IMG/VR virus record: IMGVR_UViG_3300020433_000002
Location: 20,506 to 84,505 of that record
Reading direction: 5' to 3' (one strand)
Length of the DNA: 64,000 nt
DNA from: a virus
Positions 1 to 64,000 of the stretch are shown piece after piece. The position numbers and the translations under genes are program-made. Numbering within the stretch: position 1 is the stretch's first letter; every line of letters begins with the position of its first letter. The notes beneath the pieces are model-generated. The model was not told where the DNA came from and searched no databases. It saw nothing but the letters and a program-made list of their open reading frames with translations.

Positions 1-3000
1 ATAATTGTTATAATGTTGCTATTGGATATCATGCTGGTTGTAAGATAGGAAATAGTTCTTCTCAGGGTGATGATAACGTTTTCTTAGGTAGAGAAGCAGG
101 TGTAAACGTTGATGCAGGTATAGCTAATATCCACATAGGTTACTTTGCAGGATGTCAGAATCAAAGTGGCCATAATAATGTGGCAGTTGGTAAGCAATCA
201 CTTAGATCACTCGCAACAGGCAATAATAACGTAGCACTTGGTAATCAGGCAGGATGTCTGTCTCAGGCTCAAGGCAATACCTTCTTGGGATCTTATGCTG
301 GTAGAAATTTAGTCTCTGGATGTTGTAATATTGTTATTGGTTGTGGAGCTCAAGTTCCACTTCCAAATGAAGATAAGCAATTAGCAATTGGTATTGCTGA
401 TAATAATTGGATCTACGGTAATGCTAACTGGAATGTTGGTATTGGAACAAATGATCCAGATGCTCCTGTTGGTGCTGGAGTTACTGCTAAGTTATCGGTT
501 GGTATTGTATCTGCCTTTGCTTACTATGGTGATGGTTCTAATTTAACTGGTCTTGTTGCTAGTGGACAAGGTATTCAAATTAGAGATAATGATTCTTTGA
601 TTGGTACTGCTGGAACAATAAACTTTTCTACAAACTTATCTGTCTCTGCTATTTCTGGTGCTGCTGTTACTATAACCAGTCAAGGATTATGGACTGCAGA
701 CGTACAAGAAAATTTATTTGCAGGAACTTGTGCAGGATATAATAGAGACGCAGATACCTGTTTCAATATTGGTATAGGTCAAAGTGCAGGTTACGCATTA
801 AATGAAGGTGATGAGAATATCTTTATAGGTAGATGTTCAGGTACAAAAGCAACCGCAGCTAGCAATAATGTTTTCTTAGGATCACTCACTGGTGAATGGG
901 GTTTCATTGGTGAAGATAACGTTTATGCAGGAACTGCTGCTGGTAGATGTAAACAGGGTGGTAGTGAAAACGTTGCACTAGGCCCATTTGCATTACTAGG
1001 TTCTTCAATACCAGGTCAGAACCAAGGTAATAGTAATATTGCTATTGGAATGAGAGCAGGTGCACTAGCACAAAATGGTAGTTGTAATGTTTTGATAGGT
1101 AGAGATGCAGGTATCTGCATAGCCAATGGAAATGAGAACGTTGCAATCGGCCGTTCAGCAATGGGTAGTCAGGCTATTTCCAGTGATCATAATATTGCAA
1201 TTGGTTGTTTGGCTGGTATTAACATTACTAGCGGTAATAATAATATATTCTTGGGAAGACAGTCGGGTGGTCAAAATTCTGGTGGACTTACTCTTACTGG
1301 TTCTTATAACGTAGCACTTGGTCGTGAAGCAGGATGTAACTTACAAGGTAGTACTGATGGTAACGTTTTTGTAGGAGGTTATGCAGGTAAGGTAAACAGC
1401 ACTGGTGATTTTAATATTGCACTTGGTTATAATGCGGGAAGTAATCATAGTACGGGTAATAAAAATATATCAATTGGATGTAACGTACATGTACCTCAGG
1501 ATGCAGATACACAATTAGCAATTGGTATGGGTGCCACTCATTGGCTTACTGGTGATAATCAATTTAACTTAACTCTTGCTGGACTTTCAACTGCAAAAAC
1601 TGATGGAACATTCCAAACTAACCAATTAATGGTAGGTGGTAACGTTGCTTCTGGTATTGCTACCTTTACTGGTTTATCGAATGTTCTGACTATTAATTCT
1701 ACATCATCAAATCCTGCAGCATTATTCCAACAGAGTGGTACTACCAAAGGAAGTATAGAAGCAAGATCTGATGGTATTAGATTACAAACCTCAGCTGATA
1801 ACAGAACAATTATTGCAGCTAATACTAGTGGTGGTACTGCTGGTCTTGTAGAAGTTGAAACTTGGATAAATGGTTCAGGTAATTTAGTTAATAGTTTTGA
1901 AGTTACTGGTTTTGGTACTGTTACTGCTAAACATCAAGATAATGTAAGACTTAGAACTACTCTAGAGGGTATTGAACTTGCTGGTATAGTTACAGGTATT
2001 TCAACTATTAATTCAGGAATCGTAACTTACTATGGTGATGGTTCAAAACTACAAGGTGTTGCAGGTGGTCTTAATGTTCAGGATGAAGGTACTCCATTAG
2101 CAACACAAGCAACCACTCTTAACTTTGAAGGTGCTGGTGTTGTTGCATCTGGTACTGGTGCAACTAAAACTATTACTATTTCTGGTGGTGGTGGAACTGC
2201 TGCTTGGTCTCCTGATGATGATCAAAACTTATATGCTGGTACTAGAGCTGGTAGATGTTTAGATGGTACTAATGCTTGCTACAACGTCATGCTTGGTTGC
2301 AATGCTGGTCAAGCAACTGATTCTGGTGCTGAGAATATATTTGTAGGTAGGGGTGCAGGTTTTGGTAACGAAGGTGGTGATTATAATATTTTCCTAGGCT
2401 CTTATGCAGGTAAATGCAATACTACTGGCTATGGTAACGTATTGTTTGGTAAAGAAGTTGGATTCTGTTTAACTACAGGTATTCATAACTTCTATGCACT
2501 AGAAAGAGCAGGTAGTAACGCTTATCAAGGTTGCGATAACATTGCAATAGGTAGGTGTGCTGGTTATGAAATGATGGCCAATGATAACATTCTCTTAGGC
2601 CGAAATGCTGGTAGAGGACAAGTCTTTGGTAGTCGAAACGTTATCATCGGTATGGATGCTGGTAGATGTGGTGACGCTGGTGATAATAATGTAATGATTG
2701 GTTGCAATGCAGGTCGTTGTAACCAAGGAACAGGTAACGTATTCTTAGGCCATAATACTGGTTCTGCTGTTACTAGTGCTAGTGGTAACGTTGTTATTGG
2801 TTGCAATGTATCACTTGCATCTTCTGTTCAGGATCATCAACTAGCAATTGGTGTTGGTAATACAAACTGGATCACTGGTATTGAGAACTACAACCTCGGT
2901 ATCGGAAGTGATAGACCAAGAACTGCTCTTGATGTTGCTGGAACGGTAGCAACAAGAACGTTCTTCCAGAATGAAGTTGAATTGCGTACTAGTGAAACCT

Positions 3001-3119
3001 TCCCTAAAGAAGGTGGCCCAGTAAATGGAGGTGTATTTGGCCCATACACTATCGGAACTGGTGCTTGTCTTACTATTGGGCCTGGGTCTACATTTACTAT
3101 CATTGGAATACCTGAATAA
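1..3119 (+). CDS. YadA-like beta-roll tail fibre protein, 5' partial
   Basis: The frame (codons from base 3) is open from the window edge, so the N-terminus is missing; a GTG at 180 is only an internal codon. The product is built from dozens of repeats of about 14-16 residues of the form NVxIGxxAGxxxxxGxxN, the pattern of YadA-type left-handed beta-roll heads. Three larger modules can be seen, each ending in QLAIG-x(4-5)-W. The second and third open with YYGDGSxL. About 25 cysteines recur at fixed places (IGC, AGRC), which is unusual for an extracellular fibre. The likely role is a trimeric tail fibre or virion adhesin. The fold call is from the repeat pattern; the receptor is unknown. A late-promoter motif covers the stop codon and serves the next gene. 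Confidence 0.85.
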   Translation, partial: NCYNVAIGYHAGCKIGNSSSQGDDNVFLGREAGVNVDAGIANIHIGYFAGCQNQSGHNNVAVGKQSLRSLATGNNNVALGNQAGCLSQAQGNTFLGSYAGRNLVSGCCNIVIGCGAQVPLPNEDKQLAIGIADNNWIYGNANWNVGIGTNDPDAPVGAGVTAKLSVGIVSAFAYYGDGSNLTGLVASGQGIQIRDNDSLIGTAGTINFSTNLSVSAISGAAVTITSQGLWTADVQENLFAGTCAGYNRDADTCFNIGIGQSAGYALNEGDENIFIGRCSGTKATAASNNVFLGSLTGEWGFIGEDNVYAGTAAGRCKQGGSENVALGPFALLGSSIPGQNQGNSNIAIGMRAGALAQNGSCNVLIGRDAGICIANGNENVAIGRSAMGSQAISSDHNIAIGCLAGINITSGNNNIFLGRQSGGQNSGGLTLTGSYNVALGREAGCNLQGSTDGNVFVGGYAGKVNSTGDFNIALGYNAGSNHSTGNKNISIGCNVHVPQDADTQLAIGMGATHWLTGDNQFNLTLAGLSTAKTDGTFQTNQLMVGGNVASGIATFTGLSNVLTINSTSSNPAALFQQSGTTKGSIEARSDGIRLQTSADNRTIIAANTSGGTAGLVEVETWINGSGNLVNSFEVTGFGTVTAKHQDNVRLRTTLEGIELAGIVTGISTINSGIVTYYGDGSKLQGVAGGLNVQDEGTPLATQATTLNFEGAGVVASGTGATKTITISGGGGTAAWSPDDDQNLYAGTRAGRCLDGTNACYNVMLGCNAGQATDSGAENIFVGRGAGFGNEGGDYNIFLGSYAGKCNTTGYGNVLFGKEVGFCLTTGIHNFYALERAGSNAYQGCDNIAIGRCAGYEMMANDNILLGRNAGRGQVFGSRNVIIGMDAGRCGDAGDNNVMIGCNAGRCNQGTGNVFLGHNTGSAVTSASGNVVIGCNVSLASSVQDHQLAIGVGNTNWITGIENYNLGIGSDRPRTALDVAGTVATRTFFQNEVELRTSETFPKEGGPVNGGVFGPYTIGTGACLTIGPGSTFTIIGIPE

Positions 3120-3122
3120 ATA
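3115..3122 (+). promoter_or_regulatory. T4-type late promoter (AATAAATA)
   Basis: AATAAATA matches the NATAAATA late-promoter consensus of T4-like cyanophages. It lies 21 nt before the next ATG, the same spacing seen at 3742 and 41335. Confidence 0.6.
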
Positions 3123-3143
3123 ATAAAACAATTGAAATAGATT

Positions 3144-3683
3144 ATGAGTACTTTAGTTCTTAAGGGAGACATCTCTGGGTTCACAAAATTGCAGGCCCAA
3201 GATCAAGCATCATGTAAGATATTGAAATTACCTAATACAGGTAGCTTTAAATGGGAAAGTTACGCAATAGTATTGGATAAAAAAAATTCTGGTACTACTA
3301 GTGGTACTTTCACTAGAGGTTCTTGGGAAACAAGAGATTTGATTACAAAGACAGATATAGATAATATTATATCTCTCTCTAATAATCAATTTACATTAGG
3401 TGCAGGTAGATATTTAATTAAATGGTCAGCACCTGTATATAATGTAGATGGTCATCAAACTAGATTAAGAAACATGAGTGACCTGACTACAGACATTATT
3501 GGTTCTTCAGAATCTGATAACTCAAGATCTTTTGGTGCTGGTGTTGTAACTATTCTTGAAAATAAAACTTTTGAGATACAACACAGATCAGAAACTACTG
3601 TAACTGATAATGGATTTGGTTTTAATTTAGATTTTGGTGAGGATAATATTTTCACCGTGGTTGAAGTATATAAAGAGTCGTGA
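3144..3683 (+). CDS. Virion protein with C1q/TNF-like jelly-roll domain
   Basis: This 179-residue protein has a short N-terminal attachment segment. From about residue 60 to the end it shows the beta-strand pattern of C1q-like heads: NNQFTLGAGRYLIKWSAP, then a variable loop region, then FEIQHRSE and FTVVEVYKES at the end. Such domains cap trimeric phage fibres and bind receptors. It sits between two fibre genes and has its own late promoter, so it is probably a short fibre or fibre tip. The fold call is by pattern only. Confidence 0.55.
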   Translation: MSTLVLKGDISGFTKLQAQDQASCKILKLPNTGSFKWESYAIVLDKKNSGTTSGTFTRGSWETRDLITKTDIDNIISLSNNQFTLGAGRYLIKWSAPVYNVDGHQTRLRNMSDLTTDIIGSSESDNSRSFGAGVVTILENKTFEIQHRSETTVTDNGFGFNLDFGEDNIFTVVEVYKES

Positions 3684-3741
3684 ATGATGCAGTTTCTAAA
3701 ACCAATAAATAGTAAAAACTGGTTAAATCTAACCACTATTG

Positions 3742-3749
3742 TATAAATA
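3742..3749 (+). promoter_or_regulatory. T4-type late promoter (TATAAATA)
   Basis: Exact TATAAATA match in the short gap upstream of the fibre-like gene that begins at 3770, with 20 nt between motif and ATG. Confidence 0.75.
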
Positions 3750-3769
3750 GACAAAGGTATTCAGAGAAT

Positions 3770-4174
3770 ATGGGAGTTCTAAACGCAGATAGAGTTAACG
3801 CTGGTATTTTCAGTGGTGACGGTTCCCTACTGTCTAATGTAACAGCAGTTGGAACTGGACTAGCGGTAGAAAATAGTGGTGTATTAGTTGGAACTGCACT
3901 TACACTTGACTTCAATACAGGTGTTGACGTTCAATTTAGTGGTGGTATTGCTACTATTACTAGTCAGGCAGCAACTTGGCAGGGTAACCAAAGTGGTACG
4001 TTCACCTTAAATTCAGTTGGTATTGGTACAACCAACGCACAATCAGTCGCAGGTGTTGCAAATACGTCACAACTAACTGTGGGTATTGTCTCATGCTATC
4101 AAATTTTTGAAGACTCACAACGTCTTGCAAAAGAAGCAAATGTTATAGTTTATGCTGTAGCACTGGGTGGCTAA
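3770..4174 (+). CDS. Short fibre-type virion protein
   Basis: This 134-residue protein consists almost entirely of the module also found inside the large fibre upstream: GDGSLLSNV, then a GVLVGTALTLDF segment, then SVGIGTTN and LTVGIVSC. It may be a short independent fibre subunit or the remnant of a longer one cut down by recombination. The last 25 residues (QIFEDSQRLAKEANVIVYAV) do not resemble the module. Its own late promoter argues that it is expressed. Confidence 0.6.
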   Translation: MGVLNADRVNAGIFSGDGSLLSNVTAVGTGLAVENSGVLVGTALTLDFNTGVDVQFSGGIATITSQAATWQGNQSGTFTLNSVGIGTTNAQSVAGVANTSQLTVGIVSCYQIFEDSQRLAKEANVIVYAVALGG

Positions 4175-4180
4175 TCCATC

Positions 4181-4188
4181 TATAAATA
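4181..4188 (+). promoter_or_regulatory. T4-type late promoter (TATAAATA)
   Basis: Exact TATAAATA match 27 nt before the ATG of the 2121-residue structural gene. Confidence 0.75.
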
Positions 4189-4215
4189 AAACAAGGACAG
4201 GGGTATCTGTAAGAA

Positions 4216-7200
4216 ATGGCAAAACATCTAATTTATAACTATACTTTCACACCAGGCACTAGTCTGAATGGTACGATAGTTGTTGAAGGTAATTATCCTG
4301 TTAGAACTTGGCAGTTAGTTACAAATACAGGAACAGCAGGTGATTATAATCATACTTTCGTAAGAGACGACCTTGCTTCTACTACGGGTGCGATTGATAT
4401 TATAAGTGGAGGTAGCGGAGGTAACCTTACAGTTGCTGAATCAGGTACAAGTTATGATCCTATTTCAGGTATCATGACTGTGACTACAACTACTAGCCAT
4501 GGTCTAGTTAATGGTGATACTATACAATTCCGTCAAGATTCACTTATCTTTACTTGTGAGAAGGACGGAAACAACGCAGAGAAATCATATCCAAGAACAA
4601 CTGACCCTACTTTTGGCCAGAATATAGTAATTACTAAAGTTGATGCTGATACATTTACTTGTTTTGTATCTGATGCGTCAACAGATAACGAAATAATATA
4701 TAACTTCTCTGATAAGACTTTATCTGGATCAACATATTATAATAGTGTACTTGATACAACTACAATGACGTTGCTTGCGGATACATCCGATATGGATTAC
4801 CGTGATGAACTACAGATCTTTGTAGATAAACAACATTCAGAGATAGAATTTTCAGAAACTTTTATTGACCCTGTAAGTAAATTAAGAGTTTCTAATCCAC
4901 AAAACTTAATTGATACCGACTTTGAGTATGGACTACAACCAACAAAGTGGGAGACTATAGAGCTTGTAAATCAGGTTCCATCATTCTATTCTAATTCATC
5001 AGACTACTCTATTGCAGACGTTACTTCTGTTGAAACTTTCCAAGATAGTACAAACGTCACTGTAAATACTATTGCTGATCATGGATTAGTGGTTGGTGCA
5101 CCTATTGATGTTCAAGGTCTTTCTTCTAGAACAGCAGAAGGAAAGTATCTTATAACAGCAGTTCCTTCTGATAACTCATTCGTTTATAGAGCAACAAAAA
5201 AACAAGAAAAAACAGGAAGAATTGATGGTAGTTATACTGTTATTACACCAGGTCAGTTCTATAATGGATCTGAAATTCAATATAACGAAGAGATTGGAAT
5301 TGAAACAGATGGTGCTGAACCATCCACACTAAAATTATTCACCAATTATGTTCATGGATTTGTTGCAGGTTCTAGTTTATACTTTACTAATACTATTGGA
5401 TCTCTAAAATATACAATAGAAGAGACTGCAACTGATATTGCTCCTGATGGTAGACCTTATGTTGATTTCTCAAACACAGCAACTGTAAACTTTAACCCAG
5501 ATATTTCACAGACAGAAACAAGAGTAAAGAGATCTACTTATACTAGGAAATTTAAGACTGGTGATGTTGATACTGCTAATAATGCAATTTCATGGCCAAA
5601 TCATAGATTAAGACAGGGTGATGCTGTTCTTTATTCTCCTCCTGCAGGAGACGCAGCAGTTGGTGGACTACAAAGATTCCAAATTTATTACATTAAAGAT
5701 TCTTCTAATCCAAATGCTGTTACCTTATGTGAAACTACAAACGGACAGTTTAATAATAACGCAGAAATTAATATAACAAGTGCAGGTACCTCTTCTTATG
5801 GATACCATGCCTTGATGTTATGTTATGAAATGGGTAGGGTCTATAGTTATTCTGGATATCAAACTAGAATATACAGTAGAAGATATTACTTTGGTAGTGG
5901 TTCTGGTTGGGATTTAACCAACTACAGCATAGGTTATAATAGCGGTAGATGGGTCGGTATTGGTGGCCAACGTCCTGGTTATATTATGATGATGGATAAG
6001 AAGACATCTACAGAACTTAATTATAACTCATTTAAAGATCCTATTTATTCTACACGTTCTAACTCAAACTTTACCTTCAATAAAGGTGGAACTGTACCTG
6101 ATGGATATGAATTCACAGAAGACTGGCAGAGATGGGATCAATATTCTACTACAGGAGATGGTACTGAGAACCAAGTATATGCTACTTATGGTAGAGCAAT
6201 TGTCTATCAGGCACATGACTATAGAAGTAGTTACAGCAACCAGTATGGTGGAAACTACAGTAGTGGTGGTAGATGGTTCTGGATGTATCTAACAGATGAT
6301 GGTGAAGCAGATTCATTCTTCTTTGCTAACCATGGTTTAGAAGATCAAAGTAGTTTGACTGTTACTGTAGGTTCTGGTGCATCTATTAGGTATAGAACTG
6401 ATGCTGGTACTACTTATAATACAACACCTGAATTTGGATACATTGGTTCTGGAACAACTCATAGTATTACTGTTGTTGGTGATGATAGATTCAAAATTAA
6501 TACTGCATTAAGATTAAGCAGTGCTTCAGGAAGTTACACATTTGCTGGTGAGGGTAATAACCCACTTAAGAACTCTTTCTACATTAATGACTCAAGAATA
6601 ACCAACAGACAAATGGGAACTATTGGTGTTGGTGTTGGTGGTTCTATTCCTACTTCACTATCTGGCCCTGTTGTACCAACTGTTGAAACTATTGATGTTG
6701 TTCATGAATCAGTGAAGGCCAAGATGGATGTTGTTAGAGGTCAAACTGGTGGTGATGCTATCAGAATGCTTTATGATAGTAGTAATAATAATGGATATGC
6801 ACCATTCCAAAGTTGGAATAGTAATGTAGATGGTGGTTATCAGTATGTCTCACACTACAGATATAATATGTACATATATCTGATGAATACTTCTGGATCT
6901 ACAAATAGTTACTACAGTGGAAATTTGAGTAGTAAACCAAAGTTTGGAACTGGTACCAGACAAGATTTATTCTCAACAACAGGTCTTGCTGGTTTGGGAT
7001 TTGATATGATTGAGACACCATATACCAATAATACATATACAAATTACTGGTATAGTATTAAACAATTCCCTGATCTAAGCAATATTGGTTTGACTGTTAA
7101 TGGATTACCTGTTAACAGAGCTAGATGGGACTGGTCTAGTTATTGGAGTTACTGTCAGGGTACTTATGGTCAAGTTAACTCTAACCAAAATGCTAACTAT

Positions 7201-10200
7201 ACCAATTATGATACATCAATTGGTAATGGTTGGAGATATAACTACGTAGCGAAGTACACATATGGTAGTAACTATAATGATTACATCCAGATGGCTTTGG
7301 TTATTGATAATAGCAACTGGCCTGGTTACTATAATAATATTAATGGAAGTCATTACTATACTCCTTGGTATAGTCTACAACCAAGAGATTACTGTTATGG
7401 TGGTCAGAGATATGTTATTGATATGGTATGGCCTCTTAATAGAAACACTACTAACAGTAAGTATGGCCCTTCAGGTAGTACACTTACTCATGCTCAGATA
7501 GCAAACACCATTGCAACAGGTATTGCAGCTAGTATGACCAGTACAGAATTAACTGCTGGTGTAGTTCAATTTGAACAACTCAATTCTGTTAGATTTGCAT
7601 TGAGAGATCCTAACGATACTCAGTATGATATTACCAATCCAGGTATGACTCCATTGGTATTCACTACATTAGAATCAACAGGTGGTGTTGACGGTTTCTA
7701 TGGTATTGATGTTGTTGGTGCTGGTGGTACTCAAATGCAATCCTTCTCCTCAGGATTAATTCCTAAGAGAGAAATTGGATTTACTTCTACTGCAGTTGAG
7801 GAATTGAGTAGTGTAATGTACATTAATCTTCCTAACCATAAGATGCAGAACAACCAAAGGTTTGTCTTTGGTACTGATGGAAGTGGAGTGGTACCAGGAT
7901 TAACTGGTGATTCTACTTACCATGCTCTTGTAAGTGGCCCAGATCACATACAGGTAGCAGATAGTCCAGACGGAGCACCAATTGGTATTGGAACAACAGA
8001 TGCTGGTAACTTTACATTAACGGTTCCATCGGTAGCAGGAATTTCATCTGCTGTTGGTACTGTTGCTATCTCAACTGTTTCCCCAACAATCACTGGAACA
8101 GACACACTATTCAGAAGATTCTTCAAGGCAGGTGACTCCTTTAAGGTTAATGATACAACCATATCACCACCAACATATACAGAATTTATTGTTGACTCGG
8201 TGATTGATGATACTAACTTAACCGTTACAACTCAACCAACATCTGGTATTACAACCACACAATATTATGTTACAACCAAGATTAACACTCGACCAGATGG
8301 TGCTTTCTTACACAGACCATTTGACGGTGGAGTTGAGATTGATGCTGGTACATCACCGAATAGTTCAATTGTAAGACAGACACGTAAGTATTTCCGTTAT
8401 CAGTCAGGTAAAGGTATTCAGTGTTCATTAGCGATTAACTTTAACCCATCCAGAGTAGCAACAGCACTCGTAAGTAGTGGAAACACTGCACTACCTAGTG
8501 AGGTGTACAGATTTAATCTTAATAATAATGAAGGAAACTCTTGGAACGTTTCTGGTGCTGCTAGAGATGGACAAATCTTTGGTGAAAACCCTCCAATCAA
8601 TATCGTTAAAGGAGATTACCTCACCTTTACTGTTAATGCACCAGGCCAACCTCTTTGGATTAAGACTGCTCCAAGCACTGGAGTAGGTAATTCTGTTGCT
8701 GCTGTTGGTAATGGTACTGATTCTGGTACAATTACATTACAGACAGATGGATTAGGTATCGGAACTTACTACTATCAAAGTGAAAACTCTGCTCCTATGG
8801 GTGGACTTATAAACATTGAGGCAGTTGGTTCAGCAACAACAATCGCTAAAGTAACTACCAAATATCCTCATGGTATAACCAGAGTTAACAAAGTAACAAT
8901 TAAAGGATCTGAAGATCAAGCATACAACGGAACTTTCCAAGTTAGAGCATCTACAGACTTTACCTTTAGATACTACATAACTGATGCTACTACAACTAGT
9001 GTTCCAAATGGTATTATTGAATATAATATTGACTCATGGCAAAATAGTAAGGTTCGTTGTGGACTATTTGATTATCAGAACGGAATGTTCTTCGAATTTG
9101 ATGGTGAAACCTTATGGGCAGTAAGAAGATCCTCAGTTCAACAGTTACCTGGTACTGGTGCTGTTACTAAAGGAAGTAACATTATGAATGGTACTGATAC
9201 TAACTTCACAGGTCAACTAGTTGTTGGTGATAAGATTGTAATCAGAGGTCAGAGTCATAGAGTTACTCATATTCCAGATAAGACTACACTTCATATGCAA
9301 CCATCATATCAAGGTGTTGATGCTGCTGATATTATTATCACGAAGACAATTGATGTTAGAATTCAACAAACTGAATGGAATATTGATAAGGCAGATGGTA
9401 CAGGGCCTTCAGGATTCTTATTAGATCTAACTAAGATTCAGATGTGCTACCTTGATTACTCTTGGTACGGTGCTGGTAAGATTAGATTTGGATTTAAAGA
9501 TACCTATGGTCACGTTAAGTACATGCATGAATTCCGTCACAACAACAGACTGGAAGAAGCATACATGAGAACTGGTAACATTGCTGGTAGATATGAGATT
9601 GAGAACGAAGGAATTCCAACTTATGTTCCATCACTGTTCCACTGGGGTACTTCAATCATTATGGATGGTAAGTTTGACGATGATAAAGCGTACTTATTTA
9701 CTGCTCCATCTAAGACACTAGTGTTTACAAACGGTGACTCTAACGCTGTTACTACAAACGGTAACTCTGCTCTAACATATAGAGGTGGTTACTATAGAGA
9801 TTACTATGTAAGAATTCCATTCAACCAAAGTGATCAGGGTAAGTTTAGTTCTGGTGCTGCACTTTATACCGCAGACTTAGCATTGAATGGTACAAATGCA
9901 ACACCTTATCCACACATTATAGATTACACTGACTTTAATGGTGGTAACTTCAACGTTTACATATACGTAGGATCATACTATCGCTGGCAGACACCTGGTA
10001 CATATCCATATGTTGCAAGCGGAACTGCAGTTAACGTTGGTGCTCCTGCATCTGGTGCTGCTGATGATGAACTAGTTAACAAGATTCCACTTGTAAGTAT
10101 CCGTCTTGCACCATCTGTTGATAACAACCTCACAGGTGCCTTAGGAGCAAGAGAAATTGTTAACAGAATGCAATTACAGATGAAGTCTTTGGGTATTACG

Positions 10201-10581
10201 TTGACTCATGACTGTACTGTTGACCTAATCTTGAATGGTGCAAGTAGTAACAGAACATTTAGTGATGTTGCATCTCCATCATTATCAGAACTGGTTCAAC
10301 ACTCTGCTGGTGATAAGATCGTTGGTGGATCAGTCATCTACTCCTTGAGAGCATCTGGTGGTGCTGAAGCAAGTGGTGGTAGAAGACTTCCTGCAACATC
10401 TGACTTCGACCTATCACAGATTACTGACTTAGGTAACTCTATATTAGGTGGAGATGGAACGTATCCAAACGGGCCTGACTTATTAACTATCGCTATTGTA
10501 CCTGTTGATACTGCATCTATTAACGCTGACTCACCATTAGAAGTATCCTCTAGGATATCATGGACAGAATCACAGGCATAG
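4216..10581 (+). CDS. Giant virion structural protein (2121 aa)
   Basis: Large Gly/Ser/Thr/Asn-rich extracellular-type protein with no catalytic motif seen. The N-terminal third holds repeated Ig-like modules of the form HGL-x(2)-G-x-x-I then FxY (near residues 95, 290 and 380), also found in the S74 fibre at 35700. The middle (about residues 530-1080) is extremely rich in Tyr, Asn, Ser, Gly and Trp. The C-terminal third is more regular, with segments such as GDYLTFTVNAPGQPLWIK and YGHVKYMHEFRHNNRLEEAY, as in conserved cyanophage virion proteins. It has its own late promoter. It is probably a tail- or baseplate-associated fibre; the exact place in the particle cannot be told. Confidence 0.75.
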   Translation: MAKHLIYNYTFTPGTSLNGTIVVEGNYPVRTWQLVTNTGTAGDYNHTFVRDDLASTTGAIDIISGGSGGNLTVAESGTSYDPISGIMTVTTTTSHGLVNGDTIQFRQDSLIFTCEKDGNNAEKSYPRTTDPTFGQNIVITKVDADTFTCFVSDASTDNEIIYNFSDKTLSGSTYYNSVLDTTTMTLLADTSDMDYRDELQIFVDKQHSEIEFSETFIDPVSKLRVSNPQNLIDTDFEYGLQPTKWETIELVNQVPSFYSNSSDYSIADVTSVETFQDSTNVTVNTIADHGLVVGAPIDVQGLSSRTAEGKYLITAVPSDNSFVYRATKKQEKTGRIDGSYTVITPGQFYNGSEIQYNEEIGIETDGAEPSTLKLFTNYVHGFVAGSSLYFTNTIGSLKYTIEETATDIAPDGRPYVDFSNTATVNFNPDISQTETRVKRSTYTRKFKTGDVDTANNAISWPNHRLRQGDAVLYSPPAGDAAVGGLQRFQIYYIKDSSNPNAVTLCETTNGQFNNNAEINITSAGTSSYGYHALMLCYEMGRVYSYSGYQTRIYSRRYYFGSGSGWDLTNYSIGYNSGRWVGIGGQRPGYIMMMDKKTSTELNYNSFKDPIYSTRSNSNFTFNKGGTVPDGYEFTEDWQRWDQYSTTGDGTENQVYATYGRAIVYQAHDYRSSYSNQYGGNYSSGGRWFWMYLTDDGEADSFFFANHGLEDQSSLTVTVGSGASIRYRTDAGTTYNTTPEFGYIGSGTTHSITVVGDDRFKINTALRLSSASGSYTFAGEGNNPLKNSFYINDSRITNRQMGTIGVGVGGSIPTSLSGPVVPTVETIDVVHESVKAKMDVVRGQTGGDAIRMLYDSSNNNGYAPFQSWNSNVDGGYQYVSHYRYNMYIYLMNTSGSTNSYYSGNLSSKPKFGTGTRQDLFSTTGLAGLGFDMIETPYTNNTYTNYWYSIKQFPDLSNIGLTVNGLPVNRARWDWSSYWSYCQGTYGQVNSNQNANYTNYDTSIGNGWRYNYVAKYTYGSNYNDYIQMALVIDNSNWPGYYNNINGSHYYTPWYSLQPRDYCYGGQRYVIDMVWPLNRNTTNSKYGPSGSTLTHAQIANTIATGIAASMTSTELTAGVVQFEQLNSVRFALRDPNDTQYDITNPGMTPLVFTTLESTGGVDGFYGIDVVGAGGTQMQSFSSGLIPKREIGFTSTAVEELSSVMYINLPNHKMQNNQRFVFGTDGSGVVPGLTGDSTYHALVSGPDHIQVADSPDGAPIGIGTTDAGNFTLTVPSVAGISSAVGTVAISTVSPTITGTDTLFRRFFKAGDSFKVNDTTISPPTYTEFIVDSVIDDTNLTVTTQPTSGITTTQYYVTTKINTRPDGAFLHRPFDGGVEIDAGTSPNSSIVRQTRKYFRYQSGKGIQCSLAINFNPSRVATALVSSGNTALPSEVYRFNLNNNEGNSWNVSGAARDGQIFGENPPINIVKGDYLTFTVNAPGQPLWIKTAPSTGVGNSVAAVGNGTDSGTITLQTDGLGIGTYYYQSENSAPMGGLINIEAVGSATTIAKVTTKYPHGITRVNKVTIKGSEDQAYNGTFQVRASTDFTFRYYITDATTTSVPNGIIEYNIDSWQNSKVRCGLFDYQNGMFFEFDGETLWAVRRSSVQQLPGTGAVTKGSNIMNGTDTNFTGQLVVGDKIVIRGQSHRVTHIPDKTTLHMQPSYQGVDAADIIITKTIDVRIQQTEWNIDKADGTGPSGFLLDLTKIQMCYLDYSWYGAGKIRFGFKDTYGHVKYMHEFRHNNRLEEAYMRTGNIAGRYEIENEGIPTYVPSLFHWGTSIIMDGKFDDDKAYLFTAPSKTLVFTNGDSNAVTTNGNSALTYRGGYYRDYYVRIPFNQSDQGKFSSGAALYTADLALNGTNATPYPHIIDYTDFNGGNFNVYIYVGSYYRWQTPGTYPYVASGTAVNVGAPASGAADDELVNKIPLVSIRLAPSVDNNLTGALGAREIVNRMQLQMKSLGITLTHDCTVDLILNGASSNRTFSDVASPSLSELVQHSAGDKIVGGSVIYSLRASGGAEASGGRRLPATSDFDLSQITDLGNSILGGDGTYPNGPDLLTIAIVPVDTASINADSPLEVSSRISWTESQA

Positions 10582-10590
10582 TGCTATAAT
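10561..10590 (+). promoter_or_regulatory. Sigma-70-type promoter
   Basis: TGGACA (10561-10566) and TATAAT (10585-10590) are 18 nt apart, overlapping the end of the structural gene and leading into the sulfotransferase gene at 10631. Confidence 0.5.
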
Positions 10591-10630
10591 AGTTCTAAGA
10601 GTTATCATGTAAAATTGAATTCTATATTAT

Positions 10631-11518
10631 ATGAATAAAAAATATTATTTTATGGGAGGGCTTCCACGTTCTGGAAGTACCCTCCTTTCTTCTATCTTAA
10701 ATCAGAATCCAAGATTTTACTCAGGCCCATCAAGTCCTGTGCTTAGTGCAATGTTCTCTGCTCATGATAGTTTTATGGGTAATGAACTATATCATGGGTA
10801 TCCAAAACCATATCAGGTCAATGAAATTGTTGGTTCAATTATAGAACATTGGTATAGTGATGTAGATAAACCAGTAATTATTGATAAGAATCGTGCGTGG
10901 ACATCTAATATTTCATACATTGAAGGATACTTGCACATAGAACCGAAGATAATTGTACCAGTAAGAAGAGTTGATGAGATATTAACATCCATACTTGAGA
11001 TGATTCATCGCAATCCTTTTAAAGAAGGACAACCAAGAATTAATTTTGTAGATGAATTTCTAGTAAAAAATAATATTCCTATCAATGATGAGGAACGTTG
11101 TAATCATCTTTTAAATCCTAGTGGTATTGTTTATGAGTCATTAAATGCTATCATGGAAGGGTTTAAGGCTCAAAAACGTGACAAATTTCACTTTATAGAC
11201 TATAATGATTTGGTAAACGATCCACAGAAAGAGTTGGATAGCATCTATGATTTCTTAGGTGAAGAATCATTCGAACATAGTTTTGATAATTTATCTAATG
11301 AATATAGGGAAGATGATCTTAATACATATGGTCTAACTGATATGCATGAAGTTCGTTCAAATATAGTAAAGACTTCTGATCATCCATCCAATATTCTTCC
11401 CCCTTCTATTATTGATCTATATAATAGAAATAGACAGAACTTAGAGTTTTGGACTGAACCTGAGGTTGTTAAAATTAATCCTCCCAAGGCACCTACATCA
11501 TATAATATCTTTTCATAA
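10631..11518 (+). CDS. Sulfotransferase family protein
   Basis: This 295-residue protein begins with the PAPS-binding loop GLPRSGSTLLSSIL (about residues 10-23), the signature of P-loop sulfotransferases, with a later VPVRRVDEILTS segment that fits the 3'-phosphate-binding strand. FHFIDYNDLVNDP is also typical of the family. It would move a sulfate group from PAPS to a sugar, protein or small molecule. It is the first of a three-gene sugar-modification cassette, followed after 2 nt by a glycosyltransferase. The acceptor is unknown; decoration of the virion or of a host surface glycan is inference. Confidence 0.8.
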   Translation: MNKKYYFMGGLPRSGSTLLSSILNQNPRFYSGPSSPVLSAMFSAHDSFMGNELYHGYPKPYQVNEIVGSIIEHWYSDVDKPVIIDKNRAWTSNISYIEGYLHIEPKIIVPVRRVDEILTSILEMIHRNPFKEGQPRINFVDEFLVKNNIPINDEERCNHLLNPSGIVYESLNAIMEGFKAQKRDKFHFIDYNDLVNDPQKELDSIYDFLGEESFEHSFDNLSNEYREDDLNTYGLTDMHEVRSNIVKTSDHPSNILPPSIIDLYNRNRQNLEFWTEPEVVKINPPKAPTSYNIFS

Positions 11519-11520
11519 TT

Positions 11521-12414
11521 ATGGCTAAAAAATATTCTTTGTTCCATGTACAAGGTGGGTTTGGAAAACATATTGCAGCAACCGCAGTAGCAAAATGTAT
11601 AAAAAATAATCATCCAAGTAGAGAATTAATATTAACTGCTGTTTATACAGAAATATATCAGAACCTTCCATTTGTAGATAGAGTATATCAATTAGGAAAC
11701 ACAAGTTACTATTATCAAACTTATGTGGAGGACATGGATTCATTAATCTTTGCTAATGAGCCATACTTTACAACTGATCATGTAAATAAAAAACTACCTT
11801 TGGTACAGACTTGGAGTAAGATGTATGGTCTGAAGTATAAAGGTGAGATGCCTCAGATTACATTCAATCATCTTCAAAAAAAGATTGCTAAAGAATTTTG
11901 GACTGGTAGAGCAAATGGTAAACCTATCATGGTCATACAAACCAATGGTGGTTTATTAAATGAACAAAGACCTTATCTATGGGCTAGAGATATGCCTATA
12001 GCATTAGCACAAAAACTTGTAGATCATTATGAAAAGGATTATCATATCTTCCAGATAACTAAACCAGCTGGTGAAGTATTAGATGGTGTAGAAGTTATTA
12101 AGGATCCTATGAGTAACATGGAACTCGTGAGTGTTCTTTTACAAAGTGAAAAGAGAATACTTATTGATAGTTGTATGCAACATGCTGCAGCCGCATTGAA
12201 GATGCCTTCAGTAGTTCTATGGAATGGTACAAGTCCAAAAGTATTTGGATGGGATATGCATACTAATATACAAGCAAGAAAACCTGCTAAGTTTAAACTA
12301 CCTAATAGTGTGTTCTTTGACTTTGATTTTATTGGTGTTGAAGCAGAGTATCCATACGTTGATGAAGACGAAGAGATCTTTGATTTTGATAAGATTATAG
12401 AGGCAGTTGGTTAG
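11521..12414 (+). CDS. GT9/heptosyltransferase-like glycosyltransferase
   Basis: This 297-residue protein resembles ADP-heptose:LPS heptosyltransferases (GT9, GT-B fold). It has an N-terminal VQGGFGKHIAATAVAKCI loop, PIMVIQTNGG at the start of the second domain, and DSCMQHAAAALKMPSVVLW, the family's acidic-Ser-x-x-x-His region near residue 220. It probably transfers a sugar from a nucleotide donor. It lies tightly between the sulfotransferase and the carbamoyltransferase, so the three genes probably act on one glycan. The donor and acceptor cannot be read from sequence. Confidence 0.7.
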   Translation: MAKKYSLFHVQGGFGKHIAATAVAKCIKNNHPSRELILTAVYTEIYQNLPFVDRVYQLGNTSYYYQTYVEDMDSLIFANEPYFTTDHVNKKLPLVQTWSKMYGLKYKGEMPQITFNHLQKKIAKEFWTGRANGKPIMVIQTNGGLLNEQRPYLWARDMPIALAQKLVDHYEKDYHIFQITKPAGEVLDGVEVIKDPMSNMELVSVLLQSEKRILIDSCMQHAAAALKMPSVVLWNGTSPKVFGWDMHTNIQARKPAKFKLPNSVFFDFDFIGVEAEYPYVDEDEEIFDFDKIIEAVG

Positions 12415-14115
12415 ATGAATGTTGTTGGACTTTATGGTGCTATAGGTTGGAACGTTGTACTTTCTAACAATCCTAAGTTAGAAAAGGAAGTAAACAATAG
12501 TTGGACACATGGTGCTAGTGTAACCTTATTTAAGGATGATAACCATATATGTAGTGTAAGTGAGGAAAGACTTAGTAGAGTAAAGTATGATGGTAACTTC
12601 CCCAGAAAGTCTATAGAATATTGTTTGTCTGTTGGTAATTTAGACAAGAAAGATATTGATTTGGTAGTCATTCCTTCTATGGCTAACCAAGAGCTTTATA
12701 AGTATTGGATTAATGGTACTCTTACAAAAAAAGTTAAAAGAAATTTTCCAAATGCAAGAGTGCAGGTAGTATCTCATCACATATGTCATGCAGCATCAAC
12801 AGTATTTTCTTGTGATTATAATGAAGGTGCTTTTGTTACATTAGATAATGCAGGATCAGTTTTGTTTGATACTGTAGGACAAATATTTGCCTGTGAAAAT
12901 CATTCATTAGGTTATTTTAATAAGAGAAAAGGTATATTCAAATATTTTCCTGGTGTTCCTCAGATGAATAACTTTGGAAATTATTATTGGTTGTGGGCAT
13001 ATCATATCTACGTTAATAAAATTGATAAAGATATTAAATTAACTGATCCATATTATAGGGAGACATTCTGCGGTAAGGTAATGGGTCTCTCTGCCTATGG
13101 AAATTTAAAAGACCTACCAAAGGATGGTAGAGTTGCTATGGAAGGTATGCCTCAGGTTGCTATGGAATTTCTACCTCAGGCAGGTAAAATGGGCCCATAT
13201 GAAAAACTAACACCAGAAAATAAGGCACAACTCCTTCAACATAATTTTGAACAAGGTATGTTAACGTACTTTAAATTATTAAAAGAAGAAACATATATTC
13301 AAGATAATCTTTGTCTTGCAGGTGGTGTCTTTCTAAACATCCTTGCTAACTCTGTGCTTCATAAGAATAATATTGCAGATAATATACACATACCACCATT
13401 CCCTGATGATACTGGACTCTCATTTGGAGCAGCATGTTATGGAATATTTAAAAATAAAGGAAAGGTAAACCTACCTCATAACATATCATTATTAGGTAAG
13501 TTTTATACTGATGAAGAGATTGAACAAGCACTTGGAGATACCAAGTATAAGAAGTATGATAACTTTGATGAATTATGTGAGGTAGTATCAGGATATCTTG
13601 CAGACAATAAAATTGTAGGATGGTTTCAGAACAGATCTGAATTTGGGCCTAGAGCACTTGGTTCAAGGTCTATCCTTATGAACCCACAACCAAAGAAGAA
13701 CAAGGACATTGTAAACTCACGCATCAAGCATCGTGAAGAGTGGAGACCCTTTGCAGGTATTATGTTAGAGGATCATCAAGAAGAGTACTTTGAAGATACA
13801 TATCCTAATGATTATATGCTATACTCTTTGACTGTACGGAAACATAAGAGAAAAAATCTTGGTGCTATTACTCATGAGGATGGTTCTTGTAGAATACAGA
13901 CAGTGAATAAGAAACTACATCCACAAGTCACTATTCTTCTAGAAAAATATAAAGAAGAAACAGGGTGTCCTATTCTTCTAAATACATCTTTCAATGATAA
14001 TGGCCAACCAATTGTTGAGACTCCAGAACATGCTGTTGATACTTTTAACAATATTGACTTGGATTACTTATGTATCGGTAACTACATTATAAATAAAAAT
14101 TTCAAGGATACATGA
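12415..14115 (+). CDS. NodU/CmcH-type carbamoyltransferase
   Basis: This 566-residue protein has the full two-domain layout of O-carbamoyltransferases. The N-terminal Kae1-like domain includes THGASVTLF and the metal-binding HHICHAAS (about residues 121-128). The C-terminal YrdC-like part has FGPRALGSRS (about 410-419), EWRPFAGIM and PILLNTSFNDNGQPIVETP. It would transfer a carbamoyl group from carbamoyl phosphate to a hydroxyl of a sugar or natural product. It starts directly after the glycosyltransferase stop and overlaps the glutaredoxin gene by 4 nt, so it is in the same operon. Confidence 0.88.
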   Translation: MNVVGLYGAIGWNVVLSNNPKLEKEVNNSWTHGASVTLFKDDNHICSVSEERLSRVKYDGNFPRKSIEYCLSVGNLDKKDIDLVVIPSMANQELYKYWINGTLTKKVKRNFPNARVQVVSHHICHAASTVFSCDYNEGAFVTLDNAGSVLFDTVGQIFACENHSLGYFNKRKGIFKYFPGVPQMNNFGNYYWLWAYHIYVNKIDKDIKLTDPYYRETFCGKVMGLSAYGNLKDLPKDGRVAMEGMPQVAMEFLPQAGKMGPYEKLTPENKAQLLQHNFEQGMLTYFKLLKEETYIQDNLCLAGGVFLNILANSVLHKNNIADNIHIPPFPDDTGLSFGAACYGIFKNKGKVNLPHNISLLGKFYTDEEIEQALGDTKYKKYDNFDELCEVVSGYLADNKIVGWFQNRSEFGPRALGSRSILMNPQPKKNKDIVNSRIKHREEWRPFAGIMLEDHQEEYFEDTYPNDYMLYSLTVRKHKRKNLGAITHEDGSCRIQTVNKKLHPQVTILLEKYKEETGCPILLNTSFNDNGQPIVETPEHAVDTFNNIDLDYLCIGNYIINKNFKDT

Positions 14116-14354
14116 ACTTCACAGTTTACACAAAAGACGGTTGCCCATATTGCGACAAGGTAAAAAAAGTTTTAAAGTTGACAGAGAGTAAGTTTGTAGT
14201 GTATAATTTAGGCCAACACTTTGATAAAGATGCATTCTATGAAGAGTTCGGAGAAGGTGCTACTTTCCCTCAAGTTTCTGTTAATGGTAAAAAATTAGGA
14301 GGTTGCGTTGACACAATCAAATTCCTCAAAGAAGAAAAAATCATCCAAACCTAA
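14112..14354 (+). CDS. nrdC: Glutaredoxin
   Basis: This 80-residue protein is the normal glutaredoxin length. It has the redox motif CPYC (residues 11-14), the cis-proline TFPQVSVNG segment and the GG after it. In T4-like phages the NrdC glutaredoxin/thioredoxin reduces the phage ribonucleotide reductase. It overlaps the carbamoyltransferase by 4 nt. Confidence 0.85.
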   Translation: MNFTVYTKDGCPYCDKVKKVLKLTESKFVVYNLGQHFDKDAFYEEFGEGATFPQVSVNGKKLGGCVDTIKFLKEEKIIQT

Positions 14355-14362
14355 CATAAATA
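14355..14362 (+). promoter_or_regulatory. T4-type late promoter (CATAAATA)
   Basis: CATAAATA follows directly after the glutaredoxin stop and lies 32 nt upstream of the small gene at 14395. Confidence 0.5.
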
Positions 14363-14394
14363 AAACGAACACTACTAATCGTGGTGTAGAACTC

Positions 14395-14526
14395 ATGCTT
14401 TCGGGAGGTAAAAGAAAGAAGAAACCTTTACATATAATATGGAATAAGATGATCTGTTTATGGAATACAGAAATAGATATCCACTTTGAGTTTTCCTTAT
14501 CGGCAAGGAAAAAAAATAAAAAATAG
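14395..14526 (+). CDS. Small basic hypothetical protein (43 aa)
   Basis: The ATG start gives MLSGGKRKKKPL and a Trp/Ile-rich core (IIWNKMICLWNTEIDIHF), ending in a lysine tail. A longer reading from a TTG at 14308 would overlap the glutaredoxin gene and cross the late promoter, so the ATG is preferred. Function unknown. Confidence 0.55.
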   Translation: MLSGGKRKKKPLHIIWNKMICLWNTEIDIHFEFSLSARKKNKK

Positions 14527-14535
14527 GAGTGTAAA

Positions 14536-14766
14536 ATGGATTTTACCATAGTAACCTTGACATTAACAACGTTAGTGTCTATACTTGCATTATTAGTTGG
14601 TGGTATGATAGGATGGATGGCGAGACAGCATTCATACGACACTACACCCCAAACAGTGTATGCTCATCCCGAAATGTTTGATGAACATGGTAACCTAACC
14701 CCAGACGAAATTGTAGCTGTACGTTTTGAAAATTATGACCCAATCGACGAAGAAGAAGACGACTAA
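14536..14766 (+). CDS. Small membrane protein (76 aa)
   Basis: One N-terminal membrane segment (about residues 4-28, VTLTLTTLVSILALLVGGMI) is followed by a basic turn and an acidic tail ending DEEEDD. A good ribosome site (aggagt) precedes the ATG. It overlaps the start of the next gene by 32 nt. Probably a single-pass inner-membrane protein; function unknown. Confidence 0.65.
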   Translation: MDFTIVTLTLTTLVSILALLVGGMIGWMARQHSYDTTPQTVYAHPEMFDEHGNLTPDEIVAVRFENYDPIDEEEDD

Positions 14767-15331
14767 ACCTAAGAGAACCTTACAGGTTAAAACTCTTCCA
14801 GAATTACCAAGCAATCCTTTTATCTTTGAGATTCTTGATCTAGCATCAAGACAAAGATCTAAGGCCAAAAAGATAGAAGTACTTAGAAAGTATGATCACA
14901 AGGCACTGAGACATGTCTTGATCTGGAACTTTGATGAAGCAATAGTTTCTATACTACCAGAAGGAGAGGTTCCTTACGTAGGATATGATGAGAACGTTTC
15001 TTACAGTGGATCTTTAACCACTAAACTTTCTCATCAGATACGTACCATGCATGAGAAAGGTAACTTCTCTTTAGGTGCAGGTGATCAGCAAGGTCATACT
15101 ACTATTCGAAGAGAGTCTAAACACTTCTATAGATTTGTAAAAGGTGGTGACGATAGATTAAATGCTATCCGTAGAGAGACAATGTTTATTAACATTCTAC
15201 AAGGTCTACATCCATTAGAAGCAGAGATTGTTTGTCTTATAAAGGATAAAAAACTATCTGACTCCTATAATATTACAAGAGAAGTTGTTGCAGCAGCATT
15301 CCCTGATATTGTATGGAGAGATGGTAAATGA
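14735..15331 (+). CDS. DUF6433-like conserved cyanophage protein
   Basis: This 198-residue protein has a lysine-rich start and a helical body, with FIFEILDLASRQRSKAKK, RHVLIWNFDEAIVSILPEG and LQGLHPLEAEIVCLIKDK. I recognise it as the conserved myovirus family DUF6433, usually near nucleotide or replication genes. The ATG at 14735 is chosen over an upstream TTG (14726). Role unknown. Confidence 0.65.
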   Translation: MTQSTKKKTTKPKRTLQVKTLPELPSNPFIFEILDLASRQRSKAKKIEVLRKYDHKALRHVLIWNFDEAIVSILPEGEVPYVGYDENVSYSGSLTTKLSHQIRTMHEKGNFSLGAGDQQGHTTIRRESKHFYRFVKGGDDRLNAIRRETMFINILQGLHPLEAEIVCLIKDKKLSDSYNITREVVAAAFPDIVWRDGK

Positions 15332-15654
15332 CGACCACACCTAAAAAGAAATCAATATGGTCTACAGAAGAATTAGAAAAACTATCTGAGGTCTATGGTA
15401 CAAGTATTATTATAGAGAATGGTACAGACGAGGAAGTAAAAACAACTCAAGCACCTAACGATGCATATATTGTTCAGTATGTGTACGAGGATTCGGTTCG
15501 CTATGACCTTACAAGAGGTACTAAGATGGCCGTGTTTGATATGTACTATGATAAAATTAAAAGGGGTTTGAAGTCCATAGACTATGGTAAGGGAACCATT
15601 AAACCTAACCTCTGGGGTTACAAATCACCGCAAGGAAAAAAGAAAAAGAAATGA
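15328..15654 (+). CDS. Hypothetical protein (108 aa)
   Basis: Overlaps the previous gene by 4 nt and the following zinc-ribbon gene by 4 nt, so it is translationally coupled on both sides. It has an IWSTEELEKLSEVYG helix near the N-terminus and a lysine-rich C-terminus (GKKKKK). Not recognised. Confidence 0.6.
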   Translation: MTTTPKKKSIWSTEELEKLSEVYGTSIIIENGTDEEVKTTQAPNDAYIVQYVYEDSVRYDLTRGTKMAVFDMYYDKIKRGLKSIDYGKGTIKPNLWGYKSPQGKKKKK

Positions 15655-15821
15655 ATTGTTGGCACTGTAATACTGAACTTATATGGGGATCAGATTTTGA
15701 TGCTGAAGACTATGGATGTGAAGAAGAGTACTCTATTGTAACTAACCTTACATGTCCTAAGTGTGAGTCATTTGTACAAGTATATTATCCTAATGAAGAT
15801 CAAAGACAAGTTTCTAGATAA
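15651..15821 (+). CDS. Small zinc-ribbon protein (56 aa)
   Basis: Two Cys-x2-Cys pairs are present, CWHC at residues 3-6 and CPKC near residue 38, the classic treble-clef/zinc-ribbon spacing. It has an acidic middle. It overlaps the preceding gene by 4 nt (ATGA) and the following oxygenase start by 29 nt. Probably binds nucleic acid or protein. Confidence 0.65.
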   Translation: MNCWHCNTELIWGSDFDAEDYGCEEEYSIVTNLTCPKCESFVQVYYPNEDQRQVSR

Positions 15822-16302
15822 ATATACCTTCTATAGAATTAAAAAAACCATATTTAATTATGAAGATACTCCTTGGAGATGCATTAAGGATGTCTCTGGT
15901 TTAGGTAAGGAGAGGGATTGTTATTTTACTCATTCATTATATGAAACTTATATGGATGAGAATTTAAAATTAAATTCATATGCAACACCTTGTAGTCCTC
16001 ACTCTTGGATAGCAGATATATTAAAAGAGGCTATAGGTGCAGAACATTTAATTAGGGTAAAGGTAAATCTATATCCTAGAACAGATATTCTAGTCAGTCA
16101 TAGGCCTCATAAAGATTATAATTTTCCACATAAGGGAGCATTGTTTTCTTTGAATACGTGTGATGGCCATACTAATGTTGATGGTACACCAGTTGACTCT
16201 GTTAAAAATAGAATGCTATTCTTTGACCCTCAAGTCACACATAATAGTACTAACTGTACTGATGAACAGTTTAGATGTAACATCAATATTAATTACCAAT
16301 AA
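15793..16302 (+). CDS. Fe(II)/2-oxoglutarate-dependent oxygenase-like protein
   Basis: This 169-residue protein shows the double-stranded beta-helix signature: HKD (in RPHKDYNFPHKG), then LSLN-type strands, then a distal His in FFDPQVTHNST and an Arg in QFRCNININ. This is the H-x-D...H facial triad with a 2-oxoglutarate-binding Arg. An upstream ATG at 15763 would add ten residues but lies deeper in the zinc-ribbon gene; the MKIKDKF start is preferred. Substrate unknown. Confidence 0.6.
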   Translation: MKIKDKFLDKYTFYRIKKTIFNYEDTPWRCIKDVSGLGKERDCYFTHSLYETYMDENLKLNSYATPCSPHSWIADILKEAIGAEHLIRVKVNLYPRTDILVSHRPHKDYNFPHKGALFSLNTCDGHTNVDGTPVDSVKNRMLFFDPQVTHNSTNCTDEQFRCNININYQ

Positions 16303-16411
16303 CCTCTGGCCACCAAAATTGACTTTAGCTTTCAAAAATCGGGAGAAAAAAACTCCGCAAAATTTTTGAGCCACAGGATTTTGTATCAGATGCTACTGTT
16401 CTACTTGCCTA

Positions 16412-16417
16412 TATAAT
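16412..16417 (+). promoter_or_regulatory. Putative promoter -10 for the riboswitch transcript
   Basis: TATAAT lies 25 nt upstream of the first riboswitch copy; no good -35 is visible at 16-18 nt. The rest of the 16303-16440 gap holds no gene, only a short GGAG/CTCC hairpin near 16350. Confidence 0.45.
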
Positions 16418-16441
16418 ATACATGTGTTAGAATTAACACAA

Positions 16442-16484
16442 CGTTCATCTCCTTCGGGAGACGCAAGTAAGCCGACTCGGAACG
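16442..16484 (+). promoter_or_regulatory. Glutamine riboswitch aptamer, copy 1 (glnA / Downstream-peptide type)
   Basis: The outer stem CGTTC (442-446) pairs with GAACG (480-484). An inner stem TCTCC/GGAGA with a TTCG loop (448-461) is followed by the conserved ACGCAAGTAAGCCGA core and GGAACG. This matches what I know of the glnA and Downstream-peptide RNAs of cyanobacteria and their phages, which bind L-glutamine. Confidence 0.8.
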
Positions 16485-16488
16485 GAAT

Positions 16489-16531
16489 CGTTCATCCTCG
16501 CAAGAGGACGCAAAAGCCGACTAAAGGAACG
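16489..16531 (+). promoter_or_regulatory. Glutamine riboswitch aptamer, copy 2
   Basis: Four nt after copy 1, CGTTC (489-493) again pairs with GAACG (527-531), and TCCTC/GAGGA with a GCAA loop forms the inner stem. The core ACGCAAAAGCCGA differs from copy 1 (AAGT to AAAA). The tandem pair suggests a sharper or two-site response to glutamine for the peptide gene that starts 32 nt downstream. Confidence 0.75.
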
Positions 16532-16563
16532 GGCCTAAAAATCCAACTACTGAGGACAAGCAA

Positions 16564-16707
16564 ATGGCAACAGTTACTTACCGTGGTGTCGAATACGACA
16601 CTGAAGAGTACAACGCAAAAGTTGTTGATGAAGCAGCTAAGCGTGAAAGACACGATTTAATGTATCGTGGTCTCAAGGTTAAAAGCAAGGCATCACCTTG
16701 CAGTTAA
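16564..16707 (+). CDS. DUF4278-type small protein (47 aa) under riboswitch control
   Basis: Starts MATVTYRGVEYD and carries a second MYRGLKVK, the YRG-type motif of the cyanobacterial DUF4278 family. The Downstream-peptide RNA class is named for such short ORFs. In cyanobacteria comparable small proteins are linked to nitrogen control. A rho-independent terminator follows after 6 nt, so this is a one-gene transcription unit. Its function in the phage is unknown. Confidence 0.75.
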   Translation: MATVTYRGVEYDTEEYNAKVVDEAAKRERHDLMYRGLKVKSKASPCS

Positions 16708-16713
16708 CATTAG

Positions 16714-16739
16714 GGAGGGGTTGATCCCCTCCTTTTTTT
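16714..16739 (+). terminator. Rho-independent terminator
   Basis: Stem GGAGGGG (714-720) with CCCCTCC (726-732), loop TTGAT, then seven T. Confidence 0.9.
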
Positions 16740-16743
16740 ATGC

Positions 16744-16749
16744 TATACT
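16744..16749 (+). promoter_or_regulatory. Putative promoter -10 (TATACT)
   Basis: TATACT lies 4 nt after the T-run of the terminator and 21 nt before the next ATG. The terminator-promoter order recurs elsewhere in the window. Confidence 0.4.
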
Positions 16750-16770
16750 TAGTGAAATGAAATTTTATCT

Positions 16771-16932
16771 ATGGATCGAAGAAAGTTAAAAGACATTGTT
16801 CGTACATTAGAATTAACAGTTGATGCACTTAAAGCAGAGGTCTATTCTGACGTAGATGCTTATTCTACCTCAAATACCTCAAAAAAGATATTGACTGATT
16901 ACGACGAAATTTTTGAGGACGACGACGGATGA
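16771..16932 (+). CDS. Small acidic hypothetical protein (53 aa)
   Basis: Starts MDRRKLKDIVRTLELTVDAL (helical) and ends in an acidic tail (EIFEDDDG). It overlaps the next gene by 4 nt (ATGA). Function unknown; likely the first gene of the thyX operon. Confidence 0.6.
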   Translation: MDRRKLKDIVRTLELTVDALKAEVYSDVDAYSTSNTSKKILTDYDEIFEDDDG

Positions 16933-17087
16933 GACAAAAGCAAATTCTTAAGAATTTAAAAGAAGCACTTAAACAAGACTATTTGTACACTTCTGAAGAG
17001 CTTTCATTTATGAAAGAACAACTTGCTGTTCTTGAAAAAGAGACATTAGCTAGAAAAAGAGAAAAACCCGAAGGATTTGGTAAATGA
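16929..17087 (+). CDS. Small helical hypothetical protein (52 aa)
   Basis: Predicted coiled coil (LKNLKEALKQDYL...MKEQLAVLEKE) with a basic tail. It overlaps both neighbours by 4 nt, which couples its translation to thyX. Confidence 0.6.
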   Translation: MRQKQILKNLKEALKQDYLYTSEELSFMKEQLAVLEKETLARKREKPEGFGK

Positions 17088-17716
17088 ACGTAAAACTTGT
17101 TAGTATCACTCCTGATGCAGAACAAACAATGGCTTATATCGCCAGAGTGAGTAATCCCTCAAATCAGGATAATGAAAAATACTCAGGCTTATTAAAGTAT
17201 TGTATTAAGCATAATCATTGGAGTGTATTTGAACAATCCTCGATGAGCTTGGAGATCGAGACAAGCCGAGCTATCGCTGCTCAAATTTTGAGACATAGGA
17301 GTTTTACGTTCCAAGAGTTCTCACAGAGATATGCAGCAAGCACCGCATTAGGGGATATTCCACTACCAGAACTCAGAAGGCAGGATGAGAAGAATCGTCA
17401 AAATTCTACAAATGACTTGGAACCCGAAAAAATCGAAAAATTCGAAAAACAGATGGAAACCCTGTTTAGTTCTGCAAAGTCACTCTATGAGCAAATGTTG
17501 AGTCAGGGTGTTGCGAAGGAATGTGCAAGAATGGTGTTACCTCTATGTACTCCTACCAGAATCTATATGACTGGAAGTTGTCGTTCATGGGTTCACTATA
17601 TTAATCTGAGATCTGCACACGGTACTCAAAAAGAGCATATGCAGATTGCAGAGGAATGTAGAAAGATCTTTATAGAGCAATTCCCGAACGTATCAGAAGC
17701 CCTAGAATGGGTCTAA
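17084..17716 (+). CDS. thyX: Flavin-dependent thymidylate synthase ThyX
   Basis: This 210-residue protein has the ThyX motif as RHRSFTFQEFSQRYA (about residues 70-84). Family-typical segments around it include HWSVFEQSSMSLEIETSRAIAAQ before it and CRSWVHYINLR near the end. It makes dTMP from dUMP with FAD, NADPH and methylene-tetrahydrofolate, feeding phage DNA synthesis. It overlaps the preceding gene by 4 nt. Confidence 0.93.
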   Translation: MNVKLVSITPDAEQTMAYIARVSNPSNQDNEKYSGLLKYCIKHNHWSVFEQSSMSLEIETSRAIAAQILRHRSFTFQEFSQRYAASTALGDIPLPELRRQDEKNRQNSTNDLEPEKIEKFEKQMETLFSSAKSLYEQMLSQGVAKECARMVLPLCTPTRIYMTGSCRSWVHYINLRSAHGTQKEHMQIAEECRKIFIEQFPNVSEALEWV

Positions 17717-17738
17717 ATAAATTACCCGATAAAATATT

Positions 17739-17987
17739 ATGGCTACATACCCTGTTGTAAATACAAAAACTGGAGATAAGAGAGAAGTCACGATGAGTGT
17801 ACATGACTGGGATCAGTGGTGTACCGATAATCCTGATTGGAGTAGAGATTACTCTGATCCATCAACATGTCCAAGTGCTGCAGAAGTGGGAGACTGGAGA
17901 GATAAACTACGTAAATCAAAGCCTGGCTGGAATGAAGTTTTGGAGAAAGCATCCAAATCGCCAGGTGCCCGTAATTTGAAACTATAA
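17739..17987 (+). CDS. Conserved hypothetical protein (82 aa)
   Basis: Conserved-looking small protein with tryptophans (VHDWDQWCTDNPDW) and a GDWRDKLRKSKPGWNEVLEK motif. It lies one base before phoH and after thyX, a placing I associate with cyanomyoviruses. A CTAAATA sequence at 17715 may be a weak late promoter. Function unknown. Confidence 0.6.
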   Translation: MATYPVVNTKTGDKREVTMSVHDWDQWCTDNPDWSRDYSDPSTCPSAAEVGDWRDKLRKSKPGWNEVLEKASKSPGARNLKL

Positions 17988-17988
17988 A

Positions 17989-18747
17989 ATGGCCCGTAAA
18001 AGAAAAACCTCTGGGGATCAACCTATTGGTGTGGGGATGACTGGTAAACAGATGAGGAGGAAAAAACCTCTGAATGCTGATTATTTGATTGATATTCAAC
18101 CTCTTACTGAAAATCAAAAAAGACTATTTGATTCCTATAAAGAAGGAAAACACCTCGTTGCCTATGGAGCAGCTGGGACAGGAAAAACTTTCGTTACTCT
18201 CTTCAATGCTCTAAAGGACGTTTTAAACGATAGGACTCCTTATGAAAGAATCTATATTGTAAGATCATTAGTATCTACAAGAGAGATTGGATTTTTACCA
18301 GGTGATTATGAAGATAAATCAGACATCTATCAAGTGCCTTACAAGCACATGGTAAAGTATATGTTTGAAATGAACTCTGATGCTGATTTTGAGATGCTTT
18401 ATGGAAATCTAAAAGCACAGGATACAATTAAATTCTGGAGTACCTCGTTTTTAAGAGGAACTACACTCGATAATGCTATTGTGATTGTTGATGAATTTCA
18501 AAACCTCAATTTCCATGAACTCGATAGTATTATTACCAGAATAGGAGAAAATAGTAAGATATGTTTCTGTGGGGATGCTAGACAATCTGATTTACTTAAA
18601 ACTAATGAAAGAAACGGTATAGTGGACTTTATGAACATCTTGCGTAAAATGAATTCTTTTGATATAATAGAATTTGGAATTGATGATATCATTCGTTCTG
18701 GACTCGTGAAGGAGTATATTATTGCTAAACTTGAGATGGGTATGTAA
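17989..18747 (+). CDS. phoH: PhoH-like P-loop ATPase
   Basis: This 252-residue protein has Walker A GAAGTGKT (residues 60-67), Walker B VIVDEFQNL, and a later ICFCGDARQSD segment, as in PhoH and the helicase-like SF1 core. PhoH is a marker gene of marine myoviruses. Its real role is unsettled; it was named for phosphate-starvation control in E. coli. Its stop overlaps the next start (TAATG). Confidence 0.92.
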   Translation: MARKRKTSGDQPIGVGMTGKQMRRKKPLNADYLIDIQPLTENQKRLFDSYKEGKHLVAYGAAGTGKTFVTLFNALKDVLNDRTPYERIYIVRSLVSTREIGFLPGDYEDKSDIYQVPYKHMVKYMFEMNSDADFEMLYGNLKAQDTIKFWSTSFLRGTTLDNAIVIVDEFQNLNFHELDSIITRIGENSKICFCGDARQSDLLKTNERNGIVDFMNILRKMNSFDIIEFGIDDIIRSGLVKEYIIAKLEMGM

Positions 18748-19436
18748 TGTTTAAACATATTGATTTGAATCTCCCTAAACTTAGTAGGGAGACTATTGAT
18801 GGAGTTCGTTATTACTCAGTACCAGACGAAGATGAGTTACTTAGACTTGTTTCAATTACTTCCGTCACTAGCCACTTTAATAAAGAAATCTTTGTTGATT
18901 GGAGAAAGAGGGTAGGTAATGAAGAGGCAGATCGTATCACGAAAGCGGCTACAACCCGTGGAACTGATATGCACTCACTCACGGAACATTATTTAAAGAA
19001 CGATCAATTACCTCAGGTTCCTCCTATTTCTGATTTTTTATTTAAAATCTCAAAGGGGGAACTCAACAAAATAGATAATATCCACACCCTTGAAGGTGCC
19101 CTATATAGTAAACAACTGGGTATTGCAGGAACCGTTGACTGTATCGCAGAATATGATGGTGAGTTAGCAATAATAGATTTTAAAACATCTAAGAAACCAA
19201 AGCCAAGAGAATGGATAGAACATTATTTTGTCCAAGCGATGGCATACGGTTGTATGTTGTATGAACTAAAAAATATATCAGTTAAAAAATTGGTCATTAT
19301 TATGGCTTGTGAAAATGGAGAATGTGTAGTTTATGAAGAGTACAACAAAGCAAAGTACATCAAACTTCTCGACAAATATATTAGAAAGTTTGTTAGAGAT
19401 AAACTGGAAATCTATGGAACCGAACAAAGAACTTGA
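18747..19436 (+). CDS. PD-(D/E)XK nuclease (RecB/Cas4-like exonuclease)
   Basis: This 229-residue protein has the nuclease core GIAGTVDCIAEYDGELAIID with Asp131 and then D144-F-K146 (IIDFKTSKK), plus the QAMAYGCML helix (Gln163 region). This is the RecB-type PD-(D/E)XK layout with the trailing Q-x3-Y. It probably takes part in recombination or DNA end processing. It sits between PhoH and gp33 in one operon. Confidence 0.75.
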   Translation: MFKHIDLNLPKLSRETIDGVRYYSVPDEDELLRLVSITSVTSHFNKEIFVDWRKRVGNEEADRITKAATTRGTDMHSLTEHYLKNDQLPQVPPISDFLFKISKGELNKIDNIHTLEGALYSKQLGIAGTVDCIAEYDGELAIIDFKTSKKPKPREWIEHYFVQAMAYGCMLYELKNISVKKLVIIMACENGECVVYEEYNKAKYIKLLDKYIRKFVRDKLEIYGTEQRT

Positions 19437-19674
19437 GCAAGTAATGGAGAAGAAGTTTCTTACTCCCGCTAAATTTGCAATGGAAATTGAGTCAATAGTA
19501 TCTAAAGAAGATATGAATTACATTGATGCAATATGTTACTATTGCGAAATCAATGGACTTGAGATAGAATCAGTAACAAAGTTAGTTTCTAAACCACTCA
19601 AAGAGAAATTGAAGTGGGATGCACAAGAACTTAATTTTATGAAAAAAACATCAAGAGCTAAATTACCACTATAA
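19414..19674 (+). CDS. 33: gp33-like late transcription accessory protein
   Basis: This 86-residue protein starts MEPNKELEQVMEKKF (an internal ATG at 19444 is also possible). It has the helical core FAMEIESIVSKEDMNYIDAI, then LVSKPLKEKLKWDA and a conserved end KKTSRAKLPL. It resembles cyanophage gp33, which links host RNA polymerase to the sliding clamp at late promoters; the hydrophobic C-terminus fits clamp binding. It overlaps the nuclease gene by 23 nt. Confidence 0.65.
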   Translation: MEPNKELEQVMEKKFLTPAKFAMEIESIVSKEDMNYIDAICYYCEINGLEIESVTKLVSKPLKEKLKWDAQELNFMKKTSRAKLPL

Positions 19675-20327
19675 TGGCGACTTTAATTAGTAATATGCCC
19701 GCAGAGGAAGTGTGGGTAAGAAAAGAATATCTTACCGACTTCGAATCAGGACATGGTGAATTTACACCAGGTGTCTGGGTATCTGCAAAATCCATTCCTG
19801 GCCGTGCTTTTTATTTTGAGACATACTTACCAGAATATGCAGCAATATTTGATAAACTACCTATCAGTGCTTTTTTAAGTAGACCTCAAACACCTGATCC
19901 AGACATGGATCTACCTAACTTACAGTTCTGGAACTGTATGGATTATGGTGTTACGACTATATGCAAACAGTTTATAGGTTCTATGGATTATGAGTGTTAT
20001 ACTAGAGATTTTGGAACACAGCAAGGAAAATATGTGGTCACATTAGATAATTATCACTGTGATATTGATACTCCTGATTTTAGTACATCAGAAACACCCG
20101 CAGAACATAAGAGTCATAATCTTATAGAATTGAACAATGGACAGTTCGCACTGTATCCTAATAATAGATTGAGAATTTACGACAATTCCTTAACTCCTAA
20201 AAATCCTAAAATGCCTGATTTTAAAGTATCCACAAAATACTTTAGTGTTGAGAGAGGACATATGGAAAGGTATGGAGATACTAACGATTATCATTATGGT
20301 TTAAATGAAGATTCCGAACAAAACTGA
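19674..20327 (+). CDS. Conserved cyanophage hypothetical protein (217 aa)
   Basis: It has an aromatic-rich, beta-type sequence (GVWVSAKSIPGRAFYFETYL; LQFWNCMDYGVTTICKQFIG). I recognise it as a widely shared cyanomyovirus gene of unknown role between gp33 and gp59. It overlaps neighbours by 1 and 23 nt. No catalytic motif seen. Confidence 0.65.
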   Translation: MATLISNMPAEEVWVRKEYLTDFESGHGEFTPGVWVSAKSIPGRAFYFETYLPEYAAIFDKLPISAFLSRPQTPDPDMDLPNLQFWNCMDYGVTTICKQFIGSMDYECYTRDFGTQQGKYVVTLDNYHCDIDTPDFSTSETPAEHKSHNLIELNNGQFALYPNNRLRIYDNSLTPKNPKMPDFKVSTKYFSVERGHMERYGDTNDYHYGLNEDSEQN

Positions 20328-20508
20328 ACTAACACATTTACGTCTTCAAGCAATGCTCAGAGAACATAGTTTCCCTGATCTTAAATATATTGGAGAGAAA
20401 AAAAGTTGGAAATCAGGAGAAATTGAGCACTGGTATAAAATCGGTAATCATGAAGTGCCTGTTGATGCAATTGACTCTTTAGAGGCTGAAGAAGATGAAG
20501 CAGATTGA
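20305..20508 (+). CDS. Small hypothetical protein (67 aa)
   Basis: Starts MKIPNKTELTHLRLQAML and has an acidic end (EAEEDEAD). It overlaps the previous gene by 23 nt and the next by 14 nt. Not recognised beyond being part of this conserved operon. Confidence 0.6.
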   Translation: MKIPNKTELTHLRLQAMLREHSFPDLKYIGEKKSWKSGEIEHWYKIGNHEVPVDAIDSLEAEEDEAD

Positions 20509-21121
20509 AGTATTGCCTCAGACCATATATGAATTTTATGCTGATCCAAAGATTACAGCATTAGGTGTAGAATTGCTTAAAAAGGAAAAATTAATTCATC
20601 AAGAACATTCTACAACTTATCAGATTTCGGGGATGACTGAAGATGCCCGTCTGAATCTCAGACCTGAGTATGCACCTATTATGAATTGGATACTTGCATG
20701 TTTAGATGAGGTAAAAATATCAAGAAATTTGCAGTGTGATCGTATAGATATTACTCAGTCTTGGGGTGTAGTCACCACATATAATACACACCAACCAAGA
20801 CATTTTCATACCAATTCTTATATAAGTGGTGTTCTTTACTTGACGGATTCACCTACAGGTACTACACTATATCAGAATAGTATATGGGAATTAGAAAATC
20901 ACCCATTAGTAACTGTTAGGAGTATGGATGACTCTCGTGAAATTACTCATAAAGTACGTGCAAAAGCAGGTACTCTAAGTTTATTTCCCTCTAATCTGGA
21001 ACATGAGGTAAAACCAAGTAATGATTTTAATGATAGATATAGTCTAGTAGTCAATACTTTTCCAGCTGGTAGAGTGGGTCATTACAGATCCTTTAGTGGA
21101 ATGGAAATTGAGATTAAATGA
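20495..21121 (+). CDS. 2-oxoglutarate/Fe(II) oxygenase (TIGR02466-like)
   Basis: This 208-residue protein has the segment PRHFHTNSYISGVLYL (His103 and His105), which matches the HxHxNSxxSG pattern of TIGR02466 putative 2OG oxygenases. A distal His lies in FPSNLEHEVKP, and an Arg in DRYSLVVN would bind 2-oxoglutarate. The substrate is unknown. It lies in the replication operon, just before gp59 (4-nt overlap). Confidence 0.75.
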   Translation: MKQIEVLPQTIYEFYADPKITALGVELLKKEKLIHQEHSTTYQISGMTEDARLNLRPEYAPIMNWILACLDEVKISRNLQCDRIDITQSWGVVTTYNTHQPRHFHTNSYISGVLYLTDSPTGTTLYQNSIWELENHPLVTVRSMDDSREITHKVRAKAGTLSLFPSNLEHEVKPSNDFNDRYSLVVNTFPAGRVGHYRSFSGMEIEIK

Positions 21122-21714
21122 AAGTGACACCATTTGAGACTTACCAAACATATCTTTCAATGAAAAGTCATTTTACTAACCCTAAGTATGACTTTATAAA
21201 ATATGGTGGTAAGTCAAGGGCTACAATGTCTGCCTTTAACAAAAGAAAAGACAAATACTGGTTTGAAAAAACATCCAGAAAATACTCTGACGAAGAAGTC
21301 GTAAACTTCCTATTAGCAAACTTTGTAACAACCGATAACCCACAAAACTTATGGATTGGAGAAATTATCAATTCTGGAGAAAGAAACTACGCAGATTGGA
21401 AAAGACGCAAACAGAGTTTGACTTACTTATTCAAAGAACAAGTAGAGAAATTAATATACGAAAACAACTTAGAAGAAGTATTCGATTGCTCGAAGGGCCA
21501 TCCACCATTACTAAAAAAGTATCTGGGTGGAGAAGTAAGTTTAGAAACGCTTACGATACTGGAAAAGGTTTTTTCTTTCGCAAAAAACTTTGATAAAAAA
21601 CTAAAAGATCCAGTGTGGGAATCCGTCAGTTTAAAGATAAAAAAATACATTCCCTTTATAAATATTAATGTATTCCATTATAAAAACGTATTAAGAGACA
21701 TTATCAATGAGTGA
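21118..21714 (+). CDS. 59: gp59 helicase loader
   Basis: This 198-residue protein is near T4 gp59 length (217). It matches T4 gp59 in several places by eye: YDFIKYGGKSR then FNKRKDKYWFEKTSRKY near the N-terminus, LWIGEI in the middle and DPVWESVSLKIKKY near the end. It loads the gp41 helicase onto gp32-coated DNA; gp32 follows two genes downstream. Confidence 0.88.
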   Translation: MKVTPFETYQTYLSMKSHFTNPKYDFIKYGGKSRATMSAFNKRKDKYWFEKTSRKYSDEEVVNFLLANFVTTDNPQNLWIGEIINSGERNYADWKRRKQSLTYLFKEQVEKLIYENNLEEVFDCSKGHPPLLKKYLGGEVSLETLTILEKVFSFAKNFDKKLKDPVWESVSLKIKKYIPFININVFHYKNVLRDIINE

Positions 21715-22039
21715 ATTTTTCGATTCAGAAATAGTTCGTAAAGAACTAAAAGATATCAATAAACTTCAACAGGAAGTTTATGGTACATTAATGAATTTTA
21801 ATACAATGCCCGATGAGGAAAAGATGGAACACGTTGATAAACTAAGTTCTTTACTTGAAATGCAAAAGGTCATGTACACAAGGTTATCCTTGTCTGATGA
21901 TCCTGCAGCTGAAGAGATGAAAAAGAATTTAGAACAATCACTTACCATTTTGGGTTTCCCAGAAGGTACTGATATACTTACATTATTCCAAGGAATGGAT
22001 AAAACCATTCAAAAAATGAAAAACCATCTTGACGATTAA
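21707..22039 (+). CDS. DUF1825 family protein
   Basis: This 110-residue helical protein begins FFDSEIVRKELKDI and ends LFQGMDKTIQKMKNHL, the pattern of DUF1825, a family known mainly from cyanobacteria and their phages. It lies between gp59 and gp32, overlaps gp59 by 8 nt, and its 3' end holds the -35 box for gp32. Function unknown. Confidence 0.75.
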   Translation: MSEFFDSEIVRKELKDINKLQQEVYGTLMNFNTMPDEEKMEHVDKLSSLLEMQKVMYTRLSLSDDPAAEEMKKNLEQSLTILGFPEGTDILTLFQGMDKTIQKMKNHLDD

Positions 22040-22057
22040 GTCAATGTATGGTATAAT
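22029..22057 (+). promoter_or_regulatory. Sigma-70 promoter for gp32
   Basis: TTGACG (22029-22034) and TATAAT (22052-22057) are exactly 17 nt apart. The -35 sits inside the end of the DUF1825 gene. A GC-containing leader of about 35 nt follows (CCCCCG...CCGAGG), which may be an operator for gp32 autoregulation as in T4. Confidence 0.75.
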
Positions 22058-22098
22058 CTAAACATCCCCCGAATCCAAATTAATCCGAGGTAATCTAA

Positions 22099-23013
22099 AT
22101 GTCATTCGCAGACTTAAAAAAACAATCCAAACTTGGCTCTTTAACTGCAAAGTTAGTTAAAGAAGTTGAGAAAATGAATAACAACGGTGCATCAGGTGAT
22201 GACCGTCTTTGGAAATTAGACGTAGATAAATCAGGTAACGGCTATGCTGTTATAAGATTTCTACCTGCACCAGAAGGTGAGGATCTACCATTCGTAAAAC
22301 TATACTCTCATGCCTTCCAAGGGCCTGGTGGTTGGTATATCGAAAACAGTTTGACTACTCTTGGTCAAAAAGATCCTGTTTCTGAGTACAATACCCAACT
22401 CTGGAACAATGGAACAGATGCAGGTAAAGATACTGCAAGAAAACAGAAACGTAAACTCACTTATATTAGTAACATCTATGTTGTGAAGGATCCTGCTAAT
22501 CCTGAGAACGAAGGTAAAGTATTCTTATTCAAATATGGTAAGAAAATCTTTGATAAACTAACTGCAGCAATGCAACCTGAGTTTGAAGATGAGGAAGCAA
22601 TTGATCCATTTGATTTCTGGCAAGGTGCTAACTTCAAATTGAAGGCTAAGAACGTTGCAGGTTATAGAAACTATGATTCTTCCGAGTTCGCAGCTCAAAG
22701 TCCACTATTAGACGATGATGAAGCGATGGAAGGATTATGGAAGAAGCAAGCATCACTTCAAGAGTTTGTAGGTGCTGATCAATTCAAATCATATGAAGAT
22801 TTGAAGAAACGTCTAGGTTACGTATTAGGTAACAAGACTTCTGCACGTCCTGCATTCGATGAAGACTTAGAAGACTTAAGCGAAGGCCTAAGCAAGGCAG
22901 AACAAGTTGTTGCTGACGCAGTTTCTGCAACTCCTGCACCAGTAAGTGTTGGAGCTCCTGATGAAGAGGAAGATGATACACTATCATACTTTGCGAAACT
23001 CGCATCAGAATAA
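22099..23013 (+). CDS. 32: gp32 single-stranded DNA-binding protein
   Basis: This 304-residue protein is close to T4 gp32 length. It has a basic N-terminal B domain (FADLKKQSKLGSL), an OB-fold core with YAVIRFLPAPEGEDLPFVKL and KRKLTYISNIYVVKDP, and an acidic C-terminus (DEEEDDTLSYFAKLASE) used for partner binding. No cysteine is present, so the zinc site of T4 gp32 is missing. It has its own strong promoter and terminator. Confidence 0.95.
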   Translation: MSFADLKKQSKLGSLTAKLVKEVEKMNNNGASGDDRLWKLDVDKSGNGYAVIRFLPAPEGEDLPFVKLYSHAFQGPGGWYIENSLTTLGQKDPVSEYNTQLWNNGTDAGKDTARKQKRKLTYISNIYVVKDPANPENEGKVFLFKYGKKIFDKLTAAMQPEFEDEEAIDPFDFWQGANFKLKAKNVAGYRNYDSSEFAAQSPLLDDDEAMEGLWKKQASLQEFVGADQFKSYEDLKKRLGYVLGNKTSARPAFDEDLEDLSEGLSKAEQVVADAVSATPAPVSVGAPDEEEDDTLSYFAKLASE

Positions 23014-23020
23014 ACATAAT

Positions 23021-23046
23021 AAAAGGGGTCTTACGACCCCTTTTTT
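23021..23046. terminator. Bidirectional terminator between gp32 and gp53
   Basis: AAAAGGGGTC (23021-23030) pairs with GACCCCTTTT (23035-23044) with a TTAC loop. A-rich on one side and T-rich on the other, it can stop transcription from both converging genes. Confidence 0.9.
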
Positions 23047-23704
23047 ATTGCACTGTAACTTTAGTATTTTCCGTTCGACTTAACTTATCAGTAACACGAT
23101 TTGAAGATCTTTGTACTACCATTATATCTCTCATATCGTTGAGGAACTGATTAAGATAACGTTTTTTAAGAATATGTATAGAACTCTTCTCTATATTTTT
23201 CTTTAGTTCATATTCAAAATTTGTAACTCCTTGTATTGTATCTACAGAAGCTGGAGTTATGTACTGATTGTAATAGAAATAAGTAACTGAAAAATTACCA
23301 TCAACTCTTTTACCTTTAGGAAGAATTAATCTTCCTTCCCCATCTATAATTTCTTTTGTTTCATAATGACGAATAGCATTTATATCTGCACCATACTTAT
23401 CTACACAGAAATTATATAATTGTTGATTAGTTAGAGGCCAATCATCTCTAACATTTAAAATTCCTGCAGTTAATAAAACAACCCAATCTAATTTATCATC
23501 GCCATATAATTCCTCTGCAATATTATCAGGTCTAGCACCTTCTTGAATTTCATACTTGTCGAAGACAGTAAATACACCTTCTAAATCATCACGTATTTTA
23601 TTCCTTCTAAAAAGGTTCTTAACTACAATGTAACTTTGAGATGATAGACTATCAGATAAAAAATTCTGATATGCTACATCTGGTAACTCTCTAAAATATC
23701 CCAT
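23045..23704 (-). CDS. 53: gp53 baseplate wedge protein
   Basis: This 219-residue protein has the gp53 layout: a YFRELPDVAYQNFL start, FDKYEIQEGARPDNIAEELYG, and LDWVVLLTAGILNVRDDWPL. The wedge protein joins neighbouring wedges in the T4 baseplate. It overlaps gp48 by 1 nt on the same strand. Confidence 0.88.
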   Translation of the reverse strand: MGYFRELPDVAYQNFLSDSLSSQSYIVVKNLFRRNKIRDDLEGVFTVFDKYEIQEGARPDNIAEELYGDDKLDWVVLLTAGILNVRDDWPLTNQQLYNFCVDKYGADINAIRHYETKEIIDGEGRLILPKGKRVDGNFSVTYFYYNQYITPASVDTIQGVTNFEYELKKNIEKSSIHILKKRYLNQFLNDMRDIMVVQRSSNRVTDKLSRTENTKVTVQ

Positions 23705-24639
23705 TAGAATCCAACTCCGTCTGAAGTATCTTCGTATGCTTTATAATCTTCATTGTAAACTGGTGTAAGTTCTGTAAAACTTAAAGCCATAGTCATAGAA
23801 ACTGGTGCACCATCATTATATGTTGCCCAAGTTCCATCTGCAGTATAGTTAACATTACATGATTTCAATGCACATAATTTAATTCTATTCAAATAATCTG
23901 CTGCTTTTCCAAGATATTGAATTTCAAAAACTTTTGGTGTTTTGATCATAGCAGCACCCGCACCTTCTGGAGCCATATTTCTTTTGAATGCTTTGATTAT
24001 AGTTCTTACAGTTTGTGCTTCTTTCTGAAATCTTGGTGTAAATTTAAAATTAAAACTGAAATTTCTAATAGTTGGCCCTTTGAATAATAATTCCATATTT
24101 GGATTCAATACTTGACCTGATCCTCTTGCTAATACATCAGCAGCACTAACATTACCTCCAACAGCACTAACTGCCTGTGCTGCAAAGTAATCTTTAACTA
24201 AAGGATTATCTTTAAGTTGATTAACTAAATTCTTTATTTCATTACCAGTTCCTTCCATATTTCCACCCATCACATTTCTAGCTGCATTAACACCACCTGC
24301 TTCCAGAAAATTCATATTGCTTTGTCCCCAGTTAGCATTGTTACTATCTTGTAGTTGTGCGGGTACTGGTAGAATAATATTACCCAGTAGATCTGCTTTT
24401 AACCCATTACTATCTCTTGTTATTTGTCCACTTCTTTTATACTTAAAAATAGTAAACTTTAAAAAATCTTGAGTATTATCTACTGTACTATATGGATATC
24501 TTAAACCTGTAGGTAGTTTTTCTGGAGCTGCTGGTTTTGGCTTAGCAGTAATCAGAGATTCATATTCTTTTACAACATCACTCTGTTGTTTATCAGTAAG
24601 TTTCTGATCTGTTGTTGTACTTGTTGTCTCTTCGGGCAT
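23704..24639 (-). CDS. 48: gp48 baseplate tail-tube-associated protein
   Basis: This 311-residue protein has the segments LRYPYSTVDNTQDFLKF near the N-terminus, ILPVPAQLQDSNNANWG, and IRNFSFNFKFTPRFQKEA, typical of gp48 in T4-like phages, where it starts the tail tube on the baseplate. The N-terminus is Thr/Gln-rich and disordered. An exact late promoter lies 21 nt upstream. Confidence 0.85.
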   Translation of the reverse strand: MPEETTSTTTDQKLTDKQQSDVVKEYESLITAKPKPAAPEKLPTGLRYPYSTVDNTQDFLKFTIFKYKRSGQITRDSNGLKADLLGNIILPVPAQLQDSNNANWGQSNMNFLEAGGVNAARNVMGGNMEGTGNEIKNLVNQLKDNPLVKDYFAAQAVSAVGGNVSAADVLARGSGQVLNPNMELLFKGPTIRNFSFNFKFTPRFQKEAQTVRTIIKAFKRNMAPEGAGAAMIKTPKVFEIQYLGKAADYLNRIKLCALKSCNVNYTADGTWATYNDGAPVSMTMALSFTELTPVYNEDYKAYEDTSDGVGF

Positions 24640-24655
24640 AACAATTACAGTTTTA

Positions 24656-25129
24656 TTATCTATTTATACGGATATTCTGAAAAGGTATCTCTTGTGCGTC
24701 TGGAAGTTCCTCAGCAGTGATTAAATATAGTCCACCAGCGATCTCATCCCATGTATATTGTCTCATTTCACCCCAATGAAAGTTAAGTCCTTTGAATCCC
24801 CAACTAAACACATTTGATACTGCAACTAAAGGGTTTTGATCATATTGGATATTTGGTGTTTTGGGTCGATATACAAATGTATAATAGTTCCCTGCTGTTG
24901 GTACTTTACCACTTTCACGTAATGCATTCATTACTTCTAACATCAAATCATCTGCACTTTCAGTACCAGTCATATTATCTAAAACTTCACGCAATCTATT
25001 TAATTTAGCATCAGTAGGTCTTTTTTCTCTTTGATTTGCAGGAACAGGTAAACCTGTATATTGGCCAGGTTTAGTAGGATTTCTAGCATCAATCTCTGCT
25101 TTTATCTCTTCATAACTTTGTTTAGACAT
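24656..25129 (-). CDS. Conserved cyanophage virion protein (157 aa)
   Basis: It has a helical N-terminus and the segment YYTFVYRPKTPNIQYDQNPL, followed by WGFKGLNFHWGEMRQYTWDE and YLITAEELPDA, which I associate with a conserved cyanomyovirus structural gene between gp48 and gp4. Exact role unknown. It overlaps gp4 by 1 nt. Confidence 0.65.
   Translation of the reverse strand: MSKQSYEEIKAEIDARNPTKPGQYTGLPVPANQREKRPTDAKLNRLREVLDNMTGTESADDLMLEVMNALRESGKVPTAGNYYTFVYRPKTPNIQYDQNPLVAVSNVFSWGFKGLNFHWGEMRQYTWDEIAGGLYLITAEELPDAQEIPFQNIRINR
24661..24668 (-). promoter_or_regulatory. T4-type late promoter on the minus strand (TATAAATA)
   Basis: TATTTATA on the plus strand reads TATAAATA on the minus strand, 21 nt before the gp48 ATG and overlapping the end of the upstream gene. 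Confidence 0.75.
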
Positions 25130-25566
25130 TACTTAATACCTAATTCGTCTTCTGTTAATACTTTAAATTCCCACATTCGGTCAGCACAATACTCTCTTGC
25201 TGCTTTCCATTTTGCTTGATTTCTAGCATATTCATAAACTTCGTAGATATACCCTTTTGTTTTCTTTTTTTGAGGTTTAGGTTCTACGCATTGTTTTTTT
25301 GGTTTGACCTCAATTAAATATTTTTTAACATGACCCGTTGATTCTTTAACCTTGATATAGAAATCTGGAAAGTATCTATGAATCCTATTATCAACTGGAG
25401 ATCTGTACGGGAGGAATATCTCTTCACTTCCCCACTCCAAAATGTTTTCGTTTTTATCACAGTAAACCATGAATTTACGTTCCCACAGAGAACGGTAAAT
25501 TATGTTTCGAAAGTTACCTTTGTACTTCAATGGGTTACTTGGCTGATATCTTCCTTTGTAAGACAC
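25129..25566 (-). CDS. 4: gp4 head-completion protein
   Basis: This 145-residue protein matches T4 gp4 (about 150): YRSLWERKFMVYCD, LEWGSEEIFLPY, RIHRYFPDFYIK and KKYLIEVKPKKQ. The E..D..ExK arrangement is nuclease-like, as proposed for the gp4/gp50 family that finishes filled heads before tail joining. The start is GTG (plus-strand CAC at 25564-25566). Confidence 0.88.
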   Translation of the reverse strand: MSYKGRYQPSNPLKYKGNFRNIIYRSLWERKFMVYCDKNENILEWGSEEIFLPYRSPVDNRIHRYFPDFYIKVKESTGHVKKYLIEVKPKKQCVEPKPQKKKTKGYIYEVYEYARNQAKWKAAREYCADRMWEFKVLTEDELGIK

Positions 25567-25600
25567 TAAATAGAAATATAATAATATAACTATATTTAGA
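25565..25600. promoter_or_regulatory. Divergent region with CTAAATA late-promoter-like boxes
   Basis: ACTAAATA (25565-25572, plus) faces the tail-tube-like gene and TCTAAATA (25600-25593, minus) faces gp4. Both differ from NATAAATA at one place. The same ACTAAATA is found at 35654-35661 ahead of the large S74 fibre gene. Calling this a variant late promoter is inference. Confidence 0.4.
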
Positions 25601-26239
25601 GTGGCTGGACTTATTTCAAAATATAAAATGGGTACTCTTACTAGGATGGATCTTAGTAAGGTCTCTTTGAATAACCAATATCAGGTACATATTGCAGGTA
25701 TATCATTCGAATTAAAGAGATATCTTCAACAATATTATGATCTGCCTAATGATTATGCAAATGGTAATAAGGTTGGTATAATGTGTGCTGAAGCTACATT
25801 ACCTACCAGTTCATTTGCTACATCAGAAGTTAAAGATAATTATCAAGGAATCAATCAACAGTTTGCACATACAAGAATATATGTTGATAGTGATTTCTCA
25901 TTCTACGTAGATCAAGATTATAATGTTCTTAAATTTTTTGAGGGATGGATGGATTATGTTGCAGGTGATGATAACTTTAAAGGTATCACCCGTACTGATG
26001 ATAACAATTACTATAGAAGATTAAACTATCCTATGAACAGAGATAACAAGATAGGATACAAGTCTGGATCATTAACAATTACAAAATTTGAAAAGAATCT
26101 AGATCCAAAGAAAAGTATTACTTATGAATATGTAAATGCCTTTCCAAAGTCAATGACTTCAATACCCGTGCAATATGGTGGTGCTGATCTTGTAAAGGTA
26201 AATGTTCAGTTTGCTTACGATAGATATAGAATGAAATAA
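25601..26239 (+). CDS. Tail-tube-fold protein (gp54/gp19-like)
   Basis: This 212-residue protein starts with GTG. It has the segments YQVHIAGISFELKRYLQQYY, MCAEATLPTSSFATSEV and FAHTRIYVDSDFSFYVDQDY, the pattern of T4 gp19-type tube proteins, in which gp54, the tube initiator, also belongs. Its place next to gp48 favours gp54, but the main tube protein cannot be ruled out. Confidence 0.65.
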   Translation: MAGLISKYKMGTLTRMDLSKVSLNNQYQVHIAGISFELKRYLQQYYDLPNDYANGNKVGIMCAEATLPTSSFATSEVKDNYQGINQQFAHTRIYVDSDFSFYVDQDYNVLKFFEGWMDYVAGDDNFKGITRTDDNNYYRRLNYPMNRDNKIGYKSGSLTITKFEKNLDPKKSITYEYVNAFPKSMTSIPVQYGGADLVKVNVQFAYDRYRMK

Positions 26240-26286
26240 AAAGTCGGTGAAACCCGTATATATAATATATAATGATTTGATTTATT

Positions 26287-27009
26287 ATGCCCTTACCAAA
26301 AATTAATACCCCCGTCTATGAATTGGTATTACCTTCTAGTGGAAGAAAAGTTAAATATAGACCATTCTTAGTTAGAGAAGAAAAGATTTTAATTATGGCC
26401 TTGGAATCTGAAAATCAAAAGCAGATTTCTGAAGCAGTTAAAACAGTAATAGGACAGTGTGTTCAAACACGAGGTATCAAGGTCGAAAAAATGGCGACGT
26501 TTGATATCGAATATCTATTTTTAAATGTTCGTGCAAAATCTGTTGGTGAATCTGTTGAGGTCAATGTAACCTGTCCTGATGATGGAGAAACACAGGTTGT
26601 AATGGAAATCGACATTGATGCTATCAAAGTTCAAAAGAATCCAGACCATAGTGATATTATTAAATTAGATGATAATTTATCAGTTAAAATGGCTTATCCA
26701 TCTATGACTCAATTTATTGAGACTAATTTTGAACTGGATACTGAGAAAGCTCAAGTAGATCAATCTCTTGAAGTTATTATGAAATGCATTGATCAAGTAT
26801 ATACTGCAGAGGAATCTTGGGATGCTTCTGACTGTACTAAAAAAGAATTGAAGGAATTTGTTGAGTCTATGAACTCTAAACAGTTTAAGGACATTGAAAA
26901 ATTCTTTGATACAATGCCTAAACTACAACATAAAGTTGAGGTATTTAATCCAAAGACTAAAGTAAAAAGTGAAGTGATGTTGGAGGGTCTAGCAAGTTTT
27001 TTCGCTTAG
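26287..27009 (+). CDS. gp26-like baseplate hub / tail assembly chaperone, short form
   Basis: This 240-residue protein is of the T4 gp26-like hub family: YELVLPSSGRKVKYRPFLVR, EEKILIMALESENQKQI, FDIEYLFLNVRAKSVGE, VNVTCPDDGE. It ends ...LASFFA and stops at TAG. Just before the stop is a T-TTT-TTC slippery heptamer with a downstream hairpin, so part of the ribosomes probably shift to the -1 frame and add 61 residues. It directly precedes the tape-measure-like genes, as the lambda G/GT chaperone does. Confidence 0.8.
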   Translation: MPLPKINTPVYELVLPSSGRKVKYRPFLVREEKILIMALESENQKQISEAVKTVIGQCVQTRGIKVEKMATFDIEYLFLNVRAKSVGESVEVNVTCPDDGETQVVMEIDIDAIKVQKNPDHSDIIKLDDNLSVKMAYPSMTQFIETNFELDTEKAQVDQSLEVIMKCIDQVYTAEESWDASDCTKKELKEFVESMNSKQFKDIEKFFDTMPKLQHKVEVFNPKTKVKSEVMLEGLASFFA

Positions 27010-27032
27010 CTCTAGCTCATGAGAGTCTAGAG
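26997..27032 (+). promoter_or_regulatory. -1 programmed ribosomal frameshift signal
   Basis: Slippery T-TTT-TTC (26997-27003) is in the correct zero frame (agT TTT TTC). A 6-nt spacer holding the zero-frame stop TAG follows. Then a hairpin forms from CTCTAGCTC (27010-27018), loop ATGA, GAG and CTAGAG (27023-27032) with one bulged T. This is the full architecture of a -1 frameshift site. Confidence 0.8.
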
Positions 27033-27188
27033 AATTACTATCGGACTAATTTTGCCCTCATGCAACACCATAAATATAGCTTAACAGAGTTAGAAAACAT
27101 GATTCCTTGGGAAAGAGAGATTTATGTTTCACTTCTCCAGCAATATATTGAAGAAGAAAATCTAAAAGCACAACAACGACGTGGCTAA
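27003..27188 (+). CDS. Frameshift extension of the gp26-like protein (61 codons)
   Basis: After slipping, reading continues RLALAHESLENYYRTNF... with TELENMIPWEREIYVSLL, and stops at 27188 inside the next gene's start. The encoded chain resembles the C-terminal 'T' part of tail chaperones: short, helical, with a conserved WERE/ fErd-type motif. It has no start codon covering its conserved first 19 residues, so it is best read as part of a fusion of about 300 residues. An internal ATG at 27060 could only give a 42-residue fragment. Confidence 0.75.
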   Translation, partial: RLALAHESLENYYRTNFALMQHHKYSLTELENMIPWEREIYVSLLQQYIEEENLKAQQRRG

Positions 27189-28749
27189 AGTAGCAAAAGC
27201 AAAACCTAAAATTAAAGCATCAAAAGTAACTGCTCTTGGTGGGAAAGGTGCTGCTCCAATCAAAAGAAGAGGAAGACCAAAGAAGTTACAGACACTCGCA
27301 GAGGTAAAGGCTGCGATAGATGCAAAAAACCCAACGTTTGTGAGTCCTATTACAGGAGGTAAATTACCAGGCACAGGGCCTAAGATAGATCCAAGTAAAC
27401 TTGTACCTGATACTGTTGATGATGAATTAAGACAGAAAGTTGAAAATAATTCCATAAAAATCACTAAACTTAAGAATATACTTAAATTAAGAAGAGAGAA
27501 TGATCCTACTGATGAGATAGCAGAGGTATCTTTAATACTTCAAGATATTGGTAATGCATTGAGTCAAGATTTTGCAAATAGAATTACGCAAGAGAAAGAT
27601 GCGATAGCAACTTTAAGAGGAACAGCAGACAGAAAGAAAAGAACGGGTGCAGAAGCAGGAATAGAAGCTGTTAAGAAGATCGGTGGTACAATAGGTAAGG
27701 CATTTGATACAGTAACTGCACCAGCAAAGAATATACTTGATAAAGTTATAAATTTCTTTGCGGCCATAGCGGGAGGATTTATTGCAGATAAAGCAATAAC
27801 ATGGTTAGCCAATAATAATGAAGCAATTACAAGTTTCTTTAAATTCTTAGAGAATCATGGTCAGAAACTTCTAATTGGATTAGGAGCCATTGTTGGTGGT
27901 GTTCTTGTTATGAAAATTTTCAAGAAAGTTAAAGCACTTGTTAAGTTTGTTAATAGTGTCTTTAAAGGATTGAATAGGGCTAGACGACTGGCTAGAGTCT
28001 TCTTAAAACGAACGCTCCCAAAAATGCTTAAAAATGCTAAGACATTAATTAAGAATGGTGTGTCTGCAATTAAGAATTTTGCTAAGAATCTACCTGGTGC
28101 AAAAGGTTTATTTAAACTAGGAAAAAATATAATAAAAGGTGGAAAGAATTTAATAAAAGGTGGAAAGACTCTATTAAAGAGTGGTGGTAAATTACTGAAG
28201 AGTGGTGGAAAAAGTTTACTTAAAAATTTAGGTAAGGCAGGAGGTAAGTCACTCCTTAAAAAGATCCCTATTGTTGGACTAGGTTTAGGTGCTGCATTTG
28301 CTGTAGGTAGATTAATGTCTAAACCACCAGATTGGAAAGGTGCTTTAGGTGAAATGGCTTCTGGTGCTGCTTCTATGATTCCTGGTGTTGGAACTGGTCT
28401 TTCACTTGCTATTGATGCTGGTATGATGGTGAGAGATAATAAGTTGAGTAAGGATGAGAAGAATCTAAAAGATGCTATGGGTGATTATGAAAAAACAGCA
28501 GAAGCAATCGCAGGTAAAGAACAACAACTTAACTTCAACAAAAATGTTAGTCCTACAGGAGATCTTACAGATCCTAATGCGGATGGTGTGACTACAGTTC
28601 TAGACCCCATAACAATTTCTCAACAAGCACAACAAAAACAGGCTGACTTTTTGGGTGGTGAGTTTGATAGTGTACCTCTTATTGGTGCAGAGGATATGAG
28701 TAACTATTATATTCTTCAAACTAAAGAAAAACTAGGGATATACGTATAA
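27181..28749 (+). CDS. Tape-measure-like tail/hub protein (522 aa)
   Basis: GTG start overlapping the frameshift product's stop by 8 nt. The basic N-terminus has a KRRGRPKK AT-hook-like motif (residues 29-36). A helical region (90-180) follows, then hydrophobic segments (about 184-208 and 229-246). Next comes a long basic stretch with repeated KGGKxLLKSGGK units (about 315-360), and a second hydrophobic stretch. The gene position (after the G/GT-like chaperone, before gp27) and the hydrophobic-helical layout fit a tape-measure role like T4 gp29, but this is inference. Confidence 0.6.
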   Translation: MAKVAKAKPKIKASKVTALGGKGAAPIKRRGRPKKLQTLAEVKAAIDAKNPTFVSPITGGKLPGTGPKIDPSKLVPDTVDDELRQKVENNSIKITKLKNILKLRRENDPTDEIAEVSLILQDIGNALSQDFANRITQEKDAIATLRGTADRKKRTGAEAGIEAVKKIGGTIGKAFDTVTAPAKNILDKVINFFAAIAGGFIADKAITWLANNNEAITSFFKFLENHGQKLLIGLGAIVGGVLVMKIFKKVKALVKFVNSVFKGLNRARRLARVFLKRTLPKMLKNAKTLIKNGVSAIKNFAKNLPGAKGLFKLGKNIIKGGKNLIKGGKTLLKSGGKLLKSGGKSLLKNLGKAGGKSLLKKIPIVGLGLGAAFAVGRLMSKPPDWKGALGEMASGAASMIPGVGTGLSLAIDAGMMVRDNKLSKDEKNLKDAMGDYEKTAEAIAGKEQQLNFNKNVSPTGDLTDPNADGVTTVLDPITISQQAQQKQADFLGGEFDSVPLIGAEDMSNYYILQTKEKLGIYV

Positions 28750-29787
28750 ATGAGCCAGAAACAAGAAGTAAAAAAACTGAAGATAACTGCTGTTAATCTT
28801 AGGAGTGTACTAACAGATAAGACTAAAGAACTTGGAAAGTTAGGTGATAAGAAGAAAATTCTTGTCCGTAAGCAAAGATTACAGGCAGAGAGGGCCGCTG
28901 CTGAGAAAAAAATTGAACAAGCGGGAGGTAATAAAGGCCCTGTAGCAAGTGTACTTGGTAATGTTGGTGGAATGGTAATGAGTATCAAAGATAGAGTAAT
29001 GAATTTCTTTGGATATCTTTTAATGGGATTTGTTGTTCAGAAATTACCACAGATTATTTCTTTCTTAACATCAGCATATGATAAAATAGCACCATTCGTA
29101 AAGGTTGTATGGAAGGTTATAAGTTCGATTGCATCAGCACTGGTAAAATTTGGTGGTTGGGTTTCTCAACTGTGGAAACCTAGTGAGGCAGAATCTAACG
29201 TAGCTCAGTTAGAAACTGTAAAGAAAGATATGGAAGGTGAAGTTGATAAAATAGAAGAACCTAAAGAAGAAGAAGATGGTGGTGGTGAAGAGACTAAAGA
29301 AGGTGAAGAGGATGCTACTCCTATAGATTTCTCTCAAGTGGATAAGTTTGAGAAAGGTGGTGGTGAAGGTTTAGGTCAGACTGCGGATAAACAAGAAGGT
29401 GAAGATGAAGCATTGATAAATGCAACAGGTACTACCGATACAGAAGCACAAGGAGAAGGAGAACAGGTAGAAAATCCATTAGAAAACTTAATTGCAATAG
29501 ATCCTGAGAAAATTGCGAAGACTGGAGCTGATGGTGAAAAGAAAGAGGATGTAACAAAAGAAGATGATAAGGTAGAGAAAGTTATAGATGCTAATGTTAA
29601 TAATATATTGAACAAAGTTCATAAAGTTACTGGTGACTTAAAGATGCAAAATGGTGGAAATAATCTCAATACCGTAATTATTCCTGTAGAAGTTCTTGCA
29701 ACTACTGATGCTAATGGTGATACACCTAAAAATCGGACTGAGGTAAGACCAGAACCAGAAGTCTCTAATCATAGGGTGATAGATTAA
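28750..29787 (+). CDS. Second tape-measure-like virion protein (345 aa)
   Basis: Begins directly after the previous stop. It has an N-terminal coiled coil with many Lys/Arg (VLTDKTKELGKLGDKKKI), a hydrophobic block near residues 75-135 (FFGYLLMGFVVQKLPQIISF), and a long acidic disordered region (about 155-275). It shares with its neighbour the order coiled coil, then FFxxxxxGFxxxK, so the two look like distant paralogues or a split protein. Its stop overlaps the gp27 start. Confidence 0.55.
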   Translation: MSQKQEVKKLKITAVNLRSVLTDKTKELGKLGDKKKILVRKQRLQAERAAAEKKIEQAGGNKGPVASVLGNVGGMVMSIKDRVMNFFGYLLMGFVVQKLPQIISFLTSAYDKIAPFVKVVWKVISSIASALVKFGGWVSQLWKPSEAESNVAQLETVKKDMEGEVDKIEEPKEEEDGGGEETKEGEEDATPIDFSQVDKFEKGGGEGLGQTADKQEGEDEALINATGTTDTEAQGEGEQVENPLENLIAIDPEKIAKTGADGEKKEDVTKEDDKVEKVIDANVNNILNKVHKVTGDLKMQNGGNNLNTVIIPVEVLATTDANGDTPKNRTEVRPEPEVSNHRVID

Positions 29788-31214
29788 TGGCAGTACAATC
29801 CTCAAAATACGAAGTATTTAAAATTAAATCTTCCAATGGTGAAAGAGAAGTAGATCTTATAGATGGCCCTTATGCGGGTGGAACTAGAATTGTTAACATA
29901 TATTATTATGAAAATGTATTATCACCACATATAACTGGAGTCATCACTCTTGTTAGTACTGGAGATGCAGTTTCTAAAGAAGGAGATGAATCAACAACAG
30001 GTTCTTTATATGAATATCTTCCACTTGAAGCTGGTTGCGAAATTTTTATGAGAATTAAAACTGAAATTGGTGAGGGTATAGATTTTGCTGTTAAGGATGA
30101 TCCTCATAGGATATTATATGTTAATGAGGTTCAAATATTAAGTAAACAGGCAAATAGTGAAACTATTCAAATAAGATTCTGTTCTAGAATTGGAGTATTA
30201 AATGCTGTTAAAAAGGTTACAGCATGTTATAAAGGTAATATATCAGAATCTGTTGCATCAATATGCAAAGATGTTTTAACATTACCTCCAGATAGGATAT
30301 TAGTTTCAGAATCTAGCAACACTTATACCTTTGCTGGAATGACTAAAAGACCATTTGATTTAATTGCTATGCTTGCAAAACAAACAATACCAATGAATAC
30401 TGCTAATCCTGGTTATTTTGCGTATGAAACAAAAAGTGGATTTAAGTATGTATCAGTAGATAGTTTAATTAATACAGAACCAGATGATCAAACTCATCAT
30501 TATTTTTATAACTCACAAAATAAAGATGTTCATCAGAAAGATGATGATAGTAATAATTTTAAAGTATCTGCATTAGTTGTAGGTAGAGATCAAAATCTTA
30601 CCAGTCAAATTAGATCTGGTATCTATGCAAGTAAAAATATATTCTTTAATCCAGCGACCTATCAGTTTACTGAAATTGATATTAATGTTGTTGATGGTAA
30701 ATTAATAGATGATGAGAAATTTAGTTCTTTAGGTAATAAACCAACAGTCGCTAAAATTCTTGATGAAGAATTTGAAGGAGGAACAAGATTTCATAGAGTA
30801 TCAACTGCTGTAATGAATATTGGTGGAGCAGATACCAGTGTAGATGCTAATAATAGTCCTGAGTTATATTATGCTGCTGGTGCTGCAAGATACAATATAT
30901 TATTCTCTCAAAACTATTCTATTGTTGTTCCGTGTAATACTGACTTAGAGGCAGGAGATACAGTTAAACTTGAAGTTGAGGTTATAAGTAGTAATAAGGA
31001 TCAAGGCCCTGATCAAAAGACAAGTGGTAATTATATAATACAATCACTATGTCATTTCTTTGAGGCTGAAAAATCTGTTACTTCTATGAAATTAATAAGA
31101 GACTCTTATGGAATGCATTTCTCTAAAGGTGAAACACCTAAACCTGCAATGAAAAAAGTAGCTATTAAAAATAAGAGGGGTAGAACTACTGGTTACAAAT
31201 ATGTGGAGGTTTAA
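29787..31214 (+). CDS. 27: gp27-like baseplate hub protein
   Basis: This 475-residue protein has SNGEREVDLIDGPYAGGTRI near the start, a GVITLVSTGDAV strand, and later RPFDLIAMLAKQTIP and SQNYSIVVPCNTDLEAGDTV. The order (hub, then OB-domain spike gene) and domain pattern fit T4 gp27, the trimeric hub that carries the gp5 spike. Its start overlaps the preceding stop. Confidence 0.75.
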   Translation: MAVQSSKYEVFKIKSSNGEREVDLIDGPYAGGTRIVNIYYYENVLSPHITGVITLVSTGDAVSKEGDESTTGSLYEYLPLEAGCEIFMRIKTEIGEGIDFAVKDDPHRILYVNEVQILSKQANSETIQIRFCSRIGVLNAVKKVTACYKGNISESVASICKDVLTLPPDRILVSESSNTYTFAGMTKRPFDLIAMLAKQTIPMNTANPGYFAYETKSGFKYVSVDSLINTEPDDQTHHYFYNSQNKDVHQKDDDSNNFKVSALVVGRDQNLTSQIRSGIYASKNIFFNPATYQFTEIDINVVDGKLIDDEKFSSLGNKPTVAKILDEEFEGGTRFHRVSTAVMNIGGADTSVDANNSPELYYAAGAARYNILFSQNYSIVVPCNTDLEAGDTVKLEVEVISSNKDQGPDQKTSGNYIIQSLCHFFEAEKSVTSMKLIRDSYGMHFSKGETPKPAMKKVAIKNKRGRTTGYKYVEV

Positions 31215-31216
31215 TC

Positions 31217-31864
31217 ATGCCTGATCAGGATACCTATGGATCTGGTACTAATGAATTTCTTGGTATCATTCTTCCATTAGAATCACAAAAAGAACAACAA
31301 AATGGCGACGAAGGTGTCGGTTACAGATATAGAGTTGCTGTAATGGGAAGTCATCCTAGTGATGAAACTGTAAAAGATACTGATATCATTTACGCAATGG
31401 TAGCTCTTGGAGTATCTGATGGAACGGGTGCAGGAGGTAAGAAAAAAACACCTGCAATATCACAAGGTGATGTTGTTATGGGTAAATTCATGGATGGTGA
31501 TAGGAAACAAAATCCTGTTATCACAAATGTTTTAGGTAGAACCAAAGGTGTTAAATATGGAACGGGAAGGTTTGATATTAAAACGGGATATGTTGGTAAT
31601 AATACAGATGGTAACTTACTTGATCAATCTGAATTTAGTGAGACTGTACCAATATGTACACCTTCTGCTAGAGTGGATAACAGTACAGATAAGAGAGAAA
31701 CTAAAGATGAAGATTTGGCCAAATCTGGATTAGGTGGAGGTAATGAAGTTGGTGCATTAAAACCACCAGAAGATCCAAAACCACAGAGAAGAGATTTTGG
31801 AGGTGGTCGTGGTGGAGCGGCTTCGTATAATAGAGCTTTACGAAACTGGAAAGCACGTCAGTAA
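31217..31864 (+). CDS. gp5-like spike N-terminal OB-fold protein
   Basis: This 215-residue protein holds an OB-type domain (YRYRVAVMGSHPSDETV, DIIYAMVALGVSDGTG, ISQGDVVMGKFMDG, NPVITNVLGR), matching the gp5/VgrG OB domain that sits on gp27. The rest is low complexity (Gly, Pro, Asp) and ends basic. There is no lysozyme domain. The needle appears to be encoded separately at 33610. Confidence 0.7.
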   Translation: MPDQDTYGSGTNEFLGIILPLESQKEQQNGDEGVGYRYRVAVMGSHPSDETVKDTDIIYAMVALGVSDGTGAGGKKKTPAISQGDVVMGKFMDGDRKQNPVITNVLGRTKGVKYGTGRFDIKTGYVGNNTDGNLLDQSEFSETVPICTPSARVDNSTDKRETKDEDLAKSGLGGGNEVGALKPPEDPKPQRRDFGGGRGGAASYNRALRNWKARQ

Positions 31865-31882
31865 CAGTAGATAAATAAAGTC

Positions 31883-33607
31883 ATGAGCAAAACACCAGCA
31901 CCAGCAAAATTAGATGATTTAAGTATTCAAACCGTAAAGGATTTGATAGAGGCTAATCCTGCTGATCCAAAATTACAAAATATAATAAGTCAGTATAAAA
32001 ATAATTATCCTTCAACTTTTGAAGGTGTAATTCCCAAACCTTTAGGTTCACTTACTAAAGAAGCACAGGAAAAAAGGCAAGCTTTTATTAGAGCATTACA
32101 AGAGTGTACTAAATCTGATAGTAATGTTGTTGGAGTTACTGTTACACAAGCAGATCCTTGTAAGGATACTGCTATGAGTGAAGTTAGTAATTCTTTAAAT
32201 AATTTCTTCAATAAGGTTCAGGCAAGTGGAAATCAAGTATTAAATATGCCTCAAGAAATTAGAAATGTATCAGATTTAGTTGCCCGTAGTATGACTAGTG
32301 TAACTAATAAAATGACGGGTGAATTAAATAATAAGATGGAATCGGAGTTTAAGGCAGGGTTGGGTAAAGTTCATGATTCAGTTATGGCCTTAGTACCAAC
32401 TACTTTACCTAAACCTGCAGCAGTCGCAATAATTAAAGGAATACAAGGAGGGATGTTAAGTCCTATGCAAAGTGCATTTGATGGTGCAACTTGTGGTATG
32501 CAGAGTATTACAGATGCTATGCAAGGTGTTGTTAGTGATTTGGTAACAGCAGCAGCAAAAAATATAACTAATGCACCAGCATGTGCAGTTCAGGAATTGA
32601 TGAGTGCGGTCACTAGTAAAACTACTGATATGATGGATTCAGTTGCTGGCCCAATAATGGCACCTATTGAAAAGACATTAGGTTTTGCATTTAATACCAA
32701 ACAATTCCTAACAAGTGGTGTTGATATGTTATCAAAGGCTGAGGGTTTATTATCTTGTGGTGAAAAAATGGATTGTCCTCCTAGCACCAATTATGTAACA
32801 GGTAAAGGTGATAGACCAAGCCCTTCAGATTCTACTCAGAATGAAGACTTTAGAAAAATGTTCTCAGGAACAGCAGTCACAGCAGCAGCAAGTGATAAAT
32901 TAACAGCATTTGAAAAAGAGTATGGATCTTGGGATATTTTTGGAGGTAAGTCACCAGCATCCGATATTGGCCCATGTGGAGATCCAGCTGAGCAGATCTG
33001 TGGAGGCCCAACTGTTAGCATCTTTGGTGGTGGAGGACAAGGTGGAGCAGGTAGAGTTATACTTGGAAAATTCATTAATAGGTTAGATACTAATGATATG
33101 TTTGCTTCAGTACAAAGAACTGCAAGTATTATTGGAGTAGAAGTTACAAATCCTGGTGCAAGATATATCAGTGAACCTATAGTAACTTTTGATGATCAAT
33201 GTCAGAAAGGAGAAGGTGCTTATGGTAAAGCAACTATTGATTATAATCCAAAATCTCCAACTTATGGTCAGATTACTAGTATCACTATGACTACTATTGG
33301 TAGTAAATATCCTGCCGAAACTGAAGATGATGCTTTTGTGACTGGAGTTCTAATTGACGCACCTGGCTCAGGTTATGAGGATGCTACTTTAGATAATTTT
33401 GAAGTAGTAATTACAGATGGTAAAGTTACTGGTGTTAATGTTGTGAATCAAATTGCATATCGTGATTTTCCAGATATGAAAATTAAAAGTGAAACAGGAT
33501 CTGGTGCTAGACTAAGACCTATAATGTCTAATACTCGACCTCAAGGAAAAGTTCTTGAGATTATTGATTGTGTTGGTAAATCATACACTAGTGGGGAGGT
33601 TAATTAA
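31883..33607 (+). CDS. Virion structural protein of the hub region (574 aa)
   Basis: The N-terminal half is helical, with Met/Ala/Thr-rich segments (residues 100-310). The C-terminal half holds Gly-rich beta modules such as VTNPGARYISEPIVTFDD and GVLIDAPGSGYEDATL. It lies between the OB-spike gene and the needle-like gene, so it is probably part of the central spike or hub. A GATAAATA motif lies only 5 nt before the ATG, perhaps by chance. Confidence 0.6.
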   Translation: MSKTPAPAKLDDLSIQTVKDLIEANPADPKLQNIISQYKNNYPSTFEGVIPKPLGSLTKEAQEKRQAFIRALQECTKSDSNVVGVTVTQADPCKDTAMSEVSNSLNNFFNKVQASGNQVLNMPQEIRNVSDLVARSMTSVTNKMTGELNNKMESEFKAGLGKVHDSVMALVPTTLPKPAAVAIIKGIQGGMLSPMQSAFDGATCGMQSITDAMQGVVSDLVTAAAKNITNAPACAVQELMSAVTSKTTDMMDSVAGPIMAPIEKTLGFAFNTKQFLTSGVDMLSKAEGLLSCGEKMDCPPSTNYVTGKGDRPSPSDSTQNEDFRKMFSGTAVTAAASDKLTAFEKEYGSWDIFGGKSPASDIGPCGDPAEQICGGPTVSIFGGGGQGGAGRVILGKFINRLDTNDMFASVQRTASIIGVEVTNPGARYISEPIVTFDDQCQKGEGAYGKATIDYNPKSPTYGQITSITMTTIGSKYPAETEDDAFVTGVLIDAPGSGYEDATLDNFEVVITDGKVTGVNVVNQIAYRDFPDMKIKSETGSGARLRPIMSNTRPQGKVLEIIDCVGKSYTSGEVN

Positions 33608-33609
33608 TT

Positions 33610-34173
33610 ATGTCTAATCAATCAGGATATCATGCAACAGTTCAGGACATGTGGAGTCCTTTATGTTACCTAGAAACACGTAACCCTAATGAAAGTAAAT
33701 GTGGTGCAGAATCTGCAGCATTAAAATTTACTAATGAAGCAGGGTGTAGATTTGTGATAGCACATCATGAAGGCCCTATAACCAGATTAGAAACAGAGCA
33801 AACATTTCAAATAGATGCTAATAGTAGTGGTGCTAATGATACTACTGGTATTCAGATGACTGCTCACAATGGAAATGTTAGTATTACTTCATCAAAGAAC
33901 TCTATAGGAATAAAGGCTGCACATACAATTACACTAGAGGCAGACAGTATTATCATTAAAGCTAAGAGAAAATTAGCATTAGGTGGTACAGAATCAAATT
34001 ATTGTAGACATATCCAAATTGAAGGAATGAAAATTGATGTTCCTAGTCGTTTTAATGGATCTTTGGGTAGGATATTGAAGAAATCATGGAAAATGAATGT
34101 TGCTATGGCTCCAAAAGTATTAGTTGGTGCTATAGCAGAAAAAGTATTTAATAGTTCACCAAACGGAATATAA
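33610..34173 (+). CDS. gp5 C-terminal needle-like (beta-helix) protein
   Basis: This 187-residue protein has short repeated strands of the VgrG/gp5 needle type in the middle: GIQMTAHNGNVSITSS, NSIGIKAAHTITLEADSI, IIIKAKRKLALGG. This suggests a trimeric beta-helix that would form the membrane-piercing tip. The C-terminus is hydrophobic and basic. Together with the OB gene it would replace a single gp5 chain. Confidence 0.6.
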   Translation: MSNQSGYHATVQDMWSPLCYLETRNPNESKCGAESAALKFTNEAGCRFVIAHHEGPITRLETEQTFQIDANSSGANDTTGIQMTAHNGNVSITSSKNSIGIKAAHTITLEADSIIIKAKRKLALGGTESNYCRHIQIEGMKIDVPSRFNGSLGRILKKSWKMNVAMAPKVLVGAIAEKVFNSSPNGI

Positions 34174-34177
34174 GAAG

Positions 34178-34945
34178 ATGGCTGAAGAACCAAACACTAA
34201 TTTTTTTGCTGATGAGATTTTTGTTGATAAAATTACTGCTACTGAATCAATAGAAGCAAACAAAGTTGTAATCTCAGGTGAATTAGATGCAGGTACTATT
34301 ACGGGAGATGGTTCTAAATTAACGGGTGTAACTAATGGATTCACCTTCCCCGACGTAGATGGGAACTCTGGTGATGTTCTACAGACAAATGGGAATAAGG
34401 CACTCTCATTCGCAACTGCAGCTTCATGGACAGTTCATAAAACATATACTGGTAATAATTCTCATTTTGAGGCAACAGATTTAAACAATCCACAAGTAGT
34501 TAAACTTGTTTTTAATGAGATTAGGTACTCACTAGGTGGTAGAAATCATATGTATATTGGTTTTGGGCCTAGTTATCAGACTTCAGGATATTATGATATA
34601 GGTTATAATGTTGAGGCTGGCGGTTCAGTAACTCGTTTCAAACGAATTGATCAATTTAATTGGTATCCTATGGATTATAATTTCATCAATACTAATGCTT
34701 TGTATAGTGGTGAGATAGTCATAAGCAGAGTATCAACTGGTAATGATGTACAACCATATTATTACACCTATCGTTCTTGCATGGAGGCTGGTACTGGTTG
34801 GTCTGGATGGAGTGGTGCTGATCTTTATGAAATATCTGCTAGAGGTCATAATAATGATTTTACATATCCGTTGAACAAAGTAAAACTAGAGAATGGAAAT
34901 GGTGGTGAATATACTGGCAATCTTACAATTTTATCACAACGATAG
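34178..34945 (+). CDS. Fibre-type virion protein (255 aa)
   Basis: The N-terminal segment (FADEIFVDKITATESIEANK, then TITGDGSKLTGVTNG) is the same kind of module as in the large fibres. The C-terminal 160 residues are Tyr/Asn/Gly-rich with YYYTYRSCMEAGTGWSGWSG, probably a receptor-binding or capping head. It follows the needle gene by 4 nt. Confidence 0.6.
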   Translation: MAEEPNTNFFADEIFVDKITATESIEANKVVISGELDAGTITGDGSKLTGVTNGFTFPDVDGNSGDVLQTNGNKALSFATAASWTVHKTYTGNNSHFEATDLNNPQVVKLVFNEIRYSLGGRNHMYIGFGPSYQTSGYYDIGYNVEAGGSVTRFKRIDQFNWYPMDYNFINTNALYSGEIVISRVSTGNDVQPYYYTYRSCMEAGTGWSGWSGADLYEISARGHNNDFTYPLNKVKLENGNGGEYTGNLTILSQR

Positions 34946-34971
34946 ACAAACCAGCATATATATGGTATAAT
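34943..34971 (+). promoter_or_regulatory. Sigma-70 promoter
   Basis: TAGACA (34943-34948), 17 nt, TATAAT (34966-34971). It overlaps the end of the fibre gene and drives the three small genes that follow. Confidence 0.7.
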
Positions 34972-34991
34972 ATTCTATATGTTCTGAGTTT

Positions 34992-35195
34992 ATGATGGAA
35001 GGTCAATTAGTAAAGGAGACTATTATAGATCTTTGTAATAGATCCTTTCTTATAATTTCCGACAATGGTTATGAAAAAAAGATTAGGTGTGAAACACCCG
35101 ATCAGTTTTTAGATGTGATGGAAGTAGTGAATGATTTATTAGAACCTGAGAGAATAAAGTACGCGAGTCTTGCCATTTATGAAAAAGACAAATGA
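34992..35195 (+). CDS. Small hypothetical protein (67 aa)
   Basis: Two ATGs in a row (34992, 34995) start the chain. It has a compact alpha/beta sequence, VKETIIDLCNRSFLIISDNG. First gene after a strong sigma-70 promoter inside the structural region, so probably early or middle expressed. Function unknown. Confidence 0.6.
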   Translation: MMEGQLVKETIIDLCNRSFLIISDNGYEKKIRCETPDQFLDVMEVVNDLLEPERIKYASLAIYEKDK

Positions 35196-35325
35196 ACCAA
35201 AGATTAAACTTAATTTTGAAAGTTGCTACAACTATAACAAATTAAAGGATGAAGGTTTAATTGACGAACAACACGATATTGATGAAATAGTTCGCATACA
35301 TACTACACATGATGACGGGCCATGA
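35179..35325 (+). CDS. Small hypothetical protein (48 aa)
   Basis: Starts MKKTNEPKIKLNFESCYNYN and ends HTTHDDGP. It overlaps the preceding gene by 17 nt and is followed within 3 nt by the next start. Coding is supported by the packing; function unknown. Confidence 0.5.
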   Translation: MKKTNEPKIKLNFESCYNYNKLKDEGLIDEQHDIDEIVRIHTTHDDGP

Positions 35326-35328
35326 ATA

Positions 35329-35649
35329 ATGGTAAATACATTTGTGATAGAAACCACTTACTGTTGGTACAGTGAGGAACTTGAAGGTACGATTGAAAGA
35401 ATCGTTTTGATGTATTTCATTAACGGTATTCCTTTTACCTATGATGAACTGGAAGATTTGGATCGAACAGAAGAAGATCTTCCAATGATTACAACTATTG
35501 CTGATTATGAAAGACGATATACAACTGATGAATTGTACAAATATTATGCATATTTAATGTATGAGGAAATGCATCCAATGGTATTTCCGATAGAATTAGA
35601 AAACCCAGAAGATCTTCCTCCCGATTTCGTGGAAGAAGAGGAGTTCTAG
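35329..35649 (+). CDS. Acidic hypothetical protein (106 aa)
   Basis: Very rich in Glu, Asp and Tyr (RRYTTDELYKYYAYLMYEEM) with an acidic end (EEEEF). Third gene of the short unit driven from 34943. Not recognised; strong negative charge could suit DNA mimicry or protein binding, which is speculation. Confidence 0.6.
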   Translation: MVNTFVIETTYCWYSEELEGTIERIVLMYFINGIPFTYDELEDLDRTEEDLPMITTIADYERRYTTDELYKYYAYLMYEEMHPMVFPIELENPEDLPPDFVEEEEF

Positions 35650-35699
35650 GGTGACTAAATAACTTATAGTAATAATTTTAGTAGTCATAAGGAAAACTC

Positions 35700-38600
35700 A
35701 TGCCTCTGAATAAATTAGATAATTTCATAAAGAACACTGAAGGCCGTATTCTTTATGTGAGTCCAAGCGATTTAGACTCAACCGATAGTATTAGTAATGA
35801 AGGTAATTCTCTTGCTAGACCATTTAAGACCGTTCAAAGAGCACTGCTAGAAGCGGCTAGATTTTCTTATGTTAAAGGAAGAAGTAATGATGAGATAGCT
35901 AAAACCACTATAGTATTATATCCTGGTGAGCATATTATTGATAACAGGCCAGGTTATAGAATTTTTAATGAAAATGGAGTTGCTAAAGTTCAACCAGCTG
36001 GTGGTGGAACAGTATCTAATGCATTAACAACTTTAGATTTAAACCTAACAAGTAATTTTGATTTAACACAAGCAGATAATATACTCTACAAATTTAATAG
36101 TGTTTATGGTGGTATTATTCTACCTAGAGGAACATCTATTGTTGGTATGGATCTTAGAAAAACTAGGATAAGACCTAAGTATGTTCCAAACCCAACTGAT
36201 CCAAATGTAGCTCATTCAGCAATCTTCAGAATGACTGGTACTTGCTATTTCTGGCAGTTCAGTTTATTTGATGGAGATGATTTAGGATTAGTATATACAG
36301 ACCCAGCTAACTTTGCAAAAACAGCAAGTCCAATATTCTCACACCATAAATTATCATGTTTTGAATATGCTGATGGTATCAATTTTGTAACTCTTGGTAA
36401 TACCACATATGATATTACAGACCTTGATATGTATTACGCTAAGATAGGTAATGCATATAATGTAGGTTCTGGAAGAGAAATTGAAAGTACTCAGAAATAT
36501 CCAGCAGATCCTCTTGCTTTCTGGCCACGAAGACCAGAATTTGAAATTGTTGGTGCTTTTGCTGCTGATCCTATCACATTAACAAGTATTAGAGCTGGAG
36601 ACGAAGCAGGTGTAACTAACGTAGTTACTGCAAAAACCTCTAGAGCTCATGGATATAATGTAGGTACACCAATTAAAGTCAGGGGTGTTACTCCAACAAA
36701 CTATAATATATCTGCTACAGTTACCAGTGTAAGTAATAGTGATGATACGGTATTTACATATACATTACCGAATCCACCACTTACTCTGATTCCAGGTAAT
36801 ACTTCAGCAGCAACAGTAACAGTTGAAACTGATACTGTACTAGGTGCATCACCATATGTGTTTAACTTATCAATGCGTTCAGTCTATGGTATGAACGGTA
36901 TGAACATTGATGGTTCAAAGGCCACAGGATTCAAATCTATAGTTGTTGCTCAGTTTACGGGAATATCACTACAGAAAGATGATAGAGCATTTGTAAAATA
37001 TAATCCAGTTGCAAGAACCTATGATGGTATTTCATTAGCATCGGTAGTTGATGGAGCAGCACTGGCAGCTGAATCATCTGCAACTGCAACAGGGGAAGCA
37101 TATCATTTAGATTCTTCTGCAATTTATAGAAAGGGATGGGAAACTGCTCATATTAAACTTACTAATGATGCTGTTGCTCAGGTTGTTTCTGTTTTCGCTA
37201 TTGGATTTGCAAATCATTTCCTTACAGAGAGTGGTGCTGACCAATCAATTACAAACTCCAACTCAAACTTTGGACAATTATCTCTTGTTTCTGATGGATT
37301 TAAGAAAAATGCATTTGAGAAAGATAATAAAGCATTCATTACTTCTATCATTCCTCCAAGAAAAATAGAAACAACCAGTAAGGATCTTGACTGGTTAGCT
37401 ATTGATAAGGCCAAAACACTTGCTGTTGGTGATAATGCTAAGTTATTCCTAGATGGATATACAAGTGCTGATATTTTACCACCCGTTAATACTCAAGGTT
37501 TTAAAGTAGGTGCGAAGGTAGGAGATGTTCTATTTCTACTTGTAGGTGGTAGTGAAAGATCTGCACAAATTTTAATGCCTGATGGTAGTAGTTCTGTAAA
37601 AGAATATAGAGTAAGCAGTGTTGATGAATTACTTGATAGTTTTACTATTGGTACTAATACACTAGATACTGGTGAGAAAGTTGTTATTACCAGTGATGAT
37701 GGTGATTTACCAGAGAACATAACAAATACTGAACTCTATTTTGCTATTAGAGCTGGTAGTAATGATATTAAATTAGCAGCATCCGAGACAGATGCTATTG
37801 CTGGAAAGGCAATTGATATTGCTGGTGGTACTAATCTTAGAATTTTCTCAAGAGTATCTGATAAAGTTTCTGGAGATTTAGGTCACCCAGTGCAATTTGA
37901 TGCTACTGAAGGTCAGTGGTATATTAATACTAATAATAGTAGTGGTTCTGGTGGAATATATGCTGCTTTAAGCACTGTGGGACTAATCCCAGAAGATGTT
38001 ACTACTGCTACGTTTATCAAGAGAATTGATGATACAAGAAGTTTAGATGAAAAAGTTTATAAGATAAGGGTTGTAATACCTAAGGAACTACAAAATGCTA
38101 AGAATCCAGAAAATGGATTCGTAATACAGGAATCAAGTAGTACAGGTGCTAGATCTGACGCAGACTTTACCTTTAATAATACTCTAACAACGAGTGATTA
38201 TGAATTTGATAAGAATCCAAGATTTATTGCTACATGTAATTCTTCATCTACAACTGGTATCTGTTCTATTAGATCAGAGTTACCTCATAATGTAACTGAG
38301 GGTGATACTATTATTGTTAAAAATGTAACTGATAGTGTTAATACCACTGGTGTTGCTAATACAGGATATAATGGAACATATAAAGTATTGACTGTGCATA
38401 ATTCCATGGAATTTGCATATCAACCCACTACTTTACATGGTCTTAAGTCTACGAACGATACATCACAAAGAGATCTAACATTACCTAGATTTGAAAAGAA
38501 TAATCTACAGACAAACCTTTATATCTACAGAGCTCTAAAGATCTCAAATTATGTTCAAGATAAGCAAGATGGAGTATATCACATCTATGCACTATCATCA

Positions 38601-41339
38601 GATCATACAATTGATACTGAGTTTCTTGACTATAGATACAGTCAAAACGTATCTGACTTATATCCACAGTTAGATAGAGATAATCCAGACGATAACCCTA
38701 AAGCATCAAAATCTTATGCTTTAAGATCTCCTATTGGTGATGTTTCTACTAATGATCTTAAAAAGAGTTTGACCAGAGAAAGTACAGACTCCTTTATTAA
38801 AGCATTGGGTATAGGTATTACTTTATCAAATGCTCCAACTGGTGCAAACCCAACACTAACCTTTAGTAGAAGACATGGATATGCAGGTATTGTAACTGGA
38901 TCTATAACTAATCAAGGTAATAGTTATGCTGATGGTGAATATTTCAACATAAAATTATTAAATTCCTCAATAAGTGGCCCTTGGAGAGGTGCTACTGCTA
39001 GAGTAAGTATTGCTTCTAGTCAAATTACCAGTGTAGATATTCAATCAAAAGGTGCTGGATATGCTGCTGGTGATTTATATTTTGATCCAACATTTATTGG
39101 TGGTGATGGAACTGCTAGATATTCAATTACAAATGCAGGTATTACATCTGCTGTTGGAAACGTAGCACAGTTTACTGGTATTGGTGTAACTCAAGACCAG
39201 TACTTTAGAATAACTAGTGTTCCTAACGACACTCAGATTGCTATTGCTAAGACAGTTGGTGGCCCTGAGTTACAGGCAGGTCAATATGTATTTAATACTG
39301 GTAGAGCAGTAGAAATTGATAGTAGTAGTTTTGATGTTACAACTGGAATAACAACATTCAATTGTGTAAACAGTCATGGTTTGGCTGCAGGTAATAGTTT
39401 CACAATAGTTGATACAAATGAACACAATTTAGGCTCATATGTTGTTAACTCTGCTGTAGGTGTTACTACATTCAATGCAGTGACTGGAACTAGTGTAGGA
39501 GCTCCTGTATTTGCATATAAGTATGGTCTTAACTCTAACGAAAAACTTTCAGATAAATCTAATGAGAACCTAAGTGCACGTGCAGTACCTATCTTAGATA
39601 GTGAAAGTGCAACTACTATTGATTCAATTCCATCAAGTGGTATTACTACAGTTGCAGTAACAGGTGTTGATAATATAATTAGTAGATTCCCATATGGTTC
39701 TTACATTCAAATCAATAGTGAGATAATGAGAGTTGCTTCCAAGACTATTGTTGGAAGTGATCAACTTCAAGTTATTAGAGGTGTATTTGCAACAGGTATC
39801 CAAACACACACTGCTGGTTCTGTAATTAAGAAGATTAAACCAATACCTGTTGAATTTAGAAGACCATCTATTCTTAGAGCATCTGGTCATACATTTGAAT
39901 ATCTTGGTTACGGGCCAGGAAACTACTCAACTGCACTTCCACAGGTTCAAGACAGAACTCTTACTGAGAAGGAAGAATTCTTAGTTCAGTCACAGGAAAA
40001 ATCTGGTGGTGTTGTTGTTTACACTGGTATGAACAACAAAGGTGACTTCTATATTGGAAACCAGAAGAAATCATCTGCTACTGGTGAGGAGACAACATTC
40101 GATACTCCAATTCCAACTGTAACTGGTGAAACACCTGCAAGATTAAGTGCTGTATTTGATGAAGTAACTGTTAAAGAAAGAATAGTTGTTGAAGGTGGTG
40201 ACTCTGGAGACATTCTATCTTCCTTTGATGGCCCAACTACATTCAATAAGAGTGTTAAGATCAACAACCCTCTAAAAGTAACAGGTCAAACTCAATTAGT
40301 TAGCCCTGTTGATTCAACCAGTAAAGAATCAGGTTCTCTTATAGTTACTGGTGGTGTTGGTATTGGTAGTAATCTCTTTGTTGCTGGTGAAAATGTTGCA
40401 ATCTCAACTACAACTGGTGCAATTATTGTAGAGAAAGGTGGTGTTGGTATTGCTAAGAGCATACATGTTGGTGAAGGTGGTTTCTATGGTGGTGAGGTTC
40501 ATGCTACTAAATTTGTAGGTGATGGAACTCTACTAACTGGTGTTGAAATGCCTGGTGGTTCAATAGGTACTGTATTCTATGATGGTAATTTGATTGGTTT
40601 CGGTGCAAGTACTGGAACTCCTGATATGCGGATTGGTCATGATGGAGCAAATTCTATAATTAAAGAGGAAGGTACAGGAAATCTATTCTTACAAAGTGAT
40701 GGTAATGTAAAAATTACAAACGTTGGTGCAAGTCCAAGTAAGGTTTCTATTGATTGTAATACCGATGGAGCTGTACAAATAAACCATAACAACTCAATAC
40801 GATTTAAGACTTACTCAGGTGGTGTTGAGATTGGTGATCAAACTTCTAATGGAAACATACGTGCTCGTGGTGATATTACTGCATACTATTCCTCTGACGC
40901 ATCATTAAAAGATAATGTTCGTACTATTCATGATCCTCTTGAGAAAGTAATGCAAATTTCTGGTAATACATTTACTTGGAAAGAAAATGATGCTGGTCAT
41001 GAAGGTGAGGATACTGGTGTAATTGCACAAGAAATTGAAGCACTTGGATTACCAGGAATTGTTATTACCAGAGAAAATGGTAAGAAAGCAGTTCGTTATG
41101 AAAAATTAGTTCCACTTCTTATTGAAGCAATTAAGGAACTTAGCACAAAACTTGAAGTGCTTGCTGCTACACCAGACATTATGGCTGCTGTAGGAATGCT
41201 TAATGATATCACACAAGATAGAAATAAGATGATGGAAGAGAGATTGGAAAGGCAAAACCAATCTAAAAAGGATACTGGAAATCCTAATCAAGGCCCTGTC
41301 GGATGGTCGGAACCAATTCCACCCAAAGACGGAATATAA
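35700..41339 (+). CDS. Giant tail fibre with C-terminal S74 self-cleaving chaperone
   Basis: This 1879-residue protein starts MPLNKLDNFIKN. The N-terminal part has a pectin-lyase-like start (GNSLARPFKTVQRALLEAAR, TTIVLYPGEHIIDNRPGY). A long array of Ig-like HG-x3-G-x-x-I modules follows (around residues 315, 860 and 1225), then trimer-fibre repeats (GGVGIGSNLFVAGENVAIST). The end is a peptidase S74 intramolecular chaperone with Ser1732-Asp-x-x-Leu-Lys1737, the Ser-Lys dyad that cuts off about the last 148 residues after folding. An ACTAAATA box lies at 35654. Confidence 0.85.
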   Translation: MPLNKLDNFIKNTEGRILYVSPSDLDSTDSISNEGNSLARPFKTVQRALLEAARFSYVKGRSNDEIAKTTIVLYPGEHIIDNRPGYRIFNENGVAKVQPAGGGTVSNALTTLDLNLTSNFDLTQADNILYKFNSVYGGIILPRGTSIVGMDLRKTRIRPKYVPNPTDPNVAHSAIFRMTGTCYFWQFSLFDGDDLGLVYTDPANFAKTASPIFSHHKLSCFEYADGINFVTLGNTTYDITDLDMYYAKIGNAYNVGSGREIESTQKYPADPLAFWPRRPEFEIVGAFAADPITLTSIRAGDEAGVTNVVTAKTSRAHGYNVGTPIKVRGVTPTNYNISATVTSVSNSDDTVFTYTLPNPPLTLIPGNTSAATVTVETDTVLGASPYVFNLSMRSVYGMNGMNIDGSKATGFKSIVVAQFTGISLQKDDRAFVKYNPVARTYDGISLASVVDGAALAAESSATATGEAYHLDSSAIYRKGWETAHIKLTNDAVAQVVSVFAIGFANHFLTESGADQSITNSNSNFGQLSLVSDGFKKNAFEKDNKAFITSIIPPRKIETTSKDLDWLAIDKAKTLAVGDNAKLFLDGYTSADILPPVNTQGFKVGAKVGDVLFLLVGGSERSAQILMPDGSSSVKEYRVSSVDELLDSFTIGTNTLDTGEKVVITSDDGDLPENITNTELYFAIRAGSNDIKLAASETDAIAGKAIDIAGGTNLRIFSRVSDKVSGDLGHPVQFDATEGQWYINTNNSSGSGGIYAALSTVGLIPEDVTTATFIKRIDDTRSLDEKVYKIRVVIPKELQNAKNPENGFVIQESSSTGARSDADFTFNNTLTTSDYEFDKNPRFIATCNSSSTTGICSIRSELPHNVTEGDTIIVKNVTDSVNTTGVANTGYNGTYKVLTVHNSMEFAYQPTTLHGLKSTNDTSQRDLTLPRFEKNNLQTNLYIYRALKISNYVQDKQDGVYHIYALSSDHTIDTEFLDYRYSQNVSDLYPQLDRDNPDDNPKASKSYALRSPIGDVSTNDLKKSLTRESTDSFIKALGIGITLSNAPTGANPTLTFSRRHGYAGIVTGSITNQGNSYADGEYFNIKLLNSSISGPWRGATARVSIASSQITSVDIQSKGAGYAAGDLYFDPTFIGGDGTARYSITNAGITSAVGNVAQFTGIGVTQDQYFRITSVPNDTQIAIAKTVGGPELQAGQYVFNTGRAVEIDSSSFDVTTGITTFNCVNSHGLAAGNSFTIVDTNEHNLGSYVVNSAVGVTTFNAVTGTSVGAPVFAYKYGLNSNEKLSDKSNENLSARAVPILDSESATTIDSIPSSGITTVAVTGVDNIISRFPYGSYIQINSEIMRVASKTIVGSDQLQVIRGVFATGIQTHTAGSVIKKIKPIPVEFRRPSILRASGHTFEYLGYGPGNYSTALPQVQDRTLTEKEEFLVQSQEKSGGVVVYTGMNNKGDFYIGNQKKSSATGEETTFDTPIPTVTGETPARLSAVFDEVTVKERIVVEGGDSGDILSSFDGPTTFNKSVKINNPLKVTGQTQLVSPVDSTSKESGSLIVTGGVGIGSNLFVAGENVAISTTTGAIIVEKGGVGIAKSIHVGEGGFYGGEVHATKFVGDGTLLTGVEMPGGSIGTVFYDGNLIGFGASTGTPDMRIGHDGANSIIKEEGTGNLFLQSDGNVKITNVGASPSKVSIDCNTDGAVQINHNNSIRFKTYSGGVEIGDQTSNGNIRARGDITAYYSSDASLKDNVRTIHDPLEKVMQISGNTFTWKENDAGHEGEDTGVIAQEIEALGLPGIVITRENGKKAVRYEKLVPLLIEAIKELSTKLEVLAATPDIMAAVGMLNDITQDRNKMMEERLERQNQSKKDTGNPNQGPVGWSEPIPPKDGI

Positions 41340-41342
41340 ATA
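41335..41342 (+). promoter_or_regulatory. T4-type late promoter (TATAAATA)
   Basis: Exact TATAAATA over the stop codon of the S74 fibre, 19 nt before the next ATG. Confidence 0.75.
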
Positions 41343-41361
41343 ACAATAAAATCTAGGCTCA

Positions 41362-43356
41362 ATGGCAAATTATAATAAGTCATTTAATTTCAGAAATGGT
41401 GTACAGGTTGATAGTGATAACTTCATAGTCAACGCTAGTGGCTTGGTTGGAATTGGAACGTCAATTCCAATACGATTCCTAGATGTCCACGGAACCTCTG
41501 CTCTGCGTGGTCAGACAGACGTTACTGGAATAACAAGTACTAGTGCTTTACGTGTTGCGGGAATCGCTACATTCCATGGTGATGTTGGTATAGGAACCAC
41601 AAATCCTACAGGTAATGCGTTAATGGGGAACACCAATGTACTTAATGTTGGTGTTGTAACTGCTAATTATTTCTATGGTAGTGGTTTGTATATGGATGAT
41701 ATTGTCGGTTTCACAACCGATGGTTGGATTGTTCATCAAGCTAAAAATACTGTTGGTACAAGAACTGGTATTGCTACACACTTAAAGGTTGGTATTGGAA
41801 CAACTGAAGCAGATAATGCTTATGATTTAATGATTGGACAGAATCCAACAACTGCTGGTCTAGAAGGTATTGGATTTATAGGAGAGACAGGAGATAGTTC
41901 AGGTTTTGGTAATCAAATAATAATGAGTGGCCAAATAAAGGCAAACTCTTTTGTTGGTATTGGTACTGAATTAACACAATTAAATGCAAGTTATCTTGCA
42001 AGTGGTACGATTAGTAATAATAGACTTCCAGTAATAGATAACACTAAGTTTCCTGATCCAACTATTCTTAATAGTGGTAATGGTACATTACGGGCTAAAT
42101 TTGTAAACTTAGATGCGTCAGTAGGTGTTGTAACCGCAGGTATATTCACAGGTACATCTTCTAAATTCTATGGTCAGCATATTGGTGATGTAACTGGTAA
42201 TGCCGATACTGCAACTACATTGAATAGTAATTCAAATGTAAAAACTTCTGGAACATTAGATGCAAGAACACAAGTTGGTGCAGCATTAAGTGTTTCTGAA
42301 TCAATAGGTCTTTGTACATCATCCCCTAATGGTGAATTACATATATGTGGGGTTGATACAACTGGTGCAGCTACTATACAAGTAACAAGCCCTGAGCAAG
42401 CATCTCAATTAATCTTAGGATTAAATGCTAATGCACAGGATAATAACAATGGAATCCTTCAGTATGGTAATAGAAGTGCAGGGTTACCATATAGTCAGCC
42501 AGGTTCACTAGATCTTATTAACTATAGTAATGGTACTCATCAGGGTAATGTTAACTTCTACTGTGATGGTGGTGGTGTTGGAGTTAATACAGGAAGTTTC
42601 TACTGGCATGGTGATGGTTCTACTAGATTAGCGGCTCTTACTTATGAAGGTAATTTTGGTATAGGAGTTACAAATCCACAACTGAAGCTAGAAGTCAATG
42701 GTATAGGTACATTTGTAAGTAGTGCATTTGTTGGTTATGATCTTCAAGTTTCTAATGATTTGAGGGTTATGAGTGGTGTTGCAACTGCTCCTGCATTTAT
42801 AGGAAACTTCTATGGTGCGGATTCAACAAGTGTCGTTGACATTACATCTATTGGTTGTACAAACTTAAATGTAGCTGGTGTTACTACTATTAGTTACATA
42901 AGTTTAGGTATTGGTGGTACTATCCTTATTGGTGACCAAATGCAATTATATGGTGATGCTGCTTCACAGGGGAATTTAATTATCTCTGATGGTAGTGGAG
43001 AAGGTGGTAATATGAGTTGGTTTGATGATAGTGGTTATCTTGGTATCAAAACTGATACTAATTATTCAGATGCTTCAGGGCCAGGTTCTATTGGACTTGC
43101 TTGTGATCGAGGTGCAATATTCCGTACATTTATTGGTGTTGGTCGAACTAGCCCAACAGCTGGTGTTGACTTCTCAACTGCTAGTGACGACATCACAAGA
43201 AGATTCATGGTGTTACCAAAACTTACTACTACCCAAAGAAATAACTTAGCTGGTGCAGCAGTCACTGATGGTGCCTTGATTTATAATATCACTACAGATC
43301 ATTTGCAGTTTTATAATGGATCTTCTTGGAGAGAAATAACTGATACATCCGCATAA
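41362..43356 (+). CDS. Tail fibre protein (664 aa)
   Basis: Fibre repeats with GVGIGTTNP- and LNVGVVTANYFYGSGL-type units, several ending in VGIGT. A variable domain lies in the middle (about residues 320-450). The end is of a common phage fibre type (MVLPKLTTTQRNNLAGAAV...LQFYNGSSWREI). There is no S74 motif. It precedes the polyglycine protein by 3 nt, so the latter may be its tip adhesin. Confidence 0.75.
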   Translation: MANYNKSFNFRNGVQVDSDNFIVNASGLVGIGTSIPIRFLDVHGTSALRGQTDVTGITSTSALRVAGIATFHGDVGIGTTNPTGNALMGNTNVLNVGVVTANYFYGSGLYMDDIVGFTTDGWIVHQAKNTVGTRTGIATHLKVGIGTTEADNAYDLMIGQNPTTAGLEGIGFIGETGDSSGFGNQIIMSGQIKANSFVGIGTELTQLNASYLASGTISNNRLPVIDNTKFPDPTILNSGNGTLRAKFVNLDASVGVVTAGIFTGTSSKFYGQHIGDVTGNADTATTLNSNSNVKTSGTLDARTQVGAALSVSESIGLCTSSPNGELHICGVDTTGAATIQVTSPEQASQLILGLNANAQDNNNGILQYGNRSAGLPYSQPGSLDLINYSNGTHQGNVNFYCDGGGVGVNTGSFYWHGDGSTRLAALTYEGNFGIGVTNPQLKLEVNGIGTFVSSAFVGYDLQVSNDLRVMSGVATAPAFIGNFYGADSTSVVDITSIGCTNLNVAGVTTISYISLGIGGTILIGDQMQLYGDAASQGNLIISDGSGEGGNMSWFDDSGYLGIKTDTNYSDASGPGSIGLACDRGAIFRTFIGVGRTSPTAGVDFSTASDDITRRFMVLPKLTTTQRNNLAGAAVTDGALIYNITTDHLQFYNGSSWREITDTSA

Positions 43357-43359
43357 ACT

Positions 43360-44382
43360 ATGGTATTACAAAGTTCTGGAGCAATCTCCTACAGCGACAT
43401 CAAAAATGAGTTTGGTGAACCAACCAATAAAAATCTTGGTGCATATAGAGTTTCACAAACTATTGGTGGATTATCTAATAGACCTCTAGACACTGGTATT
43501 CCTAAAAGTGGTGCTATATCATTTAGTGATTTTTATGGTAAGAAATTAAATATAGTAGTTAATTTCTGGAGTGGTGGTACTGTTACTAGACAACAGGCTC
43601 AAACTCAATACAATAATAATAATGTAACAGTTATTGGTGGTTTTAAAGGTAAACCTGCTGTTAACAGTACTGGATGGCAAGGTGGTAAGAAGATTATTAT
43701 TCATGTAAATAAATTAATTGGATCAGTTGTACATAATACTCAGAATAGTAGATGTGCCTTAAGAACTGGATCATGGATTGCCAATACGGATTTAGTTATT
43801 GATGTTGGTGGAGAAGGAAGAATATGGGGTGCAGGTGGTAAAGGTGGTGATGGCCGAACTAATCAAGGAACTGGTGAAAGTGGAAAAACAGGAACCAGTG
43901 CATTGGGTATTCAATATGGTGGTGGAGTAACTATAAATGTAGCAGCTGGTGGACAAATTCATCGTGGATTTGGCGGTGGAGGAGGAGGTGGCGGTGGTCA
44001 CCAATCTGATAAAGGATCACGTCGATACGCTAGTGGTGGCGGTGGCGGTGGAGGTCAAGGATATCCTGGCGGCCCACATGGAGATAGAGGAAATGGTGGT
44101 GCATTAGGTGGTAATGGTACTGATGGAAGTATATCTGCTGCTGGTAATGGTGGTGGTGGAAGTAATAATGGTGGTGAGGCTGAAGGAGGAGCTGGTGGAG
44201 AAGGAGGCTGGACAGGAGATCCCTCTGCTGACGCAGGTGGTGGTGGAGAGGATAGTAGCGGTGGAGCAGGTGGCGGTAATGGTGCTGCTATCAGAAGAAC
44301 ATCTGGAATTAGTCTAGGATCTATAACTATAAACAACTCTGGAAATATTGATGGTGCAACAAATCAAACAGGAGTTTCATAA
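43360..44382 (+). CDS. Tail fibre tip adhesin with polyglycine-rich domain
   Basis: This 340-residue protein has an N-terminal attachment domain with two SGAIS-x-SD repeats (residues 6-13 and 50-57). A globular part (70-190) follows, and then about 120 residues with more than half Gly in runs separated by short variable loops (GYPGGPHGDRGNGGALGG). This resembles the polyglycine-II sandwich of T-even gp38-type adhesins, where the variable loops bind the host receptor. Confidence 0.7.
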   Translation: MVLQSSGAISYSDIKNEFGEPTNKNLGAYRVSQTIGGLSNRPLDTGIPKSGAISFSDFYGKKLNIVVNFWSGGTVTRQQAQTQYNNNNVTVIGGFKGKPAVNSTGWQGGKKIIIHVNKLIGSVVHNTQNSRCALRTGSWIANTDLVIDVGGEGRIWGAGGKGGDGRTNQGTGESGKTGTSALGIQYGGGVTINVAAGGQIHRGFGGGGGGGGGHQSDKGSRRYASGGGGGGGQGYPGGPHGDRGNGGALGGNGTDGSISAAGNGGGGSNNGGEAEGGAGGEGGWTGDPSADAGGGGEDSSGGAGGGNGAAIRRTSGISLGSITINNSGNIDGATNQTGVS

Positions 44383-44383
44383 C

Positions 44384-44412
44384 TTGCATTTCTACGAGAC
44401 TTGATATATAAT
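44384..44412 (+). promoter_or_regulatory. Sigma-70-type promoter before the oxygenase island
   Basis: TTGCAT (44384-44389), 17 nt, TATAAT (44407-44412), just after the adhesin stop and 21 nt before the first oxygenase ATG. Confidence 0.6.
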
Positions 44413-44433
44413 AGAAATAACTGAATATTTTTC

Positions 44434-45018
44434 ATGACCACTGAAAGTGAATTAATTAGAAGATATACAGGTATCTTCTCAAAAGAGAGATGCAGAAAAA
44501 TAATGAGACACTTAGATTATTTGGAGAATAATAATCTATTGTTTTATGATAAAAGAAATCTTCATATGGAAGACCATATGACTCTCAATGCAACTTTGGA
44601 TTATGAGATAGATTTGACTGCAACTACGAGAGTAGCAGAAGAAATACTCCCACTTCTTAAAAAACCAGTTGATGATTACTTAGAGACTGTTAGTATTCTC
44701 CGTTCAAGTAGATTCTTGTGCTATGATTGTAAGATAAAGAAAATCCCTCAAGGTGGAGGATTTCATAACTGGCATTTTGAAAATGGTGTTATAGGTGCGA
44801 CACCAAGAACTTTTGTGATACAATTATATCTTAATGATGACTTTGAGGGTGGCGAGACAGAATTTTTATATCAGAACAGAAGAGAACAAGCAGTACAGGG
44901 TGATGTTCTAATTTTCCCTGCAGGATTTACACATACACATAGGGGTAATCCACCAATAGGAGGAACAAAATATCTTGCTACAACATGGGCTATTATTCAA
45001 CCACCTGATGAACATTAA
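44434..45018 (+). CDS. 2-oxoglutarate/Fe(II) oxygenase (prolyl hydroxylase-like)
   Basis: This 194-residue protein has FHNWHFEN (His114-x-Glu116), FEGGETEFLY, then FPAGFTHTHRG with the distal His and a TKYLATTW strand with the Lys/Arg position. The usual H-x-D is H-x-E here, which still can bind iron. First gene of a run of three oxygenases with 1-nt overlaps, which must be cotranslated. Substrate unknown. Confidence 0.75.
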   Translation: MTTESELIRRYTGIFSKERCRKIMRHLDYLENNNLLFYDKRNLHMEDHMTLNATLDYEIDLTATTRVAEEILPLLKKPVDDYLETVSILRSSRFLCYDCKIKKIPQGGGFHNWHFENGVIGATPRTFVIQLYLNDDFEGGETEFLYQNRREQAVQGDVLIFPAGFTHTHRGNPPIGGTKYLATTWAIIQPPDEH

Positions 45019-45716
45019 TGGCTCAAGTTTTTAATGTATTTCCAACTACGATAGTTGTTGATGTAATGCAAGGACACAACAAATACGTCGAGGATTTTGA
45101 AAAAGTATATCATAAGTATGATTATGAACCTCAGATCCATAAAAATGGGTACGTTTATAATACTACTACCAGTGAAAACTTTGGGAATCCTTTATTACAT
45201 TTGGATGAGGAACTAGAGGATTGCTTTGGTGAGATTGCTTACAATGTGCAAAAATATATCTATGAGGTACTAGAGTATAAAAAGATATTTAATATTGTTA
45301 TTACTAAGAGTTGGTTATCTAGGTCTAGAAAATCTGAAGATGAAATTGTCTGGCATGATCATTCTGCAAGTCAAATATCCTTTGTATATTATTTAAAGAC
45401 ACCACCAAATTCACACGTATTGAAGTTTCTTACTCCTGATAATACTAATAGTGTGTTTAGAGGTAATAATACCAGTGAGTTTAAACATGGTATTGAAAAT
45501 TTTAATTTAGTAAATTCTTCTACATTCTTTATAGAACCAGTAGCGGGAAGTTTAATTATGTTTCCAAGCAGAGTAAAACATTGCACACACTCAATAGATG
45601 ATAATTTTGAGGGTGAAAGATTGGCTATTGTTGGTGATGTTACATTAGTATATAATCCTGATATTTTAGATTATTCTCAGGGATATATACATCCTAGATA
45701 CTGGAAGGTTTATTAG
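45018..45716 (+). CDS. 2-oxoglutarate/Fe(II) oxygenase-like protein
   Basis: This 232-residue protein has the segment VWHDHSASQISFVYYL (about residues 111-126), which fits the H-x-H/D and SGVYY pattern. The distal His is in FPSRVKHCTHS (about 183-192), followed by an Arg in GERLAIVGD. It overlaps neighbours by 1 nt on each side. Confidence 0.65.
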   Translation: MAQVFNVFPTTIVVDVMQGHNKYVEDFEKVYHKYDYEPQIHKNGYVYNTTTSENFGNPLLHLDEELEDCFGEIAYNVQKYIYEVLEYKKIFNIVITKSWLSRSRKSEDEIVWHDHSASQISFVYYLKTPPNSHVLKFLTPDNTNSVFRGNNTSEFKHGIENFNLVNSSTFFIEPVAGSLIMFPSRVKHCTHSIDDNFEGERLAIVGDVTLVYNPDILDYSQGYIHPRYWKVY

Positions 45717-46333
45717 TGTTTGAATTAAATGAAGAACTAAAAGTATGCAACTGCCAATCCAAAAGACCTATCTTTATAATAGATAATTTCTACGAGAATC
45801 CAGAAGAAGTTGAGGATTATCTTTTTAATAGAAATCCCCCACTATGGAAAATAAATGAAGAAGGAACCAATAATGGTGTGTATTTTGAAGATAGAAGATT
45901 CTTTGAGTATGATGAGAGACTACGAGAGGTATATGAGTATTTGAGTGAGTTGTGCGGACAGAAATTTTTTAGTTGTGATGTGAATACTAATATGACTCGT
46001 TTTACTAAAGATAGTTTTAATGACTACGAGAATTGTGTTTGGTGGCCACACTCTGATACTGGATATAATGGTATAGTATATTTTAGTGATGAGTGTGGTA
46101 CTTGTTTGTACGAAGACTTAGGTGTAGATGGTGATACTGTCGAACATCGTGAGCCTTGGAGACCGAAGGAAAACTATAAAGTATTAGAAACACTTGGTGC
46201 AAGGTATAATCGTATGGTATTATTTGATGGTATAATTCCACATGGAATGAATATATGTAATGATACATATTTTGGTAAGGAATATCGTAAGAACCAAGTA
46301 TTTTTCTTTGATAAAGATGAAGTCAATTTTTAA
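45716..46333 (+). CDS. DUF6445-like Fe(II)/2OG-type protein
   Basis: This 205-residue protein starts with GTG overlapping the previous TAG. It has an N-terminal PIFIIDNFYENPEEVEDYLF, then WWPHSDTGYNGIVYFS (His112-x-Asp114) and VLFDGIIPHGMN (distal His). This matches DUF6445-type proteins, which are often found beside flavin-dependent halogenases in bacteria. A halogenase lies two genes on, in the opposite strand. Confidence 0.6.
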   Translation: MFELNEELKVCNCQSKRPIFIIDNFYENPEEVEDYLFNRNPPLWKINEEGTNNGVYFEDRRFFEYDERLREVYEYLSELCGQKFFSCDVNTNMTRFTKDSFNDYENCVWWPHSDTGYNGIVYFSDECGTCLYEDLGVDGDTVEHREPWRPKENYKVLETLGARYNRMVLFDGIIPHGMNICNDTYFGKEYRKNQVFFFDKDEVNF

Positions 46334-46670
46334 AATATCAGAATATTTTCCAGAAACTAATCAGATTACTATTAGATTCTGTAGATTACACGCACCTAAG
46401 AATATTGATGAGTACAGACCTGTTAGTCTTGATCTGAATGATGATGCACTAGATTTGTATGATATAGAAACATTTACTCAAAGTATTATGAGAAAGGCTG
46501 GAGAGAAATGGATTGAAAGACATGAAGATTCTGAAGAGTTATTGTTTGAGAATATACCAGAGACTCCTAAAGGTAGGTTTAATATAGAGGATTTAATAGG
46601 TAAAGTTATATCATGTGAGACTTATAAACAAAGTAGAGAACCAATTAAGATGAGGAAAATTGAATTATGA
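46317..46670 (+). CDS. Hypothetical protein (117 aa)
   Basis: Starts MKSIFKISEYFPETNQITIR and has an acidic helix (DEYRPVSLDLNDDALDLYD). A longer frame from 46260 lies inside the previous gene, so the ATG at 46317 (17-nt overlap) is chosen. Not recognised; its place suggests a link to the oxygenase island. Confidence 0.55.
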   Translation: MKSIFKISEYFPETNQITIRFCRLHAPKNIDEYRPVSLDLNDDALDLYDIETFTQSIMRKAGEKWIERHEDSEELLFENIPETPKGRFNIEDLIGKVISCETYKQSREPIKMRKIEL

Positions 46671-47155
46671 CTATCCCTAGATACAAACATTTTTTTAAGA
46701 AGTTAGATAAGTTCTCAGTATGTGCATTGAAGGCCGATCCTACATGGATTGGTGTGGAGCAAGCACCTGATAGTTTTGGTACATATCATTATGTGGTACA
46801 TGGTAGTGCAAGGATTGGAGTACCATTTAAGGAAGAATATTTTGAGGTAAAGAGTAAAGAGTTCTTCTCTATGCAACATCTACTAGATCAACCAGTAATG
46901 ATGGAAACTTATGATGATTTTTATATGATTGGATTTAATGCTATAAACAGGAAAGAAGTATGGGATGGTAAATTAGTAAAAGAACCAACACTACAGGTAT
47001 CAAAAGAATCACATCTAATTTGTTTTGATGGTAACCCTATTGTAAATGGGAAACAACTAGAAAGATTTGATTATGCTGATCTATCTCCTGATAAAACTTA
47101 CGAGATTAATCTGAATGATGGTGCTTTAGGAGTATTTACGGAGTGTAGTGTTTAA
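46667..47155 (+). CDS. Hypothetical protein, possibly cupin-like (162 aa)
   Basis: Beta-rich sequence with YHYVVHGSARIGVPFKEEYF and ESHLICFDGNPIVNGK, which could be a cupin-type barrel, but no clear metal-binding set is seen. It overlaps the previous gene by 4 nt and the 3' end of the convergent halogenase by 20 nt. Confidence 0.5.
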   Translation: MTIPRYKHFFKKLDKFSVCALKADPTWIGVEQAPDSFGTYHYVVHGSARIGVPFKEEYFEVKSKEFFSMQHLLDQPVMMETYDDFYMIGFNAINRKEVWDGKLVKEPTLQVSKESHLICFDGNPIVNGKQLERFDYADLSPDKTYEINLNDGALGVFTECSV

Positions 47156-48332
47156 ACTTCTCAAAGTATATTCCTAGTTGAGCCCATAGAGCATCAGGAT
47201 ATAAGTTATTATATTTGTTAGGGTATTTCTTATAATTCTTCCATAAAGATTCATCCACATCAAACTTACTATAATACTTCCAGAAAGGTGTATCATCTCT
47301 ATCACTTAGCATATAATGATGTAATAAGTAATCTGAATTTTGTTTTTGTACCTTTAACATTGTTTTGTTATATGCCTCTGGTTTTGATCCTTTCAATATA
47401 CATTTAACTAATAAAGTAATACTATAAACCACCATATATAATCCATTTGCTTCCAATGGATCAACAAATCCTTGACCTAATCCTATAGTAACCACGTTAT
47501 CTTTCCATGGCCTTTTTAATACATTAGGTTTCCATTTAATATTTCTTGGTTGTATATTATTATATCGTTTTCTATTCTTAGTCCACCCTTTAAAATCATC
47601 AAGAGCTTCATCATCAGAGATATACTTATCAGAATAAACATAACCTGATCCAGTACGATTTTGTAGATCAATTATAAACTGCCATCCACATTCTCTTGCT
47701 ACTGTTTGTGTATATGGATTGATCTCTCCCTTTAATTCAAATGGACATACCCATGCACTATTAACTAAATGGTGATCCCATATCTCTTCAGTTCTATCAG
47801 TCGTAAATTTTCTAGCAAAACCACTAGCATCAACGTAGAGGTCATATCCTTTAGGTAATTCATCTAATGTATCAATAATATGAGTTACGTCTTTACAATA
47901 GTCTTTAACAACAGAATTGGCTAGGTTTGCATCTAAATGATATGCAACCGATCTCCACCCATCTTTATCATATAATTCTATGTGACTATTTTTATCTTTA
48001 ACACCAGACTTATATTCTTGATACCATTTATCAAAACGACCTTTAGGATCATCCTGCCAAAACGTCATGAGAAATGGATCCTTACCAACACCATCCCACT
48101 CATATTTCATGTTCCCATACTTATGGACAGCATTACATCCATTCATCCACTCTTTCTCTGGAATACCTAGTTCTTCAAAGAAGGCTCCTATTTGTGGAAG
48201 AGAAGATTCCCCAACACCACTTGTAGGTATCTCATCACTTTCGATTAATGTTATCTCAGCATCAAGAAATCTCTGCATATATGATGCACACCACCAACCA
48301 GAAGTTCCACCACCTATAATACAAATTTTCAT
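47136..48332 (-). CDS. Flavin-dependent halogenase (tryptophan halogenase family), short form
   Basis: This 398-residue protein has the FAD-binding GGGTSGW (7-13), GVGESSLPQIG (39-49), and the conserved active-site Lys as Lys71 in NAVHKYGNMKYEW. The late GLGQGFVDPLEANGLYM (about 284-300) matches the PLExxG region with Glu294. The usual WxWxIP is changed to GWQFIIDL (216-223). The family makes hypohalous acid from halide, O2 and FADH2. A viral member, VirX1 of cyanophage Syn10, is a known halogenase with a liking for iodide. Last gene of a minus-strand operon. Confidence 0.88.
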   Translation of the reverse strand: MKICIIGGGTSGWWCASYMQRFLDAEITLIESDEIPTSGVGESSLPQIGAFFEELGIPEKEWMNGCNAVHKYGNMKYEWDGVGKDPFLMTFWQDDPKGRFDKWYQEYKSGVKDKNSHIELYDKDGWRSVAYHLDANLANSVVKDYCKDVTHIIDTLDELPKGYDLYVDASGFARKFTTDRTEEIWDHHLVNSAWVCPFELKGEINPYTQTVARECGWQFIIDLQNRTGSGYVYSDKYISDDEALDDFKGWTKNRKRYNNIQPRNIKWKPNVLKRPWKDNVVTIGLGQGFVDPLEANGLYMVVYSITLLVKCILKGSKPEAYNKTMLKVQKQNSDYLLHHYMLSDRDDTPFWKYYSKFDVDESLWKNYKKYPNKYNNLYPDALWAQLGIYFEKFKHYTP

Positions 48333-48916
48333 TAATGAGTCCTACAATTTGGTAATAGGTCAGTCACAACCCTAAAGTTACTAGGATTGATGTACACACC
48401 CATGAGTATATGGTATATATCATTTACAAAAGCAAAGGATCCATGTTGTTTCTTTGTATTTAAAAGATATGGTTTCCCTGCCTTAAATGGTGCTAGTTGT
48501 TTATCATATATGAAGGCCCACTCATGTAATTCAGTCTTATTTAATGGTATGAAGATTCTCATTTGTTGTGTTGTTTTATAAGCATCCCTATGTGGTCTAA
48601 AGAAAGTACCTGCATCCATTTTAACTGCATGACATTTTGCTAGACTATTCCACTTATCAAAAAATTGTACTAGGGACGGACATGACTTTAAATTATTATT
48701 ATATTCTCCCTCTTTCTTATCTTTTACTCTAAGATCAAGAGTATCTGATCCAGTTAAAGATAATCCCATAGGAGCAGAGACACTTGGCCCTGTGACCCAG
48801 TTGTTGTTACTAGATAGTTGTGTTATAATATTATCGACATCAAAATCCCAGTCAAGTTCGACAATATCACCATAACTATTCAGTAGAGTTAGGAGTGTTG
48901 CCTGTGTATCGTTCAT
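48332..48916 (-). CDS. Asp/Asn-hydroxylase-like 2OG oxygenase
   Basis: About 194 residues from the ATG (a GTG at 48931 adds five). It has FFRPHRDAYKTTQQMRIFIP with H-x-x-D-type residues, then YLLNTKKQHGSFAFVND with a distal His, as in aspartyl/asparaginyl beta-hydroxylases and related cupins. It overlaps the halogenase start by 1 nt (TAATG), so it is translated with it and may act on the same substrate. Confidence 0.6.
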   Translation of the reverse strand: MNDTQATLLTLLNSYGDIVELDWDFDVDNIITQLSSNNNWVTGPSVSAPMGLSLTGSDTLDLRVKDKKEGEYNNNLKSCPSLVQFFDKWNSLAKCHAVKMDAGTFFRPHRDAYKTTQQMRIFIPLNKTELHEWAFIYDKQLAPFKAGKPYLLNTKKQHGSFAFVNDIYHILMGVYINPSNFRVVTDLLPNCRTH

Positions 48917-49166
48917 TTCTTGGGAGTTCACGTAGTTGATCCATTTTTCTTATATGTTCTATTCTCATAATCTCATGGTATAATCGGATTACATCTTTGG
49001 GAGCATCTGCTTTCCATATAAATGGTAGTAACCCATGAACAAGACTCTTAAATGAGATTGCAATTAACCTACGAGAATTACCTATAGAGTGTTTAAGATG
49101 ATACCAGTAAGTCCATCCAGTTTCTACTTCTAAGTGATATTTGGATTCCTTAAAAATATTTCTCAT
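48876..49166 (-). CDS. DUF6356-like small protein (96 aa)
   Basis: Starts MRNIFKESKYHLEVETGWTY and has HLKHSIGNSRRLIAISFKSLV then HGLLPFIWKADAPKDVIRLY, the H-x-H / HGLLP pattern of DUF6356, a family seen near capsule or lipid genes. A much longer frame to 49421 would cross the divergent oxygenase gene and is rejected. First gene of the halogenase operon. Confidence 0.6.
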   Translation of the reverse strand: MRNIFKESKYHLEVETGWTYWYHLKHSIGNSRRLIAISFKSLVHGLLPFIWKADAPKDVIRLYHEIMRIEHIRKMDQLRELPRNERYTGNTPNSTE

Positions 49167-49173
49167 ACTATTA

Positions 49174-49202
49174 ATTATATCATATCTATCTAGTAATGCA
49201 AA
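49174..49202 (-). promoter_or_regulatory. Sigma-70 promoter of the halogenase operon
   Basis: On the minus strand, TTTGCA (49202-49197), 17 nt, TATAAT (49179-49174), 7 nt before the DUF6356 ATG. The -35 overlaps the first codons of the divergent oxygenase gene. Confidence 0.55.
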
Positions 49203-49855
49203 ACCTACACTGCGATGCCTATACCGATCCTTTTCCACATATAGTTCTTCATGATTTCTATGATGATGAAGAGTTGGAGTTGATATGGGAAGAATTAAAA
49301 TTCTATACAAAACCAGGAAAATTAGTAACTCCTGATAAGTATGGTGGGATAGTAGGTAAGACTGATTCCAAGGCTTTAATGTTAGATGACGTATATCCAG
49401 AAGCATATAGAAATCTATCAAATATATTAGAAGTTAATAGAAAGGTATTTACATCTGGAGTATTGGATGTATTTGCTCAATGCCATGATTGTTGTAGCAT
49501 TGCACCTGAGGTTAATAAGGATAATACTAAGGTACGATATTATCATGATGGTGAAGGATATGAGGCTCATAAAGATAAGTCAGTTCAGTTTCTAGCATTT
49601 AGTTATTTCTATAAAGAACCTAAGAAGTTTACAGGTGGTGAATTGTATTTTCCTGACTATATCGACATGGATGCCTTGACGTGCGAGAATAATATGACTA
49701 TAATATTTCCTGGTTGGGTAAAACATGGAGTAAGGACAGTAACTATTGAAAATTCAGATTATTATGATGGCTTCGGTAGATACGCTATTACGAGTTTTAT
49801 GAGTTGTATAGATAAAGAAAAAAGAAATTTTCAAGGATTAAACAAGAAAGATTAA
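49196..49855 (+). CDS. 2-oxoglutarate/Fe(II) oxygenase (prolyl 4-hydroxylase-like)
   Basis: This 219-residue protein is a clear match to the P4H type: YEAHKDKSVQFLAFSYF (His125-x-Asp127), FTGGELYFPDY, FPGWVKHGVRTV (distal His) and an Arg in FGRYAITSFMS. The start is ATG in the 29-bp divergent gap opposite the halogenase operon. Substrate unknown; may be a protein or a halogenated product. Confidence 0.8.
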   Translation: MQNLHCDAYTDPFPHIVLHDFYDDEELELIWEELKFYTKPGKLVTPDKYGGIVGKTDSKALMLDDVYPEAYRNLSNILEVNRKVFTSGVLDVFAQCHDCCSIAPEVNKDNTKVRYYHDGEGYEAHKDKSVQFLAFSYFYKEPKKFTGGELYFPDYIDMDALTCENNMTIIFPGWVKHGVRTVTIENSDYYDGFGRYAITSFMSCIDKEKRNFQGLNKKD

Positions 49856-49857
49856 TT

Positions 49858-50430
49858 ATGCAAGATATACTTATAGGTGATAACTTTTTCTCTCATCCCG
49901 AGCTAATCCGTGAATTAGCACTTAGTTATAATGATTACAGACACTCAGAAGACCCAGAATATGAGTGTGGATGGAAAGGATGGAGAACTCCAGCCCCAAA
50001 GGCAATCAATGAGGGTATATATGATGTAATGACGAAGGCATACAAGATTGATGAGAAGGATTATGTATGTACACCATACTTCCATATTGCCTACGAGGAA
50101 ACTAAGTTAACTTGTGATTTTCCTAATTTTAAATGGCACGTAGATCAGAGTGAGTTTGCAGGGTTGGTATATTTACATCCAGAGCCTCCCAAGAAAACTG
50201 GAACCTGTCTGCTAAATGGTACAGAAAATGAAATAGTCACAGTTGATAATGTATTCAACAGAATCGTTGCATATCCCTCTTACTATTATCATGCACCCGA
50301 AGACTTGTTCGGAACTATGAAGGATAAGGAGAGCGGCCGCATGACTCTCACATTTTTTATATGGGCGAATGATAATCCACATAAACAACACGCAATAAAC
50401 TGGATGAGACTTATGGAGACTGAAAAGTGA
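49858..50430 (+). CDS. DUF6445-like Fe(II)/2OG-type protein
   Basis: This 190-residue protein has an N-terminal DNFFSHPELIRELAL and GWRTPAPKAI, then FKWHVDQSEFAGLVYLHP (His94-x-Asp96), AYPSYYYHAPEDL (His145) and GRMTLTFFIW (Arg). This is the DUF6445 pattern, also seen at 45716, and such proteins often go with halogenases. It follows the P4H-like gene by 2 nt. Confidence 0.65.
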   Translation: MQDILIGDNFFSHPELIRELALSYNDYRHSEDPEYECGWKGWRTPAPKAINEGIYDVMTKAYKIDEKDYVCTPYFHIAYEETKLTCDFPNFKWHVDQSEFAGLVYLHPEPPKKTGTCLLNGTENEIVTVDNVFNRIVAYPSYYYHAPEDLFGTMKDKESGRMTLTFFIWANDNPHKQHAINWMRLMETEK

Positions 50431-50510
50431 GAAAATCATACATACCTTTGTATGGTTTGTACGGGAAGCTCTAACGTCATAACGGGAAACCAGTTACAAA
50501 AGCGTCACAT

Positions 50511-50533
50511 ACCCTCGACCAGAGGGTTTTTTT
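50511..50533 (+). terminator. Rho-independent terminator
   Basis: ACCCTC (50511-50516) pairs with GAGGGT (50522-50527), loop GACCA, then a run of seven T. It closes the oxygenase island. Confidence 0.8.
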
Positions 50534-50543
50534 GTGTTATAAT
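50515..50543 (+). promoter_or_regulatory. Sigma-70 promoter embedded in the terminator
   Basis: TCGACC (50515-50520) within the hairpin, 17 nt, TATAAT (50538-50543). Drives the helicase gene at 50566. Confidence 0.55.
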
Positions 50544-50565
50544 AAGTGCATATTATGAGAGTTTG

Positions 50566-51753
50566 ATGCAATTACGACCACACCAACAAGATGCCCTCGA
50601 CGCTATGCAACAGCATGAGAAGGGTCAAATCATTGTACCTACAGGTGGCGGTAAGACTATCTGTATGATACATGATGCTATGAGAGAGTTCTCAAAGGAT
50701 CATCAACAGACCATAGTGGTCGTTGCACCTCGTATTCTACTAGCAAATCAGTTGAGTGCAGAGTTCCTAGAGTTCATTACAGATCCCACAGTGGATGTGA
50801 TGCACGTGCATAGTGGAGAGACACATCATTTCAGCACTACTAAGGTAGATGAGATTCGTGAGTTCAACTTCCACAATGCTAACAATGGTAGAAATCAGTT
50901 AATATTCACAACATATCATTCTTTACGTAGAGTGGTTGAAAGCAACATCACGATTGATACAGTCTATTTTGATGAAGCACACAACAGCACACAGAGAAAC
51001 TTCTTCGTGCCTACACAGGAACTCGCAACAAGTATATTCACACGTGCCTATTTCTTTACTGCAACCCCTAAGCACAGTCTCACACCTGCTAGAGCTGGTA
51101 TGAATGACTCTAAGGTATATGGAGAGGTAATCTGCAATGTACCTGCTCCAAAGTTAGTCAGAGAGGGTTACATACTACCACCAAAGGTGGAGATATATCA
51201 GTCTAGAATCTTGAAAAAAGATGAGTTGGTTGCTGATCGTGATTGTGAACAGATGATAGGTGCTATTGATAACCTTAAAAAGAGTAAGGTATTGATATGT
51301 GCGAAATCAACCGCACAGATTATCAATCTACTCTATCACACACCATTCACTCAGCAACTTGCATGGGCGAATTACTCATGGATGACTATAACATCTAAAA
51401 CAGGTGCTATAATAGACGGAGAGAAGGTCGATAGAGAGACTTTCTTTGATACTCTTAATGAGTGGGGAAGAGATCCTGAGAAAAAATTTGTTGTGTTACA
51501 TCATAGCATATTATCTGAAGGTATCAACGTAAATGGTCTTGAAGCGGTCTTGTTTATGAGATCTATGGATTACATAGGTATCTCTCAAACAATAGGTCGT
51601 GTGATCCGTAAGGGCGATGCAGACAAAGTGTTTGGTCTTGTATGCGTACCAGTTTATTCAAATGTAGGTATCTCTACTGCACGTAAGGTACAGAATGTTG
51701 TTGATACAATATTCAACAAAGGAGAGCCTGCTATTTCAACAGTAAGAAAATGA
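50566..51753 (+). CDS. uvsW: UvsW-like SF2 helicase
   Basis: 395 residues from MQLRPHQQDA; the in-frame ATG at 50452 lies before the promoter and is not used. Motif I TGGGKT (26-31), DEAH (136-139) with FTATP after it, and motif VI QTIGRVIRKG. In T4, UvsW unwinds branched DNA and R-loops and shifts replication from origin to recombination mode. It is shorter than T4 UvsW (about 500), so it lacks an N-terminal part. Confidence 0.8.
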   Translation: MQLRPHQQDALDAMQQHEKGQIIVPTGGGKTICMIHDAMREFSKDHQQTIVVVAPRILLANQLSAEFLEFITDPTVDVMHVHSGETHHFSTTKVDEIREFNFHNANNGRNQLIFTTYHSLRRVVESNITIDTVYFDEAHNSTQRNFFVPTQELATSIFTRAYFFTATPKHSLTPARAGMNDSKVYGEVICNVPAPKLVREGYILPPKVEIYQSRILKKDELVADRDCEQMIGAIDNLKKSKVLICAKSTAQIINLLYHTPFTQQLAWANYSWMTITSKTGAIIDGEKVDRETFFDTLNEWGRDPEKKFVVLHHSILSEGINVNGLEAVLFMRSMDYIGISQTIGRVIRKGDADKVFGLVCVPVYSNVGISTARKVQNVVDTIFNKGEPAISTVRK

Positions 51754-52199
51754 CTTCATCTATAGTATTAGTTACAGGTGGTTTTGATCCATTACATAGT
51801 GGACATATTGCCTACTTCAAATCAGCAAAAGCAATCGCACCATTGAGTCCACTCGCTGTAGGACTCAATTCTGATCAATGGTTATCGGACAAGAAAGGTA
51901 AACCATTTATGCCTTTGAAGGAGAGAATAGCAATCGTCAGAGAATTAAAGATGGTTGATGTTGTTATTGAGTATGATGATAGCGACAAGACAAGTAATTG
52001 TGCGATAGAGCAACTATTAGAAATATATGATAAGGTTGTCTTTGCAAATGGTGGAGACAGGCACAATGAAAATGTACCAGAGTATGAGAAGTTCAAGAAC
52101 AATGATAATGTGATCTTCCGATGGGCTGTTGGTGGTCTGCACAAGATGAACAGTAGTTCATGGATACTCAGGGAGTGGGATGAGAAAGATGACAAGTGA
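51750..52199 (+). CDS. Cytidylyltransferase-like nucleotidyltransferase
   Basis: This 149-residue protein has the nucleotidyltransferase signature VTGGFDPLHSGHIAYF (H-x-G-H) and FANGGDRHNEN. Its length and motifs fit the RfaE2/GCT branch that joins a nucleotide to a sugar or polyol phosphate. The other possibility is an NMN adenylyltransferase-like enzyme. It overlaps the helicase by 4 nt. Confidence 0.75.
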   Translation: MTSSIVLVTGGFDPLHSGHIAYFKSAKAIAPLSPLAVGLNSDQWLSDKKGKPFMPLKERIAIVRELKMVDVVIEYDDSDKTSNCAIEQLLEIYDKVVFANGGDRHNENVPEYEKFKNNDNVIFRWAVGGLHKMNSSSWILREWDEKDDK

Positions 52200-52287
52200 A
52201 TTATTATTAAAAATATACATGAAAGCAAGGAGACAACCACTTGCTAAACCAGTAAGAACACATTATAATGTGGCTACATATGGATAA
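52189..52287 (+). CDS. Possible small protein (32 aa)
   Basis: ATG overlapping the end of the nucleotidyltransferase by 11 nt; MTSELLLKIYMKARRQPLAK with a basic end. It fits the packing but contains the next gene's promoter, so coding is uncertain. Confidence 0.35.
   Translation: MTSELLLKIYMKARRQPLAKPVRTHYNVATYG
52241..52269 (+). promoter_or_regulatory. Sigma-70 promoter
   Basis: TTGCTA (52241-52246), 17 nt, TATAAT (52264-52269), 23 nt before the next ATG. Confidence 0.6.
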
Positions 52288-52292
52288 ACATT

Positions 52293-52439
52293 ATGAACGA
52301 CCTTGATTTTTCTCGCATTGCTAATGCTCTTGAAAGAATTGCAAATGCTTTAGAACATATCAACATTGAGAATATAGAGCATAATCATGTTGAGACTGAT
52401 GTACCAGTAGAAGTAAATACTCATGCTAAAACTTGGTAA
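52293..52439 (+). CDS. Small helical hypothetical protein (48 aa)
   Basis: Amphipathic heptad-like repeat ANALERIANALEHI near the N-terminus suggests a short coiled coil. It overlaps the next start by 1 nt (TAATG). Function unknown. Confidence 0.6.
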   Translation: MNDLDFSRIANALERIANALEHINIENIEHNHVETDVPVEVNTHAKTW

Positions 52440-52939
52440 TGAATATTTTTGTAACCGACCCTGATCCCATATTATCTGCACAGGTGCTACCTGATAAGCA
52501 TATCGTCAAGATGCCTTTAGAAACTTGTCAAATGCTTTCTATTGTTGCATCTAAAGAGTGGGGTCATGACTTTGGTAAGTTACCAAAGAAAGGTGGTGGT
52601 TTCTACAAAACAGAGAAAGGTGCATTTCGTAATCATCCCTGTACTATATGGGCTCAGACCTATTACAGTTGGTTGATTACACATGGTCTTGCTCTATGTT
52701 CAGAGTACACATACAGATATGAAAAGATTCATACTTGTGAATATACTATACAATATGCTGATGACTTATTCCCTGAGAGTCCACCACCCACAGAATTTGT
52801 ACGTGCCATGTTTGATGAGTTTAAGTATGATGAGTCTATTGATACTATTACTGCCTATAAAAGATATATCAATGCTAAGCCATGGGTTAAGGACAACTAT
52901 CTTAGAAAACCTGAGAGAAAACCTGATTGGATAACATGA
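52439..52939 (+). CDS. Conserved phage protein, possibly pyrimidine-dimer-glycosylase-like
   Basis: 166 residues from MNIFVTDPDP. The pattern D-x-D-P-x3-A-x2-L-x-DKHIVKMPLETCQML, then HPCTIWAQTYYSW, is found in a family of phage proteins of uncertain function sometimes grouped with pyrimidine dimer DNA glycosylases. DNA repair is possible but not shown here. The start overlaps the previous gene. Confidence 0.6.
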   Translation: MNIFVTDPDPILSAQVLPDKHIVKMPLETCQMLSIVASKEWGHDFGKLPKKGGGFYKTEKGAFRNHPCTIWAQTYYSWLITHGLALCSEYTYRYEKIHTCEYTIQYADDLFPESPPPTEFVRAMFDEFKYDESIDTITAYKRYINAKPWVKDNYLRKPERKPDWIT

Positions 52940-53781
52940 GAGATTTAATATTGTTTGGAGACTGTAGAGATACACTCACACAATTTGATGAGAAGGCAAG
53001 ATGTTGTGTTACATCCCCACCTTACTATGGACTCAGGAACTATGGTGATGAGGAGAATCAGATCGGACATGAACAAACACCAGAGGAATATGTTGATGAA
53101 ATGGTCAAGGTATTCAGATTGGTTCGAGAGTGTCTAACTGATGATGGTACTGTATGGTTAAACATAGGGGATAGTTATTATAACTATAGACCTGGTAAAG
53201 GTCAAGCACTTTCTAAACAAACACTAGCAAAGAATGATCAAGACCTACCTAGTAAATGTGCAAGGAGAGGTAATAAACTAGATGGATTGAAAGAGAAGGA
53301 TATGATTGGTATTCCTTGGCTTCTTGCGTTTGCCCTGAGGGCTGATGGTTGGTACTTAAGACAAGATATTATCTGGAATAAACCTAATCCAATGCCAGAA
53401 AGTGTGAGAGATAGATGTACTAAATCACATGAATACATATTCTTATTAAGTAAGAATCAGAACTATTACTTTGATGTAGATGCTATCAAAGAACCTACAA
53501 GAAGGAAGAGATCAGTATGGGATATAACTAAGAAACCATACAAAGATGCCCATTTTGCTGTATTTCCACCTGATTTGATTGAACCCTGTATCAAGGCTGG
53601 TAGTGAGAGAGGAGATATAATACTAGATCCATTTATGGGATCAGGAACTACTGCTATGGTATCCAAAGAGTTAGGAAGAGATTACATAGGTTGCGAATTA
53701 CATGAAGAGTATGGTAAACTAATACAAGATAGACTACAACCATACCATAATCCCTTAGAGAAGTTTTATGAAAAAAGTTGA
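52936..53781 (+). CDS. DNA methyltransferase (N4-cytosine/N6-adenine)
   Basis: 281 residues from the ATG that overlaps the previous stop by 4 nt. It has TSPPYYGLRNYG (catalytic motif IV, SPPY type) near residue 27, LNIGDSY, and near the C-terminus DPFMGSGTTAMV (SAM-binding motif I). The order IV before I is that of beta-class enzymes. No restriction enzyme is next to it, so it is an orphan that may protect phage DNA. Confidence 0.88.
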   Translation: MRDLILFGDCRDTLTQFDEKARCCVTSPPYYGLRNYGDEENQIGHEQTPEEYVDEMVKVFRLVRECLTDDGTVWLNIGDSYYNYRPGKGQALSKQTLAKNDQDLPSKCARRGNKLDGLKEKDMIGIPWLLAFALRADGWYLRQDIIWNKPNPMPESVRDRCTKSHEYIFLLSKNQNYYFDVDAIKEPTRRKRSVWDITKKPYKDAHFAVFPPDLIEPCIKAGSERGDIILDPFMGSGTTAMVSKELGRDYIGCELHEEYGKLIQDRLQPYHNPLEKFYEKS

Positions 53782-54250
53782 GAGACATAAGTATGATGGC
53801 GATACAATCATAGCCACTAGAACACTTGAGTTCGACCCATATCCTTATGAGTACATACAGGATGTAATGAAAAAGATTGAGTGTTACCTTACACCTGAGT
53901 TATTATCACACAAGAAATTGAAATATCCAGAGGATGTTATCAAATACAGATTTTATGGACATTGTTATCATTCATCACAGGCACTATTCTTCATGATGGA
54001 CACAGATAAGTTGAAACCTTATAGTGGAGTTGATTGGAGAGAAGAAAAGCATTGGTGGTTACAGGATGGAGATACAATATATGATGTAACTGTTGACCAG
54101 TATAAGTGTAGAAACAAAGTACCACCCTATGATGTTGGTAAAGAGAGTAAATGGTACGGATGGAAACAACGACCACAACAACTAACACTCGATCTCATGA
54201 CCAAAGTATTAGGTAAGAGATTGGCTCTTGACGATACTGTTAAACTATGA
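53768..54250 (+). CDS. Hypothetical protein with Cys-His-Asp triad-like motif
   Basis: This 160-residue protein has FYGHCYHSSQALFF (Cys66 at the head of a helix), EEKHWWLQDGD (His95) and IYDVTVDQY (Asp106). The order and spacing recall papain/transglutaminase-type folds, so it could be a thiol hydrolase or amidase. The family is not recognised. It overlaps the methyltransferase by 14 nt and the next gene by 4 nt. Confidence 0.6.
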   Translation: MKKVERHKYDGDTIIATRTLEFDPYPYEYIQDVMKKIECYLTPELLSHKKLKYPEDVIKYRFYGHCYHSSQALFFMMDTDKLKPYSGVDWREEKHWWLQDGDTIYDVTVDQYKCRNKVPPYDVGKESKWYGWKQRPQQLTLDLMTKVLGKRLALDDTVKL

Positions 54251-55221
54251 TATCCTATGGAGGTACAAAAGAATCGTATATGAAACCTATTGATATGACG
54301 AAAGGAAACCATAGAGTTCCCTTTGATGTATTAGGGTTCGATCCATTTTCTCAGGAACCATCTTCATTCCTTATGGAGATCACACCTGATATGGCTGCGT
54401 ACATTCTAAAACACCATAACAACGATAACAGAAAACTTATTAAATCACAAGTTAATAAGATCGTATCGAGCATAATCAAGGATGATTGGATCTTTGATGG
54501 TCAACCAATTACTTTCAATGTTGAGGGTAACTTGACCGAAGGACAACACAGACTTCATGCTATTGTTATTACAGGAGTAACTGCTAAATGCAATATTGCT
54601 CTTGGTGTAGTCACAGGTGCATTTACAAAATGTACCCCAGCTAAACCACGTAAAGCAGAAGATGAAATTCAGAGGAAGGACAAAACTGCTACTGCGAGTG
54701 AAACAAGTACCTTGCGTCAAGTCCTAATACGTAGGAGAGGTGATAAACTAACAATCCAAAATGCTATCGAAAAATGGGTATTTTGGAAACCATTTGTTAG
54801 AACTGGTAGAAAGTCAATAGATACTTTCTTTGACGAAGTTGAGAAATTCAATGCTTGGGAAAGAACATTTGGTGCGTGGGCCACACTCATGGCCACTCTC
54901 AAAAAGGAGGAGGTTGTATCTAACTTCCTATCCTTACTAGAATCAGAGATCAAGGATGATACTTCACCTTGCTGTTTGACTAGAGAATTTATACAATTCT
55001 TTGAGAAAGAGTCTGTTTACATGAGTAATGCAGGGAGAACTGAATTAGTTTACCAGTTACTATGTGTGGCGAGTGATAGAATGATGAAGGAGCCATCTGG
55101 AAACATACAATTAAATGTTTCTATGGATAAGATGAACCACGATATGTTAAGTAAGAGAGGAACCTATCGCAAGTTCCTTGATAATCCTGATAATATAATA
55201 CTAGCAGGGAAGCTTCCATAA
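54247..55221 (+). CDS. ParB/sulfiredoxin-like phage protein
   Basis: This 324-residue protein has IVSSIIKDDWIFDGQPITFN then LTEGQHRLHAI (about residues 96-106), the ParB/Srx-type motif seen in many phage proteins. The C-terminal 200 residues are helical. Members may act as DNA-binding or nuclease-like factors, but the role is not settled. An alternative ATG at 54280 is possible. A terminator follows. Confidence 0.6.
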   Translation: MISYGGTKESYMKPIDMTKGNHRVPFDVLGFDPFSQEPSSFLMEITPDMAAYILKHHNNDNRKLIKSQVNKIVSSIIKDDWIFDGQPITFNVEGNLTEGQHRLHAIVITGVTAKCNIALGVVTGAFTKCTPAKPRKAEDEIQRKDKTATASETSTLRQVLIRRRGDKLTIQNAIEKWVFWKPFVRTGRKSIDTFFDEVEKFNAWERTFGAWATLMATLKKEEVVSNFLSLLESEIKDDTSPCCLTREFIQFFEKESVYMSNAGRTELVYQLLCVASDRMMKEPSGNIQLNVSMDKMNHDMLSKRGTYRKFLDNPDNIILAGKLP

Positions 55222-55231
55222 CTGGCACACT

Positions 55232-55255
55232 AGGGGTTGTAACGACCCCTTTTTT
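55232..55255 (+). terminator. Rho-independent terminator
   Basis: AGGGGT (55232-55237) with ACCCCT (55245-55250), then T-run. TATACT at 55260-55265 follows and is a probable -10 for the next unit. Confidence 0.85.
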
Positions 55256-55290
55256 ATTATATACTATAAGAGTAATTAAAGGAGCATTAA

Positions 55291-55431
55291 ATGAGGTGTG
55301 AAGTTAAACTATACGTTGCAGGTAAGGTATTTACTGAAGACGTTCATGCTGTTGACTATGCTGAAGCAAGGCAAGTTGCATTAGCAAGAAATCCTAACGC
55401 AAGAGTAATTGGTGTAAATGCGAAGTTCTAA
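55291..55431 (+). CDS. Small conserved hypothetical protein (46 aa)
   Basis: Preceded by AAAGGAGC (good ribosome site). MRCEVKLYVAGKVFTEDVHA then a short helix; ends VIGVNAKF. I recall similar small proteins in many cyanomyoviruses. It overlaps the next gene by 14 nt. Confidence 0.65.
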   Translation: MRCEVKLYVAGKVFTEDVHAVDYAEARQVALARNPNARVIGVNAKF

Positions 55432-55618
55432 CTATCAAACCTTTTATAAGGATGCGATAAAGAATAAGCAAGGATATGTAACTAAAGACGGGATGTGGGC
55501 AGCTATCCCGTCTAATGGTAAGAAGTTTGCTATTGTTCACAATGGAGAAGTAGTACACTTCTCAAGGAACTACGATAGTGCAATCAACTACATAAAGAGA
55601 GAATTAAAAAGGAAATGA
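55418..55618 (+). CDS. Small basic hypothetical protein (66 aa)
   Basis: Basic protein, MWAAIPSNGKKFAIVHNGEV then YDSAINYIKRELKRK. The beta-hairpin plus helix layout could bind nucleic acid. It overlaps the next gene by 4 nt. Confidence 0.6.
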   Translation: MRSSNYQTFYKDAIKNKQGYVTKDGMWAAIPSNGKKFAIVHNGEVVHFSRNYDSAINYIKRELKRK

Positions 55619-55806
55619 AAGATCAAAGATCAGTAGATAAAAAAGAGTCACCCGACGTAAAATATCAGAGAGCATTAGATCTTTTTACAGAGTCAGTTAT
55701 GAAGCCTGATACTGATTTGCGTGGTTGTGCACATAATCAAGGTTGTTATGATCAGTTGATGGAGATACGAGAGAAAGTTCTTATATATCTTCAAAATCAA
55801 CGATAA
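55615..55806 (+). CDS. Small helical hypothetical protein (63 aa)
   Basis: Two helices, with VKYQRALDLFTESVMK and QLMEIREKVLIYLQ joined by a Cys-containing loop (GCAHNQGCYD). Last of three coupled small genes. Function unknown. Confidence 0.55.
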   Translation: MKDQRSVDKKESPDVKYQRALDLFTESVMKPDTDLRGCAHNQGCYDQLMEIREKVLIYLQNQR

Positions 55807-55870
55807 GTATTTGTGCGTAGGCATAAATTTTTGTAAAAATGTATCATGAAATACAGACATAATTTGTCTA

Positions 55871-55876
55871 TATAAT
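55871..55876 (+). promoter_or_regulatory. Putative promoter -10 (TATAAT)
   Basis: TATAAT just after a small hairpin AGACA/TGTCT (55855-55869). No strong -35 is seen. About 75 nt of leader precedes the next ATG. The gap 55807-55950 holds nothing else. Confidence 0.45.
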
Positions 55877-55950
55877 AATGAAGAGTTAGGGTAAAGAAGA
55901 TGCACTAAACTTCTTTGTTATGACTATTCATTTACTGAGGTTCAATCATC

Positions 55951-56100
55951 ATGCACAACTTAATTTCCTTTAATCAGTTAGGTGGAGACTACGAAGATCC
56001 CCATAACGATTTAATCAAAGAATACTACGAGTGTCTGATTGAATGTGATCAAGAACATCATGTATGTAAACGTATTTGTAAGGAGGTTTTAATTAACTAA
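55951..56100 (+). CDS. Small Cys/His-rich hypothetical protein (49 aa)
   Basis: MHNLISFNQLGGDYEDPHND, then YYECLIECDQEHHVCKRICK with four cysteines and two histidines that could hold a zinc ion. Too short for most gene finders. The following 130 nt carry no gene, only a terminator and promoter. Confidence 0.6.
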   Translation: MHNLISFNQLGGDYEDPHNDLIKEYYECLIECDQEHHVCKRICKEVLIN

Positions 56101-56176
56101 CACGTAAACATTACATAGGTTAAAGGCAAAATGGAAAAGTATTTACATCCACCTTAAAGCAAACATTCATTCACTC

Positions 56177-56205
56177 AACCCTTGACTTCTGAAGTCAGGG
56201 GTTTT
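56177..56205 (+). terminator. Hairpin terminator with long stem
   Basis: AACCCTTGACTTC (56177-56189) pairs with GAAGTCAGGGGTT (56191-56203) with one G-T pair, followed by T. It is the longest hairpin of the early region. Confidence 0.75.
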
Positions 56206-56210
56206 ATAAT
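56182..56210 (+). promoter_or_regulatory. Sigma-70 promoter inside the terminator hairpin
   Basis: TTGACT (56182-56187) lies in the 5' arm of the hairpin; 17 nt later TATAAT (56205-56210) grows out of the T-run. Start about 56217. Confidence 0.75.
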
Positions 56211-56214
56211 AGCA

Positions 56215-56222
56215 TATAAATA
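56215..56222 (+). promoter_or_regulatory. T4-type late promoter (TATAAATA)
   Basis: Exact TATAAATA, 5 nt after the sigma-70 -10 box and 28 nt before the next ATG, so this gene could be read both early and late. Confidence 0.55.
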
Positions 56223-56250
56223 GGCTTTCATGCAATTCGCCTATGGTACA

Positions 56251-56400
56251 ATGAATGATAAACAAGCCGCAAAAAGACTCATTAAAATAGCAAAAAAACA
56301 TCCTAAATTGTATAATAAAAGGGATGTATGGTATGCTAAAATGATTAAAAAACTAATAAAGAAAAATGACTCAGGACTCACTAAAGATAAACCAGAATAA
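56251..56400 (+). CDS. Small basic hypothetical protein (49 aa)
   Basis: MNDKQAAKRLIKIAKKHPKL with a second basic helix; strongly positive. An in-frame ATG at 56230 would add seven residues but leave a leader of only about 13 nt. It overlaps the next gene by 35 nt. Perhaps nucleic-acid binding. Confidence 0.6.
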   Translation: MNDKQAAKRLIKIAKKHPKLYNKRDVWYAKMIKKLIKKNDSGLTKDKPE

Positions 56401-56524
56401 GGATGGTTCATTTGCTGTTGAGTGGGATAAAAACGATCCTAACTGGAAATTTATGAACAACTTGACTTCTAAGGAAATTCAAGATATTATACAAAAAGCA
56501 ATGAAAGAAGATGGCCTTATCTGA
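56366..56524 (+). CDS. Small hypothetical protein (52 aa)
   Basis: MTQDSLKINQNKDGSFAVEW, then WKFMNNLTSKEIQDIIQKAM, a beta-hairpin and helix. Overlaps both neighbours (35 and 14 nt). Function unknown. Confidence 0.6.
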   Translation: MTQDSLKINQNKDGSFAVEWDKNDPNWKFMNNLTSKEIQDIIQKAMKEDGLI

Positions 56525-56732
56525 TACAGTAAAATCATCCTTAAAGGATGCACAAGATGATTTAAGAGAAGCACTTGCCTGTGCAGCTAGAACTGAAAAA
56601 CCATTTGTGAGTAAGCACATAGCAGCCTTACTTGCTGATATAGAAAACCTTATGGATGCTAGTGACGTGATTGATAGCATCGAGAGTCGAAAACTTGGAG
56701 ATAGTGGATTCTTTGGTACATTTCATGATTAA
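56511..56732 (+). CDS. Small helical hypothetical protein (73 aa)
   Basis: Ala/Leu-rich helices: SSLKDAQDDLREALACAART and HIAALLADIENLMDASDVID. No motif. Ends the run of three overlapping small genes. Confidence 0.6.
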   Translation: MALSDTVKSSLKDAQDDLREALACAARTEKPFVSKHIAALLADIENLMDASDVIDSIESRKLGDSGFFGTFHD

Positions 56733-56779
56733 ATTATAAAGACAATCTTAAAATTATAAATCATTTATATAACCTATGT

Positions 56780-56785
56780 TATAAT
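56780..56785 (+). promoter_or_regulatory. Putative promoter -10 (TATAAT)
   Basis: TATAAT 23 nt before the next ATG in an AT-rich gap; no clear -35. Confidence 0.45.
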
Positions 56786-56808
56786 ACCAACACATACACC
56801 GAGAAAAA

Positions 56809-57024
56809 ATGATCAATTTAGACGAAAGATACCACGATTACCTTATAAATGGTAAATTAGTAAGGGTTGATGGGATCAGCGAAAAATTGATCGGATATGG
56901 TTGGCATTGTGATGGAAACGAAATAAAAGGGTACTATCTTACTACAGAAAATCATAAATTATATTATAATATGGATCAAGTCTTTCAGTATAGGACACCA
57001 CTCAAGGAGAAATTAAATGTCTAA
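56809..57024 (+). CDS. Small hypothetical protein (71 aa)
   Basis: Tyr/Gly-rich beta-type protein: YHDYLINGKLVRVDGISEKL, then GWHCDGNEIKGYYLTTENH. Overlaps the next gene by 8 nt. Not recognised. Confidence 0.6.
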   Translation: MINLDERYHDYLINGKLVRVDGISEKLIGYGWHCDGNEIKGYYLTTENHKLYYNMDQVFQYRTPLKEKLNV

Positions 57025-57283
57025 AATCAAACACGATTTAAGTCACGAATCTTACATTGACCCAGAGGACAACAAAGAGCATATTAATCATGGTATGTTA
57101 GAATATTCAGTAGAGGAACTAGAAAATGTTCATGCCGATTACGAAGACTATCACAAAAATGATGTCGTTGATCCTAATGATGGTAAGATTAATGACTGGC
57201 ACACAAGACATGAGGATAAGCATTTAGAAATATATTGCGACAACCATCCTGACGCATTTGAATGTAGAGTATATGACGATTGA
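57017..57283 (+). CDS. Small acidic hypothetical protein (88 aa)
   Basis: Rich in Asp, Glu and His (HINHGMLEYSVEELENVHADY). Preceded by AAGGAGA. Ends 16 nt before the second halogenase, so it may be its operon partner. Confidence 0.6.
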   Translation: MSKIKHDLSHESYIDPEDNKEHINHGMLEYSVEELENVHADYEDYHKNDVVDPNDGKINDWHTRHEDKHLEIYCDNHPDAFECRVYDD

Positions 57284-57299
57284 TTGATATGATTTTGTT

Positions 57300-58823
57300 A
57301 TGGAAAATGTAAGGAACATCACTATAGTTGGTGGTGGTACGGCTGGTTGGATGACTGCTACATGGTTAGTCAGAAGAGCAGCCGCTTTTCATCATTCTCA
57401 TGTAACTTTAATTGATAAGGAAGTACCTGAGAGAATAGGAGTAGGAGAAGCAAATCTTTTAAACTTCAATAAGTTTATGCAATATTGTGGTTTTAATGAT
57501 CCTACTGAGTGGATGGAGGAAGTGGATGCTACTTATAAGGGTGGTATCATATATCCTAATTGGGGTAAAGATGGTAAGACAATCTATCATCCATTTGGTC
57601 AGTTTCACTTTAGTACTACTGCACCTGATGGAACAGAATTTACAATACCATTTGGTGATGTTTTACAAACAAATACTGATATAGATTATCCGTCATCATT
57701 AACTTTCTTTCCGTCTTTAATTAAGAATAAAGTAGAGATAGATGATCTAGCAGGGTATTCTGAGCAATTAGATTGTGGTAAGTATGTTGAGTTCTTGATA
57801 AGACATATTAAGGGGTCAGATGGATTTACATACATTAATTCTACTGTTGAAAATATAAATTGGGATGGAGATAGTATAGCATCACTAGACTTGGCTGATG
57901 GTACTAACAATAAAGCAGATATATTCATTGACTGTACTGGATTTAAGAGACTGTTATCAGATAAAAGAGAGATCATTGATTATAGTGATAGATTATTTGT
58001 AAATACTGCTGTTGCTACTAGAGTACAGTATGTTGATAGAGAGAAGGAGTTACATCCATACACTACTGCTACTGCTACTGATCATGGATGGATATGGGAA
58101 ACACCATTAACTACTAGAATAGGATCAGGGTTAATATTTAATAGAAATATTACTGATATTGAGGATGCTAAGGAATATTTTGTTAAGCATTGGGATGATA
58201 GAATTAAGAAGGAAGATGTAAGAGCCATAAATTGGGATCCTAATAGAATTAAAGAGTTTTGGAAGGGTAATGTAATAAACATAGGTTTATCTGGTGGATT
58301 CATTGAACCACTAGAAAGTACAGGAATTGGATTTATTATTAATGGAATAGAACTACTAGAAGATTGTTTGATAGGTGGGTGTTATGATTACATGGACATG
58401 AACCAATATAATTTAAAGATGGTAAATGACTATGAAAGTGCTGTTGATTTTATTAGTATGCACTATGACTTCTCACATATTCAGAGTCCATTTTGGGATT
58501 ATGTAAGAAAGACTTTTAAGAAATCTGGATTCCAGAAAATGATGGAGAGTTCTATTAGAAACCCTGATTATCCAACATATAAAGTATTGAGACATGGATT
58601 TTTTGGTGGTCATAACTGGTCAATCTGGTTACATCAATTAATGGATGATGTTCCAAGTAAGACATACTTTGATAATAGAAAATGGCGAGGAGAATTAGTT
58701 GCAAGACTACATGATATGAAAAGGAGAGCAAGTAAAGCCTTACCACACCTTGAAGCACTAGAATATAAACCAACACTTGAGGAGAGAATGGTAGGTACTA
58801 AACCAAGATGGATGGACATTTAA
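57300..58823 (+). CDS. Flavin-dependent halogenase (tryptophan halogenase family), full length
   Basis: This 507-residue protein is the usual size of PrnA/RebH. FAD-binding GGGTAGW (11-17), GVGEANLLNF (47-56), active-site Lys80 in VDATYKGGIIYPNWG, WIWETP (264-269) matching the family's WxWxIP, IDCTGF, and GFIEPLESTGIGF (333-345). All catalytic features are kept. It needs FADH2 from a host or phage reductase. It lies apart from the first halogenase, in the early region, so the two are probably separate acquisitions or old duplicates. Known viral relative: VirX1 of cyanophage Syn10. Confidence 0.92.
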   Translation: MENVRNITIVGGGTAGWMTATWLVRRAAAFHHSHVTLIDKEVPERIGVGEANLLNFNKFMQYCGFNDPTEWMEEVDATYKGGIIYPNWGKDGKTIYHPFGQFHFSTTAPDGTEFTIPFGDVLQTNTDIDYPSSLTFFPSLIKNKVEIDDLAGYSEQLDCGKYVEFLIRHIKGSDGFTYINSTVENINWDGDSIASLDLADGTNNKADIFIDCTGFKRLLSDKREIIDYSDRLFVNTAVATRVQYVDREKELHPYTTATATDHGWIWETPLTTRIGSGLIFNRNITDIEDAKEYFVKHWDDRIKKEDVRAINWDPNRIKEFWKGNVINIGLSGGFIEPLESTGIGFIINGIELLEDCLIGGCYDYMDMNQYNLKMVNDYESAVDFISMHYDFSHIQSPFWDYVRKTFKKSGFQKMMESSIRNPDYPTYKVLRHGFFGGHNWSIWLHQLMDDVPSKTYFDNRKWRGELVARLHDMKRRASKALPHLEALEYKPTLEERMVGTKPRWMDI

Positions 58824-58841
58824 AATAATATCTGTTATAAT
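58813..58841 (+). promoter_or_regulatory. Sigma-70 promoter
   Basis: TGGACA (58813-58818), 17 nt, TATAAT (58836-58841), 21 nt before the methyltransferase ATG; the -35 is inside the halogenase end. Confidence 0.7.
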
Positions 58842-58862
58842 ACAATTAAACACCATACCACT

Positions 58863-59834
58863 ATGATCGAGATAAAGCAACAGCCTGCTGAGAAAATAAA
58901 GGATATAGAGCAAGATTTTGATTTAGTTTACATGGATCCACCTTTCGGATTACAACGTGACTTCACTATGGTCGAGAAGGATGGAGAGAAGAAGGGATTT
59001 TCTGATAAATGGGATTCATTTGATGATTATATTATATGGTATGCTAATATTGTACACTCAGCATGGTATAAGTTAAAAAAGAACGGATGGATGTATTTAC
59101 ATAATAATTTTATTGGTAATGCTCTATTATTATCTAAAGTAATACCTGAGATACGTGATAGTTTCTATACAAATATATCATGGAAGAGATCAGGGCCGAA
59201 GAATAATATAAAGAATGGATGGGGTAATATTGTAGATTCTATCATGGTTCTTAAGAAAGGCAACCCATATTTTGAGGTTGAATATGGATCACTAGATCCA
59301 GTATATGAAGCAAATAGTTTCAAGAATAAGGATGAAGTTGGTTACTATGCACTAGCAAAAGTTACAGGAGAGAAGAGTAGGCCGTGTGCTAAGTATGAGT
59401 ATAAAGGTTATAATCCTGAGTATGGATTTAGAATAGCACAAGAGAAACTCAAAGCACTTGATGATCAGAACTTACTACATTATGGTAAGAATATGTTATA
59501 CAAAAAGATATACTCTCATGAGTCTAAGGGAGTTCCAGTTCAGAATTTCTGGGATGATGTGTATTTTATATCGAGGAGTGAGAAGAACAAGAGAAAGTAT
59601 CCTACTCAAAAACCAATAAAATTATTAGAGAGAATAATCAAATCAAGTTGCCCTGAGAAGGGATGGGTATTGGATCCTTTTTGTGGATCAGGAACAACTG
59701 CTATTGCATCATTCAATCTAAATAGAAATTGTATCACAACTGACGTGAATCCTGACGCAATTAAGATGACTGATGTGGCACTAAAAGAACTGGCACAAGA
59801 GAAGTTGAATCCTTTAGTTGACGTGTTATATTAA
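58863..59834 (+). CDS. DNA methyltransferase (N6-adenine type)
   Basis: This 323-residue protein has DLVYMDPPFGLQRDF (catalytic DPPF, residues about 20-34), YPTQKPIKLLERII, then DPFCGSGTTAIASFNL (SAM-binding). This is the beta-class layout. It differs clearly from the methyltransferase at 52936 (SPPY type), so the phage can probably mark two different sites. No cognate nuclease is seen. Confidence 0.88.
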   Translation: MIEIKQQPAEKIKDIEQDFDLVYMDPPFGLQRDFTMVEKDGEKKGFSDKWDSFDDYIIWYANIVHSAWYKLKKNGWMYLHNNFIGNALLLSKVIPEIRDSFYTNISWKRSGPKNNIKNGWGNIVDSIMVLKKGNPYFEVEYGSLDPVYEANSFKNKDEVGYYALAKVTGEKSRPCAKYEYKGYNPEYGFRIAQEKLKALDDQNLLHYGKNMLYKKIYSHESKGVPVQNFWDDVYFISRSEKNKRKYPTQKPIKLLERIIKSSCPEKGWVLDPFCGSGTTAIASFNLNRNCITTDVNPDAIKMTDVALKELAQEKLNPLVDVLY

Positions 59835-59841
59835 TAGTAGG

Positions 59842-59911
59842 GAAACAAAAGGGCAACCCTCGACAGAACATTCCTTATGGATCTAGTTCAACCGAGAACC
59901 CTTTTTGTTTC
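59842..59911 (+). terminator. Long structured hairpin, probable terminator
   Basis: GAAACAAAAGGG (59842-59853) pairs with CCCTTTTTGTTTC (59899-59911) with one bulged T; inside, CTCG (859-862) pairs with CGAG (893-896) and GAAC (866-869) with GTTC (886-889). The T-run within the 3' arm suits termination, but a regulatory role is possible. Confidence 0.6.
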
Positions 59912-59936
59912 TCGCACCCTATTATTGGAGCATTAA

Positions 59937-60392
59937 ATGTCAACCAGATCAAGAATCGGAATTTTACAAGATGACTTATCAGTTAAGTCTGTTTATCATC
60001 ATTGGGATGGATACCCTGAGTGGTTAGGAGTAACTCTTGAGCAACAGTACAATACAAGAGAGAAAGTTGCTGAGTTGATTGATGGTGGTAATATGAGTTC
60101 ATGTTGGTCAGATAATAAATTTGATGTTGAAACAAAAGAGTTCATTAAAATTGATGACCCAAAACCTAGTTACTATGGTGGGGATGATGAGAGGCCACAT
60201 CACAATAAATCAATCGAGGACTTTCTACAGGATGCAAATATGTCTGAAGAGTTTCTTTATCTCTTTACCAATAATGAGTTTGGTTGGAGTGCATGGTCAG
60301 TAACACCTAAGTATGATAAAGAATGGAATGTTCTTGATACTGATACTACCAGAGTTGAGATCCCTGCATGGGATGTAGCAGACGATAGTTAA
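59937..60392 (+). CDS. Conserved phage hypothetical protein (151 aa)
   Basis: Starts MSTRSRIGILQDDLSVKSVY with HHWDGYPEWLGVTL, a pattern I know from many phage and some bacterial hypothetical proteins of unknown role. The middle holds DGGNMSSCWSDNKFD. A GGAG ribosome site precedes the ATG. Confidence 0.65.
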   Translation: MSTRSRIGILQDDLSVKSVYHHWDGYPEWLGVTLEQQYNTREKVAELIDGGNMSSCWSDNKFDVETKEFIKIDDPKPSYYGGDDERPHHNKSIEDFLQDANMSEEFLYLFTNNEFGWSAWSVTPKYDKEWNVLDTDTTRVEIPAWDVADDS

Positions 60393-60442
60393 ACTGTCAC
60401 ATCCGATATTGTATCATGATGTAAAACTGCTATAATAAATGT

Positions 60443-60585
60443 GTAAGGCAAGGATCTATGGTTGTCTCTGTTCAGCAGAGAAATTACGTCCTGTAAGTCC
60501 TTTAGGGGTGTACTGTGGTAGTTCTAGAGAAATTACTTAATGAGTGGTTCAAATCATTTGCGTACCAAACCACCGCCCTTTTTTT
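60443..60585 (+). ncRNA. Putative non-coding RNA
   Basis: The 214-nt gap 60393-60606 has TATAAT at 60431-60436 (TTGTAT 16 nt upstream). A perfect hairpin TCTCTG/CAGAGA (60465-60481) follows, then an 11-nt direct repeat AGAGAAATTAC (60477-60487 and 60526-60536), and a terminator GTGGTT/AACCAC (60544-60573) with CGCCC and seven T. The only ORF is 12 codons (60458-60496), which could instead be a leader peptide. No family recognised. Confidence 0.5.
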
Positions 60586-60606
60586 GTAAACCTGACTATT
60601 TTTCTA

Positions 60607-60720
60607 ATGTCTAAAACTTTCGCTGAGTTCCTACTTGATAACGCATCTACAGGTAATGAGATTCTCTCAGTTCTCGATGATATTGTAGAGGTAACTGAAA
60701 CAGGAGGAACCGATCTATAG
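60607..60720 (+). CDS. Small acidic hypothetical protein (37 aa)
   Basis: MSKTFAEFLLDNASTGNEIL then SVLDDIVEVTET; I recall similar short ORFs in cyanophages. Short terminator follows. Confidence 0.5.
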   Translation: MSKTFAEFLLDNASTGNEILSVLDDIVEVTETGGTDL

Positions 60721-60742
60721 GCCAATTAAATAAGTGGAACAC

Positions 60743-60766
60743 GACCCCTACACAGGGGTCTTTTTT
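60743..60766 (+). terminator. Rho-independent terminator
   Basis: GACCCCT (60743-60749) with AGGGGTC (60754-60760), loop ACAC, then six T. Confidence 0.9.
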
Positions 60767-60770
60767 CCTC

Positions 60771-60776
60771 TATAAT
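60771..60776 (+). promoter_or_regulatory. Putative promoter -10 (TATAAT)
   Basis: TATAATAAGTACATA begins 4 nt after the terminator T-run; a weak TACACA (60749-60754) lies 16 nt upstream within the hairpin. The same 15-nt string recurs at 63719. Confidence 0.5.
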
Positions 60777-60806
60777 AAGTACATAACAAACACAAAGAGT
60801 AACTCA

Positions 60807-61319
60807 ATGACTACTTCAATTCACAGTTTTATCAAGGACAAGAAAAAGCCAGACTATAGAGATACACTAACTACAACCAGACTATTTGTTAAAGACTACA
60901 CAACTCAGTATGCAGATGCAATTACTGAGAATTACAAGAGAAATCACATAAGACAATTAAAATACAACTCATTACGTTATAGTAATGGTGGAGACAAATC
61001 TTTATCTGACTACGCTAATCAACAACTCAAAGAGATTGAAGATGGAACTGCTAAACTAATGAGATTCAAGATTTATGAAGGTAGGAAATACTATAAGATA
61101 GTTCAGCAAGACTATGATACTTTTCAAAATAGGAATGAGTATCGTGATGGTTCAGTTCATTGTTTTGTTGATAAGAAAACAGGGGATGTTTACAAGGCTG
61201 CATCATGGAATAAACCTGCAAAGCACGTTAGATATACATTCCAAGATTCTAAGCAATTAAAATTTTTACTTGACCCTAACAATGTGGGTTGGGCTGGTGG
61301 TTACCTTTACATGAGATAG
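60807..61319 (+). CDS. Conserved cyanophage hypothetical protein (170 aa)
   Basis: Basic alpha/beta protein: YDTFQNRNEYRDGSVHCFVD, GDVYKAASWNKPAKHVRYTF, ending LLDPNNVGWAGGYLYMR. The C-terminal half has the look of a small globular domain shared widely among cyanophages. Function unknown. Confidence 0.65.
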   Translation: MTTSIHSFIKDKKKPDYRDTLTTTRLFVKDYTTQYADAITENYKRNHIRQLKYNSLRYSNGGDKSLSDYANQQLKEIEDGTAKLMRFKIYEGRKYYKIVQQDYDTFQNRNEYRDGSVHCFVDKKTGDVYKAASWNKPAKHVRYTFQDSKQLKFLLDPNNVGWAGGYLYMR

Positions 61320-61323
61320 TATT

Positions 61324-61524
61324 ATGAAAAAATTCATTATTGAAGAAAGTTTCGTATCTTATGCAGATATTGAAATCTATGCAGAGAACAAAGACGAAGC
61401 ACTTGCAAAGTATCACAGAGGAGATTATCCGATGGATAATTATTCCATATCAGACTACAAAGAGGACTACACACTTCTTGCAATTACCGCAGAAGGAGAA
61501 AATCAACCATTGGAGACATTTTAA
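61324..61524 (+). CDS. Small hypothetical protein (66 aa)
   Basis: MKKFIIEESFVSYADIEIYA then NKDEALAKYHRGDYPMDNYS. The strand-helix order and the DEAL..Y motif recur in the 62831 gene (ESMEEAKYEAENG), so the two may be distant paralogues. An overlapping frame at 61340 is a shadow. Confidence 0.6.
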   Translation: MKKFIIEESFVSYADIEIYAENKDEALAKYHRGDYPMDNYSISDYKEDYTLLAITAEGENQPLETF

Positions 61525-61682
61525 TGGAATTAAACAATGAACAGTTAGAGTTCCTTAAGTTTATTGTACAGGACTTTGAGTACAATGATGATAATGAAAG
61601 GAATATGATTGAGCAGATAGAGAATAAAATCTATCAAGCACAAGAGAATCAAGCACTTAAACTACTTACAGGATTAACCTAA
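61524..61682 (+). CDS. Small hypothetical protein (52 aa)
   Basis: MELNNEQLEFLKFIVQDFEY then helical DNERNMIEQIENKIYQA. Overlaps neighbours by 1 nt on each side. Function unknown. Confidence 0.55.
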   Translation: MELNNEQLEFLKFIVQDFEYNDDNERNMIEQIENKIYQAQENQALKLLTGLT

Positions 61683-61822
61683 TGCAACACATTTTTATGC
61701 TAACACCTGACCAGATTACAGTAGTCAGGAGAAGTCTAAAGGCATCACTCAAGTATGCTGACTCAGAATATATCGAAGAAGTGGATAAGATTTTAAAAGT
61801 ATTCAGAAATTTTTCAGATTAA
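61682..61822 (+). CDS. Small hypothetical protein (46 aa)
   Basis: MQHIFMLTPDQITVVRRSLK then helical EEVDKILKVF. Starts within the previous stop (TAATG). Confidence 0.55.
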   Translation: MQHIFMLTPDQITVVRRSLKASLKYADSEYIEEVDKILKVFRNFSD

Positions 61823-61827
61823 TTATT

Positions 61828-62073
61828 ATGAAACACACAATAGAACTTGACGATCTTGAACTTACAGCACTCATGACTCACTTACAGGGTCAAAGTGAGA
61901 TTATGGTTGATTCACGATTAAATTGTAGTAATCCAAATGAAGTACCAGATAGAGAAGAGGTGCTATTAAACTTAGTATATGCAAAGACATTCCAATTGGC
62001 TTGGGATGCTGACCAGAACCCTAACACAGATTACAACATAATCGAAAATCAAGACAGAATATACAAATACTAG
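61828..62073 (+). CDS. Small hypothetical protein (81 aa)
   Basis: MKHTIELDDLELTALMTHLQ, a likely helix after a short strand; acidic. Last of the unit before two hairpins. Confidence 0.55.
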   Translation: MKHTIELDDLELTALMTHLQGQSEIMVDSRLNCSNPNEVPDREEVLLNLVYAKTFQLAWDADQNPNTDYNIIENQDRIYKY

Positions 62074-62121
62074 GACACTTTAATTAGTGTCACATCATCC
62101 CTACCATTTCACTTGGTAGGG
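62074..62121 (+). terminator. Two tandem hairpins
   Basis: GACACT/AGTGTC (62074-62091) and CCCTACCA/TGGTAGGG (62099-62121). There is no T-run after the second, so termination is not sure. TATAAT at 62124-62129 follows at once. Confidence 0.55.
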
Positions 62122-62123
62122 GT

Positions 62124-62129
62124 TATAAT
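62124..62129 (+). promoter_or_regulatory. Putative promoter -10 (TATAAT)
   Basis: TATAAT directly after the second hairpin, 23 nt before the next ATG; no clear -35. Confidence 0.45.
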
Positions 62130-62152
62130 TAATATATCTACAGAGTTATTAC

Positions 62153-62437
62153 ATGGCTGCAACACTTACACCTGACCAACTCACAGAACTTAAGAAAGAG
62201 TTTATTGAGTTTAAACTCAATGAAATGTCATATGAAGATATGGCTTGCTACATTCGTGATATATGGATGATGGATGGTGCATTGAATGACCCATACGAAC
62301 TTAAGTTTGAGATTGATTCTTATGATGATTTCTTGTATGAGATCTTAGTTCCCTATGTTAAGGATGAAGAGGGAAGTTATGAAACTATGCAAGAGTTCAT
62401 ACATGATAGACACGCAAACGATTGGATTGACTCATGA
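62153..62437 (+). CDS. Acidic hypothetical protein (94 aa)
   Basis: MAATLTPDQLTELKKEFIEF, then YEDMACYIRDIWMMDG and YVKDEEGSYETMQEF. It resembles the 63433 product (both start with a Q-rich turn, then a helix, then MS-Y/V-x-D/E), which suggests local duplication. Overlaps the next by 4 nt. Confidence 0.6.
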   Translation: MAATLTPDQLTELKKEFIEFKLNEMSYEDMACYIRDIWMMDGALNDPYELKFEIDSYDDFLYEILVPYVKDEEGSYETMQEFIHDRHANDWIDS

Positions 62438-62628
62438 ACGAATTACTACTACCACCTGATACACCTCTAATGAAAGAAGAGGGATTATGGGAACTATGCA
62501 CAGATAGAGCATATCAAATGATGGCCAACCGAAGAGATCTTGATGAAGATGTATATTATGATCAAATCAAGTACTGGACAGTTAAAATCTATCAAGCAAA
62601 CTTACATTTACAGGACACAATCTCATGA
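62434..62628 (+). CDS. Small hypothetical protein (64 aa)
   Basis: MNELLLPPDTPLMKEEGLWE then helical RAYQMMANRRDLDEDVYYDQ. Overlaps neighbours by 4 nt. Confidence 0.55.
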   Translation: MNELLLPPDTPLMKEEGLWELCTDRAYQMMANRRDLDEDVYYDQIKYWTVKIYQANLHLQDTIS

Positions 62629-62831
62629 GCATACCAACAGCAAAAGACAATTATACTGATAAAATCAAAGAATACCTCTCAGAGGAAATAGCTGAAGCAA
62701 ACGAAATAATTGCAGAATATACATCTGACCAAAGACCTAAGAGTGATGATGGTTCTGACGATTTTATTGAAGGCAATCGTAATTTAGCACAAAGACTACT
62801 ACTAAAAATTGAAGAATGGGAGAAAATCTAA
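62625..62831 (+). CDS. Small acidic hypothetical protein (68 aa)
   Basis: Helical, DKIKEYLSEEIAEANEIIAE; overlaps neighbours by 4 and 1 nt. Function unknown. Confidence 0.55.
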   Translation: MSIPTAKDNYTDKIKEYLSEEIAEANEIIAEYTSDQRPKSDDGSDDFIEGNRNLAQRLLLKIEEWEKI

Positions 62832-63058
62832 TGACTTATCAAAAACCAAAACAACTGCATGAGTTCTACGTTACACGTAAATGCACCAAAATGGAATACT
62901 TTACTGTTAGAGCAGAAAGTATGGAAGAGGCCAAGTATGAAGCAGAGAACGGATGGGATTATTATGATTTTAATTGGGAAGAATTTGACTATGAGACTGT
63001 AGACATTATAGAACAAGAAATACCAGAACAACAACTTACATTATCAGGAGTACTCTAA
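62831..63058 (+). CDS. Small hypothetical protein (75 aa)
   Basis: Starts at the ATG inside the previous stop; LHEFYVTRKCTKMEYFTVRA then ESMEEAKYEAENGWDYYDF. Strand-strand-helix like the 61324 product. Very acidic second half. Confidence 0.55.
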   Translation: MTYQKPKQLHEFYVTRKCTKMEYFTVRAESMEEAKYEAENGWDYYDFNWEEFDYETVDIIEQEIPEQQLTLSGVL

Positions 63059-63258
63059 TGACTAACAACATACAAGAAAGTGTAGAATTAATGGGTGAAT
63101 ACTACGTTGAGAGATTCAAGACCCTATTAGAGGGAGAAATGTTGAATTTACAGATAAAAAGACATAGGGATGCACAAAGTATTATGAGTGAATACCTATG
63201 TGGTGGAGTAGAGGATGATGACTACCAATGGTTATACTTACAAAAGATAGAGGCTTAA
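63058..63258 (+). CDS. Small hypothetical protein (66 aa)
   Basis: Helical, YYVERFKTLLEGEMLNLQIK then HRDAQSIMSEYLCGGVEDDD. Overlaps the previous stop by 1 nt. Confidence 0.55.
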   Translation: MTNNIQESVELMGEYYVERFKTLLEGEMLNLQIKRHRDAQSIMSEYLCGGVEDDDYQWLYLQKIEA

Positions 63259-63262
63259 ACTA

Positions 63263-63436
63263 ATGGGTAAATTAAAAGAGAGAGAAGCCAAGTTGTATAA
63301 ATGTTGTTGTGACCTTATGGAAGAGGACAATAACAACATATATGATATAATGGATGTAATCTTTAACAATCTAACCATATCACAATTAGATGAGATTGAA
63401 GATACACTTGTAAAATTTTACGGATTAATCAAATGA
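63263..63436 (+). CDS. Small hypothetical protein (57 aa)
   Basis: MGKLKEREAKLYKCCCDLME with three cysteines in a row, then NNLTISQLDEIEDTLVKFYG. Overlaps the next by 4 nt. Confidence 0.55.
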   Translation: MGKLKEREAKLYKCCCDLMEEDNNNIYDIMDVIFNNLTISQLDEIEDTLVKFYGLIK

Positions 63437-63723
63437 CTAAACTAACTCAGCAACAACGTGATGACCTTATCACTCAGTATATTGAAATTGTAGTAGATAG
63501 TATGAGTGTAGATGAACTTGTGAATTTAGGTATGAATAAATTACAGGAAGAGTTCAATTCTTATGACTTAGATGAACTAAAGAGTAAGATAGGTCAGTAT
63601 GACCCTGAGTTGTTTGATGAGTTAGTTGATAATGTACTGTATATTGATTCAAAACGCAAGCCCTTTGAACCAGTTGAAGAAGTGGCCACTGTACACAGAC
63701 GTACGGACTTAGATCGTTTATAA
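63433..63723 (+). CDS. Acidic hypothetical protein (96 aa)
   Basis: MTKLTQQQRDDLITQYIEIV, then DSMSVDELVNLGMNKLQEEF and SKIGQYDPELFDELVDNVL. Helical and acidic; similar in plan to the 62153 product. Its stop overlaps the next promoter. Confidence 0.6.
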   Translation: MTKLTQQQRDDLITQYIEIVVDSMSVDELVNLGMNKLQEEFNSYDLDELKSKIGQYDPELFDELVDNVLYIDSKRKPFEPVEEVATVHRRTDLDRL

Positions 63724-63724
63724 T
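63719..63724 (+). promoter_or_regulatory. Putative promoter -10 (TATAAT)
   Basis: TATAATAAGTACATA, the same 15-nt string as at 60771, 25 nt before the next ATG and preceded by CAGACG 17 nt upstream. Confidence 0.5.
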
Positions 63725-63749
63725 AAGTACATACACAAAGAGGTCATTC

Positions 63750-64000
63750 ATGAACGGATTAGGCAAATCAAACACCGAACTTAACGATATGCTCACTAAC
63801 TTTGTTGAGTATGTAGATTCATTCTATGGTCAGAATGATCCACTCTATCCTATGATGTCTCAAGAGACTAAACAACCTCTTACAAAGTATGATATTTACA
63901 GGGCAACACAAAACTATCTTGCCATGTGTAGTGATGAGAATGAAAAACTTTGCACATGGGGTGATGGTGACTCTCTTGATAGAGAAAGAGTAAGAGACAT
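63750..64000 (+). CDS. Hypothetical protein, 3' partial
   Basis: Open from ATG to the window end, with an AAAGAGG ribosome site. MNGLGKSNTELNDMLTNFVE, then YDIYRATQNYLAMCSDENEK. The end is not in the window. Not recognised. Confidence 0.55.
   Translation, partial: MNGLGKSNTELNDMLTNFVEYVDSFYGQNDPLYPMMSQETKQPLTKYDIYRATQNYLAMCSDENEKLCTWGDGDSLDRERVRD

Follow-up and report, generated by a model that had tools for sequence, protein, structure and literature searches.

A halogenase–oxygenase island beside the fibre-tip genes

A ten-gene island in a T4-like cyanophage contig (psbA; Kyanoviridae-like tail genes) may constitute a modifying-enzyme cassette attached to the fibre-tip genes, altering or protecting the receptor-binding tip post-translationally; judged from sequence and gene context, we give this reading a probability of roughly 40%. 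Its observed basis is the set of genes present, the intactness of their active-site residues, the conserved synteny of the block and the recurrence, in many phages, of halogenase plus 2-oxoglutarate (2OG) oxygenase genes beside fibre and adhesin genes.

The island (genes A–J) occupies positions 44434–50430 of the 64,000-nucleotide stretch analysed, which we call the window. The initial annotation had listed ten genes here in an operon-like arrangement, and an ORF check recovers all ten; the enzyme types are likewise as claimed—six 2OG-Fe(II)-oxygenase-like proteins, one PF04820 protein, one DUF6356 protein and two without known function. Upstream are a tail-fibre-like structural protein (41362–43356, plus strand), syntenic in relatives and with a homologue that adjoins the tail fibre in S-SRM01, and a gp38-like fibre-tip adhesin (43360–44382, plus strand), recognized by sequence and composition (28% Gly, with 41 Gly within 80 residues), which would be the substrate. 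Five contigs share a fixed order of fibre, glycine-rich adhesin, A-B-C-D-E, F-G-H on the opposite strand, I-J and helicase. Synteny extends to four contigs besides our own (72–99% protein identity), and thus the block is not a chance arrangement.

The genes are tightly packed, with convergent E and F overlapping by 20 nt and ORFs G and H by tens of bases once starts are corrected: G to GTG 48931 or ATG 48916, and H (48876–49166, minus strand) to 49166, giving 96 aa in place of a 181-aa TTG ORF. H is a DUF6356 protein (Pfam, 1.6e-8), kept with G in a sister clade. The small D protein (46317–46670, plus strand; start corrected because the methionine of its L009 homologue follows a stop) has no assigned function and no Pfam match above cut-off; its gene is always upstream of E, with homologues in contigs L044 and L085. 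E (46667–47155, plus strand) has neither a Pfam nor a PDB profile match, no assigned function and a structure model with a pLDDT of 40. By Pfam, the interval 44434–50430 is free of glycosyltransferases, carbamoyltransferases, carrier proteins and synthetases, and the halogenase has no amino-acid methylase or sugar genes with it there. A carbamoyltransferase gene is found 30 kb away, at position 12415, and DNA methylase genes are found at 52927 (N) and 58863 (R).

Six 2OG-Fe(II)-oxygenase-like genes

Three oxygenase-family genes open the island on the plus strand: A (44434–45018), P4H-like (PF13640, E = 1.5e-8); B (45018–45716), of the 2OG-Fe(II) oxygenase 5 family (PF13759, 3e-12); and C (45716–46333, GTG start), DUF6445-like (7e-4, below cut-off; PHROG_1644, 1e-34). 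On the minus strand, G (48332–48931) is an aspartyl/asparaginyl-hydroxylase-like protein with an HRD...H signature and a 24% match to a pelagiphage protein annotated as Asp_Arg_Hydrox; it has no Pfam match, and a profile search of the PDB returned none. I (49196–49855) and J (49858–50430), both on the plus strand, are respectively PF13640-like (1.1e-5, just below cut-off) and a DUF6445 protein (2e-7), the latter with no match in a PDB profile search.

An HxD/E...H iron triad is present in five of the six (A, C, G, I and J), with a distal R or K assigned in A, C, I and J, which disposes of the concern, raised in the initial annotation, that most might lack a 2OG iron site. In stop-to-stop numbering, the sites are H117-x-E119...H170/172...K182 in A (kept in 64/65 homologues), H118-x-D120...H182...R197 in C (7/7), H132-x-D134...H184...R202 in I (87/87) and H108-x-D110...H159...R175 in J (14/14); that of G is H114-R-D116...H163. 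B, which scores above the PF13759 cut-off, has HxH instead of HxD (H115-x-H117...H190...R203, in 6/6 homologues). The same HxH occurs in another PF13759-like gene, at 7509–8072 of contig L126.

By Pfam, the island families are P4H-, AspH- and DUF6445-like, and no family of the AlkB, TET or JBP type was found among them. Cyanophage genomes are rich in 2OG genes, with up to about 20 per phage. In other T4-like phages, members of the I family also adjoin a gene that we interpret as gp59; about half of the relatives of I are located away from the fibre, ruling it out as a dedicated fibre enzyme.

Two halogenase-family genes

F (47136–48332, minus strand) encodes a short (398 aa) member of the PF04820 flavin-dependent halogenase (FDH) family, as first proposed, with a Trp_halogenase score of 242 bits (1.5e-71) against a cut-off of 21. 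Foldseek matches of its predicted structure agree, the best PDB entries all being FDHs (probability 1.00, TM 0.7–0.78 on the query). The GxGxxG motif reads GGGTSG (residues 7–12), with G7, G9 and G12 invariant; K71 and E294, which we equate with the catalytic pair of PrnA (Lys K79 and Glu E346), are invariant across 23 phage sequences. These include Q (57300–58823, plus strand), a full-length (507 aa) PF04820 halogenase outside the island that the initial annotation overlooked. The WxWxIP motif is altered, to WQFIID in F and WIWETP in Q. For this reason F is classed here as a PF04820-family protein and a putative halogenase; it lacks an exact WxWxIP and might be a monooxygenase. F aligns with LooH and SttH in two blocks, between which it is some 50 residues shorter, and most of their C-terminal tail is missing from it; this disfavours free tryptophan as its substrate. 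Q clusters with the halogenase of S-SSM6a (AGH07741), and F falls in a clade far from that of VirX1. Methylase R flanks FDHs, both beside Q in the window and in loci of the L078 type.

Modularity and the halogenase–2OG association

The initial annotation treated the island as a candidate multi-enzyme system, a view of which the association of halogenase with 2OG genes survives and the fixed ten-gene unit does not. A sister clade (L006, L008 and L010) retains only the DUF6356–AspH-like pair (H-G) and the halogenase, on one strand and 7 kb apart, with the other island genes absent nearby; the island is therefore modular. In L010, H-G has glycosyltransferase-like neighbours, and the FDH is accompanied by an SbmA/BacA peptide transporter, a partner not seen in seven other records outside this group. 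Among complete adhesin–helicase slots of relatives, 3/16 hold a halogenase. Relatives with a short FDH are laid out as adhesin, A-I-A, (J-)FDH, R and helicase; the FDH touches a 2OG gene in many such loci, and in L078 a J homologue overlaps the halogenase gene by 4 nt. The order glycine-rich protein, 147-aa protein, FDH, 185-aa protein, 2OG recurs in contig L136, which has a different fibre type.

Comparison of gene neighbourhoods shows that the association is non-random: a set of 19 halogenase-bearing cultured phages has 41 2OG genes no more than 6 kb from an FDH, against 14.5 expected (2.8-fold, p < 5e-5). The pairing of bacterial halogenases with DUF6445 genes, also anticipated, is confirmed, 16/30 DUF6445 loci in halogenase-bearing genomes having a halogenase within 1.5 kb.

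Linkage to the fibre tip

Thirteen of the 19 cultured phages place the halogenase within 10 kb of a tail-fibre gene (Fisher p = 0.01 for proximity to a fibre homologue), often directly after a glycine-rich, gp38-like adhesin, the VirX1 locus included. FDH and 2OG genes follow fibre or glycine-rich proteins in syn9, S-RIM44, S-CREM1, P-TIM40, S-SZBM1, Sf-FP1, Sf-CH11, S-WAM1 and P-RSM6. S-SRM01 carries its FDH between the fibre and an annotated gp37–gp38 tip, with no 2OG gene nearby. Fibre-slot FDHs are spread over several deep clades. In halogenase-blind relatives, the adhesin is near an I-family gene (A/I genes) in 40/76 and within about 630 bp in 37. Our searches of the literature found no earlier description of a halogenase–fibre-tip linkage.

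The linkage is not universal among phages with the same halogenase, as FDHs of the Syn1, S-PM2, P-SSM2 and S-MbCM6 group reside in the AMG region, and those of S-B64 and HTVC008M are likewise away from the fibre slot. Adhesins of FDH-positive slots have higher His (p = 0.003) and marginally higher Trp (p = 0.053), figures that are phylogenetically confounded; because most FDH-positive rows belong to one clade, we give adhesin aromatic content no weight as evidence of the target.

Proposed mechanism and alternatives

The context points to a fibre-tip protein as target more specifically than to a host metabolite. Late in infection, A, B, C, G, I and J would hydroxylate side chains of the new adhesin (43360–44382) or the neighbouring fibre; F, with host-reduced FAD, O2 and halide, would halogenate aromatic side chains exposed on that protein, leaving a receptor-binding surface that is changed or protected. 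Here we infer substrate, reaction order, flavin source and benefit. The VirX1 active site is reported to be large and open (PMC8407142), and receptor binding by gp38 tips is mediated by loops whose Tyr residues are important (PMC12892980). Counted against fibre-tip modification are the I-family genes by the gp59-like gene, the majority of adhesin slots without a halogenase, the FDH groups elsewhere, the lone FDH of S-SRM01 and the inexact WxWxIP of F, together with the carbamoyltransferases and heptose genes associated with S-SSM6a, a better fit to glycan or metabolite chemistry.

That the fibre–helicase gap is an insertion hotspot, its halogenase and 2OG genes being independent morons with unrelated targets, is rather unlikely. 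The abundance of 2OG genes, the I-family genes located elsewhere, the few halogenase-bearing slots and the loss of most neighbours in the sister clade would all suit it; they are set against a 2OG density near FDHs of 2.8 times expectation, the J–FDH and G–F gene overlaps, recurrent DUF6445–FDH pairs in bacteria, the occupation of the same slot by several deep FDH clades and a slot cargo consisting mostly of modifying enzymes.

A role during infection in the synthesis or decoration of a small molecule or of a glycan on the host surface (as a biosynthetic cluster, or by modifying LPS/capsule), with fibre proximity reflecting late-operon co-regulation, is in our view unlikely. The lack of glycosyltransferase, carbamoyltransferase, carrier-protein and synthetase genes argues against this, as does the repetition of the 2OG–FDH–adhesin linkage without them, despite the published reading of the S-SSM6a cluster in this sense (Iyer et al. 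2021, PMC7824862), the rfaE-, phosphoheptose isomerase- and epimerase-like genes that S-SSM7 has there, the L010 glycosyltransferase-like and transporter genes and the grouping of Q with S-SSM6a. Nucleic-acid modification, in which 2OG hydroxylation and base halogenation by the flavin enzyme would act with DNA methyltransferases N and R, is very improbable: R does stand beside FDHs and cyanophage 2OG genes have been tied to DNA repair by position (PMC2984593), but the families found among the island oxygenases are P4H-, AspH- and DUF6445-like rather than AlkB, TET or JBP, and known FDH chemistry concerns small aromatics (PMC8407142).

Returning to fibre-tip modification, its general form—that cyanophages, the source of VirX1 among them, halogenate and hydroxylate their own glycine-rich tip adhesins through a fibre-linked cassette, an unrecognized post-translational route—is a more doubtful proposition than the reading of this island. 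To our knowledge, viral halogenases, with a solved structure and rich in vitro chemistry, have no known natural substrate; proposals have centred on antibiotic protection and metabolite tuning, and cyanophage 2OG oxygenases have been explained by DNA repair or 2-oxoglutarate control. The fibre-tip linkage makes the natural substrate testable in virion proteomes. If the reading is right, chemical modification would join the known routes by which phages vary their host-binding proteins, and halogenase engineering would gain natural substrates.

Comparison with known systems

The VirX1 locus (Syn10/syn9) resembles the island in being a T4-like cyanophage PF04820 gene after fibre and glycine-rich proteins and before a 2OG run. 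It differs in that syn9 has two tandem FDHs on the same strand, VirX1 being the second, and in that VirX1 is a biochemically characterized protein of 530 aa, whereas F has 398 aa and belongs to a far clade. S-CREM1 (PMC9964418) has collagen-like or glycine-rich proteins, an FDH and then eight annotated 2OG-family genes plus JmjC; unlike those of the island, its genes all lie on one strand, and it lacks DUF6356. Its 2OG and halogenase genes were treated not as one unit but as individual AMGs, with roles in antibiotic protection, DNA repair and metabolism (PMC9964418). Bacterial DUF6445–Trp-halogenase pairs (Alteromonadales and Caulobacterales) reproduce the adjacency of DUF6445 and PF04820 (16/30) away from any phage fibre genes.

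The S-SSM6a cluster comprises carbamoyltransferases, halogenase AGH07741, 2OGFeDO, a cupin and a methylase (Iyer et al. 2021, PMC7824862). Like the island, it combines a cyanophage halogenase with several oxygenases of the 2OG type and follows large structural genes; unlike the island, it adds carbamoyltransferases, a methylase and sugar-nucleotide genes, and its halogenase is related to Q, not F. With this cluster in print, the initial description of the island as an undescribed system was overstated. One cyanophage halogenase–2OG cluster was already in the literature in 2021 under another interpretation; relative to the papers searched, the linkage to the fibre tip is the new part.

Gene content of the island

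The ten genes A-J (44434-50430) lie between a glycine-rich, gp38-like fibre-tip adhesin (43360-44382) and a ResIII/DEAD helicase (50452). The initial annotation placed here six Fe(II)/2-oxoglutarate (2OG)-type genes (A, B, C, G, I and J), one flavin-dependent halogenase (FDH; F, 47136-48332, minus strand), a DUF6356-like protein (H) and two unknowns (D and E), and all ten are confirmed in place; D and E match nothing in family searches of the island. The iron ligands of the oxygenases are kept across many homologues, in keeping with their assignment; B deviates, showing HxH where the others have HxD/E. F retains both the catalytic lysine K71 and glutamate E294, and structure prediction returns an FDH fold. 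Because it is short (398 aa) and carries WQFIID at the WxWxIP position, F is likely, though not certain, to be an active halogenase. Although they resemble DUF6445-type oxygenases, C (45716-46333) and J (49858-50430) each hit PHROG_1644, a family with the name 'minor coat protein' (category head and packaging); this name is either an error or a trace of such an enzyme having been seen in virions.

Source phage and conservation of the block

The source record (84.5 kb in IMG/VR), of which the window covers positions 20506-84505, begins with psbA and contains T4-like tail genes, and the nearest named relatives of its helicase are from Prochlorococcus phages such as P-SSM2 (66%), alongside unannotated single-cell marine viruses. 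Together these features identify, by gene content, a T4-like cyanophage of the Kyanoviridae kind. Between 40000 and 60000, nearly all of the similarity to named phages at the DNA level falls in methylase genes, which indicates that no close relative of this lineage has been cultured. A 152 kb relative, L009, also starts with psbA; there the match (G001:C1:4-759) is split into 4-318 and 316-759, overlapping by a few bases, which suggests a frameshift or an interrupted gene.

The whole block recurs in four further contigs (L003, L004, L005 and L009) with identical order and orientation and 72-99% protein identity, and G-H-I-J-helicase is present in L014 up to the contig end. A sister clade (L006, L008 and L010; halogenase 69% identical) retains H-G, with F in the same orientation 7 kb downstream; the interval contains tail genes, a further 2OG-like gene and an SbmA/BacA transporter. 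The ten genes therefore do not behave as one fixed unit: full synteny in four contigs versus the split in the sister clade argues for a block that is stable within one genus-level group yet made of separable parts. In the T4-like tail region of the sister clade (L010:8680-11206; also L006 and L008), the SbmA/BacA peptide transporter, a 115-aa membrane protein and the F-type halogenase are arranged like an operon, with a 4-nt overlap between the last two genes; the transporter is absent from seven other records examined.

Halogenases in the fibre region

A search anchored on I, and hence blind to halogenases, gave 76 relatives. The adhesin gene is close to I in 40 of these (within about 630 bp in 37) and was not detected in 36; in the eight of those 36 loci that were inspected, I adjoins a gene interpreted as gp59. 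Only 3 of 16 complete adhesin-to-helicase slots hold a halogenase, all of a second, even shorter type (about 360 aa). Their gene order is adhesin, A-I-A (encoded on the other strand), J and FDH (sharing 4 nt), methylase R, helicase. At short-type FDH loci a 2OG gene lies within 60 bp in 15/33, and 14 of those 15 also have an adhesin gene within 2.5 kb. One contig with another fibre type (L136) runs fibre, Gly-rich protein, 147 aa, FDH, 185 aa, 2OG; in L126 the FDH sits amid 2OG genes within the baseplate-to-fibre region.

Among 20 isolates whose FDH surroundings we inspected, syn9, S-RIM44, S-CREM1, P-TIM40, S-SZBM1, Sf-FP1, Sf-CH11, S-WAM1 and P-RSM6 carry the FDH after fibre genes plus one to four proteins of 21-36% glycine, with 2OG genes adjoining. 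The S-SRM01 FDH separates the fibre from an annotated gp37-gp38 adhesin tip. The characterised halogenase VirX1 (PDB 6qgm) has a full-length match in syn9, to the second of its two FDHs. A separate FDH group (Syn1, S-PM2, P-SSM2 and S-MbCM6) is located in AMG, tRNA or psbA regions. The comparison across phages bears out a non-random association with oxygenases: in 19 of these genomes, 2OG genes no more than 6 kb from an FDH number 41, where random positions would give 14.5 (p<5e-5), and within 3 kb there are 19 versus 7.3 (p 0.006). In 13/19 the FDH is less than 10 kb away from a gene homologous to the window fibre protein 35700-41339 (Fisher p 0.01). All these tests treat phages as independent, which is true only in part. 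A quick tree of 50 FDHs, with long branches, has fibre-slot genes in the F, VirX1 and short clades, S-SRM01 and S-SSM6a, its starred branches forcing at least five label changes.

Many cyanophages encode, in the gap from the Gly-rich adhesins to the halogenase, a conserved protein of ~160 aa (MKKAxxGxxGxI...EPGEEFEIYxGP...W) with no Pfam match, possibly for fibre assembly (isolate examples L141:7475-7969, L157:7490-7990 and L144:7458-7946). Genes labelled DNA endonuclease V (denV) beside phage halogenases score in Pfam as 2OG-Fe(II) oxygenases or DUF6445, as in S-H38, S-SSM7 and Sf-FP1 (L147:6392-7024; L147:9434-9925, weak score; L156:8450-9004; L151:12211-12798). A distinct gene, at 52433, encodes the pyrimidine-dimer glycosylase (PF03013) of the window, and PHROG_274 seems misnamed.

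DUF6445 occurs in 20/30 halogenase-bearing proteobacterial genomes. An FDH lies within 1.5 kb at 16/30 DUF6445 loci inspected, in line with the earlier statement that the two are often neighbours in bacteria, and their coupling thus predates, or is independent of, the phage setting.

Possible function

The reading we consider most likely, at a probability of roughly 0.4, is that the cassette modifies the fibre tip. The oxygenases and FDH would hydroxylate and halogenate loop residues, with a reductase for F presumably supplied by the host; this could alter affinity, guard against proteolysis or vary specificity. In gp38-type tips, receptor-binding loops stand on a poly-glycine II core, and loop tyrosines matter in phage PP01 (PMC12892980); the VirX1 active site is described as large and accessible (PMC8407142).

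A hotspot of unrelated morons is a less likely account, and modification of host glycans or metabolites is slightly less likely still. DNA modification is very improbable.

Relation to known systems

Antibiotic protection was put forward as the halogenase role by Weigele et al., as cited in PMC2984593 and followed in PMC9964418, and 2OG genes have been tied either to the repair of DNA or to the level of 2-oxoglutarate (PMC3037559; PMC9146016). We found no mention of a fibre-tip linkage of halogenases in the literature searched, most subscription papers lying outside that search. A second halogenase in the window, the full-length Q, starts at 57300, just upstream of the DNA methylase R (Q-R stretch 57300-59834); R-type methylases also come after short halogenases in L078-type phages. 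A NodU/Nol-like carbamoyltransferase (12415-14115) lies 30 kb from the island, and its type also accompanies the halogenase in S-SSM6a and S-SSM7. A cyanophage cluster of halogenase and 2OG genes is already known from S-SSM6a, whose halogenase is a relative of Q and whose cluster was interpreted by Iyer et al. 2021 as making a halogenated metabolite or decorating the capsule (PMC7824862).
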